Shown here piece by piece: positions 1 to 43,243 of a stretch of DNA of 43,243 nt. The DNA is from Dysgonamonadaceae bacterium (GTDB lineage: Bacteria > Bacteroidota > Bacteroidia > Bacteroidales > Azobacteroidaceae): assembly GCA_031289145.1 (NCBI GenBank), contig JAITQA010000122.1:1-43243 (forward strand). The letters are read 5' to 3'. The notes beneath the pieces were generated by a model that was not told the DNA's origin, did no database searches, and saw only the letters and a list, made by a program, of their open reading frames with translations. A program made the position numbers and the translations under genes. Numbering within the stretch: position 1 is the first letter of the stretch; each line of letters begins with the position of its first letter.

Positions 1-522
1 ACCCGGTTGCCGTTGCGGAACTGTACCGATTTTGGCAAAGTTAGGTAATTGTATTTAATCATGCAAATCTTTTTGTTGTAATCCGACGTCAGGCCGCCAT
101 TAGAATTATAAATGTATTCCTCGCCGTGATTTTGTATACCGTCCTTGAACTCCATCACATCGCTGGCGCTCTGATCACCTGCCAAATCCTGTACTTCATG
201 AAGTTGATTGCCGGTATAGGATTTCATCAGCAAATTATCGATTGCCGCCGAAATACGTTTGTCCACCCGATTTGGGATTGCTTGTGTAATACAGGTTTTC
301 GCTGAAGCGGTTCCCCGTAATGGATTCCGGCCAGCTGCGGAGGTTATAAGCATAAGCGGCCGTTTCCAGATTGCCGATTTTCTTCTGCTGCATGCGGCCT
401 GCTTCATCGTAAGCGTATTCGGCTATATTGATAGCCGTTCCGTTATTGAGCTTGTAACTTACCGATGTCGGGCGCAGGGCGCTATCGTAATTATAGCCGT
501 ACTCTTCCGTGATGGCCGTGGT
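1..522 (-). pseudogene. Degenerate RHS/YD-repeat protein fragment
   Basis: Reading the minus strand gives two consecutive protein pieces in different frames. The first, from about 522 down to a stop at 237-235, has YD-repeat features such as ITEEYGYNYDSALRPTSVSY and EYAYDEAGRMQQKKIGN, then the typical RSWPESITGNRFSENLYY segment. The second, readable from about 275 to the window edge, continues with EEYIYNSNGGLTSDYNKK and LPKSVQFRNGNR, as seen in Bacteroidota RHS-repeat proteins that often carry polymorphic toxins. The frame changes near 262-275, where the residues expected between the two pieces appear to be missing. Upstream, an in-frame TAG at 525-523 ends the homology, so the N-terminal part is absent. 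I read this as a truncated, frameshifted remnant; the C-terminal part, if any, lies to the left of the window. Confidence 0.75.
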
Positions 523-573
523 CTAGCTATTAGAAGGAGCTATATTGCTTTTCAGGTATTTCACGCAATCCTG

Positions 574-605
574 TTTGGATGTTCAATGAAATAATATTAC
601 TTTTG
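574..605 (+). promoter_or_regulatory. Bacteroidota-type promoter of the ccsBA gene
   Basis: TTTG at 574-577 and TACTTTTG at 598-605 are separated by 20 bases and match the Bacteroidetes -33 TTTG / -7 TAnnTTTG pattern. The -7 box overlaps the upstream GTG at 605, so that codon cannot be transcribed as a start; the ATG at 659 is therefore chosen for the next gene. Confidence 0.65.
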
Positions 606-658
606 TGACTTACATATTTCATTTCTTCCATGCAATACAAAAACGAAATTTATATTTT

Positions 659-3106
659 ATGAATGCTTCTCTTATAAAAAAAATAAGCCGAACAATGGCT
701 TCTTATGTACTGACTATTATCCTTTTGTCTTTCTATGCCCTGTTACTTGCAACGGCAACTTTTATAGAAAAATATTATGGTACGGAGACTGCCAAAATAG
801 TGATTTATTATGCGCCCTTTTTTATTTTTTTGCAATTGCTGATGATTTTAAATTTTATCGCAATATTGATAAGAAAACAACTGTTAAAAAAGAAGAAAAT
901 GGGATTTATTTTCTTGCATATTTCATTTATTATCATTCTTTTAGGCGCATTCACTTCCCATATCTCCAGCGAAGAAGGAACATTCCATATCCGGGAAGGA
1001 GAAACCAGTAACCAAATGCTTATGCAAAATAGTAAAGAATTGGAATATAAGACTTTACCTTTTAGTCTAGAACTCGCTCAATTTACAATAAGCCGTTATC
1101 CCGGCTCATCAAGCCCGTCTTCTTTCGAAAGCCGGATAATTATTCACGAAAATGAAAAAGTATACGAAAAAACCATATCTATGAATAACGTGCTGGATAT
1201 AAATGGATACCGTTTTTTTCAAGCCTCTTATGATGCAGATGAAGCCGGTACCATATTGTTTGTAAATAAAGATAAAACCGGACGTAATATTACTTATACC
1301 GGTTATGCGCTATTGCTAATCGGTTTTATACTTTGCTTTACGGGAAAAAACGCCCTTTTCAGACAATTAAATAATCAATTGAAAGAGATACGAACAGCCG
1401 GAAAATTATTGTTTCTGTTATTCATGCTTGTTTTTCCGGCGCTGTCTTCCAGTGCAAAAGAGCATACGCTCCCTGTCTCGGAAGCAGTTCAGAAAGCCAG
1501 CATAGACCGGGAAACAGCCGCTGCCTTTGGCGCTTTGCCGCTATTGTCTAATAATGGGCGCATCGAACCGGTGAATACTTTTTCTTCCGAAGTACTCCGA
1601 AAACTGCATAAATCCGATAAAATCGGGAACATGAATTCTGACCAGTTTTTACTCAGTGTGCTCACTTTCCCGGAAATATGGATGCATATCCCGCTGATTA
1701 CAGTGTCCAATCCGGATTTGGCTTTGTTTTATGACCTTACAAAAGGCGAATGTGCTTACAGTGAACTGTTTGAAAATGACGGAACTTACAAACTCAGTCG
1801 AAAATTAAGGGAAGCATTCAATAAAGCCCCGGCGGAACGCAGCCGTTTTGATAAAGATATATTGAAATTAGACGAACAGATAAATATTTTTTATCAGTTG
1901 ATTAATAAGCAGTTATTAAATATTTTTCCGAATGAAAAAGACCAGGGTCCTAAATGGTATGCGCCGGGAGATGACCTTTCTGTCTTTTCCGGACAAGATT
2001 CTCTGTTTGTCTCTGAAATTATGATTTGGTACACCGAAGAAATAAGGGAAGCGCAACAAACCGGAGATTGGTCGAATGCGAATGAAGTGCTGAATATGAT
2101 ACACACCTATCAGCAAAAGAAAAACAATGCAATTGATGTAGATGCGAAAAGGATAAAAATGGAATTGCTATACAATCAATTGGAAATATTCCGGTTCTGT
2201 AAAAAATGTTACTTCATATTGGGCGGAATCGTATTGATATTATCTTTTATCTCTTTTCTGAAGCAAAAAAATACGATGATTTGGCCCGTACGTCTGCTGA
2301 TTATTGGTATTATCTGTTCTTTTCTTTATCATTTGTTCGGGATTGGATTACGCGGATACATTTCCGGTTATGCGCCATGGAGCAATTCTTATGAGACAAT
2401 GGTGTATGTTTCCTGGGTAACAATATTAGCCGGATTATTTTTTGTAAAAAGAAACACTGTTACTTTTGCCTTATCCACCTTGTTTGGCGGAATTATTCTG
2501 TTTGTTTCCGGATTGAATTGGATGGATCCACAAATTAACCCTTTGGTTCCGGTGCTTAAATCTCCGTGGTTGATGTTTCACGTAGCGGTGATTGTTGCAG
2601 CTTATGGTTTCGCCGGGGTCAGTTGCCTTGTCGGATTTACAAATCTGATACTAATGATGCTTTCTAAAGCGGCTAATGCCACAATTTTCTCTTTGCGTAT
2701 TCAAGAATTAAGTAGTATCAATGCGATGTCTGTGCTGATTGGTCTGGCTTTAATGAGCATCGGTACTTTTATCGGCGCTATTTGGGCGAATGAATCATGG
2801 GGTCGTTATTGGGGATGGGACCCGAAAGAAACATGGGCGCTGATTACCATGGTTGTTTATGCAATTACGATTCATTTGAAGTTAGTGAAATTTCGCAATA
2901 CGGTTTGGCTGTTTAACCTGATGTCTGTATTATCTTTTTTCTCCGTACTAATGACTTATTTAGGTGTAAATTATTTTTTAAGCGGAATGCATTCCTACGG
3001 AGCAAATGATTCTATGCAAGGTGTATTTATCTATCTTTTTGCTGCTATTTTAGTGGTTATTGTAGTCGGAATATTTTCATACAGGAAGTCAAATAATATT
3101 CGATAA
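659..3106 (+). CDS. ccsBA: Cytochrome c biogenesis protein, ResB-CcsA fusion (System II)
   Basis: This 815-residue membrane protein would export haem and attach it to CXXCH motifs of periplasmic c-type cytochromes. The N-terminal part is ResB-like: three hydrophobic segments, then a periplasmic region with NGYRFFQASYDADEAG and a fourth segment following TYTGYALLLIGF. A long periplasmic insert follows, then a CcsA-type multi-pass domain. The haem-handling tryptophan-rich motif WGRYWGWDPKETW lies near residues 708-722, with a conserved-type membrane histidine at 641 and a periplasmic histidine at 778 (GMHSYG). The length fits the fused CcsBA proteins known from Bacteroidota and Epsilonproteobacteria. 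No cytochrome gene is adjacent in the window. An in-frame GTG at 605 is rejected because it lies inside the promoter. Confidence 0.9.
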   Translation: MNASLIKKISRTMASYVLTIILLSFYALLLATATFIEKYYGTETAKIVIYYAPFFIFLQLLMILNFIAILIRKQLLKKKKMGFIFLHISFIIILLGAFTSHISSEEGTFHIREGETSNQMLMQNSKELEYKTLPFSLELAQFTISRYPGSSSPSSFESRIIIHENEKVYEKTISMNNVLDINGYRFFQASYDADEAGTILFVNKDKTGRNITYTGYALLLIGFILCFTGKNALFRQLNNQLKEIRTAGKLLFLLFMLVFPALSSSAKEHTLPVSEAVQKASIDRETAAAFGALPLLSNNGRIEPVNTFSSEVLRKLHKSDKIGNMNSDQFLLSVLTFPEIWMHIPLITVSNPDLALFYDLTKGECAYSELFENDGTYKLSRKLREAFNKAPAERSRFDKDILKLDEQINIFYQLINKQLLNIFPNEKDQGPKWYAPGDDLSVFSGQDSLFVSEIMIWYTEEIREAQQTGDWSNANEVLNMIHTYQQKKNNAIDVDAKRIKMELLYNQLEIFRFCKKCYFILGGIVLILSFISFLKQKNTMIWPVRLLIIGIICSFLYHLFGIGLRGYISGYAPWSNSYETMVYVSWVTILAGLFFVKRNTVTFALSTLFGGIILFVSGLNWMDPQINPLVPVLKSPWLMFHVAVIVAAYGFAGVSCLVGFTNLILMMLSKAANATIFSLRIQELSSINAMSVLIGLALMSIGTFIGAIWANESWGRYWGWDPKETWALITMVVYAITIHLKLVKFRNTVWLFNLMSVLSFFSVLMTYLGVNYFLSGMHSYGANDSMQGVFIYLFAAILVVIVVGIFSYRKSNNIR

Positions 3107-3135
3107 CTAATTCTTTTTGAAATATTATTGTTTTT

Positions 3136-3168
3136 TTTGCTTGTTTGTTAAATTATTTATTACTTTTG
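3136..3168 (+). promoter_or_regulatory. Promoter of the amidohydrolase/peptidase/SusCD run
   Basis: TTTG at 3136-3139 and TACTTTTG at 3161-3168, spaced 21 bases, lie 25 bases before the ATG at 3194. No comparable element was seen in the 45-base and 69-base gaps further down the run, so this may drive all four genes to 11888. Confidence 0.6.
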
Positions 3169-3193
3169 CAAAAAATTCAAATTAAGTGAGAAA

Positions 3194-4423
3194 ATGAAAT
3201 ACATTCAAACACACATTCTATTGTTTATCTTTCTGTTAGCCCCTTTTATATCTCCGTTTGCCTGTACGACAATCATTTTATCAGGCAAGGCCACGAAAGA
3301 CGGTCGGCCGCTGATGTGGAAAAATTCCGATACAGGAGACCCCCGGCATAGCTTGTTTTATTCCGATTACAGGGGTTATCCCTTTCTGGGTATTATAAGG
3401 AACAGTTCGGTCAATGAAAAAACAGCAAGTGTCTGGATGGGAACCAATTCGGAGGGATTTTCAATCATGAATACCCTTTCCTATAACCTGACCGAAGAAC
3501 AGGAATCGTCCCGAAACGGGGCAGTGATGCGAAAGGCTTTGGAGATTTGCAGAACGGTATCGGATTTTAAGAACATGCTTGATACCTTGCCGCGTCCAAT
3601 GAAAATCGAAGCCAATTTCGGCGTGATAGACGCCGAAGGAAATGCCGCTTATTTCGAGGCCTTTTCCGGAGGTTACCATATACTGGATGTCAACGACCCC
3701 GCTGTAGCGCCGGAAGGTTATTTGATTTATACGAATTTTTCCCATAATGGCTTTTTCGATAAGGGAGAAGGTTATATCCGCTATCTGAGCGCCGGACACC
3801 AGGTCGCCAAATGTTTGCCTTCGAAAGATTTTTCTCCCCAATGGATATTCAATCATTTGTCGCGCAGTTTTTATCATTCCCTGATGGATGTGGATTTTGG
3901 AAGCAAACAGTCTCTGGAGATTTTCCGGGGATATTTGCATGATTCCGATTTTATACCCCGCAAGTCTACGGCAAGTTCTACCGTGATTCACGGTGTTCGC
4001 AAGGGAGAAAATCCCGATTTGACTACGATGTGGGTTGCCCTGGGTTATCCGCCTTGTTCGGTTGCCGTTCCGGCATGGGTAAAAGCCGGGAAAGACAACC
4101 CCTCCATTGTGATGCGCCGCGACGATGAAACCCATTCCTCGAAAATGCATGACATGGTTTTGGCGCTGAAAGAAACCTTGTTCGATGTGAATAGAGGACA
4201 CGGACAGGAATATTTCAATTTCTACCGGGTCTGCAACAGCGAAGGTTCGGGATACATGCAAAAACTGGCTCCGGTCGAAAATCAAGTATTCAGGATGACC
4301 AATCCGCTTCTTGTAAAATGGCGCGAAGCCGGAAAACCGGATACGAACGAAATAAAAACACTCGGCAAGGCAATAACCGGACTTATCGAAGATTCTTGGC
4401 CCGGACAAGCAGCCAATCCGTAA
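3194..4423 (+). CDS. Secreted Ntn-hydrolase (C45 / penicillin-acylase-like amidohydrolase)
   Basis: The 409-residue product has a hydrophobic signal peptide (residues 1-23, ending SPFA) followed immediately by Cys24 in CTTIILSGKATKDGRPLMWK. That arrangement is typical of N-terminal-nucleophile hydrolases in which signal-peptide removal exposes the catalytic cysteine, as in the choloylglycine hydrolase and isopenicillin-N acyltransferase (C45) relatives. A following NSDTGD segment and an internal ANFGVIDAEGNAAYFEAF resemble the substrate-pocket strands of this fold. The enzyme should cleave a non-peptide or terminal amide bond in the periplasm. It is the first of four closely spaced genes with an M14 carboxypeptidase and SusC/SusD, which suggests processing of imported peptides or N-acylated compounds. 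The exact substrate cannot be read from sequence. Confidence 0.75.
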   Translation: MKYIQTHILLFIFLLAPFISPFACTTIILSGKATKDGRPLMWKNSDTGDPRHSLFYSDYRGYPFLGIIRNSSVNEKTASVWMGTNSEGFSIMNTLSYNLTEEQESSRNGAVMRKALEICRTVSDFKNMLDTLPRPMKIEANFGVIDAEGNAAYFEAFSGGYHILDVNDPAVAPEGYLIYTNFSHNGFFDKGEGYIRYLSAGHQVAKCLPSKDFSPQWIFNHLSRSFYHSLMDVDFGSKQSLEIFRGYLHDSDFIPRKSTASSTVIHGVRKGENPDLTTMWVALGYPPCSVAVPAWVKAGKDNPSIVMRRDDETHSSKMHDMVLALKETLFDVNRGHGQEYFNFYRVCNSEGSGYMQKLAPVENQVFRMTNPLLVKWREAGKPDTNEIKTLGKAITGLIEDSWPGQAANP

Positions 4424-4468
4424 TCAGAACAGCAATAAATCACACACTCTAAATAAATAAAACAAATT

Positions 4469-7045
4469 ATGAAGAATATATTTTTCTGCCTTATCATTGC
4501 AACATTATTCCACGGGTTTGCATACTCTCAACCGGGTATAGGCGCTTATCCACACGATATCAGTTATTTTATCCCGGAAGGCGATTACAAATTAAATGCA
4601 AAAATACCCCAACCGAAATCGGTCATTGGGTTTGAAATCGGGCAGCAACATGTGGACTGGAACAATGTGCTGGATTATATGCAGGTTTTGGACGAGGCTT
4701 CCGACAGGGTGTCTCTGAAACAATTCGGTCGCACCAATCAGTTTCGTCCGTTTATTCAGCTTACGATTACTTCGCCTCAAAATCAGCAAAACTTGGACAA
4801 AATTCGTTCGGAACACCTGAAGCTCACCGACACGAAACAGTCGCCGGAATTGGATACCGGTAAGATGCCGGTTGTGGTGAACCTGATGTATACCATTCAC
4901 GGGAATGAACCTTCGGGCGTCAATTCTTCTTTAGTGTTGGCTTATTTCCTTACCGCCCTGGAAGGGGAGGGGATAGCTGATTTACTCGACAACGTCGTTA
5001 TTGTACTTACGCCCGGATTGAATCCCGACGGAATCAACCGTTTTGCTTCCTGGGTCAATTCATCGCGCAGTTTTCCGGATGTTTCCGACTCCGGTTCGCG
5101 TGAGTTTTCCGAGCCTTGGCCCAGCAGCCGCACCAATCACTATTGGGCCGACACCAACCGCGACTGGCTGATGGCGCAACATCCGGAAGGACAAAACGCC
5201 CTCGACATGTATTTCGAATGGATGGCCAATGTGGTCTGCGACTTTCATGAACAAGGCGGCGACCGGACTTATTATTTCAGTCCGGGTCATCCGAAACGCA
5301 CCCACCCGCTTACTTCCCAACTCAACCAGGATTTAACGGCCAAACTGACCGGGTACAGCGCCCGCGCTTTAGACCGTATCGGGACGCTCTATTTTTCCAA
5401 AGAGGGCTACGACGATTTTTATTACGGCAAGGGAGCCGCTTATGGTGATATTCACGGTTCGGTCTGCATCCTTTTCGAACAGCTGGCTTCGCGCGGTCAC
5501 CTGCGTTCTACCCGCAATTTTGGAGAGATGTCTTTTGCATCGACCATACGCAATCAGGCTTTTTCCGGGTTTTCTATCTTGAAAGGCGCCTTGGAAATGA
5601 GAAAAGAATTGCTGGAATACCAACGCAACTATTACCTCGAAGCCAAAGAAGCTGCCCGTAAAGAGCTTGTTCAGGCATACGTTTTCAATGCGCGAGGTTC
5701 TCATGCCATCGCGTATCACTTTATCGAAAACCTCAGACGCCATCGCATTGATGTTTATCGACTGGCCAAACAGCAAAGCCTGAACGGCAATGACTACGCT
5801 ACGGACGATTCGTATGTAATCCCCGTTGACCAGAAATTTTACGCCACCGTGAAAACCCTGATGGAAAACGTGACCGAATTTCGGGATAGCGTATTTTACG
5901 ATATATCTACCTGGACTTTTCCTCATGCCTACAACCTTCGGTACGACGAACTGAAAAGCGTCGCCGGATTGCTGGGGGAAAAAGTGGAAAAACCGGAATT
6001 TTACAAAGGCAAAATTGTCGGGGATAAAGCCGCATTGGCTTATCTTTTCGATAACACACAATATTATGCGCCGCGGTTTATTACGGAACTTCTGAAGCAG
6101 GGACTGCTTGTGAAAGTATCGGGAAAACCGTTTACTTATCCCAACAACGGCAAGTCGGTACGGTTCGGATACGGCACTATTTTGGTTCCGGTTTTGAACC
6201 AGCCGCTGAATCCCGACGATATTCACCGCTTAGTGAGCCGTTTGGCCGCTGAATGTGGGGTGGATGCGTATGCGGTTCATCAGGGTTTGATGGCTGATTT
6301 TGATTTGGGTTCTCCGGCTTTTAAGCCCCTTAGTCTTCCAAAAGTGGCTGTCATTACGGGTTCCGGTATGGGTGTTCCCGAATCGGGAGAAGTATGGATG
6401 CTGTTGGACAAAAGATTTCAACTGCCGCCTGTTATGATTGACTACAACGCTTTGGGAAGCGCCAATCTGAATAAATACAATGTGATTGTAATGGCCGACG
6501 GTACGCCTTCACGCGCCCTGTCGCAGGCAGTAGTTGATAAAATAGTGAACTGGGTTGATGATGGAGGCATTCTGATAGCTACCGGAAGCGCTTACGCCTG
6601 GACGAACCGGGCAAAATTGACTGATATAAAAACCGTTCCCGGCGTGAAAGCGGATTCTGCGGCATACAGGTCCTATGCTTCCCGCTCGGAAGGCAGTGCG
6701 GGAAATGTGGTCGACGGCGTCATTCTGAATTGTCGGCTCGATTATACCCACCCGCTTGCCTGGGGCTACAAACAAGACAAATTGGCCGTATTCCGTTCGG
6801 GGACGACTGCTTTTCAGCGCTCCGGCCCTTACGCTTCTCCTTTGAGTTACTTGGAAGAGCCTTATTTGTCCGGGTTTATTTCAGACAAGAATCTGAAGCG
6901 GATTGCCGGTTCTCCGGCTGTCGTCACAAAAGCCAACGGCAAAGGACAAGTGATTGTATTTATTGATGACCTCAATTTCAGGATGTACTGGTATGGGACT
7001 ACAAAATTATTTATGAATGCCGTCCTGTTCGGGCAATTGTTGTGA
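4469..7045 (+). CDS. Secreted M14 zinc carboxypeptidase with C-terminal amidotransferase-like domain
   Basis: This 858-residue protein has a signal peptide (about 1-20) and an M14 carboxypeptidase domain (about 65-370). Visible catalytic features are the zinc ligands His144 and Glu147 in IHGNEPSG, substrate-binding Asn230-Arg231 in DTNRDW, the third zinc ligand His260 in CDFHEQGG, and a plausible catalytic Glu337 in CILFEQLASRGH. The C-terminal third (about 630-858), including KVAVITGSGMGVPESGE and WVDDGGILIATGSAY, looks like a class I glutamine-amidotransferase-like fold, as found in several large Bacteroidota M14 proteins. It would trim peptides from the C-terminus in the periplasm or at the surface. 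It lies 45 bases after the amidohydrolase and 69 bases before SusC. Confidence 0.87.
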   Translation: MKNIFFCLIIATLFHGFAYSQPGIGAYPHDISYFIPEGDYKLNAKIPQPKSVIGFEIGQQHVDWNNVLDYMQVLDEASDRVSLKQFGRTNQFRPFIQLTITSPQNQQNLDKIRSEHLKLTDTKQSPELDTGKMPVVVNLMYTIHGNEPSGVNSSLVLAYFLTALEGEGIADLLDNVVIVLTPGLNPDGINRFASWVNSSRSFPDVSDSGSREFSEPWPSSRTNHYWADTNRDWLMAQHPEGQNALDMYFEWMANVVCDFHEQGGDRTYYFSPGHPKRTHPLTSQLNQDLTAKLTGYSARALDRIGTLYFSKEGYDDFYYGKGAAYGDIHGSVCILFEQLASRGHLRSTRNFGEMSFASTIRNQAFSGFSILKGALEMRKELLEYQRNYYLEAKEAARKELVQAYVFNARGSHAIAYHFIENLRRHRIDVYRLAKQQSLNGNDYATDDSYVIPVDQKFYATVKTLMENVTEFRDSVFYDISTWTFPHAYNLRYDELKSVAGLLGEKVEKPEFYKGKIVGDKAALAYLFDNTQYYAPRFITELLKQGLLVKVSGKPFTYPNNGKSVRFGYGTILVPVLNQPLNPDDIHRLVSRLAAECGVDAYAVHQGLMADFDLGSPAFKPLSLPKVAVITGSGMGVPESGEVWMLLDKRFQLPPVMIDYNALGSANLNKYNVIVMADGTPSRALSQAVVDKIVNWVDDGGILIATGSAYAWTNRAKLTDIKTVPGVKADSAAYRSYASRSEGSAGNVVDGVILNCRLDYTHPLAWGYKQDKLAVFRSGTTAFQRSGPYASPLSYLEEPYLSGFISDKNLKRIAGSPAVVTKANGKGQVIVFIDDLNFRMYWYGTTKLFMNAVLFGQLL

Positions 7046-7114
7046 AACCCGGATGCAAGATAGCATTTTAAATAAAAACTAATATTATTATTTATTTCAC
7101 ACACAAAAAAATCT

Positions 7115-10100
7115 ATGATGAAAAAAAGAGTTAAACAAAAGTTAATCCTTGTGATTTTGTCTTTCCTGTTTGTTTCGACACTGCAGGCACAAACGAGAAA
7201 AATTACAGGTGTTGTTAATTACGCAGAAGACGGGACACCGGTTATCGGGGCTTCCGTATCTCTAAAAGGTACGAGCATAGGAATGCCTACCAATGTAGAC
7301 GGTTCTTTCTCCTTGGAAGTTCCGGCTAATACTAAAACGCTGACTGTATCTTATCTTGGGATGAAAACCGAAGAAGTGGATATCAGTGATAAATCGGCAG
7401 TAACAATTGCATTGGAGTCGGCGCTCAATGAAATTGACGAAGTGATTGTTGTTGCGTATGGAACGGCTTCGAGAGCTTCGTTCACAGGTTCCGCCGTAAA
7501 AATCAGCGGCGCTGAAATGGAACATCGGCCGATAACAAACCTCACGCAGGTTTTCAGCGGCGCTGTTGCAGGCGTGCAAGTGGGAAATAACAGCGGTTCG
7601 CCCGGCACTGCGCCTTCGCTGCGTATTCGCGGTATCAGCTCTATCAACGGCTCTAACGATCCGCTTTATGTGGTCGACGGCGCACCTTACGAAAATGCCT
7701 TGAGCAGCCTCAACCCCGAAGACATCGAATCGTTTACTATCCTCAAAGACGCTTCTTCGGCAGCCTTGTATGGCTCAAGAGCCGCCGCCGGCGTCGTCAT
7801 CATCACAACAAAAAAAGGGAAGAAAGGCAAACCGACCATGAACGTCAAGGTTAACCAGTCTTTCTCGAAAGTAGGTATGGATTTCTACGATACGGTCGGA
7901 CCGGAAGACTTCTATGTGTTGAATTGGGAAAAAATCCGCAACCAGTACTATTATCCGGTATTGGGAAAAGACAACGAAATGTCGCTTGACATAGCAAACC
8001 AACTGGCTTCAGGTCTCATAAACCAATATACTAATAAAGCCGGCAAAACGATTACCGGTTTTAATTCCGTATACGACCAGGTGCGTTATAACCCCTTCAA
8101 TGTGGCAAATAACGATATCGTCAGACCGGACGGAACAATCAATCCAACTGCAACGTTTTTGTATCCCGAAGATATGGACTGGATGGACGGCGTCAGGCAA
8201 TTAGGTCATCGTTCGGAAGCAAATCTTACCTACTCCGGAGCTAGCGACAAGACCGACTATTATGCTTCTCTCGGATACCTGAACGACAATGGATACATGA
8301 AATCATCCTATTTTAACCGTGTATCCGTCCGCACAAATATCAATACCCAGGTTATGCCATGGCTTAAGACAGGATTGAATCTCAACGGAAACATCAGCGA
8401 TGGCATGTCTCCTTCGGGTAACAGCCCCTATTACTATCCTCTGTATATGGGACCCATCTATCCTATCCACATGCATCAACCCGGAACAGGCGAATACATA
8501 CTCGACCTCGCCGGTAATAAAAGATATGACTACGGAAGTGGCGGTGAATACGGCATGTTGGGACGTCCTATCGACGCATCACACCATACGATTGCCGAAC
8601 TGCTGGACTCTCAGGACAAGTACCGTCGATCGCTACTAAGCGCCAAAACGTATCTGGAATTTAAATTTCTTAAAGACTTCACTTTCACCACCAACTATAA
8701 AGCCGACTTGAATACCTACTACAGCACTAGCTATACGCCCGTTCTGGACGGTACGGCTACTCCGGGTGCGCTCGCAAAATCAACGTCTCAACGTCTGACC
8801 TGGAACTTCAATCAACTGCTTGAGTATAAGAAAGCTATCGGAAAACACAATGTCGACGTTATGGCCGGTCATGAAGCTTTCAGCACAAGTATTTTTGAAA
8901 TGTCGGGTGACAAACGAATACAGGTAGTCTCCGGAATTTCCGAGTTGGCAAACTATTCCGAAATTACCGGTCTGACCTCATCTACGAGTGACTACCACAC
9001 CGAGAGCTACATCGGTCGCGCCAATTACGATTTCGACGGCAAGTATCTGGCTTCGTTCTCTTATCGTGCCGACGGCTCCTCAAAATTTTATAAGGATACA
9101 CGTTGGGGTTCGTTCTGGTCTGCCGGTCTGGCATGGCGCATAGAAAGGGAAAGTTTCATGAAAAATATCAAATTTATTGACTTGCTCAAACTCCGCGCTT
9201 CCTACGGTGAAGTGGGTAACGACAGCGGCATAGGTTATTTCGCATGGCAGTCGCTTTATTCGATGTATCCTAATGCAGGAGTGCCGGGTTATGCTGCAAC
9301 CGCGCTCGGCAACCGTAATCTACAATGGGAAACTAACGTAAATACCGATGTAGCCCTGGAATTTGGATTCTTCAATCGCTTTACCGGTACTGTCGAGTAC
9401 TTCGAAAAACAATCGGATAACATGTTGTATAATGTGCCTTTGCAGCCTTCAAGCGGTTTTACTTCAAGAGATGAAAACGCTTTTTCGATGAGAAACAGAG
9501 GACTGGAAGTAGAATTAGCAGTTGATATTCTGAAGAAATACAACGGATTCAGTTGGAAATTGCGTGCCAATGCCACCCATTTCAAAAACAAAGTTCTTGA
9601 TATGCCCGTTGAGCCTTATAGAAACGGCACTAAGCGAATTGAGACCGGTCATTCGATTTATGACTACAATCTGCGTCATTTTATCGGCGTAAATCCCACA
9701 GATGGTTTGACCATGTACACACCTGACCCGACATTATCGGAAGAAGTATTAAAAAAGTTGCCAAAGTTCGCAAACGCAGCCGGTGACAGCATAATGTACA
9801 CTACCGACTATAACCAAGCCGGTTATTTCTGGGTTGGCAAGAATGCTACGCCTAAAGTGTACGGCGGTATATCGACGGATATTTCTTACAAAGACCTCAC
9901 CCTGACTGTTCGTGCAAGTTATCAGTTTGGCGGTTGGACTTACGACTCCAATTATGCGACTTTGATGACGTATTCGAGCACTTCCTACGGTCGCACCTTC
10001 CATACGGACATACTTAAACGCTGGCAAAAAGAGGGAGACATCACCGATGTGCCGCGTATGGACGGTACGGATGCGGTTGCTACCAATCAGGCTGCGGCCA

Positions 10101-10348
10101 ATACGGACAAATGGCTTGTAAGCAATGATTACTTTGAATTAACGGCAGTAAGTCTCAACTATACATTGCCGAGGTCAATAACCAAAGCCCTGAACGTACA
10201 GAGAGTATCTATCTGGGGCAATGGTGAACTACTCTATCGTTATACGAAAAGAAAAGGCCTGAATGTGCGTTACGCATATAACGGAACGGTTGATGACGGT
10301 TATCTTCCTGCAACCGTTTATACAGTAGGTTTAAATATTACTTTTTAA
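7115..10348 (+). CDS. SusC/RagA-family TonB-linked outer membrane transporter
   Basis: The 1077-residue protein has a signal peptide (to about residue 25), a carboxypeptidase-regulatory-like domain (about 30-118, starting KITGVVNYAEDGTPVIGASV), a plug domain (about 130-235) with the SusC/RagA signature SFTILKDASSAALYGSRAA, and a large beta-barrel that ends in Phe. The family imports oligomers through the outer membrane with energy from TonB, capped by a SusD partner. No N-terminal STN sensor domain for an anti-sigma factor is present, and no sigma/anti-sigma pair is adjacent. The two peptidase-like genes directly upstream make a peptide substrate, as for RagAB, more likely than a glycan. Confidence 0.95.
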   Translation: MMKKRVKQKLILVILSFLFVSTLQAQTRKITGVVNYAEDGTPVIGASVSLKGTSIGMPTNVDGSFSLEVPANTKTLTVSYLGMKTEEVDISDKSAVTIALESALNEIDEVIVVAYGTASRASFTGSAVKISGAEMEHRPITNLTQVFSGAVAGVQVGNNSGSPGTAPSLRIRGISSINGSNDPLYVVDGAPYENALSSLNPEDIESFTILKDASSAALYGSRAAAGVVIITTKKGKKGKPTMNVKVNQSFSKVGMDFYDTVGPEDFYVLNWEKIRNQYYYPVLGKDNEMSLDIANQLASGLINQYTNKAGKTITGFNSVYDQVRYNPFNVANNDIVRPDGTINPTATFLYPEDMDWMDGVRQLGHRSEANLTYSGASDKTDYYASLGYLNDNGYMKSSYFNRVSVRTNINTQVMPWLKTGLNLNGNISDGMSPSGNSPYYYPLYMGPIYPIHMHQPGTGEYILDLAGNKRYDYGSGGEYGMLGRPIDASHHTIAELLDSQDKYRRSLLSAKTYLEFKFLKDFTFTTNYKADLNTYYSTSYTPVLDGTATPGALAKSTSQRLTWNFNQLLEYKKAIGKHNVDVMAGHEAFSTSIFEMSGDKRIQVVSGISELANYSEITGLTSSTSDYHTESYIGRANYDFDGKYLASFSYRADGSSKFYKDTRWGSFWSAGLAWRIERESFMKNIKFIDLLKLRASYGEVGNDSGIGYFAWQSLYSMYPNAGVPGYAATALGNRNLQWETNVNTDVALEFGFFNRFTGTVEYFEKQSDNMLYNVPLQPSSGFTSRDENAFSMRNRGLEVELAVDILKKYNGFSWKLRANATHFKNKVLDMPVEPYRNGTKRIETGHSIYDYNLRHFIGVNPTDGLTMYTPDPTLSEEVLKKLPKFANAAGDSIMYTTDYNQAGYFWVGKNATPKVYGGISTDISYKDLTLTVRASYQFGGWTYDSNYATLMTYSSTSYGRTFHTDILKRWQKEGDITDVPRMDGTDAVATNQAAANTDKWLVSNDYFELTAVSLNYTLPRSITKALNVQRVSIWGNGELLYRYTKRKGLNVRYAYNGTVDDGYLPATVYTVGLNITF

Positions 10349-10367
10349 TTAGATAAAAATAAGATAT

Positions 10368-11888
10368 ATGAAGAAGTTTGCTTTATTTATTATCACTTTA
10401 TTAGCGTCGTATTCATGCAGTTCCGATTTCCTGGAAACTTACTCTACGACGCGCGTAGACGAAAGTGTCGTGTTACTGAATACAGCTAATGCACAAATGG
10501 CATTGGACGGCGTTTTCAAAAGAATGTACTGGAACGGAAGTTCTCAAAATTACATGGGTTATGAGACCATGCTTGTGATGAGCGACCTGATGGGAGAAGA
10601 TATTCTGTTCGGCGCCAGCACAACATTATTCCTGCAATCCTATAACTGGAGTATTCACCGCAATATTACAAGTGCGATGATGAATTACTGTTTCAGGTAT
10701 CATTACGAGATTATTGCGAATGTAAACCTGATTATTCAGGGGATTGACAATGCCGACGGCAACCAGATAGATAAAGACCATATCAAAGGCAAAGCCCTTA
10801 CGATACGCGCCGCACACTATTTCAATCTGGTACGCATGTGGGCTATACGCTACAATGCCGGTACAGATAACACCCAGCTCGCTGTGCCACTGATACTTGA
10901 TACCGAAACAGGTTCCGATCCGCAACCGCAGGCCACCGTCGAAGAAGTCTATAAAGCAATCAACGACGATCTTGAGGCTGCTATTGAACTGCTCGAAGGC
11001 GTGCCTACCCGCGTGAACAAAATACATCCCAATCAAAGCGTCGCTAACGGCTTGAAAGCTCGTGTTCTGCTGTCGATGGGACGTTGGGAAGACGCCGCTG
11101 AATATGCCCGTAAAGCCCGTACAAGCGAATTTAAATTGTCGGCAACCATATTTACCGAAACGCCGGGACGTTTCTGCGACCAGTCAAATTCGGAATGGAT
11201 GTGGGGTACAAAACGTATTCAGGCTGAAGACCAGGGCTTTTCTTCGTTACAGGTATTCTTCGGAAATGCCAATGCCGTTACTTCGCGCAATGGTCCCAAA
11301 TGTATCTACAACCATCTCTATCACAGAATAAGCGATACCGATATACGTAAAGGCATGTTCGCGGCAACCAAGGAAATTGCCATGGGCCCGACGTTCTCCA
11401 GACCACAGGAATCGACCTCCGTCCCGGCTTACTACAACAACAAGTTCATGTTGCCCAACCATGGCGATCCGCAGGTCGACTGCCCTTACATGCGCGTATC
11501 CGAAATGTATCTGATGGAAGCTGAAGCGCTTGCCCGTCTTGGCAAAAATGCCGAAGCACAGCAGGTATTGTACGACCTGATTATAACACGCGACCCTGCT
11601 TATAAGAAATCGACCGCTACAGACAACGCTCTCGTCGAAGAGGTATTGCTTCATCGCCGTATCGAACTCTGGGGCGAAGGCTTCCGCTATTACGACCTCA
11701 AGCGACTGAACGCGCCGCTGAACAGAAATCTGACGGCTACACTGCCCGACGGCAAAACCGAAGCGACGAACCATAGCATATCTATAGCGCAGATAATGGA
11801 AGTGCCCGCCGGCGATAAAACATGGCAGTTTCTGTTTTCCGACAACGAAACAGATAATAATCCGTATATTGTTCAAAACGAGTTGTAA
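10368..11888 (+). CDS. SusD/RagB-family outer membrane lipoprotein
   Basis: The 506-residue product begins with a lipoprotein signal peptide with the lipidated Cys at position 17 (LLASYSCSS). It has the SusD layout: N-terminal TPR helices, including KALTIRAAHYFNLVRMWA, and a C-terminal segment with YLMEAEALARLGKNAEAQQ and VLLHRRIELWGEGFRYYDLK, the latter a hallmark of RagB/SusD proteins. It starts 19 bases after SusC and would form the surface lid of that transporter. Substrate specificity is not visible in the sequence. Confidence 0.95.
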   Translation: MKKFALFIITLLASYSCSSDFLETYSTTRVDESVVLLNTANAQMALDGVFKRMYWNGSSQNYMGYETMLVMSDLMGEDILFGASTTLFLQSYNWSIHRNITSAMMNYCFRYHYEIIANVNLIIQGIDNADGNQIDKDHIKGKALTIRAAHYFNLVRMWAIRYNAGTDNTQLAVPLILDTETGSDPQPQATVEEVYKAINDDLEAAIELLEGVPTRVNKIHPNQSVANGLKARVLLSMGRWEDAAEYARKARTSEFKLSATIFTETPGRFCDQSNSEWMWGTKRIQAEDQGFSSLQVFFGNANAVTSRNGPKCIYNHLYHRISDTDIRKGMFAATKEIAMGPTFSRPQESTSVPAYYNNKFMLPNHGDPQVDCPYMRVSEMYLMEAEALARLGKNAEAQQVLYDLIITRDPAYKKSTATDNALVEEVLLHRRIELWGEGFRYYDLKRLNAPLNRNLTATLPDGKTEATNHSISIAQIMEVPAGDKTWQFLFSDNETDNNPYIVQNEL

Positions 11889-11929
11889 GACAAGAGACAA
11901 AATACCCTGAAAAACACAATCTAATCAGG

Positions 11930-11992
11930 CCGCTAAGTAGCAAAGATATGTCAACCGGGAACCCCGTTTCGCGTATCTTTGCATCTTTGCGG
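11930..11992. repeat. Inverted repeat enclosing a promoter element
   Basis: GCAAAGATA at 11940-11948 is the exact reverse complement of TATCTTTGC at 11974-11982. The outer arms CCGC (11930-11933) and GCGG (11989-11992) also pair, separated from the inner arms by six unpaired bases on each side. The right inner arm carries the TAnnTTTG box before the symporter gene. There is no T-run straight after it, so it is not an obvious intrinsic terminator. Confidence 0.5.
11974..11981 (+). promoter_or_regulatory. -7 promoter element of the symporter gene
   Basis: TATCTTTG fits TAnnTTTG and lies 34 bases before the ATG at 12016. No clear TTTG was found about 20 bases upstream. Confidence 0.45.
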
Positions 11993-12015
11993 TTAAAAAA
12001 AAGAAGTATGACACA

Positions 12016-13302
12016 ATGACACAACAAAAGAAAAGTTTCCGTTTACCCCTTTATATGCAAATCCTGCTGGGAATGATTGTCGGGATTGTACTTGGAATTA
12101 TCGCTTTACAATTCGGAAGCGGTATTAAATTTATCAAGGACTGGATTTATCCCTGGGGGCAACTCTTTATCCGGCTTTTGCAATTGATTGCCGTTCCGTT
12201 GGTAATCGTATCGCTTGTCAAGGGAATGATTGGGTTGAAAGACATTACCGCTTTTTCACGGATGGGTTGGAAGGCCCTTGTCTTCTATCTTTTCACCTCA
12301 ATCCTTGCCGTCTCCATCGGTCTTTCGGCAGGGCTGCTCGTGAAACCCGGAAAAATTGTGGATAAAACAAAGGTGGAACATATACGGGAGGCCTACGAAA
12401 CAGTGGCAGCCGAAAAAGAATTAGTCGCCGAGCAATCGAAAGAAAAAGGCCCTTTGGCTTTTATCGAAGACATTGTTCCGAATAATATCTTCTCCGCAGC
12501 TGCTGAAAACGGCCGCATGTTGCAAGTGATATTTTTCATTCTTTTCTTCGGATTGGCCGCCTTAACCATCCCGCCTGACAAAATCAAGCCGGTAGTCGTC
12601 TTCTTTGACGCCCTTAACGATATTATCCTCCGGATGGTCGATTTTGTTATCCGGTTTGCACCTTACGGCGTGACGGCGCTGATGGCCGGTATTGTAGTAG
12701 ATTTCGGAGGTGATATCAGCATTTTTTCCGCTTTGGGCGTTTATGCCTTGTGTATTGTAGGGGCATTGCTGCTGCTTATGTTTTTCTTCTATCCGCTGAT
12801 TGTGCATCTCTTTACAGACGTAAGCGTGAAAAAATTCCTGCAATCCATGTATCCGGTGCAATTGTTTGCCTTTACCACCAGCAGCAGTGCGGCCACCTTA
12901 CCGCTGACAATGAATGTGGTGGAGAAAAAATTGGGCGTATCGCAGGAAATCGCTTCTTTTATCCTGCCGGTAGGCGCAACAATCAATATGGACGGAACCA
13001 GTTGTTACCAGACCATAGCAGTTCTATTTATCGCGCAAGTACTTGGAATAGAATTGAGTATAAGTCAAATGCTTGTCGTAGTGGGCATGTGTATAATCTC
13101 TTCCATTGGCACCCCGGCTATTCCGGGCGGCAGCTTCGTGATTCTGAGCATTGTACTCACTTCGGTAGGTATACCGGCCGAAGGTTTAGCCCTGATTCTG
13201 GGAATCGACCGCCCCTTGGATATGTTGCGCACATCGGTGAATGTAACGGGTGATTCGGTGATTGCCTCTTTTTTAAATAGCGCCCCTAAGAAAAGTCTTT
13301 AA
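12016..13302 (+). CDS. Dicarboxylate/amino acid:cation symporter (DAACS, GltP/DctA type)
   Basis: The 428-residue inner-membrane protein carries the hallmark segments of the glutamate-transporter fold: the serine-rich hairpin FTTSSSAATLP (about 286-296), the GATINMDGT motif (about 320-328), IGTPAIPGG in the second re-entrant hairpin, and DRPLDMLRTSVNVTGD near the C-terminus. Family members move glutamate, aspartate, C4-dicarboxylates or small neutral amino acids together with Na+ or H+. It lies 127 bases after SusD behind its own -7 element, and may take up amino acids released by the upstream peptidase/SusCD locus. An out-of-frame ATG sits eight bases before the chosen start. Confidence 0.93.
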   Translation: MTQQKKSFRLPLYMQILLGMIVGIVLGIIALQFGSGIKFIKDWIYPWGQLFIRLLQLIAVPLVIVSLVKGMIGLKDITAFSRMGWKALVFYLFTSILAVSIGLSAGLLVKPGKIVDKTKVEHIREAYETVAAEKELVAEQSKEKGPLAFIEDIVPNNIFSAAAENGRMLQVIFFILFFGLAALTIPPDKIKPVVVFFDALNDIILRMVDFVIRFAPYGVTALMAGIVVDFGGDISIFSALGVYALCIVGALLLLMFFFYPLIVHLFTDVSVKKFLQSMYPVQLFAFTTSSSAATLPLTMNVVEKKLGVSQEIASFILPVGATINMDGTSCYQTIAVLFIAQVLGIELSISQMLVVVGMCIISSIGTPAIPGGSFVILSIVLTSVGIPAEGLALILGIDRPLDMLRTSVNVTGDSVIASFLNSAPKKSL

Positions 13303-13370
13303 TTTTGGTAGAACTTTTTGATACCTTACATATTTTTTATTTGCCTGTGGATTATATCAATTATTTCATG

Positions 13371-13378
13371 TAATTTTG
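13371..13378 (+). promoter_or_regulatory. -7 promoter element before the nucleotidyltransferase-kinase fusion
   Basis: TAATTTTG fits TAnnTTTG and lies 28 bases before the ATG at 13407. A correctly spaced -33 TTTG is not evident. Confidence 0.4.
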
Positions 13379-13406
13379 GGCATTGAAATTAAATTGAAAA
13401 TACGAA

Positions 13407-14543
13407 ATGGAAAAAGTTTTTGTCAGCGGCTGTTATGATATGCTCCACAGCGGCCATGTGGCTTTTTTTGAAGAAGCCGCTACCTACGGTGATTTGTATG
13501 TAGGCCTCGGATCAGATAAAACTTTGTTTGAATTGAAAGCGAGAAGACCTTTTAACAATGAGCAGGAAAGGTTGTACATGGTGAAAGCCTTGAAATTCGT
13601 AAAAGATGCCTGGATTAACAGCGGTGGCGGTATCATTGACTTCTTAGCGGAAATAACAGCCTTGAAACCGGATATTTTCTTTGTGAACAGCGATGGGCAT
13701 AGTACGCTTAAAGAGGAATTGTGCAAAGACTTAGGAATTGAGTACGTAGTAAGTAAAAGACTTCCCCACGGCAGTCTTCCGGTTCGTTCTACTACCGCTT
13801 TGCGTGAAGAATGTAGAATACCGTACCGCATCGACTTGGCAGGCGGATGGCTTGATCAGCCTACAGTCAGCCGTTTATGTCCCGGTCCGGTTTTGACTAT
13901 TTCCATTGAACCCGATTATGATTTCAACGACAGGAGCGGGATGTCGACCAGTTCCCGTAAAAAAGCAATAGAGTTGTGGCAGGTGGATATTCCCATAGGC
14001 GACAGGGAAAAGTTGGCAAAGACGCTTTTTTGTTTCGAAAATCCGCCGGGTACACAATATGTCAGCGGTTCACAAGATTCCTTAGGCATCGTATTGCCGG
14101 GCCTGAACCGTTTGGATTACAATGGAGATTTCTGGCCTTCACAAATAGAGAATGTACTTGACAATGACCTGCTGACATGGATTGAGTCACATATCTGGTT
14201 GATTTCTTTGTATCCGCGCCGGGAAAATTACGACGTTTTGGCCAATACCAACATACAGCTGGAAAGTGTAAAAGCGCTCAGTGAGGCTGCCTGTTCATGT
14301 TGGGAAGCGCTGTTGGCGAAAGATCTCCGGAAATTCGGCGAGTCTGTGCGCAAAAGTTTTGAGGCCCAGATAAAAATGTACCCGAACATGGTCTCAAAAG
14401 ATATTTTCGAAGTTTTAGCTAAATATAAAAATCAAGCTTTGGGTTGGAAATTGAGCGGAGCCGGTGGTGGCGGATACCTGATATTTATAGGCGAAAAACC
14501 TTTGGAAAATGCCATACAGATAAGGATACGCAAAGGGGAATAA
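13407..14543 (+). CDS. Nucleotidyltransferase fused to a compact GHMP-type sugar kinase domain
   Basis: The 378-residue protein has two domains. Residues 1-135 are a cytidylyltransferase-like Rossmann domain with the HxGH motif at 14-17 (HSGH), KARRPFNNEQER around 44-55 and the distal RSTTALRE around 127-134. Residues 136-378 resemble GHMP kinases of the heptose-7-phosphate/fucokinase branch: RIDLAGGWLDQP at 141-152, a weak phosphate-binding loop candidate GMSTSS at 178-183, SGSQDSLG at 220-227, and the C-terminal glycine-rich KLSGAGGGGYLIF at about 348-360. The spacing between the first two kinase motifs is much shorter than usual for HddA-like kinases. It may make an NDP-activated sugar from a free or phosphorylated sugar. 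It is a single gene with its own promoter-like element; the sugar is unknown. Confidence 0.75.
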   Translation: MEKVFVSGCYDMLHSGHVAFFEEAATYGDLYVGLGSDKTLFELKARRPFNNEQERLYMVKALKFVKDAWINSGGGIIDFLAEITALKPDIFFVNSDGHSTLKEELCKDLGIEYVVSKRLPHGSLPVRSTTALREECRIPYRIDLAGGWLDQPTVSRLCPGPVLTISIEPDYDFNDRSGMSTSSRKKAIELWQVDIPIGDREKLAKTLFCFENPPGTQYVSGSQDSLGIVLPGLNRLDYNGDFWPSQIENVLDNDLLTWIESHIWLISLYPRRENYDVLANTNIQLESVKALSEAACSCWEALLAKDLRKFGESVRKSFEAQIKMYPNMVSKDIFEVLAKYKNQALGWKLSGAGGGGYLIFIGEKPLENAIQIRIRKGE

Positions 14544-14664
14544 AATAAAAATTGTCGTATCGTCATTGTAAACGGCTTTGGATTAATTACGATTTACAGA
14601 TGCTGGTGGCGGATGCCCCAGAGTTAATTTTATTTAATTCTTCCTGAATTGTTTTTTTTATGCC

Positions 14665-14672
14665 TACCTTTG
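14665..14672 (+). promoter_or_regulatory. -7 promoter element before the phosphatase gene
   Basis: TACCTTTG matches TAnnTTTG and lies 25 bases before the ATG at 14697. A correctly spaced -33 element was not recognised. Confidence 0.45.
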
Positions 14673-14696
14673 TGAAAAAATAAAAAGTATCCCTTT

Positions 14697-15770
14697 ATGC
14701 TGAAGAGGCTAACATTTCCAATCCTCTCATTATTGCTTTTCTCGTATTGTTCACAAGAAAAGCCGGAGATTCGGGTTGTTTGTGAAACAACACCGACGGG
14801 GAATTTTTTAATTAAATGGGAAACATTTCCTCCCATAAACGGATTGGTAAAAATATATGAATCATCCAAACCGGACTCTTTCAACATTGCTTTCCCTATA
14901 GCAGAAACGGAAATAAATAAGGGCTTCTCAAGTGTTTTGTCGGTACGTACCTTTGGTAGAAGTTATTTCAAACTGGTTTTTGACGATAAATATTCGGTAA
15001 TTACCGCCGAACGTGTTGTGCCAATGCAGTTTTTATACAATTTCAGAGACTTGGGCGGCTACTACACCCTTGAAGATCGACAAACCAGATGGGGAAAGCT
15101 ATATAGATCCAGTTCATTGGCTCAGGCCGGTTTATATGATCTGAGAAAATTAGACAATCTGGGTGTTAAAACAGTTATTGATTTCAGAACGGAAAAGGAA
15201 AGATTCGACGAACCTTCTGAATACGCAAACGGACAACTCGTTAATCTGCCTTTACGTTGTAAGTCCCAGATATTTTTTCTACATAAAATATTGTCCAAAG
15301 AAATGAGGAAAGGAGATGTGATGATCGGATTGCAAGATGCGATGGCGTCTCTCTTGGAGGATAATGCCGATTATTTTATTGAAATGTTTAACATTTTGTT
15401 AGACGAAAATAATTATCCGGTAGTAATGAATTGTTCTATGGGAAAAGATAGAAGTGGCATTGCTTCGGCGCTTATTCTGGCTGCTTTGAATATTGACAGG
15501 GAAAGTATTTTTAACGATTTCCTTCTATCAAACAGTCTGATTAACTATAATTTATACGATCCTTTTTTACGTGCAAATTCGGAACTGTATGAGCAGGATC
15601 CGGATGTGCAGGAAACGATGACCGCTATGCTTCGATCACACAAAGAAACACTCTCATGGGCTTTCGAAACAATAGCGAAAAAATACGGTTCCATAGACAA
15701 TTATTTGGAACAGGAATTGAAACTGACCCATAAAAAACGGGAAAAACTAAAAGAAATAATGCTTTATTGA
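14697..15770 (+). CDS. Lipoprotein tyrosine/serine phosphatase
   Basis: The 357-residue product has a lipoprotein signal peptide with the lipobox ending at Cys18 (LLFSYCSQ). An N-terminal region (about 25-110) resembles a beta-sandwich, and the C-terminal part (about 118-340) resembles Y_phosphatase3-type protein tyrosine phosphatases: FRDLGGYYT, YRSSSLAQAG, VIDFRTEKER and the catalytic P-loop CSMGKDRSG, with nucleophile Cys246 and Arg252. The residue before the Cys is Asn rather than the usual His. It should act outside the cytoplasm, anchored to a membrane by lipid. Similar Bacteroidota proteins are annotated as tyrosine-protein phosphatases; the substrate is unknown. Confidence 0.85.
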   Translation: MLKRLTFPILSLLLFSYCSQEKPEIRVVCETTPTGNFLIKWETFPPINGLVKIYESSKPDSFNIAFPIAETEINKGFSSVLSVRTFGRSYFKLVFDDKYSVITAERVVPMQFLYNFRDLGGYYTLEDRQTRWGKLYRSSSLAQAGLYDLRKLDNLGVKTVIDFRTEKERFDEPSEYANGQLVNLPLRCKSQIFFLHKILSKEMRKGDVMIGLQDAMASLLEDNADYFIEMFNILLDENNYPVVMNCSMGKDRSGIASALILAALNIDRESIFNDFLLSNSLINYNLYDPFLRANSELYEQDPDVQETMTAMLRSHKETLSWAFETIAKKYGSIDNYLEQELKLTHKKREKLKEIMLY

Positions 15771-15791
15771 TAAACTCAACGAAATAAAGCG

Positions 15792-15799
15792 TACCTTTG
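15792..15799 (+). promoter_or_regulatory. -7 promoter element of the DEAD-box helicase gene
   Basis: TACCTTTG matches TAnnTTTG and lies 29 bases before the TTG start at 15829. A TTG at 15767-15769 sits 22 bases upstream as a weak -33 candidate. Confidence 0.5.
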
Positions 15800-15828
15800 C
15801 GCAATTTTTATAATAAGATACATCCATT

Positions 15829-17652
15829 TTGAAGACATTTGAAGAATTAGGTCTTGTCCCGGATATTGTCCGGGCAATCAGTGAATTGGGATACGAAAGC
15901 CCCATGCCGGTACAAGAGGAAGTGATTCCCTATCTCCTCGGCAACAACAACGAAGTAATAGCGCTCGCTCAAACAGGAACAGGCAAAACAGCTGCATTCG
16001 GCTTACCGCTCCTGCAAGAAATCCAAATAAGCAATACGCAACCGCAGGCAGTCATCCTCTGCCCTACCAGGGAGTTATGCCTGCAAATCGCCGACGATCT
16101 TGTCGATTATTCCAAATACCTGACCGGACTGAAAGCGCTCCCGGTTTATGGCGGCTCAAGCATAGAAAGCCAGATCAAAGCGCTCCGACGCGGCGTCCAC
16201 GTCATTGTGGCTACGCCCGGACGGTTGATTGACTTAATCAACCGGAAAACCGTTGATCTGAAGTTTGTGCGAAACGTAGTGCTCGACGAAGCCGATGAAA
16301 TGCTGAATATGGGCTTTTCGGAAAGTATCGACGAAATACTGTCCTTCGTCCCGCCGGAACGGAATATGTTGCTCTTCTCGGCTACAATGCCGGAAGGTAT
16401 CGCCCGTATCGCAAAAAAATACATGCGCACGCCGAAAGAAATCATTATCGGACGGAAAAACGAAGGCGCACAAAATGTAAGGCATCTCTACTATATGGTC
16501 AATGCAAGAGACAAATATCTTGTATTGAAACGAATAGCCGACTATAATCCGAATGTTTACGGTATTATTTTCTGCCGTACCCGGAAAGAAACCCAGGAAA
16601 TTGCCGACCTGCTGATCAAAGACGGTTACAATGCCGACTCTCTGCACGGCGACCTTTCCCAAGCACAACGCGATTATGTAATGCAAAAATTCCGTCTGCG
16701 TAATGTTCAATTGTTGGTGGCTACCGATGTAGCTGCCCGTGGCTTGGATGTAGACGACCTTACCCACATCATCAACTACGGCTTACCCGATGACGTCGAA
16801 TCCTATACCCATAGGAGCGGGAGAACCGGAAGAGCCGGAAAAACAGGCACTTCCATTGCTATTATCCACTTGAGGGAAAAGCATAAAATTAAAGCTATTG
16901 AAAAAATAATCAACAAAAAATTCGAGCAGGGAACGATACCTTCCGGTAAACAGATTTGCGAAAGGCAACTTTTCAGTTTTGTCGACAAAATAGAAAAAGT
17001 GAGTGTCAATGAGGAAGAAATTCAAAATTTCATGCCGTCTATTTACCGCAAATTGGATTGGTTGGACAAGGAAGATGTGATTAAACGGCTTATTTCACTC
17101 GAATTTAACCGGTTAATAGATTATTACCAGGAAGCCGGAGAAATCGAATCGCCTCAGGAAGGTGGTTTGAAAAGGGAGAAAGACAACACACTGCGAAAAA
17201 CCGGGAAAGGTAATGGAAAGGGGACAGGACGTGCTTCGGAAGCAGGATTCTCCCGTTTATTTATCAATCTGGGAAAGTCGGACGGGATACGTCCGCAATC
17301 GGTTATCGGTCTGTTAAACGATAATATATCCGGCAGGAAAGTGGATATCGGTAGAATTGATTTGCTGAAAAACTTCTCTTTCTTCGAAGTAGCTGAAGTC
17401 GACCGAGACCGCGTGATTCAAAACTTGGACGGTATCAAAGCTTTTGGCCGGAAAATTGCCGTTGAATCCGCTCAACCTTCTCCTTCGGATAGCCGAAAAA
17501 AGCAAATAGAAGGGAAAGATCGTAAATTTTCAGGAGAAAAATTCAGATCAAACGACAGTTGGAAGCGCAAAGACGAACGTGAAGCAAAACCGGAACGCAA
17601 AAAAAGCGAGTGGAAAACAAAAGAAAAAAAAGGAAAAACGGCGAAAAAATAA
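15829..17652 (+). CDS. DEAD-box ATP-dependent RNA helicase with DbpA-like RNA-binding domain
   Basis: The 607-residue protein contains the helicase core in order: Q motif region PMPVQEEVIP, Walker A AQTGTGKT at 47-54, PTRELCLQI, ATPGRLID, DEAD at 153-156, the SAT motif near 184, and motif VI HRSGRTGRAGKTG. Residues about 475-550 (SRLFINLGKSDGIRPQSVIG onward) match the DbpA RNA-binding domain. The tail from about 555 is rich in Lys, Arg and Ser, suiting nucleic-acid contact. It would unwind structured RNA in ribosome assembly, translation or mRNA decay. The first codon that gives the full domain is TTG; no ATG or GTG is suitably placed downstream of the promoter. Confidence 0.93.
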   Translation: MKTFEELGLVPDIVRAISELGYESPMPVQEEVIPYLLGNNNEVIALAQTGTGKTAAFGLPLLQEIQISNTQPQAVILCPTRELCLQIADDLVDYSKYLTGLKALPVYGGSSIESQIKALRRGVHVIVATPGRLIDLINRKTVDLKFVRNVVLDEADEMLNMGFSESIDEILSFVPPERNMLLFSATMPEGIARIAKKYMRTPKEIIIGRKNEGAQNVRHLYYMVNARDKYLVLKRIADYNPNVYGIIFCRTRKETQEIADLLIKDGYNADSLHGDLSQAQRDYVMQKFRLRNVQLLVATDVAARGLDVDDLTHIINYGLPDDVESYTHRSGRTGRAGKTGTSIAIIHLREKHKIKAIEKIINKKFEQGTIPSGKQICERQLFSFVDKIEKVSVNEEEIQNFMPSIYRKLDWLDKEDVIKRLISLEFNRLIDYYQEAGEIESPQEGGLKREKDNTLRKTGKGNGKGTGRASEAGFSRLFINLGKSDGIRPQSVIGLLNDNISGRKVDIGRIDLLKNFSFFEVAEVDRDRVIQNLDGIKAFGRKIAVESAQPSPSDSRKKQIEGKDRKFSGEKFRSNDSWKRKDEREAKPERKKSEWKTKEKKGKTAKK

Positions 17653-17723
17653 TCCCTGTTATAATTTTTCCGAAAGATTTTGCTTTGATTGGTAAAAAAT
17701 AGGAAAGTAAGATCGGAATATTT

Positions 17724-17753
17724 TTTGAAAATCCAAATAAATTTGTAACTTTG
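17724..17753 (+). promoter_or_regulatory. Promoter of tRNA-Gln
   Basis: TTTG at 17724-17727 and TAACTTTG at 17746-17753, spaced 18 bases, lie 14 bases before the mature tRNA 5' end. Confidence 0.6.
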
Positions 17754-17767
17754 TCGCCGCAAAACAT

Positions 17768-17838
17768 TGTCCTGTGGTGTAACGGTAGCACATCGGATTC
17801 TGGTTCCGCTTGTCCGGGTTCAAATCCTGGCAGGACAA
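17768..17838 (+). tRNA. tRNA-Gln (anticodon CTG)
   Basis: The acceptor arms TGTCCTG (17768-17774) and CAGGACA (17831-17837) pair perfectly. The D arm is GTGT/GCAC around AACGGTA, the anticodon loop is TTCTGGT with anticodon CTG, and the T arm is CCGGG/CCTGG around TTCAAAT. The outermost anticodon-stem pair is a T/C mismatch. The discriminator base is A at 17838 and CCA is not encoded. Confidence 0.9.
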
Positions 17839-17885
17839 CATGAAAAAAAGCAGTAAGCGCTAAGTTTAAGCGCCCAACGATATTT

Positions 17886-17940
17886 TCTATTCTGCTTTCC
17901 GTAGGAAAGCAGAATAGACATGAAAAAAGGCTGTTTTTTT
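17886..17940 (+). terminator. Hairpin with downstream T-run after tRNA-Gln
   Basis: TCTATTCTGCTTTCC (17886-17900) and GGAAAGCAGAATAGA (17904-17918) form a perfect 15-bp stem with a 3-base loop. A second small palindrome, AAAAAAGGCTGTTTTTTT, follows and ends in a T-run at 17934-17940. It lies between the converging tRNA and acyl-CoA synthetase genes and may stop transcription from both sides, although the T-run is not directly next to the large stem. Confidence 0.55.
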
Positions 17941-17954
17941 ATTTATTTCTTCTC

Positions 17955-20018
17955 TTATTTCTCAATCCTAAGCCTTGCATCTACTGCGATAATACCTTGC
18001 TCTGTTGCCAATAACGGATTGATATCCAATTCTTTGATTTCAGTAGCAAAACGGAGTAATGCCGAGAGATGCACAATAATCTTCGCAAATTGATTTTCAT
18101 CAATTCCTTTTTGTCCGCGCGCGCCTTTGAAAACGTTGTATCCTTTCAGGGAACGAATCATTGATAAGGCTTCTTCGGTGGCAAGCGGAGCCAAACCGGA
18201 TGCTATATCTTTGAATATTTCCACAAATATACCGCCTAAACCGCAGAGTACAATATGTCCGAATTTTTCTTCGTACTTGGCGCCGGCAAACAGTTCTATA
18301 CCTTTCAACATCGGCTGAATCATAACTGCCTCCGCACCGGGAATTTCCATTAGTCTCCCGAATTCGAAATCCAAATGTTCCTTTGAACGGATATTCAATA
18401 CCACACCGCCTACATCTGATTTATGAACCGGGCCTACTACTTTGGCTACTATCGGGTAATGCGCTTTTTCCGCAAAAGCGCAGATTTCGTCCCAATTATC
18501 GGATACCAAATCTTCTACCATAGGGATTCCGGCCGCTTTGAACAACTCCTGTACATGCTTAGGCGCAATATATCCCGATTGTGGAATGCTATCAATAATT
18601 CTACGAATCATGGGAACATCAACTCCTTTCAATTCCAGATTGTTAGACAAAGGATGCGGTGTTTTCAGCACTTTTATCAGCGCATCGGCCAGGCCTACTT
18701 CGTCGCTGAAATTCACATGTCCTTTTTTAACAAAAAAATCTGTTTCATCCCAAGCTGTACTTACCGAAGGCAATACAGGGAAAATCGGTTTGGTGCAGGA
18801 TTTCATTTTTTGGTCCAACACTTCGTAAGCCTCGTAAACACGGGTCAATCCGGGGCTACCGAAAATAACGGCAATCCCATCGATATTGGTAAATTTGGAT
18901 TCGCAATAGTCAATTGCAATAGCCAAATGTTCGGGGCCTCCTGTCCCGATGATATCAATAGGATTGCTGACGGACGAACCCGGGAGCAGTTGCTTTTTTA
19001 ATTTGTCGGCAATGGAAGTACCCGATAATTGCGGAATTTCCATACCTCCTTTGGCCAGTGCATCGGTCAGAATAACGGCTGGGCCGCCGGCATGGGTCAC
19101 AATGGCTATGTTCTTACCTTTCAATTCTTTCAAAGTGAAAACAGCGCCGACAGTTGCCAATTCTTCCCGACTAAAACAGCGTACAACTCCGGCTTTCCGG
19201 AACAAGGCTTCTACAGCCAGGTCAGGATTGGCCATGGCGCCTGTATGAGAGGATGCCGCCCTGCTGCCCGACTCGGATGTCCCGGATTTAATCGCTGCAA
19301 TCCGACAACCTTTACGAATCAGGGAACTGGTGCATTCGAGCAGCTTATCCGGGTCTTTTATGCTTTCTATATACAAGAGTTTAATTTTGGCATCGGTTTC
19401 CGGATTGAAGTTATTATCCATATATTCCAAAACATCTTCCACTGAAATTTGCGCAGCATTACCGATTGACCATACTGAGTTGAAACGCAGCCCCATCCGA
19501 ATGGAAGACTCCATGATAAATAAAGCGGTTCCTCCCGAACTGGATATCATATCCACACCCATATTGTCCATTTCCGGTATAGGCAAAGTAAATAAACTGT
19601 GGTGATAACGATTCAATATCCCGATACAATTCGGCCCAATCAGGCTGGCGCCTGCATTATTGATTACCTCAACAATCTTTTTTTCCATTTCGCCGCCTTC
19701 GTTGGTTTCCTCTCCGAATCCGGCCGTATACATGATAAAAGCTTTTACGCCTTTTTCCTGCGCCAATACTGTAATAGTTTCCAAACAAGTCTTCGCCGGA
19801 ATGGAAATAATGGCCAAATCCGTTTGTGGAATATCTTTTACGTCATGGTAACTCTTCAGACCTTGCACTTCGCTTTCTTTCGGATTTACCACATAAATAT
19901 TGCCCTTATATTCGCCATTCAAGATGTTACGTATGCAATTACCTCCGGGTTTGGATGTTTTGTTGGATCCGCCTACTACTACAATACTTTTTGGATTAAT
20001 TAGTTCTTGATTAATCAT
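17955..20018 (-). CDS. ADP-forming acetyl/acyl-CoA synthetase, fused alpha-beta subunits
   Basis: The 687-residue protein contains a CoA-binding domain (about 1-130, with SIVVVGGSNKTSKPGGN), succinyl-CoA-synthetase-like domains including the phospho-histidine candidate His258 in AASSHTGAM, and a C-terminal ATP-grasp domain (about 460-687) with AHYPIVAKVVGPVHKSDVGG and ELDINPLLA. The family converts acyl-CoA, ADP and phosphate to acid, CoA and ATP, yielding ATP at the end of sugar or amino acid fermentation. It starts 48 bases after the ROK kinase on the same strand, with a promoter-like element in the gap, so it may be transcribed both with it and alone. Confidence 0.92.
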   Translation of the reverse strand: MINQELINPKSIVVVGGSNKTSKPGGNCIRNILNGEYKGNIYVVNPKESEVQGLKSYHDVKDIPQTDLAIISIPAKTCLETITVLAQEKGVKAFIMYTAGFGEETNEGGEMEKKIVEVINNAGASLIGPNCIGILNRYHHSLFTLPIPEMDNMGVDMISSSGGTALFIMESSIRMGLRFNSVWSIGNAAQISVEDVLEYMDNNFNPETDAKIKLLYIESIKDPDKLLECTSSLIRKGCRIAAIKSGTSESGSRAASSHTGAMANPDLAVEALFRKAGVVRCFSREELATVGAVFTLKELKGKNIAIVTHAGGPAVILTDALAKGGMEIPQLSGTSIADKLKKQLLPGSSVSNPIDIIGTGGPEHLAIAIDYCESKFTNIDGIAVIFGSPGLTRVYEAYEVLDQKMKSCTKPIFPVLPSVSTAWDETDFFVKKGHVNFSDEVGLADALIKVLKTPHPLSNNLELKGVDVPMIRRIIDSIPQSGYIAPKHVQELFKAAGIPMVEDLVSDNWDEICAFAEKAHYPIVAKVVGPVHKSDVGGVVLNIRSKEHLDFEFGRLMEIPGAEAVMIQPMLKGIELFAGAKYEEKFGHIVLCGLGGIFVEIFKDIASGLAPLATEEALSMIRSLKGYNVFKGARGQKGIDENQFAKIIVHLSALLRFATEIKELDINPLLATEQGIIAVDARLRIEK

Positions 20019-20051
20019 AAAATTTTATCTTTGTTTTACTATTATTTTGTT

Positions 20052-20059
20052 CAAATATA
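20052..20059 (-). promoter_or_regulatory. -7 promoter element of the acyl-CoA synthetase gene
   Basis: On the minus strand TATATTTG matches TAnnTTTG and sits 33 bases before the start at 20018. No well-spaced -33 TTTG is seen. Confidence 0.4.
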
Positions 20060-20066
20060 CCAAAAT

Positions 20067-21035
20067 TTATTTTATTTCCCATCCCAAAGCGCTTGCACCT
20101 AATACAGCTGCATCGCTTTCCGGCAATTCGGATAACAAGAGTTTTGTTTTCCCTTTGAATATGCCTAAAGAATGTTCAATCATAGCTTCTTGAATCGGAT
20201 CAAAGATAAATTTACCGGCTCTCGCTAAACCGCCGAACAAAATAATGGCTTCAGGACTTGAAAAAGCAATAAAGTTGGCAAAAGCTTCTCCCAGAATTTG
20301 GCCGGTATATCTGAAAATATCAATAGCTACCTTGTCGCCTTTTACAGCGGCATCGTAAACATCTTTAGACGTGAGGTTGTCTACATGGGCGTATTCGGTC
20401 AGAATGGTTTTTATTTTTCCTTCTTCAACGAATTTTCGGGCTGTCCGTGCTACGCCGGTAGCAGAAGCATAAGCTTCGAGGCAACCTTTGCGACCGCAAC
20501 CACAGAGACGTCCATTTTCTTTTTCAACGATGACATGTCCCAATTCACCGGCAAAACCATCATGGCCGTAGACTACCTGTCCGTTGATGACAATACCGCT
20601 ACCGACGCCGGTACCCAAGGTAATCATGATGAAATTTTTCATCCCTTTGGCTACGCCGTAAGTCATTTCACCTATTGCTGCCGCATTGGCGTCATTGGTT
20701 AAAACAGTCGTAATACCGGTGGCATATTCTACCATTTTAGCAAATGGAATGTTTTTCTCTTTCGCCCATCTTACATTAGGGGCGTCTTCGATGGTGCCGG
20801 CATAGTAGTTTCCGTTAGGAGCGCCTATCCCTATACCGTTGAATTTTTCTTTTCCACCTGCTTTTTCAATAATAGCAATTAATTCCGGCGCTAAAACAGC
20901 AAGATAAGCTTCTGCTGTTTCATAATTGCCGGTAGAAATTTTACCGGAATCAACAATTTCACCTCTCGCATCTACAACTCCGAATACAGTGTTTGTTCCG
21001 CCGATATCAACGCCAAGTACATACGGTTTATCCAT
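20067..21035 (-). CDS. ROK-family glucokinase
   Basis: The 322-residue protein begins with the phosphate-binding DIGGTN at 10-15, has a catalytic Asp115 in TNDANAA, and the ROK zinc site made by His167 and the cysteines at 178, 180 and 185 in CGCGRKGC. GHDGFAGELGHVIV is the usual substrate-binding region. Such enzymes phosphorylate glucose, or related hexoses and N-acetylhexosamines, in the cytoplasm using ATP. The length is typical. It is upstream of the ADP-forming acyl-CoA synthetase, linking the entry and exit of glycolytic fermentation. Sugar specificity is inferred from family likeness only. Confidence 0.9.
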   Translation of the reverse strand: MDKPYVLGVDIGGTNTVFGVVDARGEIVDSGKISTGNYETAEAYLAVLAPELIAIIEKAGGKEKFNGIGIGAPNGNYYAGTIEDAPNVRWAKEKNIPFAKMVEYATGITTVLTNDANAAAIGEMTYGVAKGMKNFIMITLGTGVGSGIVINGQVVYGHDGFAGELGHVIVEKENGRLCGCGRKGCLEAYASATGVARTARKFVEEGKIKTILTEYAHVDNLTSKDVYDAAVKGDKVAIDIFRYTGQILGEAFANFIAFSSPEAIILFGGLARAGKFIFDPIQEAMIEHSLGIFKGKTKLLLSELPESDAAVLGASALGWEIK

Positions 21036-21075
21036 GATACTAATTTTTAATGTTTGTTTTTTGAATTATCTTCTA

Positions 21076-21083
21076 CAAATATA
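21076..21083 (-). promoter_or_regulatory. -7 promoter element of the ROK kinase gene
   Basis: On the minus strand TATATTTG matches TAnnTTTG and lies 40 bases before the start at 21035. It sits just downstream of the ferredoxin terminator. Confidence 0.4.
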
Positions 21084-21114
21084 CTATGTTTTTTTGTATT
21101 TCTATCTATTTTTT

Positions 21115-21181
21115 GCAAAAAAAAACAGATTGTCCAAAAAGTCTTTTGAAATGATGCTTCAAAAGGCTTTTCGGACAATCT
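21115..21181 (-). terminator. Intrinsic terminator of the ferredoxin gene
   Basis: Arms 21127-21150 and 21158-21181 form a 24-bp stem with a 7-base loop. Read on the minus strand it has one G-U pair and one C/A mismatch, and it is followed at once by GTTTTTTTTTGC. It starts 27 bases beyond the ferredoxin stop codon. Confidence 0.85.
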
Positions 21182-21207
21182 CCCCACTTACTTTTTCAGT
21201 AAGAAAT

Positions 21208-21381
<174 letters not shown>

Positions 21382-21403
21382 CTAAATTTAAATTAATAGA
21401 CTG

Positions 21404-21411
21404 CAAAGGTA
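21404..21411 (-). promoter_or_regulatory. -7 promoter element of the ferredoxin gene
   Basis: On the minus strand TACCTTTG matches TAnnTTTG and is 28 bases before the ATG at 21375. Confidence 0.5.
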
Positions 21412-21480
21412 AAATAAGTTTTATTAAATCCCATAATTTTTGCTATTAAAAAATAATGAAAAGGCTTAGTTTATAATGAT

Positions 21481-22431
21481 TCAAAATAAGCGCGTCTCGC
21501 TTAATGCATCCTTTAGCTTTTGATTATAAACGGTTATAATCTCCGACATTACTTCTTCAACACTTTGCAATTGGTGGAACAGAGAAGCTACCTGACCTAT
21601 TTCCAACTCTCCTTCTTCCAGGTCACCTTCGAATATTCCTTTTTTTGCACGACCCTTGCCCAAGAGTTTCTGTAGCGCTTCCACTGTGGCGCCGCAAGCC
21701 TCGGCTGTTTCTACGGCAGACATGAAATCTCCTTTCACTAAACGTGTAGGAGCCAGCTTTTTCAGTAAAAGTTTGGTATCGCCCTCATTTAAATTCAAAC
21801 ACAATTGTTTAAAATTCTCGTGAGCCGAACTTTCTTTTGTCAGTGCAAAACGGGTGCCGATTTGCGCCCCTTCGGCGCCTAATGCCTGAATAGCCAACAA
21901 AGCCTCCCCGGTTCCTATGCCGCCTGCGGCTAACAAGGGAAGAGAAGTGACTTTTCGAACAGCGGGAATCAGACAAAGGCTTGTGGTTTCTTCTCTGCCG
22001 TTATGTCCACCTGCCTCAAAACCCTCTGCAACAATGGCGTCTACTCCTGCCTCCTCACATTTAACAGCAAATTTTGAACTACTTACTACATGCGCTACGG
22101 TGATGCCCCGTTCTTTCAGAAATCCTGTCCAAGCCTTGGGATTTCCGGCTGAAGTAAAAACTATTTTCACCCCTTCTTCCACGATTAAGTGCATAAGGGT
22201 TTCTATTGCAGGATACATCAACGGGACATTGACCCCAAAAGGCTTATCCGTCGCAGCTTTGCACTTCCTGATATGCTCCCGGAGCGTTTCGGGATGCATA
22301 GAGCCTGCTCCCAAAAGGCCTAAGCCACCGGCATTGCTGACGGCTGACGCCAAACGCCACCCACTACACCAAACCATTCCGCCTTGTACAATGGGATAGG
22401 TAATCTTGAACAATTCACAAATTCTATTCAT
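21481..22431 (-). CDS. FabK-like enoyl-ACP reductase II / nitronate monooxygenase family flavoprotein
   Basis: The 316-residue TIM-barrel flavoprotein has QGGMVWCSGW near the N-terminus, DKPFGVNVPL, FTSAGNP, the segment VAEGFEAGGHNG with His143 at the position of the catalytic histidine of FabK, and LLAAGGIGTGEA plus GAQIGTRFA for FMN phosphate binding. These are shared by FabK (reduces enoyl-ACP with FMN) and nitronate monooxygenases; the close similarity of the first half to FabK favours a lipid-synthesis role but does not prove it. An upstream in-frame extension (to 22512) is rejected because the -7 element TATATTTG at 22458-22451 lies within it. Confidence 0.82.
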   Translation of the reverse strand: MNRICELFKITYPIVQGGMVWCSGWRLASAVSNAGGLGLLGAGSMHPETLREHIRKCKAATDKPFGVNVPLMYPAIETLMHLIVEEGVKIVFTSAGNPKAWTGFLKERGITVAHVVSSSKFAVKCEEAGVDAIVAEGFEAGGHNGREETTSLCLIPAVRKVTSLPLLAAGGIGTGEALLAIQALGAEGAQIGTRFALTKESSAHENFKQLCLNLNEGDTKLLLKKLAPTRLVKGDFMSAVETAEACGATVEALQKLLGKGRAKKGIFEGDLEEGELEIGQVASLFHQLQSVEEVMSEIITVYNQKLKDALSETRLF

Positions 22432-22450
22432 GTTTATTTTTTTTGAAAGA

Positions 22451-22458
22451 CAAATATA
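22451..22458 (-). promoter_or_regulatory. -7 promoter element of the FabK-like gene
   Basis: On the minus strand TATATTTG matches TAnnTTTG and lies 19 bases before the ATG at 22431, which decides that start. Confidence 0.45.
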
Positions 22459-22480
22459 CGACAAAACATACAGGGATTTT

Positions 22481-22963
22481 TTACCTGTTCGTAATATTTG
22501 TGCAGTTTGCATTCATTATCTCTGCAAACGCTGCAAATTCGGCAGCACTGGCAAAACGGTCTTCGCTAAACTCATAGCGGTCGTTGTTGTTGGTATAGAT
22601 AATCACTTGCTTCCCTTCGTCTTCATCATCCTTGTGCCATAATTCTTTCACATCGGTAAAAGCTACCCAAATTCGCTTGTCTTTACCTTGTGGAAAAGTG
22701 ATGCCGTTGTCTTCTGCCTCAATGGGATTTGGATTTTTGGATGACGCTTTGGCGCTACTGTACTTGTAAAAGGCATACACGATGAACAATACTGCGCAGA
22801 AAGCAAGAATGTACATACTGTTGGGATATGCCAACAAACGCAAGTTTTTGAAGGCTATACCATACTTAAAAAACCACGATAACACCGCCAGAACAATAAA
22901 AACAATGGCAGGGTAACAATAACTGAATGCAAATTTTTCTTTGTAAATAAATGTCTGTTTCAT
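22481..22963 (-). CDS. Small membrane protein with two TM segments and a YcxB-like cytosolic domain
   Basis: The 160-residue product begins MKQTFIYKEKFAFSYCYPAI. Two hydrophobic segments (about 15-32 and 46-64) are followed by a soluble part rich in aromatic and charged residues (WVAFTDVKELWHKDDEDEGK, VIIYTNNNDRYEFSEDRF), which looks like a small PH-like or YcxB-like domain. I do not recognise a function. The longer frame back to 23008 is rejected because its first codon overlaps the promoter -7 box. It is followed after 49 bases by the FabK-like gene, which has its own -7 element. Confidence 0.7.
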   Translation of the reverse strand: MKQTFIYKEKFAFSYCYPAIVFIVLAVLSWFFKYGIAFKNLRLLAYPNSMYILAFCAVLFIVYAFYKYSSAKASSKNPNPIEAEDNGITFPQGKDKRIWVAFTDVKELWHKDDEDEGKQVIIYTNNNDRYEFSEDRFASAAEFAAFAEIMNANCTNITNR

Positions 22964-23005
22964 ACTTTTTCTTTTTTTAGTTTGACAATGTAAATTAACA
23001 AGTTG

Positions 23006-23036
23006 CAAAAATACATAAAAATTTTCAAAATTTCAA
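23006..23036 (-). promoter_or_regulatory. Promoter of the small membrane protein gene
   Basis: On the minus strand TTG (23036-23034) and TATTTTTG (23013-23006) are spaced by 20 bases, with the start codon 42 bases further at 22963. It is divergent from the esterase promoter. Confidence 0.5.
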
Positions 23037-23083
23037 GTACGTAAAGTTAAGTCCACTGTTTTTATTTCTTCAATCTTTTTTCG

Positions 23084-23091
23084 TAACTTTG
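23084..23091 (+). promoter_or_regulatory. -7 promoter element of the esterase gene
   Basis: TAACTTTG matches TAnnTTTG and lies 32 bases before the ATG at 23124. Confidence 0.45.
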
Positions 23092-23123
23092 TCTCGTGAC
23101 ACATTAGCATATTATATTTACGT

Positions 23124-23939
23124 ATGAAACATTTCAGCATTATCTGCACTATTTGCCTGCTGGCCGTGTTTACGGCGAATGCGGCACAGGTCGATTCGAT
23201 TGCCGTAGAAAGCGAAGCGATGAAGACAAGTATCAAAGCCATCGTTATCCAATCGGATAAGGCGCTACAAGGGCAAACTTGCCCGGTTATTTACCTGTTG
23301 AACGGCTATAGCGGAAACGAAAAACAATGGCCGGGAATCAAACCCGATCTGCCCAAAATCGCCGATGAAAACGGCCTGATTTTTGTGTGTCCCGATGGAA
23401 AAAACAGTTGGTATCTGGACAGTCCCTTAGACAAGACTTCACAGTACGAAACATTTATTTCTTTCGAACTCGTCGCTTACATCGACCAAAACTACCAAAC
23501 GATTGCCGACCCTCAGCACCGGGCAATTACCGGACTCAGCATGGGAGGACACGGGGCTTTGTTTAATGCCTTCCGCCACAAAGATATTTTCGGAGCAGTC
23601 GGCAGTATGAGCGGCGCGGTGGATATTCGCCAGCGTGGCGATAACTTCGGTTTGGTGCATTTGTTGGGCGACATTACCAAAAATCCGGAAACATGGGAGG
23701 TACATTCCGTGCTGAACCAAATCGAAAAAATAGCCAGCGGCGATTTAGCCATCATTTTTGATTGCGGCGTAAGCGATTTTTGTTTCCCGCTGAATGAGGC
23801 TTTAAACAAAGCTCTTTTGGAAAAGAAAATCGACCATGACTATATCACGCGGCCGGGCGAACACAATGCAACTTACTGGAAAAACGCCATAGATTACCAA
23901 ATTTTGTTTTTCTGCAAGTTCTTCAACAAAGGCAAATAA
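23124..23939 (+). CDS. Secreted alpha/beta-hydrolase esterase (esterase D / XynZ-type)
   Basis: The 271-residue protein has a signal peptide (about 1-20, ending ANAA) and one alpha/beta-hydrolase domain. The nucleophile is Ser139 in GLSMGGHG, a catalytic Asp is likely Asp213 or Asp218 in DCGVSDFC, and His247 in GEHNATYW completes the triad. VIYLLNGYSGNEKQW holds the oxyanion-side strand. Relatives include feruloyl esterases, S-formylglutathione hydrolase-like enzymes and tributyrin esterases. Because it is exported, release of acyl groups from carbohydrate or lipid is plausible. It is a single gene and converges with the aldo/keto reductase operon. Confidence 0.85.
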   Translation: MKHFSIICTICLLAVFTANAAQVDSIAVESEAMKTSIKAIVIQSDKALQGQTCPVIYLLNGYSGNEKQWPGIKPDLPKIADENGLIFVCPDGKNSWYLDSPLDKTSQYETFISFELVAYIDQNYQTIADPQHRAITGLSMGGHGALFNAFRHKDIFGAVGSMSGAVDIRQRGDNFGLVHLLGDITKNPETWEVHSVLNQIEKIASGDLAIIFDCGVSDFCFPLNEALNKALLEKKIDHDYITRPGEHNATYWKNAIDYQILFFCKFFNKGK

Positions 23940-23968
23940 GATGCTGCATTGCGCTTGCTTGTTTTCCG

Positions 23969-25120
23969 TTATTTTGATGATTTACCGGCAAAGTTGCTAA
24001 TTGTATCCATCCATTGCGGTATCTCAATATGCTGGGGACAATGCTCCGCACATTGGTTGCATTGTGCACAATGATGCGCCTGTTTTTCTTCTCCGAGGAT
24101 TCTGTATTCTATTTCGAATACAAAATCATTCATGCTCCGTTTATTTACCTTTCCTGTAAGGTAATTATTGTAAATGGCAAAGACCCTCGGAATATCAATA
24201 CCGGCAGGACAATCCATACAATACCGGCATGCGGTGCATGGAATGACGGCCGATGACCTGTATGCGGCTAATGCCTGTTCAATAACGGCGTATTCGCGCT
24301 TGTCAAGCGGCTTGAAATGTTCCATTGTTTGCACATTATCCTTTAGCTGGTCTATCGTTGACATACCGCTCAAAACGACGAATACTTCCGGAAGGGATGC
24401 TGCATATCGCAATGCCCATGATGCAATACTTGCTTCCGGTTTTTCTTTTTTGAATATTTCGACGGATTTATCGCATAAGGTTGCCAAGGAGCCTCCTCTA
24501 ACAGGTTCCATCACAACGACAGGAATGCCGTTGTCTTTCAGAATCCGGTATTGCAGGTCTGCGTTTTGAAGTTCCCAATCCATATAATTCAATTGGATTT
24601 GGGCAAAGTCCCATTCGTATTTTTTTACGATTTTTGCCAACAATTCCGGTTTGTCATGGAAAGAAAAACCCAAATGGCGTATTTTCCCTTGGCGTTGTTT
24701 TTCTTTGATTATTTCGTATATTTTAAAAAATTCCACTTTTTGCAAATGCGCCTCATTCATATTATGCAATAAGTAGAAATCGAAATAATCCGTGCGGCAT
24801 TTTTTCAATTGTTCCTGAAAGATACGTTCCACATCCTCCTCGGATGAAACGAATACCACCGGCATTTTGGTTGCCAGATTGAAGCTATTGCGCGGATATT
24901 TCGACAGCGCTTCACCGGCAAAGGATTCCGATTGCCCTTCGTGATACATATAAGCCGTATCAAAATAATTTATGCCGTGTGCAATGGCATAATCAACCAT
25001 TTCCTGCGCTTTTTCTTTGTCAATAGCATTGTTTTCGTTTTCTATCAAAGGCAAACGCATGCAACCAAAACCCAATAAAGAGATGGGTTCAATCCTGTTT
25101 TTGTACCTTCGTGTTTCCAT
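23969..25120 (-). CDS. Aldo/keto reductase with C-terminal ferredoxin-type 4Fe-4S domain
   Basis: The 383-residue protein has an aldo/keto reductase barrel (about 1-280) with GFGCMRLP near the start, FDTAYMYHEG containing Asp54 and the likely catalytic Tyr59, and Lys84 in ATKMP. The C-terminal part carries two cysteine groups, Cys295, 298, 301, 304 in CTACRYCMDCP and Cys351, 354, 357, 361 in CAQCNQCAEHCP, giving a ferredoxin-like pair of clusters. Such fusions are common in anaerobes, but physiological substrates are not known. It is third in an operon after ychF and the DUF3078 gene, with a 20-base gap. Confidence 0.92.
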   Translation of the reverse strand: METRRYKNRIEPISLLGFGCMRLPLIENENNAIDKEKAQEMVDYAIAHGINYFDTAYMYHEGQSESFAGEALSKYPRNSFNLATKMPVVFVSSEEDVERIFQEQLKKCRTDYFDFYLLHNMNEAHLQKVEFFKIYEIIKEKQRQGKIRHLGFSFHDKPELLAKIVKKYEWDFAQIQLNYMDWELQNADLQYRILKDNGIPVVVMEPVRGGSLATLCDKSVEIFKKEKPEASIASWALRYAASLPEVFVVLSGMSTIDQLKDNVQTMEHFKPLDKREYAVIEQALAAYRSSAVIPCTACRYCMDCPAGIDIPRVFAIYNNYLTGKVNKRSMNDFVFEIEYRILGEEKQAHHCAQCNQCAEHCPQHIEIPQWMDTISNFAGKSSK

Positions 25121-25140
25121 GATTGATACTGATAATGTCT

Positions 25141-26022
25141 TTAAAAATTGTAAGTCAATCCAAGTCCCAGAATTTCTTTGAATTGAACTTTCTTGATTTC
25201 ATCGTCGTAATAACGAAGCGTAGTATTCAGCGTAGCCGTAAGTAATTTGTTTAATTTATAGCTTAGCAGCAGGTTTAAATTGGTATCAATATTTCCAAAA
25301 TCCTCATTATAAGGTGTAAATAAGTTTAAAGAGGCTATAAGCTTAAGGTTTTCGGAAATAGTTTGGCTTGTACTTGCCAAAACATAAGCGCCGGTCTCGA
25401 ACCTTAGTTTCTTACCCTCTTTTACGCCGAAAGCGCCGATGTTTGACAGCGAATCATCTAAAACAAATATTGCTCTTTGCGCCAGTGGAGAGAGAAATAA
25501 AGCATAATCAGACTGTTTGTAAGAGAGACCCAATGCGGCATCTAAGTAAGCAGGGGCTAAGAGATTGGAAATGTGATGCGTCTTATCCGGATAATTATAT
25601 CCCTTTGAAAACTGTGAATAAAAATTCAACAAAAAGGCAGCTGCCCATCTGGACGAAACTTTATATCCGGCAATCGAAGTAAGATTCAACTTATCGGTAG
25701 CTTTTTGCCAATCGGTAGAAGAAGAATAGACCATTCCGTATTCTGCGGATAAATTGTTATCCCAAAACCACTTATTTTTCAGATAATTGGCAGACGCATT
25801 GAGGATAAAATTACCGGAAACGGTGTTATTGCCTCCTGCTACCCAATTGTTGAGAGAGGTCTGGCCGAAAGTAATTCCGGCAATACCTGAACGTTTCCAC
25901 CCTTGCAGGGTATCTTTCGGCGCATAATTTGACAGATTGTCTACAGCAGTTTTGTCTTGGGCAGTTATACAAGTAAATAAGCCCATAATGAAGAAAAACA
26001 AAATTAAGGAAATTTTTTTCAT
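25141..26022 (-). CDS. DUF3078-family outer membrane protein
   Basis: The 293-residue product has a signal peptide (about 1-21, ending CITAQ) followed by GWKRSGIAGITFGQTSLNNW and VAGGNNTVSGNF, the hallmark of the DUF3078 family in Bacteroidota. The remainder alternates aromatic and small residues in strands and ends in Tyr-Asn-Phe, consistent with an outer-membrane beta-barrel. Function is not established. It is 21 bases after ychF and 20 bases before the aldo/keto reductase. Confidence 0.85.
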   Translation of the reverse strand: MKKISLILFFFIMGLFTCITAQDKTAVDNLSNYAPKDTLQGWKRSGIAGITFGQTSLNNWVAGGNNTVSGNFILNASANYLKNKWFWDNNLSAEYGMVYSSSTDWQKATDKLNLTSIAGYKVSSRWAAAFLLNFYSQFSKGYNYPDKTHHISNLLAPAYLDAALGLSYKQSDYALFLSPLAQRAIFVLDDSLSNIGAFGVKEGKKLRFETGAYVLASTSQTISENLKLIASLNLFTPYNEDFGNIDTNLNLLLSYKLNKLLTATLNTTLRYYDDEIKKVQFKEILGLGLTYNF

Positions 26023-26043
26023 TGGAATAATAAATTTATAAAA

Positions 26044-27147
26044 TTAAACATTGAAACGGAAGTGCATGATATCTCCATCTTGCACTACGTATTCTTTACC
26101 TTCAATACTGAGTTTGCCGACATCTTTGCAGGCGTTTTCCGAACCGAGTTGAATATAATCGTGGTATTTAATCACTTCTGCGCGGATGAATCCTTTTTCA
26201 AAATCAGTATGGATAACTCCTGCACACTGAGGCGCTTTGCTTCCTTTCAGATAGGTCCATGCGCGAACTTCCTGCGGGCCTGCGGTGAGGAAAGTTTCCA
26301 AGTTCAACAATTTATAGGCAGACTTGATTAAGCGGTTCACTCCGGACTCTTCCAGTCCCAATTCGCTGAGGAACATTTCACGTTCTTCATACGTTTCAAA
26401 TTCGGCTATTTCCGATTCGATTTTCGCTGCTACAATCAATAATTCAGCTTCTTCGTCTTTAATGGCTTCCCGGATATTTTCTACATAGTGGTTGCCGGAA
26501 ACAGCAGAGGCTTCATCTACATTGCATACGTACAAGACAGGTTTGTTGGTGAGCAGGAATAAGTCGTGAGCCGCTTTTTGTTCGTCCTTTGTTGCTAACT
26601 TGACGGTACGGGCTGCTTTTCCCTGTTCAAGCGCCGTTTTGTATTTCAACAATACATCCAGCACCAATTTCGCTTGTTTATCGCCGCCGGTTTGCGCTTG
26701 TTTCTGCACTTTATTGATTCGGGATTCCACCGTTTCGAGGTCTTTCAGTTGCAATTCATAGTCGATGATTTCCTTGTCTCGCAAAGGGTTAATCAATCCG
26801 TCCACATGTGTTACATTATCATCATCGAAACAGCGCAAAACATGCAGGATAGCATCTGTTTCGCGGATATTAGCCAGAAATTTATTGCCCAGACCTTCAC
26901 CCTTACTTGCGCCCTTCACCAATCCGGCTATGTCGACGATTTCCACCGTAGTAGGTACAATTTTCTGTGGATGAACCAATTCCGCTAATTTGTTCAGACG
27001 TTCATCCGGCACGGTAATCACACCCACATTGGGTTCTATCGTGCAGAAAGGAAAGTTAGCCGCTTGCGCCTTTGCATTGGACAGACAGTTGAAAAGTGTT
27101 GATTTACCCACGTTCGGTAATCCTACGATGCCGCATTGTAAAGCCAT
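26044..27147 (-). CDS. ychF: Redox-regulated ribosome-binding ATPase/GTPase YchF
   Basis: The 367-residue protein is a complete Obg-family P-loop NTPase: G1 [14 protein letters not shown] at about 6-19, the switch segment with [14 protein letters not shown]3 [17 protein letters not shown], the NVDE-type G4 region (CNVDEASA), a coiled-coil arm, and the C-terminal TGS-like domain [11 protein letters not shown] to MHFRFNV. YchF/OLA1 proteins bind ribosomes and hydrolyse ATP. The start [11 protein letters not shown] fits the family; the in-frame extension up to 27213 covers the -7 element at 27183-27176. It heads a three-gene operon. Confidence 0.96.
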
Positions 27148-27171
27148 TTTGTTTAAATGTTTATTAATTTG

Positions 27172-27202
27172 TTTGCAAAGATAATCATTTTCCATAACTT
27201 TG
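27172..27202 (+). promoter_or_regulatory. Promoter of the Kelch/SARP-like regulator gene
   Basis: TTTG at 27172-27175 and TAACTTTG at 27195-27202 are spaced 19 bases, giving a leader of roughly 55 bases before 27264. A second -7-like TAAATTTG is at 27230-27237. The promoter overlaps that of ychF, so the two may compete. Confidence 0.55.
27176..27183 (-). promoter_or_regulatory. -7 promoter element of ychF
   Basis: On the minus strand TATCTTTG matches TAnnTTTG and is 28 bases before the ATG at 27147. It falls within the -33/-7 spacer of the divergent promoter on the other strand. Confidence 0.55.
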
Positions 27203-27263
27203 TTCTGTAGCATATTTAAAATAATTCATTAAATTTGCAGGCAAATTAAAATCATTTTGCATA

Positions 27264-29792
27264 ATGAGAAAGATATTGATTCTGATTTCCCTGCATTTTG
27301 CTGTTTCTCTACAGGCAAATGATTTGAATTATGGTCTTTATTTCAACTCGTATGAAAAGACAAGCAAAGACCGCACATCCTTGGTCTTGAATAATGGCGA
27401 GGCTTTGGCTATGAAAGACGGACTGACACTGTCCTTTGATTTATTTATCAGAAAAGAAATTGTATTTGGCTATATTGTACGCATTATCAGTAATTCCGGA
27501 GAAAGCGTTTCGTTGAATTTCAGCGCCGAAGAAAAGGACCACCGTTACCCCAGTTTGATTGTCAACGAAAACTTTTATCCTATCTCCAATAAAATTGAAT
27601 ATGAAAACTGGTTTCCGGTCAGTATAAGGTTTTCTCCCCGGAAAGATTCTTTATACTTGTCCTACGGTACCCTACAAAAATCGTTTGATATAAAGTTTAC
27701 TGACTGGAAAAATATTAAAATCTCATTTGGATGTTGCCCTTTCCCCGGATTTGGAACTATGGAACCGGCAGCAATGAATCTCCGGGATGTAAAAATCCGG
27801 GAGAAAGACAAACTAATACGGCACTGGGCATTAAAAGAGCATGATAATACGATTTGTTATGACCGGATAAACCATGTTCCGGCAACTACCCGAAATCCCT
27901 GCTGGATAATTGACAACCATACCAAATGGACTGAGATTTATACGGAAAAATTTGACTACAGCAACAACCCTCAATATACATTCGATGCAGAGAGAGAGCG
28001 CTTTTATATCGTGCCTGACGAAAAGACTGTACTTATATATAATCCTGTATCGAAAGAAGATAGCATTATTTATGTAAAAGAAGGATATCCGGCAGGAATC
28101 AGTACAAATGGACTGATTTATGACCATTTACATGATGAATTGGTTTCCTACAATTTAGATGACCAATCAATTTCCCGTTTCTCTTTCAAAGAACAGAAAT
28201 GGAGCAGAAAAACCTTATACAATGATGACACCCGCTTCTGGCATCATACTGCATCTATCAATAACACAGACTCTACGCTCGTCACGTTTGGCGGATACGG
28301 GTATTATAAATATAAAAATGACTTATTCAAAATAAACCTGAATGACAATACTTGGGAACGGAACAAGATTTTAACGATAACTCCCAGATATTCTTCGGCA
28401 TCCGTTATTGTAGACAATAAACTGTACATTTTTGGCGGACGCGGGTCGGAAACAAGTAAACAAGAAGTAAATCCTCAGTTTTATTATGATTTCTATTCGA
28501 TTGATTTGAATACATACGAAGCAAAACTGCTGTGGAAAACACAAACGGAACCGAATTTCCTGCCCTGTGGAAATCTGATTTACAATGCAAAAGATTCCTG
28601 TTTTTATATGTTGACAAATATAGAAAACGGCACTTTGTTTCAGATAAATGCAAATAATCCTCAGATTAAAAAAGTCTCACTCGGAATAAAAGCCTCACTT
28701 GAAATAAGAGAAGTGATAGAGGCCGATTTTCCTTTTTATACCTTGTTCTTTTCTCCCCGGCAAAAGAAAATTTATGCCTTGTTCTGCGGCAATTATAAAA
28801 TAGGAAAATCCAATATCACCTTATATGAAATTGAATACCCGCCACTCTCGCAAGAAGAAACACTCCAGAAAGCGCCGGAGCCAAATGGAAATTTCTTGTA
28901 CATAAGTATCCTTGCCGGATTAATTGCTTTGTCGGCAATCGCACTATTCTTTGTGAAGCAGAAAAAGAGAAAAGCAAATCCTGAAGCAACAATGGCAGTA
29001 GATAGAGACGCCGGGAAACGGATCGTTACTGCGAAGAAAACCATTAACAAAGACAAACAGCGTATCAACTTATTAGGCGGATTCAATATCCGGGGTAAGA
29101 ATGGAGAAAATATCACCTCCAATTTTACACCTATCCTGAAAAACTTACTATTATTGATCTTGCTATACAGTGAGATTGAAGAAAAAGGAATTAATGACAA
29201 AAAGATTGATAATCTGTTGTGGTATGACAAAGACAATAAGGCCGCTCGTAATAACAGGAATGTATCTCTGTCACGATTAAAGCTGTTGCTGGAAAACATA
29301 GGAGAGGTTACACTAATAAACAATGGCGGCTTCTGGAAGATTTCCTATGGAGAAAATACATTCTGCGATTACCATACCTCTTTTCAACTGATGAAAGCAA
29401 TCAAGCTAAACAGTAATGATAAACAAAATGTATTGGAATTGTTGGAATTATTAATGTATGGGCCGCTTCTGCCCTATACACAGTTCGATTGGTTAGACAA
29501 ATTCAAAAGTAATTATTCCAACGACGCCATCGACATTCTCTATAACCTGCTTTTGTCACAAGAAGTGATTAAAGATATCGAATTAGGCCTTCAAATTGCA
29601 GACACAATCTTTTTATTTGATTCCATAAATGAAGAAGCGCTTGGAATAAAATGCAGCATATTATATCATTCAGGCAAAAAAAGTTTAGCTAAAAGTGCAT
29701 ACGATACTTTTGCTAAAGAATATAAAATGCTATTAGGCGAAAATTTCAAATACTCTTTTTCGCAAGTTCTATCCAAAGTTTACAATGGTTAA
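27264..29792 (+). CDS. Transmembrane one-component regulator candidate: LamG/Kelch sensor fused to SARP-type wHTH-BTAD
   Basis: The 842-residue protein has a signal peptide (1-18), a LamG/concanavalin-like region (about 20-190), a Kelch-like propeller (about 230-530; repeats with LVTFGGYGYYKYKNDLFKIN and LYIFGGRGSE), one TM helix (about 545-565) followed by KQKKRK, and a cytoplasmic tail. The tail begins INLLGGFNIRGKNGENI at about 601 and contains KIDNLLWYDKDNKAARNN then VSLSRLKLLLENIG, which are the order and key residues of the OmpR/SARP winged-helix domain. The final 150 residues are helical, matching the BTAD position in SARP regulators. The inferred role is to sense an extracytoplasmic ligand, perhaps a glycan, and directly control transcription, most likely of the glycoside hydrolase operon that starts 149 bases downstream. 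No kinase or receiver domain is present. Confidence 0.75.
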   Translation: MRKILILISLHFAVSLQANDLNYGLYFNSYEKTSKDRTSLVLNNGEALAMKDGLTLSFDLFIRKEIVFGYIVRIISNSGESVSLNFSAEEKDHRYPSLIVNENFYPISNKIEYENWFPVSIRFSPRKDSLYLSYGTLQKSFDIKFTDWKNIKISFGCCPFPGFGTMEPAAMNLRDVKIREKDKLIRHWALKEHDNTICYDRINHVPATTRNPCWIIDNHTKWTEIYTEKFDYSNNPQYTFDAERERFYIVPDEKTVLIYNPVSKEDSIIYVKEGYPAGISTNGLIYDHLHDELVSYNLDDQSISRFSFKEQKWSRKTLYNDDTRFWHHTASINNTDSTLVTFGGYGYYKYKNDLFKINLNDNTWERNKILTITPRYSSASVIVDNKLYIFGGRGSETSKQEVNPQFYYDFYSIDLNTYEAKLLWKTQTEPNFLPCGNLIYNAKDSCFYMLTNIENGTLFQINANNPQIKKVSLGIKASLEIREVIEADFPFYTLFFSPRQKKIYALFCGNYKIGKSNITLYEIEYPPLSQEETLQKAPEPNGNFLYISILAGLIALSAIALFFVKQKKRKANPEATMAVDRDAGKRIVTAKKTINKDKQRINLLGGFNIRGKNGENITSNFTPILKNLLLLILLYSEIEEKGINDKKIDNLLWYDKDNKAARNNRNVSLSRLKLLLENIGEVTLINNGGFWKISYGENTFCDYHTSFQLMKAIKLNSNDKQNVLELLELLMYGPLLPYTQFDWLDKFKSNYSNDAIDILYNLLLSQEVIKDIELGLQIADTIFLFDSINEEALGIKCSILYHSGKKSLAKSAYDTFAKEYKMLLGENFKYSFSQVLSKVYNG

Positions 29793-29886
29793 GGCTATTT
29801 TTGCTTAAAAAGTAAAAAATCTGTTTTTAATACAATTTTAATAGATAAGTAATAATTGTTTTGATTATATTTTAATAATTAAAACG

Positions 29887-29894
29887 TACCTTTG
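29887..29894 (+). promoter_or_regulatory. -7 promoter element of the glycoside hydrolase operon
   Basis: TACCTTTG matches TAnnTTTG and is 47 bases before the ATG at 29942. A TTTG at 29860-29863 is 23 bases upstream, slightly wide, which could mean activator dependence. The AT-rich 149-base gap has no clear terminator. Confidence 0.5.
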
Positions 29895-29941
29895 GATTCG
29901 AAATAAAAAAATAATGCATTCATAAACTTGAATTTTTTTTC

Positions 29942-32900
29942 ATGAAAACAATTACTAAATTAATAACGGCTGTATGTCTTTGTTGTATGTCTTGGAATAT
30001 TTCAGGCGCTTCTTCCTATAAAGAGAACTTTCATAATTCGGCGATACCTCTTTCCGTTATCGGCCGTGGAAACTGCCGGGTAGAAGACGGCGTATTAAAA
30101 TCAAAAGGAGCATATACCTGTTTTGGAGATAGAGAATCGGCAAATTACCGGATAACATTTAAGGCGAGGGCGCCTAAAGATGCCGGACAAGTTCAGATAT
30201 GGGCGGGCTTCCGGGCAAATAATCGTTTCGACCGTTACGTCTTCGGGATGAAAGGCGGATTGCAGGATGACCTTTATCTCAGTCGCATGGGATACATGGG
30301 CGCTGACGAATTGTTGGATTTATCTCCCCTTGATTTTCATCCGGAAGTCGGCGAGTGGTATTATTTTAAATTAGAAGTTTGTGGAAACCGGATACGAATC
30401 TTCCTCAATGATGAAACCTTGCCGAGGATAGATGTAGTAGATGAAGACAGCCGTTATGCTCCTTCCGGACAGGTGACATTGGGCGGAGGATGGATTGAAA
30501 CCGAATTTGATGATTTAACCATCGAACCCCTTGCTGCCGATGCATTGGCTAATATTCCGGTTGCCCTGTACACATTGACCGTTTCTCCCCGTGAGAAAGA
30601 AATGAAACGGAAAGCGGAACGAGCGGGCTATCAACCGGTGTCGGTCGGTAAGCTGGCTATTGCACGAACGGAAATCGCATTGAACGGCAATTGGTTATTC
30701 TTGCCCGATTATGAAGTAAAGGAAACCTTGCCCGCTAATCCGGAAACGAATGACGAGGCTTGGCATGTGATGAATGTACCTGATTTCTGGAATCCCATCC
30801 GCATCTGGTTGCACGGAGAAACGATGAACCGGAACAAGTTCCCCAAGGGAGTCTCCGATACCTATTACCAAAAAGAAACGGAACGTTGTGTATCCTATAC
30901 TTTCGACTACAAGAAAACCAAGGCGGCATGGTACCGCCACTGGTTGGAACTTCCTGCCGGAATTGAGAATAAGACTGCCGAACTAATCTTTGACGCCGTT
31001 TCCAAAATGGCCGATGTATATGTGAACGGAACGCTGGTGACAACCCATATCGGTATGTTTGGTGAGGTTCGCGCCAACATTTCCAGTCATTTGAAGCCCG
31101 GAAAGAACCTGATTGCCGTTTTAGTGACCCGCGATTATGTCAAAGACATTGAGGAAGCCGATAAGGTGGTCGACGTTTCCGTGACTGTTCCCGTAACCAA
31201 CAAGATGTTGAAAGACATCGCCCACGGATTCTATGGCGGCGACCCTGCCGGGATATGGCAGCCTGTCGCCTTGGTCATAACCAATCCTGTTAAGATAGAA
31301 GACGTATTCATCCGTCCCTCCTTAGATGGAGCCTCGTTCGATGTGACGGTCAGGAACTATTCAAATACCAAGAAGAAATTCAATCTCCGGACAGCTATCT
31401 TCGAAGAAGAAACGGACAATTTGTTCCACCGGGAAGAATCGCTATCGGGAATCGAACTGAAAGCCGGTGAAGAAAAACAGGTCACTTATACCATCCGGAA
31501 CCTGAAACCTCGTTTGTGGACGCCCCATTCTCCCAATCTGTACGATTTCACCTTCACCCTGCTATCCGGCAATGAAGAAGAAGATGTGCTGAATATTCGT
31601 TCCGGCTTCCGAACATTTGAATCGAAAAACGGATTACTCTACCTGAACGGGAAACCCTATTGGTTGCGCGGCGGCAATCATACGCCGTTTGCGCTTGCCC
31701 CAAACGACGAAACACTTGCCCATAGTTTCTACCGGATCATGAAAGAAGGGAATATCGACGTTACACGTACCCATACAACACCTTACAATAAATCATGGAT
31801 CAATGCCGCCGATGAAGATGGCATCGGAATCAGCCATGAAGGTACATGGCCTTGGCTGATGATCAAAAGTTCCATGCCCGAATCGTCTTTGATTGATCGC
31901 TGGGCGGATGAATATTTGAGCCTGATCCGGAAATACAGAAACCATCCGTCTATCTTTTTCTGGACAATCAACAATGAGATGAAGTTCTACGATAACGAAC
32001 CCGACCTGGAGAAGCGCAAACAAAAGATGACCATCATTTCGGATGTGGTGAAACGGATGCGGCAGATAGACCCCACACGCCCGATATGCTTTGACTCAAA
32101 CTACCGTCGTCAGGAAAAGAAACAGGGAACCGCTTTCTATCAGGATATAGATGATGGAGATATTGATGATATTCACTCCTACGTTAATTGGTATGACCAT
32201 ACCATCTTCAAACAGTTCAACGGTGAATTTCAACGCGACCACCGAAATGAAGGGCGTCCTTTGATCAGCCAAGAAATGTCAACCGGTTATCCCAACAATG
32301 AGACCGGTCACCCCACCCGTTTTTATACCTTGGTGCATCAAAACCCACAAACACTGGTTGGTAACCAGGCGTATGCCTGGGGAAATCCAGATGCTTTCCT
32401 GAATGTACAGGCTTTTATCACCGGCGAACTGGCAGAAGCCTTACGCCGTTCCAACAATAAAGCTTCGGGGATACTGCATTTTGCCTTGCTTACATGGTTC
32501 CGTAATGTTTATGATGCACAAACCATTGAACCCTATCCAAGTTATTACGCGATACAACGCGCCTTGCAACCCGTTCTCGTTAGCGCAGAAATCTGGGGGC
32601 GCCATTTTTATGCCGGAGAAAAATTACCTGCCCGTATTTGTATTGTCAACGACCTCGAAAGCGGGAAAGACCTGCAACCGGCTATTTTGCATTGGCAGAT
32701 TGAAACCGGAAACGGACAAGTAATCGCTTCAGGAAAAGAAAAAGCGCCGGTAGTAAAGCATTACAGCCGGGAATGGATAAGTCCGGAAATTAAAATACCT
32801 GCCGATATTGGAGGAAACAAGGTAAATGCCAAATTAAAATTGCGCTTGACGGAAGCCGGAAAACAAGTTTCGGCAAACGAATACGAAATCTTACTGGCTG

Positions 32901-33565
32901 AAAAAGATTGGGTGCAAGTCGTTGATGCGAAAAAGAAAATCGTTTTGGTGGATAAGGACAATATCGCACCGGTATTGGATTTCATCAATATCCGGCACGA
33001 AACAGTTCCCGACATTGCCTCGGCATTGAAAGCGAAAGCGGATTTGCTTATTGTATCCGGTCTTGGCAAAGAAGGAGATGCTTCTGACGTCAAAGCGCTT
33101 AGAGCATACATAGAGAAAGGCGGAAAGACGCTTTTTCTTCAGAGTGAAGAAACGGCAAAAGCGATTTTCCCGGAATATATAACCGGCTGGATAGTACCGA
33201 CCGAGGGCGATATTGTCAACATGGAAATACCGGAATCGCCTGTCTTTGATGAGATTGATTTATTGGAACTTCGCTATTTCAACAACAATAAGCGGGAAAT
33301 ACCTACCGTATGCACTGCCGCATTGCAGGTTAACCGGAGCGAGAACTTGCAGGAATTGGCCCATCAAACGAAGATACATGGCTACATCAACGGCGACATG
33401 GATGAGCGGATTGACTATGTGAAGACGATAAAAGGTTTTCCAATTATCAAGATAAAAGAAGGGCAAGGTGCGTCTCTGATTTCCACCATGTCATGCGAGA
33501 AGTCATTGACCGATCCCATTGCTGCCCGTTTATTAGCCAATATGGTAAAAGAGATGCTGAATTAA
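29942..33565 (+). CDS. Multidomain GH2 glycoside hydrolase with N-terminal LamG-like and C-terminal amidotransferase-like domains
   Basis: The 1207-residue secreted protein has a signal peptide (about 1-23), a DUF1080/LamG-like beta-sandwich (about 25-197), a GH2 sugar-binding domain (about 235-430), an Ig-like domain (about 440-555), a TIM barrel (about 560-870) and a C-terminal extension whose last part (about 990-1200) resembles a glutamine-amidotransferase-like fold (ADLLIVSGLGKEGDAS). Catalytic residues fit GH2: acid/base Glu679 in WTINNEMKF and nucleophile Glu778 in LISQEMSTGY. GH2 includes beta-galactosidases, beta-glucuronidases, beta-mannosidases and others; the sugar cannot be read here. 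It is first in the six-gene operon, 7 bases before the GH43 gene. Confidence 0.88.
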   Translation: MKTITKLITAVCLCCMSWNISGASSYKENFHNSAIPLSVIGRGNCRVEDGVLKSKGAYTCFGDRESANYRITFKARAPKDAGQVQIWAGFRANNRFDRYVFGMKGGLQDDLYLSRMGYMGADELLDLSPLDFHPEVGEWYYFKLEVCGNRIRIFLNDETLPRIDVVDEDSRYAPSGQVTLGGGWIETEFDDLTIEPLAADALANIPVALYTLTVSPREKEMKRKAERAGYQPVSVGKLAIARTEIALNGNWLFLPDYEVKETLPANPETNDEAWHVMNVPDFWNPIRIWLHGETMNRNKFPKGVSDTYYQKETERCVSYTFDYKKTKAAWYRHWLELPAGIENKTAELIFDAVSKMADVYVNGTLVTTHIGMFGEVRANISSHLKPGKNLIAVLVTRDYVKDIEEADKVVDVSVTVPVTNKMLKDIAHGFYGGDPAGIWQPVALVITNPVKIEDVFIRPSLDGASFDVTVRNYSNTKKKFNLRTAIFEEETDNLFHREESLSGIELKAGEEKQVTYTIRNLKPRLWTPHSPNLYDFTFTLLSGNEEEDVLNIRSGFRTFESKNGLLYLNGKPYWLRGGNHTPFALAPNDETLAHSFYRIMKEGNIDVTRTHTTPYNKSWINAADEDGIGISHEGTWPWLMIKSSMPESSLIDRWADEYLSLIRKYRNHPSIFFWTINNEMKFYDNEPDLEKRKQKMTIISDVVKRMRQIDPTRPICFDSNYRRQEKKQGTAFYQDIDDGDIDDIHSYVNWYDHTIFKQFNGEFQRDHRNEGRPLISQEMSTGYPNNETGHPTRFYTLVHQNPQTLVGNQAYAWGNPDAFLNVQAFITGELAEALRRSNNKASGILHFALLTWFRNVYDAQTIEPYPSYYAIQRALQPVLVSAEIWGRHFYAGEKLPARICIVNDLESGKDLQPAILHWQIETGNGQVIASGKEKAPVVKHYSREWISPEIKIPADIGGNKVNAKLKLRLTEAGKQVSANEYEILLAEKDWVQVVDAKKKIVLVDKDNIAPVLDFINIRHETVPDIASALKAKADLLIVSGLGKEGDASDVKALRAYIEKGGKTLFLQSEETAKAIFPEYITGWIVPTEGDIVNMEIPESPVFDEIDLLELRYFNNNKREIPTVCTAALQVNRSENLQELAHQTKIHGYINGDMDERIDYVKTIKGFPIIKIKEGQGASLISTMSCEKSLTDPIAARLLANMVKEMLN

Positions 33566-33572
33566 ACACATC

Positions 33573-35138
33573 ATGAAGAAGCTCCTGCGCCTGTTTTTAT
33601 TACTGTCGATATACAACCCGGCCCCGGTTTCCATGCTATTCGCTCAAAATGTGGAACAAACCTATCGTAATCCGGTTATATCCGGCGATTTTCCGGATCC
33701 GACCCTTATCCGGGCAGGTGAAGATTATTATGCTGCGGGAACAAGTTCCGATTTTGCACCCAACTATCCCGTGTACCATTCCCGTGACCTGATAAACTGG
33801 GAGCGAATCGGCGCTATATTCAATGAAACGCCCGAATGGATAAAAGGAGATTGCTGGGCGCCCGAATTATTCTACAATAATGGAACTTACTTTGCATATT
33901 ATACTGCTAAGAGGAAAGGAGATAACATCTCCTGCATTGGTGTTGCCACGACAAACGATATCACAAAAGGTTTTGAAGACCACGGCATACTTATCGAATG
34001 GGGAAAAGAAGCAATAGACGCCTTTGTCTTCAAAGATGAAGATGGGCAATTGTACATTACCTGGAAAGCCTACGGTTTGGACAACAGCCGTCCGGTAGAG
34101 ATTTTGTGTTCGGAATTGTCCGAAGACGGCTTATCCCTTGTCGGAAAACATTTCTCGCTGACCAATCACCAAAAGGCCTGGGTCGGCGATGGTGAAGAAG
34201 GGCAATGTTTAGTGAAACACAAGGATTATTATTATTTATTTTATTCCGTAGGAGGTTGCTGCGACAACAAATGCAATTACCGGGTACATGTCGCCCGTGC
34301 CAAAAGTTTGAAAGGAGATTGGGAACAATACGGGAAAAACCCGGTACTGTATGGTGGCGGCCTGTGGAAGTGTTCGGGGCATGGTACCGTGGTGCAATCC
34401 CCTGATAACCGGTATTTCTATCTTTATCACGCTTATCATGCGTATGATTTTGAATATATTGGTCGGCAGGGATTACTTGATGAATTGATATGGGACGAAA
34501 AAACCGACTGGCCTTATTTCCGGTACGGGAATATCCCGTCGGCGCAAGCTGAAATGCCGTTTGAAAATACTATTCAGAAAAAAGACCGCTGGTTTTACGA
34601 CAATTTCAGGTCGCTTGAAAAAGACTGCTATTGGCAATGGGATATGAATTTACCACAACCGCAAATTTCAAAAACCGATGGTGTATTAAGCCTGACAACT
34701 CCCGAATCGGGATTTTCTTTCCGGGGAATCAATCCCCTAACAGGCAATTACCGGATGGAGACATTGGTTGCAAATAAGGGTGAAAATCTGAAAGGCTTAT
34801 GTGTTTACGGAAATGCCTCTAACCTATTGGCATGGGGAATGGAAGGAACAAATCTTACCTTATATAAATACGAAAATAATATTAAAATGAAGTTGTTTTC
34901 CCAATATATGAACACTTTTAACGTTTATTTAAAAGTTGAATCGGTCAATGCGCGTTTTTTTCGCTTCTATTGGTCGGAAAACCGGGAAGATTGGCATTCC
35001 TCCCAGAAATCAGTGGAAGTAATTGACGGACATTTTCTTCCTCAATGGGGAAAAGGAATACGTGCAGGTTTGATTGTCGAAAACAAAGAAGAGGATTATA
35101 CAGGGAAATTCTCTTATTTCTCGTTGGAAAATGAATAA
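33573..35138 (+). CDS. GH43-family glycosidase (arabinofuranosidase/xylosidase type)
   Basis: The 521-residue protein has a signal peptide (about 1-24), a five-bladed beta-propeller (about 28-325) and a C-terminal beta-sandwich (about 335-521). The three GH43 acidic residues are visible: general base Asp42 in GDFPDPT, Asp149 in EAIDAFVFKDEDG, and general acid Glu209 in GDGEEGQCLVKHKDYYY. GHGTVVQSP holds a histidine commonly found at the propeller centre. GH43 enzymes release L-arabinose, D-xylose or D-galactose from plant polysaccharides by inversion. A cysteine-rich GGCCDNKC follows the active-site strand, which is unusual. Its 3' end is adjacent to the esterase gene. Confidence 0.9.
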   Translation: MKKLLRLFLLLSIYNPAPVSMLFAQNVEQTYRNPVISGDFPDPTLIRAGEDYYAAGTSSDFAPNYPVYHSRDLINWERIGAIFNETPEWIKGDCWAPELFYNNGTYFAYYTAKRKGDNISCIGVATTNDITKGFEDHGILIEWGKEAIDAFVFKDEDGQLYITWKAYGLDNSRPVEILCSELSEDGLSLVGKHFSLTNHQKAWVGDGEEGQCLVKHKDYYYLFYSVGGCCDNKCNYRVHVARAKSLKGDWEQYGKNPVLYGGGLWKCSGHGTVVQSPDNRYFYLYHAYHAYDFEYIGRQGLLDELIWDEKTDWPYFRYGNIPSAQAEMPFENTIQKKDRWFYDNFRSLEKDCYWQWDMNLPQPQISKTDGVLSLTTPESGFSFRGINPLTGNYRMETLVANKGENLKGLCVYGNASNLLAWGMEGTNLTLYKYENNIKMKLFSQYMNTFNVYLKVESVNARFFRFYWSENREDWHSSQKSVEVIDGHFLPQWGKGIRAGLIVENKEEDYTGKFSYFSLENE

Positions 35139-35154
35139 CTTAATTATAAATATC

Positions 35155-36606
35155 ATGAATATGAGTCAAGTGAAAAGAACATTTGTAGCGCTTTGTTTTA
35201 CATTTTCAATACTGAATCTTTCTGCGACGGTAAAACTTCCGACAGTACTCGGTGATAACATGGTTTTACAACAGCAATCGGATGTAAAATTATGGGGGGA
35301 AGCCCAAGCCAATGCAATCGTAAAAGTTAAACCTTCCTGGGACAAAAAAACACATTCGGTGCAAAGTGATAAGGAAGGGAAGTGGTTATTAACGGTTCCG
35401 ACCCCGGCGGCAGGCGGGCCGTATGAAATCAATATAAGTGACGGGAAAGAGCTGATTTTGAAGAATATTCTTATCGGTGAAGTCTGGTTTTGTTCCGGAC
35501 AGTCCAATATGGAAATGCCGGTGAAGGGTTTCGACCGGCAACCGGTTGAGGGAAGTAATTCGGTAATTGCCAAAGCTAAGCCATCCACCCCCATACGAAT
35601 ATACACCACCGATTCGCAAGAGGGAAAATGGGTTCGCCAATTCAATAAGCAACCGCAATCCGACTGTGTAGGCAAGTGGTTGGAAAATTCATCTGAAAAC
35701 GCAGCCAATACGAGCGCTGTCGCTTACTTTTTTGCACAATACTTGCAGGAAGTGTTAGACGTTCCGGTGGGTATAATTATTTCGTCATGGGGTGGTTCCA
35801 GAGTTGAAGCCTGGATGAGTACAGCGGCTTTGGCGCCTTTCCCGGAGATTGATTTATCCATTTTATCGAATGAAGAGGAGGTGAAAAATCCAACGGCGAC
35901 ACCTTGTGTTTTATTCAATGGCAAAATTGCACCGCTCATTCCGTTTACCATCAAAGGATTTCTGTGGTATCAGGGAGAAAGTAATCGGGATAATGCCCCT
36001 CGTTACAGGAAATTAATGGCGGCATTTGTAAAAGACTTGAGACACAAATGGAACATAGGAGATTTCCCTTTCTTCTATGTCCAGATAACTCCTTATAACT
36101 ATGATGGCGCCAATCTTACATCATCTGCAAAATTGCAGGAAGCCCAAATGAAAAATATGGAAGACATTCCCAATGCCGGAATGGTAACAACTTTGGATAT
36201 AGGAAACCCTGTTTCAATACATCCGAGCAATAAGAGAACAGTTGGAGAACGCTTGGCGTATTGGGCATTAGGGAATACGTACGCTAAGAAAGGATTCGGA
36301 TATAAACCGGCGATTTACAAATCAATGGAAGTAGTTGACGGAAAAATATACATTAATTTTGAGAATGCGCCGCGAGGCCTGTCTCCTATGTGGACTGATT
36401 TGAAAGGATTTGAAATTGCCGGAGAAGATAAAGTTTTCTATCCTGCCAAAGCGGAAATTGAAACGAAATCGGCCAGGCTGGCTGTTTCGAGCGAAAGCGT
36501 TGCCGTGCCGGTTGCCGTGCGGTATGCCTATAAAAACTATGTGGAAGCGAGCATATTCGGAGTAGACGGAATCCCCGTTTCTCCATTCAGAACAGATAAT
36601 TGGTAA
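35155..36606 (+). CDS. Secreted SGNH esterase, sialate O-acetylesterase type
   Basis: The 483-residue product (from MNMSQVKRTF) has a signal peptide (about 1-24), a beta-sandwich (about 27-105) and an SGNH hydrolase domain typical of SASA-family carbohydrate acetylesterases: nucleophile Ser117 in WFCSGQSNMEMP, SSWGGSRVEAWMS, WYQGESNRDNAPRY, and His356 in SIHPSNKRTVGERLAYW. The residue two before the His is Ser where many relatives have Asp (DIHP). It would remove acetyl groups from sugars before glycosidases act; substrates of this family are not restricted to sialic acid. The start is placed after the GH43 stop at 35138; longer in-frame starts overlap GH43 and precede the signal peptide. Confidence 0.88.
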   Translation: MNMSQVKRTFVALCFTFSILNLSATVKLPTVLGDNMVLQQQSDVKLWGEAQANAIVKVKPSWDKKTHSVQSDKEGKWLLTVPTPAAGGPYEINISDGKELILKNILIGEVWFCSGQSNMEMPVKGFDRQPVEGSNSVIAKAKPSTPIRIYTTDSQEGKWVRQFNKQPQSDCVGKWLENSSENAANTSAVAYFFAQYLQEVLDVPVGIIISSWGGSRVEAWMSTAALAPFPEIDLSILSNEEEVKNPTATPCVLFNGKIAPLIPFTIKGFLWYQGESNRDNAPRYRKLMAAFVKDLRHKWNIGDFPFFYVQITPYNYDGANLTSSAKLQEAQMKNMEDIPNAGMVTTLDIGNPVSIHPSNKRTVGERLAYWALGNTYAKKGFGYKPAIYKSMEVVDGKIYINFENAPRGLSPMWTDLKGFEIAGEDKVFYPAKAEIETKSARLAVSSESVAVPVAVRYAYKNYVEASIFGVDGIPVSPFRTDNW

Positions 36607-36617
36607 AAAAAATACGT

Positions 36618-38453
36618 ATGAAAAAGTCAACATTATTCATCATCACATTGATTGCAATTACGAGTGTTTCTTACGCCCAATCTACTGATTGGCAATTGGT
36701 GGAAGGAAAGATTACTACCCCTTGGTCATCAACAATTGACCCTGAAAACCCATTACCGGAATATCCTCGCCCGCAAATGCAACGGAAATCCAATTGGGTA
36801 AGTCTCAACGGATTATGGGATTATGCCATCCGGAAGGTGGATGAAACGCCTTCTGCAATCAACGACGGGAAAATACTTGTCCCTTTCGCCGCAGAATCAG
36901 CCCTTTCAGGCGTAGGAAAAACCGTAAGCAAAGAAAACAACCTTTGGTATAAACGGTCTTTTACCCTACCCAAAGAGGCAAAAGGAAAAAAAATCCTGCT
37001 TCATTTCGGAGCTGTGGATTGGCGAACCGAAGTGCATATTAACGGGAAGTCGGCAGGCATACATGAAGGCGGTTTCGATCCGTTCTCATTCGATATAACT
37101 TCGCTAATCAAAGGGAAAGAACAGGAATTGATTGTGAAAGTCTGGGACCCCACCGATGAAGGATTTCAACCCAGGGGAAAGCAAGTAAATGACCCACAAA
37201 GCATTTGGTACACTCCTGTAACGGGGATATGGCAGACGGTTTGGTTGGAATTTGTTCCGGAAACCCACATTGTCTCTTTCAAACAAACACCGGATATCGA
37301 CAACCAACAATTGACGCTGGCTATTCTTACCGCCAACTTGCAGTCCGGAGATGTCGTGAAAATAGCAGCTTGGGAAAACGATAAAAAAATAGCGGAACAA
37401 CTCGTTAATGCACCTTTCCAAGCAGCATTAAAAATTAAGAATCCCAAACTGTGGTCACCCGCTAATCCTTTCCTTTACGATTTGAAAATCACGATAGAGA
37501 GAAAAGGAAAAGTGATAGACGAAGTAAAAAGTTATTTCGCCATGCGCAAAATAGCCATACAGCCGGATGCAACCGGAATTCAACGAATCCTGCTCAACAA
37601 CGAATTTGTATTTCAATATGGACCTTTAGACCAGGGATGGTGGCCGGACGGATTGTACACCGCCCCAACCGATGAAGCCCTGCAATTTGATATTGCCAAA
37701 ACTAAAGAAATGGGCTTCAATATGATTCGTAAACATATCAAAGTAGAACCGGCCCGCTGGTATTTCTATTGTGATTCAATCGGCATATTGGTATGGCAAG
37801 ATATGCCCAGCGGAGACATTAGCGGAAACAGGTGGCAAGCGCAACCGGGTATACTTTCTATCGAAAAAGGACAGGATAAAATACGTTCTGCACAATCGGA
37901 AGCGGTTTATCGCAAGGAATGGAATGCCATTACGGACGCTTTGCACAATCATCCCTGTATCGTTCTATGGATTCCTTTTAATGAAGCATGGGGACAATTC
38001 AAAACAGGCGAAATAACCGAATGGACAATGCAAAAAGACCCTTCCCGCTTAGTCAACAGTGCAAGTGGAGGTAGTTTTTTTCCGGTAGGTCACATCGTTG
38101 ACCTGCATCAATACCCTGAACCGGCTATGCCGCACCCGGATCTTTTTGGCGCAAAACAAGCCCTTGTATTAGGCGAATTTGGCGGATTGGGATTACCGTT
38201 GACAGGACATGTATGGCAGGAAAAAGACAATTGGGGCTACCAAAGTTTCAAAAATGAAGAAGAACTCTTAAAGCGATACGTGCAGTTTATATCCGATTTA
38301 AAACAGTTGATAGACAAAGGTTTATCGGCGGCAGTGTATACGCAAACCACCGATGTGGAAATAGAAACAAACGGACTGATCACTTATGACAGGAAAGTGG
38401 TCAAATTGTCCGAAGCGAAGTTATGGGAAGTACATCAAAAACTATATAAATGA
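36618..38453 (+). CDS. Secreted GH2 glycoside hydrolase (three-domain)
   Basis: The 611-residue protein has a signal peptide (about 1-19), a GH2 jelly-roll (about 40-215), an Ig-like domain (about 220-310) and a TIM barrel (about 315-611). Acid/base Glu456 lies in WIPFNEAWGQF and nucleophile Glu520 in LVLGEFGGLGLP. It is shorter than classical LacZ and ends with the barrel, like many short GH2 proteins in Bacteroidota polysaccharide loci. Specificity is not visible. It begins 11 bases after the esterase and its stop overlaps the next start by four bases (ATGA), so translation is probably coupled. Confidence 0.92.
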   Translation: MKKSTLFIITLIAITSVSYAQSTDWQLVEGKITTPWSSTIDPENPLPEYPRPQMQRKSNWVSLNGLWDYAIRKVDETPSAINDGKILVPFAAESALSGVGKTVSKENNLWYKRSFTLPKEAKGKKILLHFGAVDWRTEVHINGKSAGIHEGGFDPFSFDITSLIKGKEQELIVKVWDPTDEGFQPRGKQVNDPQSIWYTPVTGIWQTVWLEFVPETHIVSFKQTPDIDNQQLTLAILTANLQSGDVVKIAAWENDKKIAEQLVNAPFQAALKIKNPKLWSPANPFLYDLKITIERKGKVIDEVKSYFAMRKIAIQPDATGIQRILLNNEFVFQYGPLDQGWWPDGLYTAPTDEALQFDIAKTKEMGFNMIRKHIKVEPARWYFYCDSIGILVWQDMPSGDISGNRWQAQPGILSIEKGQDKIRSAQSEAVYRKEWNAITDALHNHPCIVLWIPFNEAWGQFKTGEITEWTMQKDPSRLVNSASGGSFFPVGHIVDLHQYPEPAMPHPDLFGAKQALVLGEFGGLGLPLTGHVWQEKDNWGYQSFKNEEELLKRYVQFISDLKQLIDKGLSAAVYTQTTDVEIETNGLITYDRKVVKLSEAKLWEVHQKLYK

Positions 38454-40057
38454 AACGACAAATCTTATTGTGCCTGCTGCTGTCCAATATACTGTTTCTT
38501 TTTGCAGAAGAGAAAAAAGAGAACGTTACGGACGTCAGCCCTTTGGATTTGACATTTCAACGCTTATCCGTTCGAAGGTTTATTTTTTCAAACAATATCA
38601 ATCTTTGCGAATTGCTGCCTGCCGAAATTGTCGCTTTCAAATCAATGCATCCTGCATTTGTCCTTTCGGATAACGATAAGCCCCAAAATGACGAACGTTT
38701 CCGCGCTAAAATCGAACAAGGAAAATTGGTTTTGGAAGCCGACAAAAATAGCAATCCCACAAGCATTTATGTAGGAGGTGTTAATCCCTACGCCACTTAT
38801 GAAATAGACATAGCTTCTCTTTCCCATAACGACAATCCGGAAATAGGGCTTGAATGGGCGCGTTTGGGTTTGCGCGACCGGATTCAGGTGATGGCTCAAT
38901 CTTCCCCAAAAACCGAAGGTATTTTCCTGAGAATTTATAAAGATGCCCGGTTAATAAAGGAAGTACAATACAGTCAATCGTTGCCGGAAGGGGCTTTTTC
39001 CCTCAAAGTCCAACTCTACGGACGTTCCTTGGGAATATTTATCACACAATACGGCGAAACAAAATACATCGGTCATCTTCCCGTTAAAGAACACTTCGGG
39101 GATGTTTTGGATTTCCGTAACTCGGCTACAGCTGCCGCATCTACGTTCAACTTAGTCTCCAATCAGAAAGGTAAAGTTTTGATTAACAGCGCATTTTCCT
39201 ATCTTTCTCCCGGTATCGGACAGGCTGATATACGTTTGATTTCCTATGAAGATTTAAGTCCTTGTCTGGAAGATGGAAGACTTTGGTTTACTTTCAGTTG
39301 TCGGGGATTAGATACGCCACAATCCGTACAAGGCGTTTTGAGCCTGAATCCCGCTGTCTTTGATGTGAAATTTGAAGGCATGATTGTTTTTGACCATGGC
39401 GACGGCTTACTTCGCAACGATTATGCCGCGCATCTTTTCTACGACCGGCAGGCGAAAGAATGGCGTGCTTATGCCTGTGATTTCGGAGGAAGCGCCAACA
39501 AGGAGGGGCGGGCAAAAACCGGATTGATAACCGCTTCATCGCCGAAAGACCCGCGCCGCGGATTTTCTGTTATGCGGGCAGCCCGTATTGAGCCTGATTT
39601 TATGGAAGGGCACAACGAAGACCCTTGTATCTTTTATGACGGTGATGCAAAAAAATGGAGGCTATTAACAAGCGCTTTTGTCACGCAGAATATTGTATCC
39701 CGCACTTATGAATCGGATACATGGAACGGCAAATTTACACCTGTCGCCTTGCCTATCGCCACTAATTCAACGGGAACTTCCATTCAGAAGATAGGAGACC
39801 GTTACTATGCTTTTATGGGAGGGAAAGGGGAATTGCGCGTCCATTCTTATCCGGATTTGGAAGAATTGGGAGAATTGAATCTGAATTTACAGCCTCATTG
39901 GCCGGCTCCGGCCGGGCGTATCTGGGCAAGTCTTGTTCCGCTTCCGGAAGGATATCCGTTCAGATACGTACTTCTGACAATGGACAGACCCAATTTTCCC
40001 GGAGTCGTCGGCCCTAACTGGAGCTACGGCGCTTTGTATTTTTATGGTGCAAATTAA
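38450..40057 (+). CDS. Secreted beta-propeller protein of unknown function, possible glycosidase
   Basis: The 535-residue protein has a signal peptide (about 1-19) and no family I can name. The N-terminal part (about 25-215) looks like a beta-sandwich. From about 220 it has blade-like repeats typical of five-bladed glycosidase propellers: VFDHGDGLLRNDYAAHLFYD (about 312-331), AKEWRAYACDFGG, GHNEDPCIFYDGDAKKWRLL (about 386-405), GDRYYAFMGG, and a final PFRYVLLTMDRPNF. Acidic residues at blade starts (DHGDG, NEDP) resemble catalytic positions in GH43/GH117/GH130-like propellers. Its place between two GH2 genes, with a four-base overlap with the first, supports a role in the same glycan pathway. 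Confidence 0.7.
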   Translation: MKRQILLCLLLSNILFLFAEEKKENVTDVSPLDLTFQRLSVRRFIFSNNINLCELLPAEIVAFKSMHPAFVLSDNDKPQNDERFRAKIEQGKLVLEADKNSNPTSIYVGGVNPYATYEIDIASLSHNDNPEIGLEWARLGLRDRIQVMAQSSPKTEGIFLRIYKDARLIKEVQYSQSLPEGAFSLKVQLYGRSLGIFITQYGETKYIGHLPVKEHFGDVLDFRNSATAAASTFNLVSNQKGKVLINSAFSYLSPGIGQADIRLISYEDLSPCLEDGRLWFTFSCRGLDTPQSVQGVLSLNPAVFDVKFEGMIVFDHGDGLLRNDYAAHLFYDRQAKEWRAYACDFGGSANKEGRAKTGLITASSPKDPRRGFSVMRAARIEPDFMEGHNEDPCIFYDGDAKKWRLLTSAFVTQNIVSRTYESDTWNGKFTPVALPIATNSTGTSIQKIGDRYYAFMGGKGELRVHSYPDLEELGELNLNLQPHWPAPAGRIWASLVPLPEGYPFRYVLLTMDRPNFPGVVGPNWSYGALYFYGAN

Positions 40058-40095
40058 AAATGGAACGCGGATAACACGGATTAGACGTTCCATTT
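40058..40095. repeat. Inverted repeat in the gap between two operon genes
   Basis: AAATGGAACG (40058-40067) and CGTTCCATTT (40086-40095) are a perfect 10-bp inverted repeat around an 18-base loop. It starts directly after the propeller stop codon and ends 14 bases before the last GH2 gene. No T-run follows, so it is more likely an mRNA processing or stability element, or a small dispersed repeat, than a terminator. Confidence 0.6.
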
Positions 40096-40109
40096 AACAA
40101 TGATTATAT

Positions 40110-43013
40110 ATGAAACAAAAATTAACACTCATGCTAATCTTATTGTCCGTTTTACCAAGCGTTTACGGGCAGGGCGTCTTTTTTAATCGTGATTTCTCTC
40201 CGGCGGAGGGCTTGACAATTCCACAGGAATCTCCTTACCGGGAAGAAATTTGTTTGAACGGTTACTGGGAATTGCAACTCAAATCGCTCCCTGCCGGATG
40301 GGAAAGCGGAACAGGTATCGCTCCGGAACTTACCTTGCCGGAAGCTACGCGATGGGAGAAAGTGAAAATCAAAATTCCCTCCCCAATCAATGTGAATGAC
40401 TGGGGAAGAGGGCTTAATGTAGGTGAGGGGACAAAAGAACCTTACGCCCCAAGTTCGGTATATTACCCAAGTTATCCGAAAGCATGGGCAAGCGCCGAGA
40501 TGGGCTGGCTGAAAAAGTCTTTTGAAGTTCCACAAATCCTGACCGGCAAAAGAATAATTCTGCACTTTGAAGCCGTAGCCGGAGAATGTATCGTATTAAT
40601 CAACGGGAAAGAAGCGGGTCGTAATTTTGATTCTTTCCTGCCGTTTGAAATCGACATCACGGAGCATGTTCGGACAAGTCAATCCAACGAATTGCTGGTA
40701 GGAGTACGCCACAGCAAGTTGTTTGACAAAAAACATCCTGGCTATCCGAAATTCGGCGCAACCTATCCCCCCGGATCAAACTTGGATAATATACTGGGTA
40801 TCTGGCAGGACGTTTTTTTATTTATCGTTCCGGAATTTCGAATAACGGATGTATTTGTTCAATCCTGGCTGGATAGAAATGAACTTGAGTTGGCAGTGCT
40901 GCTTACCAATCAATCCGGACAAAAGAAAAAAATCCGCTTGGAAGGTGATATCAAGGAGTGGATAAATCAATCGGCTAAAGCGAATGTATTGGATGCTCCC
41001 GAAATCAATTGGCGTTTGGGAAACAGCGTTTTAACCGTCTCTTCCGAGGAAATAGAGATAAAACCCGGAGAAACCCAGAAGGTGACTATCCGGCAAAAAG
41101 TTCAGGCGGAATTAAAAAAATGGAGTCCTTCCAATCCCAATCTATACACATTGTTATTGACCGTACAGGATAAAAAAGACAGGTATGATTGCAAAGCCAC
41201 ACGTTTCGGCTGGCGGCAGCTGACAATCGAAGGAAAAGATTTTCACTTGAATGGAGAAAAAATACAATGTTTCGGCGATATACAACATCCGTTCAGCGCT
41301 TATATCTGTTCGAGGCGGTTTGCCTGGGCATGGTATATGATGATCAAAGACTTCGGAGGCAATGCAGTACGTCCTCATGCCCAACCTTGGCCGCGAGTAT
41401 ATTATGATTTAGCCGATGAAATGGGTTTGATGGTCTTGGATGAAACAGCCCTCTTCGGTAGTTCCATTCGCTTGAATCTGGAAGAAGATATTACCTGGGA
41501 ACGCTCTCAAGATCATTTGGACAGGTTAATCCTGCGAGACCGGAATCATCCCTCCGTAATTGGCTGGAGCGCCGGAAACGAAATGTTTGCGATAGCCCTA
41601 TTAAATAAACCCGAGAAAAAAGTCGCTGATATTTGGGATGATAAATTAGTTAAACTTGCTTTGAGCGCCAAACAATTGGACCCGACCCGCGATTTCCTGA
41701 CATTGGATGGAGACAAAGATATGGATGAAAGGCTTCCGGTTTGGAGTAAACATTTTGGGCATGACCTGCGGGTAAAAGAATTGCCGGAAAAGGCAGAAAA
41801 ACCTTTAATTGTAGGAGAAAGCGGCGCAACCTATTACGGAAGACCCGAACAACTGTATCATTTTGCAGGCGACAAAGCCTTTGAATCCTATCATGGGCGA
41901 AGTGAAGCATTGGCCATAGACGTTTATCAAAATGCCGTACAGATGGCGCGTCCTCATCTGGCTTATTTCTCCCCTTCGGAGGTTTCCTGGTTCGGGATTG
42001 AGCATCAAAATCTGGGTTATCACGATTATTCCCGTTTGCCAAATATCCGGGATGGTATATTTGCCGGAAAACCCTACCGGGAAGGAAAACCCGGATACCA
42101 ATACGAACGGATACCGCCTTATGTCAGCACTTTCAATCCGGGTTTGGACCCGGATTTGCCACTCTACAAGCCATTACCGATGTTCGAAGCGCTGAAAGCC
42201 GCCTTGTCCCAAGCAAAACCACAGGCTTGCAAATGGGATAGCTATAAGGAAATCTTGCCACCCAACCAAGCGGACTATCCCGCAGTAAAATACAAAGAAG
42301 CTTATTTCGTCGGGAACGAAAAAGGTTTATTGGCTGATTTTCTCCGTCAGAGCGGATTGAATATCCAATCCAATCTGAAGACGCCGAATTTTGCCGTTAT
42401 TGATGCGGAAGATATCAGTCCGAAAGACCTCAAAAAAGCAGCGGAAAAGATACAGGCAATCGTAAAAAAAGGAGGATTGATTTTAGTGATGTCTGCCGGT
42501 AATGCAATCGACGCTGTGTTGAATACCTTTTTGCCGGCTTCCGTTCAATTAACCGACAGGCAAGCAACGGCGCTGGAAAATAATACGGCGTCCGCCTTGG
42601 GAAAATACTTCAATCTTCCGGGCCTTTACTTTGCGGAGATGGATGGAGATCGTCACATCCTCAAACGGGGCTTATCCGGAGAACTGATTGATAAAGGAAC
42701 GGTTGTTTTACAAGCGTCCCGCACCGATTGGTCTTTATTCAACAACAATCCTGAAAATAAAAAATGTGCACAAATAGTTCTTTACGAGCACATAGAGAAG
42801 CCACAAGGAGCAGCTTTGGTCACCTGTCCATGGGAGAAAGCCGACTTATCCATAGCGGTCATTGATTACCGGTTAAATACCAAACAGACACAACAGTTCT
42901 GGAAAAATCTTTTCGCAGCCATGGCGATAGACAATACATTCTTTTCTGCCGGAGAATCGCAGGAAAAGCAAAAGAAAGAACACGATTTGTTGCTGGACGG
43001 CCCGGTCAATTGA
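40110..43013 (+). CDS. Secreted GH2 glycoside hydrolase with C-terminal amidotransferase-like domain
   Basis: The 967-residue protein has a signal peptide (about 1-20), a jelly-roll domain (about 35-240), an Ig-like domain (about 245-370), a TIM barrel (about 375-690) and a C-terminal region (about 715-960) with VIDAEDISPKDLKKAAEKIQ and GGLILVMSAGNAID that resembles the amidotransferase-like extension of the first GH2 in this operon. Acid/base Glu491 is in WSAGNEMFA and nucleophile Glu570 in LIVGESGATYYG. The barrel contains the usual HLNGEKIQCFGD and GGNAVRPHAQPWP strands. It is the last gene of the operon. The target sugar is unknown. Confidence 0.88.
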   Translation: MKQKLTLMLILLSVLPSVYGQGVFFNRDFSPAEGLTIPQESPYREEICLNGYWELQLKSLPAGWESGTGIAPELTLPEATRWEKVKIKIPSPINVNDWGRGLNVGEGTKEPYAPSSVYYPSYPKAWASAEMGWLKKSFEVPQILTGKRIILHFEAVAGECIVLINGKEAGRNFDSFLPFEIDITEHVRTSQSNELLVGVRHSKLFDKKHPGYPKFGATYPPGSNLDNILGIWQDVFLFIVPEFRITDVFVQSWLDRNELELAVLLTNQSGQKKKIRLEGDIKEWINQSAKANVLDAPEINWRLGNSVLTVSSEEIEIKPGETQKVTIRQKVQAELKKWSPSNPNLYTLLLTVQDKKDRYDCKATRFGWRQLTIEGKDFHLNGEKIQCFGDIQHPFSAYICSRRFAWAWYMMIKDFGGNAVRPHAQPWPRVYYDLADEMGLMVLDETALFGSSIRLNLEEDITWERSQDHLDRLILRDRNHPSVIGWSAGNEMFAIALLNKPEKKVADIWDDKLVKLALSAKQLDPTRDFLTLDGDKDMDERLPVWSKHFGHDLRVKELPEKAEKPLIVGESGATYYGRPEQLYHFAGDKAFESYHGRSEALAIDVYQNAVQMARPHLAYFSPSEVSWFGIEHQNLGYHDYSRLPNIRDGIFAGKPYREGKPGYQYERIPPYVSTFNPGLDPDLPLYKPLPMFEALKAALSQAKPQACKWDSYKEILPPNQADYPAVKYKEAYFVGNEKGLLADFLRQSGLNIQSNLKTPNFAVIDAEDISPKDLKKAAEKIQAIVKKGGLILVMSAGNAIDAVLNTFLPASVQLTDRQATALENNTASALGKYFNLPGLYFAEMDGDRHILKRGLSGELIDKGTVVLQASRTDWSLFNNNPENKKCAQIVLYEHIEKPQGAALVTCPWEKADLSIAVIDYRLNTKQTQQFWKNLFAAMAIDNTFFSAGESQEKQKKEHDLLLDGPVN

Positions 43014-43034
43014 ACATTTAGGCTTAAAAATAAT

Positions 43035-43042
43035 TATCTTTG
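43035..43042 (+). promoter_or_regulatory. -7 promoter element before the edge lipoprotein gene
   Basis: TATCTTTG matches TAnnTTTG, with TTG at 43010-43012 22 bases upstream. It is 22 bases before the ATG at 43065. Confidence 0.45.
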
Positions 43043-43064
43043 TGAAAGTTAAATTTCAATAGAT

Positions 43065-43243
43065 ATGAAAAAAGCAAATTCAATTTTGGCAATTATCCTG
43101 TTATTAATGACAGGTTGCGGAGGGAAATAACAATGAAATGTTTGTTATAGCCTATTCTGCAAGAAAAATCTTAGTATATGACTTATATGGAAATTTTAAA
43201 AGAAGTTTCAACTTCGCAGAAACCGGTTATTATACGGATATAT
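43065..43243 (+). pseudogene. Broken lipoprotein gene, possibly 6-bladed beta-propeller family
   Basis: ATG at 43065 opens a lipoprotein signal peptide ending in a lipobox (LLLMTGCGGK) and stops at TAA 43128-43130 after 21 residues. One frame over, reading runs open to the window end with NNEMFVIAYSARKILVYDLY and GNFKRSFNFAETGYYTD, which looks like one blade of the 6-bladed propeller lipoproteins common in Bacteroidota. A promoter-like element precedes it, so the signal peptide and blade appear to be remnants of one gene with a frameshift and probably a deletion between them. The window ends here, so an intact downstream start cannot be excluded. Confidence 0.5.

Follow-up and report, generated by a model that had tools for sequence, protein, structure and literature searches.

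A Kelch-SARP membrane protein of Bacteroidota as a likely one-component activator of glycan genes, with a candidate operator

The window analysed here, the whole 43,243-nucleotide stretch of DNA from a Dysgonamonadaceae bacterium, encodes an 842-aa protein whose likely role is that of a one-component transmembrane activator of glycan genes with a SARP domain. An earlier note, made from the sequence alone, had interpreted it as a membrane-spanning regulator of a glycan operon; that interpretation is supported, with the regulation itself a prediction. Beyond this protein, Bacteroidota probably possess a phylum-wide class of membrane SARP activators with interchangeable sensors, each with its own glycan, and a shared operator-promoter grammar (four TTAAT-like repeats in 11-12 bp steps, 10 nt, then TAnnTTTG). 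Which polysaccharides are open to Bacteroidota of the gut and the environment depends on their glycan genes, and for many of these genes we know of neither the regulator nor the DNA switch. Because the family offers a recognisable protein plus a searchable operator, its regulons become predictable and checkable. If the proposal is true, a SARP domain, a DNA-binding module known chiefly from the antibiotic regulators of soil bacteria, would be wired straight to a sensor beyond the inner membrane, and HTCS, SusR-like and ECF systems would be joined by another general way of controlling glycan genes, its targets readable from the genome. Such a membrane-embedded class would so far be undescribed in the open-licence literature searched, where we found no paper on kelch-type regulators or sensors of Bacteroides or Bacteroidetes and, in titles and abstract starts, no relevant work on Bacteroidota SARP regulators.

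Table 1. Features of the regulator gene, the candidate operator and the putative operon (positions in the window)
Feature	Position	Strand	Remarks
N-terminal signal sequence	27264..27317	+	residues about 1-18; read from letters
LamG-like domain	27318..27908	+	residues about 19-215, limits approximate; Laminin_G_3 in homologues
Pfam-recognised Kelch repeats	28164..28532	+	residues 301-423
Single transmembrane helix	28899..28955	+	residues 546-564, then basic KQKKRK; hydropathy
Winged helix, OmpR/SARP type	29049..29360	+	residues 596-699; profile comparison with Pfam-accepted wHTH-BTAD proteins
BTAD-like helical domain	29361..29789	+	residues 700-842; profile comparison, weak Pfam matches in homologues
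Candidate operator	29827..29876	+	five repeats, steps 11, 11, 12, 11
Operator repeat TTAAT	29827..29831	+	
Operator repeat TTAAT	29838..29842	+	
Operator repeat GTAAT	29849..29853	+	
Operator repeat TTGAT	29861..29865	+	
Operator repeat TTAAT	29872..29876	+	
Putative -7 promoter box TACCTTTG	29887..29894	+	10 nt past last repeat; consensus TAnnTTTG
GH2-family glycosidase, first gene of putative operon	29942..33565	+	Pfam
GH43-family glycosidase	33573..35138	+	Pfam
SASA-type carbohydrate esterase	35131..36606	+	Pfam; longest ORF from TTG 35074, first ATG 35131
GH2-family glycosidase	36618..38453	+	Pfam; longest ORF from TTG 36600, first ATG 36618
535-aa protein	38450..40057	+	4-nt overlap with preceding gene
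GH2-family glycosidase	40110..43013	+	Pfam

The open reading frame at 27264..29792 (+ strand) starts with ATG, has zero internal stops by ORF calling and translation, and is real, as is the sensor-transmembrane-tail layout first noted for it. A signal peptide is visible in the sequence and 14 of 27 homologues pass the N-terminal hydropathy threshold, but the 842-aa protein itself does not. The extracytoplasmic part had been described as LamG-like and Kelch-like, and the Kelch half of this description is the firmer: Kelch_KLHDC2 matches residues 301-423 at E 7.6e-16, several single-repeat Kelch models lie above cut-off, Kelch models are present in 27/27 homologues, and the propeller probably spans residues ~222-527. 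For LamG, Pfam matches are confined to a few homologues (Laminin_G_3 in 4/27 at E<=0.1, best E 6.5e-6), with no match at E<=1 in the 842-aa protein alone. When PDB was searched with the whole-protein profile, the best 60 of 89 matches aligned in the Kelch part only. The single transmembrane helix with a basic stop-transfer is borne out, since hydropathy gives one strong peak in the 842-aa protein and, in all 27 aligned sequences, such a peak with a net-positive stretch after it; two of these sequences (L024 and L025) have one extra, weaker peak past the N-terminus. The homologue alignment (A1) covers 27 of 33 loci; L001 is entered as P0001, and L003, L013, L017, L018, L031 and L033 are omitted.

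What is the 247-residue tail? Pfam alone is no proof of its identity, because unrelated models match the homologues equally well or better: at E<=10, BTAD is found in six of the 27 (best 0.0055) and Trans_reg_C in two (best 0.0029), while Anoct_dimer is found in three (best 4.8e-5). In the 842-aa protein alone the Pfam check finds Kelch but not Trans_reg_C, BTAD or LamG, and a PDB search with the tail profile gave chance matches only, saposin-like ones among them, with E values no better than 0.2. In profile-profile comparison, by contrast, the tail matches the wHTH+BTAD (SARP) profile with probability 99.2 and E 3e-19 over 239 columns (alignment A7 holds 19 of the 20 BTAD proteins). Compared half by half, wHTH pairs with wHTH at 94.6 and BTAD with BTAD at 98.1, as against 0.1 for the crossed halves; ten column-shuffles give at most 0.9 and the reversed profile 1.2. 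The OmpR/SARP winged helix and BTAD-like end proposed from the sequence thus hold good, and this profile comparison places the tail among the SARP-type wHTH+BTAD domains. A decayed wHTH that has lost DNA binding and serves as a membrane scaffold or signalling partner could account for a tail that Pfam does not recognise in the 842-aa protein alone, but is extremely improbable given that mean column identity is higher in the tail (54%) than in the whole protein (42%) and that the family is associated with an operator.

No kinase, receiver or AraC domain was matched in the 842-aa protein by Pfam or NCBIfam at E<=1, and domains, hydropathy and profile comparison together predict a one-protein layout of extracytoplasmic sensor, transmembrane helix and cytoplasmic DNA-binding domain. 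The layout can be compared with known systems, for which the cited papers are represented here by parts of their text. SARP family members (AfsR, PimR and others, of Streptomyces) share the wHTH followed by BTAD, and sites with direct repeats about one helical turn apart, the last close to the -10/-7 element (PMC10936776, PMC5930380). The AfsR paper (PMC10936776) has the SARP domain at the N-terminus, with or without extra domains after it, whereas here it lies at the C-terminus, preceded by signal sequence, LamG-Kelch sensor and transmembrane helix. Other Bacteroidota wHTH-BTAD proteins (L199-L218) have the same wHTH-BTAD domain; none of these 20 has an N-terminal signal and sensor transmembrane helix, 18 having no hydropathy peak and L210 and L217 one weak internal peak, and by inspection alone they are TPR-linked or receiver-linked. 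HTCS share the extracytoplasmic sensor, transmembrane part, cytoplasmic DNA-binding domain, glycan genes and direct-repeat sites, but differ from the 842-aa protein, which is without kinase, receiver and AraC domain. The SusR-like regulators of Bacteroides are likewise single membrane proteins with a periplasmic sensor, a cytoplasmic DNA-binding part and glycan targets (PMC3878776), so that the kinase-free signal path claimed in the earlier note agrees with the domain searches but has a precedent in SusR, which that note itself mentions. The best reading is that the Kelch-SARP protein works like SusR without detectable homology. No homology was detected (probability 0.7, single sequence against profile) to L233, a DUF6377 protein of Bacteroides faecis beside a susA-like gene, which is by this gene order the probable SusR.

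The regulator family is spread across Bacteroidota with up to 7 copies per genome, and has members in genomes named for the human-gut species Bacteroides finegoldii, B. faecis and Parabacteroides goldsteinii; L134 and L139 have shorter putative sensors without Kelch. The neighbourhood sample comprised 81 distinct regulators from 85 matches, a truncated duplicate (L110|12) and identical copies having been dropped; neighbour proteins were clipped at 600 aa, ORFs came from a simple script, and the Pfam tallies cover the 25 commonest of 77, 86 and 103 families. Homologues adjoin glycoside hydrolase and SusCD genes, as had been expected: any of five glycosidase types occurs within six genes in 51/81 regulator loci against 4/20 control windows, a count that favours the regulator side since its profiles were built from regulator-side proteins. 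SusC alone barely discriminates (48/81 against 8/20). Among the 25 commonest of 77 families in the next downstream gene (n=79) are SusC-type (9), GH99 (6), GH95 (4) and GH92, GH43 and GH2 (3 each), and among the 25 commonest of 86 in the upstream gene (n=77) are SusC-type (8-9), GH3 (7) and GH92 (5-6).

Promoters near the regulators carry a likely operator, in which TTAAT-like direct repeats follow one another in an 11-12 bp phase and the last ends 10 nt before a -7 box of the consensus TAnnTTTG (PMC7366714, from part of its text). Promoter statistics were drawn from 61 loci after 60% identity thinning, with regions of at least 95 bp, and control promoters from 20 windows at author-chosen coordinates in 9 regulator-bearing genomes. 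With spacings surveyed up to 40 bp, TTAAT pairs in 244 promoters lie 11 bp apart in 49 cases and 12 bp apart in 16, against 0 and 1 in 141 controls, and a further peak lies at 22-23 bp. TTTG most often follows TTAAT at a distance of exactly 19 nt (22 cases as against 0 in controls), and the TA of the -7 box emerged unforced. In cross-validation 61 of the 244 promoters, in 44/60 loci, beat all 141 controls, the cut-off being the maximum of the same controls that set the training thresholds and related but less similar regulators possibly sitting in both folds; 16/60 loci have zero promoters above it. By local profiles 41 of the 61 passing promoters front SusC, GH or CotH genes and 20 were left unclassified. 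Direct repeats near a -10/-7 element, as at SARP sites, are a property of the family, with a degenerate site in the window. Published SARP sites, according to part of PMC10936776, have repeats 11 or 22 bp apart and a distance of 8 bp between the 3' repeat and the -10 element; those found here differ in being AT-rich (TTAAT), in steps of 11 or 12 bp, with four repeats modelled and the last 10 nt rather than 8 from the box.

A limit of these promoter statistics is that TTAAT as such is more frequent near regulators, at 7.0 per kb against 4.0. Autoregulation appears not to be general, regulator promoters exceeding the control maximum in 3/28 and 0/24 cases. Co-variation of tail residues with the fifth letter of the repeat reached a best p of 0.006 over many columns, which we take as nothing, and no amino-acid position was found to co-vary convincingly with the repeat sequence.

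In the window, the region 29793-29941, to which the earlier note had expected the cytoplasmic part to bind, carries a putative promoter whose direct repeats are phased like those seen across the family, though as a degenerate site: 2 of 5 repeats are imperfect and the score with model R1 is 7.4 bits. It ranks second in the window, after a match of 10.3 bits at 19996-20034 that does not stand in front of a gene, and its score was reached by 0/1000 dinucleotide shuffles. The predicted target is the six-gene operon from 29942, in which the 535-aa protein had no match in Pfam or NCBIfam.

We propose that the periplasmic LamG-Kelch part would bind a glycan fragment and that this would alter the protein's association within the membrane. 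The cytoplasmic SARP domain, either membrane-attached or released, would then bind in tandem to the TTAAT-like repeats on one helix face in 11-12 bp steps. Since the last repeat sits just upstream of the -7 box, the bound protein would occupy the place of the -33 element and, by analogy with AfsR in Streptomyces, recruit RNA polymerase there. Repeats in the -33 region could also block polymerase, but a repressor is very doubtful, because the AfsR SARP domain activates from the same position (PMC10936776, part of the text) and the -7 box stays clear of the last repeat, at an exact spacing from it. As a sub-case of the activator proposal, and not exclusive of it, a glycan signal might trigger cleavage near the membrane to yield a soluble SARP domain. 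The linker of ~30 poorly conserved residues between the transmembrane helix and the wHTH would suit such proteolysis, as would the fact that the parts of the cited SARP papers available do not call SARPs membrane proteins; we nevertheless hold it to be rather unlikely, as the 25 commonest neighbour families listed include no protease and, in the available text of PMC3878776, SusR is described as a membrane protein whose DNA-binding domain is cytoplasmic.

Do the repeats belong to the Kelch-SARP protein, or do they serve another glycan-locus regulator while this protein does something else? The literature describes HTCS, SusR-like and ECF systems as the regulators of such genes (PMC3878776, PMC10766802, both in part), the repeats were discovered through their proximity to Kelch-SARP genes, and a receiver domain occurs in 2/79 downstream genes. 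HTCS motifs are also direct repeats, with two sites ~20-21 bp apart (PMC3878776, in part), near the 22-23 bp peak seen here; the main spacing, however, is 11-12 bp, with pairs at 20 and 21 bp occurring 9 times and once against 49 times at 11 bp. SusR-like sites are two, 67 or 77 bp apart (same source), and 11-bp phasing is the reported SARP binding pattern. Genome-wide, exact-letter patterns (three repeats; two repeats plus TTTG) also occur in regulator-free genomes and as the reversed pattern; they are thus unspecific, and the position model was used instead. Trained elsewhere, it finds at least 25 strong sites in 4 regulator-bearing genomes against at least 3 in 18 genomes without the regulator (base composition unmatched), these being lower bounds because 150 candidates were scored per genome. 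The 15.5-bit cut was set after the list was seen; E<=0.05 gives at least 25 against at least 4, and at the loose limit of E<=10 with model R1 the counts overlap (17-40 each against 3-35 each). Two of the 3 strong sites in regulator-free genomes lie inside ORFs, and such sites are this few although 14 of those 18 genomes have SusD genes, up to 61. Another owner of the repeats is accordingly quite improbable.

Under the preferred reading, control by the Kelch-SARP protein, the adjacent six-gene operon named in the earlier note is too narrow a target, as the predicted regulon is wider: elsewhere it would take in SusC and glycosidase genes next to the regulator and, at a distance from it, genes for glycosidases and esterases. 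Twelve of the 25 strong sites are no more than 10 kb from a regulator, where 0.73 would be expected, and 8 of the 13 beyond that distance are at carbohydrate genes.

The 842-aa regulator is encoded by an uninterrupted ORF (27264-29792, forward strand) and had been read in the earlier note as a LamG/Kelch sensor joined by one membrane helix to a SARP-type DNA-binding tail. The Kelch part of the sensor was borne out, with repeats at residues 301-423 (Pfam E 7.6e-16) and Kelch matches in 27/27 homologues; for the LamG part Pfam gives no match in the window protein, but Laminin_G_3 matches 4/27 homologues (best 6.5e-6). By inspection the N-terminus is hydrophobic and signal-sequence-like; the hydropathy threshold for the signal region is passed by 14/27 homologues and missed by the window protein. 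Hydropathy gives one clear transmembrane helix (residues 546-564), followed as proposed by a basic stop-transfer (KQKKRK), and the tail comprises 247 residues past the linker. Domain searches of the window protein found no kinase, receiver or AraC domain, in agreement with a regulator that works without a kinase. From these computed domains and this topology signal we infer that the protein would sense a sugar and pass the signal through the membrane.

Is the tail a SARP-type pair of wHTH and BTAD domains, as in the Streptomyces regulators? Pfam matching by itself is inconclusive: BTAD and Trans_reg_C match the tails of 6/27 and 2/27 homologues, respectively, all weakly, and unrelated Pfam models score as well on these 27 proteins. 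A BTAD search of the whole window genome picked out a single place, at 18.4 bits (cut-off 22.1), corresponding to the tail of one of the window regulator's paralogues. We therefore gathered Pfam-accepted BTAD proteins from other Bacteroidota and built a reference profile by aligning the wHTH+BTAD parts of 19 of the 20. Profile-profile comparison with the family tails gave a probability of 99.2 (E 3e-19) over 239 aligned columns. The corresponding halves scored 94.6 (wHTH) and 98.1 (BTAD) and the crossed halves 0.1; none of ten column-shuffled profiles exceeded 0.9, reversing the profile gave 1.2, and the regulator family's N-terminal part scored 0.2. The SARP assignment, which Pfam alone left undecided, thus holds by profile comparison. 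By inspection, the wHTH-BTAD units of other Bacteroidota (proteins L199-L218) occur alone, TPR-linked or receiver-linked.

There are five regulator copies in the window's genome. Matches at E<=1e-10 occur in 22/45 genomes of the genus and family (own included), up to seven per genome, and order-wide in 16/295 genomes (own included), or 15/244 of the high-quality ones. Genomes with relatives include Candidatus Symbiothrix, Candidatus Azobacteroides and Dysgonamonadaceae MAGs, all termite-gut lineages, as well as Bacteroides finegoldii, B. faecis, B. congonensis, Parabacteroides goldsteinii, Dysgonomonas, Sphingobacterium, Tamlana fucoidanivorans and Flammeovirga. In B. faecis and B. finegoldii the regulators have a Kelch match and a weak BTAD match (E 0.064 and 0.0087, respectively). 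Two shorter relatives, L134 (479 aa; 9182-10621) and L139 (511 aa; 5059-6594), have the SARP tail and no Kelch match; in L134 a transmembrane helix and a short LamG-like part are visible by inspection. Both are possible natural sensor variants.

The expectation that homologues adjoin glycoside hydrolase (GH) genes was upheld by the computed neighbourhoods of 81 distinct regulators. The gene directly downstream (n=79) is SusC-type in 9 cases, GH99 in 6, GH95 in 4, and GH92, GH43 or GH2 in 3 each; directly upstream (n=77) it is SusC-type in 8-9, GH3 in 7 and GH92 in 5-6. Among 80 control-window genes from regulator-bearing genomes, SusC-type and SusD genes each occur three times and three GH families once each, among the 25 commonest of 103 families. 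Local profiles, built from regulator-side proteins, were used for counts within six genes (81 loci vs 20 control windows): GH92, 22 vs 0; the window's GH2 type, 18 vs 1; GH99-like, 22 vs 1; GH95, 17 vs 2; GH3, 12 vs 2; SusD, 31 vs 4; any of the five GH types, 51 vs 4; any GH, SusC or SusD, 68 vs 11. SusC alone is a weak discriminator, since it is found at 48/81 loci vs 8/20 control windows. Relatives of the first operon gene (55-69% identity over 584 to 1186 residues) lie at most six genes from distant regulators in genome G301, two Sphingobacterium genomes, Bacteroides sp. 51 and an Alistipes MAG. At four loci (L066, L067, L069, L070) related proteins are encoded immediately upstream of the regulator on the same strand, possibly with a surface function; those of L066 and L069 have a CotH domain (5/77 upstream genes overall), and that of L069 also has a Por secretion tail.

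Aligning intergenic DNA of related loci first brought out TTAAT repeats about one helical turn apart. For statistics we took 244 promoters from 61 loci thinned at 60% identity, and 141 control promoters of equal A+T content. TTAAT pairs at 11, 12, 22 and 23 bp occur 49, 16, 18 and 17 times, and counts at every other spacing between 5 and 39 bp range from 0 to 9; controls have none at 11 bp and one at 12 bp. Chains of at least two repeats at 11-12 bp are present in 50/244 promoters vs 4.05 expected from dinucleotide shuffles, and in 1/141 controls. TTTG most often follows TTAAT at a distance of exactly 19 nt (22 cases, with 4 on either side and 0 in controls); additional peaks lie at 31 and 42. 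Four repeats plus TTTG were modelled on one half of the loci and the model was applied to the remaining half, whereby 61/244 held-out promoters, at 44/60 loci, scored above the best of the 141 controls. When the held-out regions were mononucleotide-shuffled, 2 and 0 did so. Downstream of these 61 sites lie genes of the types SusC (16), GH2, GH92 and GH3 (6 each), GH99-like and GH95 (3 each) and CotH (1), and 20 are unclassified. Although only TTTG was specified, the sites also showed the TA of TAnnTTTG, the -7 consensus in Bacteroidota (T 0.93, A 0.67). Repeats of paralogues within one genome look alike. For the family as a whole the case for a candidate operator is strong; DNA binding and activation by the regulator are predicted.

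Candidate operator elements at the window promoter
Feature	Position	Strand	Basis or placement
Candidate repeats	29827, 29838, 29849 (GTAAT), 29861 (TTGAT), 29872	+	sequence pattern
-7 box TACCTTTG	29887-29894	+	10 nt after last repeat, 47 nt ahead of start codon 29942

For the window itself, the region 29793-29941 had been named as the DNA on which to test binding by the cytoplasmic part. Its phased repeats score well in two ways: with a model from the other sites, the intergenic region reached 24.0 (control maximum 15.1), which 0/1000 of its dinucleotide shuffles attained (best 20.5), and in cross-validation the held-out window locus lay above the control maximum (23.3). Model R1, the position model of the genome scan, is less favourable, giving the site 7.4 bits, second within the window; the top match (19996-20034, 10.3 bits) fronts no gene on its strand and is taken as chance. 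Judged on sequence, confidence in a candidate operator here is moderate. Three of the genome's five loci (window, L109 and L111) have a held-out site.

The scan used 36 sites, none from the four regulator genomes scanned (G000, G301, G209 and G074), and covered these and 18 genomes in which the genus/family or order searches found no regulator. Sites of at least 15.5 bits number 25 in the four vs 3 in the eighteen (25 vs 4 at E<=0.05); the two groups overlap in their counts at E<=10. SusD genes are present in 14/18 non-regulator genomes (up to 61; none in the other 4), so strong sites do not mark glycan loci in general. Twelve of the 25 have a regulator no more than 10 kb away, vs 0.73 expected under an even spread. 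Eight of the other 13 are located at, or immediately ahead of, carbohydrate genes: GH3 (2), GH3 with a sub-threshold GH99 part, GH2, GH92, GH43 (its ORF start overlapping the site), a SASA esterase and a below-cut-off SASA-like protein. Another two lie ahead of genes for other large proteins (one InlB-repeat, one CARDB with a secretion tail), and the last three lack a clear target. The 3 sites in non-regulator genomes fall inside ORFs (two) or ahead of an MMPL-type gene. This pattern suggests that distant glycan genes may be regulated in trans. In the stretch L219 (G000:C140:24000-38761), where no regulator was found, two of three operator-like sites stand just before GH3 and GH99/GH3 genes, which are candidate targets in trans.

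The protein beside the susA-like gene of B. faecis, presumably SusR from gene order, is a DUF6377 protein with undetectable similarity to the Kelch-SARP family. According to PMC3878776, SusR is a membrane protein with a periplasmic sensor and a cytoplasmic DNA-binding part, the nearest system in function to the Kelch-SARP regulator; the same paper describes HTCS sites as two direct repeats spaced by about 20-21 bp, and SusR-like sites as 67 or 77 bp apart. The operator's repeat arrangement is the same in kind as that described for SARPs (PMC5930380). The common systems named in a 2024 review of hemicellulase regulation (PMC10766802) are HTCS, ECF and catabolite repression, and by word counts "kelch" and "SARP" are absent from it.

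Elsewhere in the window, a SusC/SusD pair at 7115-11888 (a TonB-dependent receptor with Plug, and SusD_RagB) comes after genes for a zinc carboxypeptidase and an AAT-type acyltransferase and is followed by a dicarboxylate symporter; no regulator was recognised among the neighbours scanned. A 535-aa protein within the glycosidase operon (38450-40057) has an N-terminus resembling a signal sequence and matches no Pfam or NCBIfam model. A 378-aa protein (13407-14543) fuses a cytidylyltransferase-like domain to a GHMP-kinase C-terminal domain.
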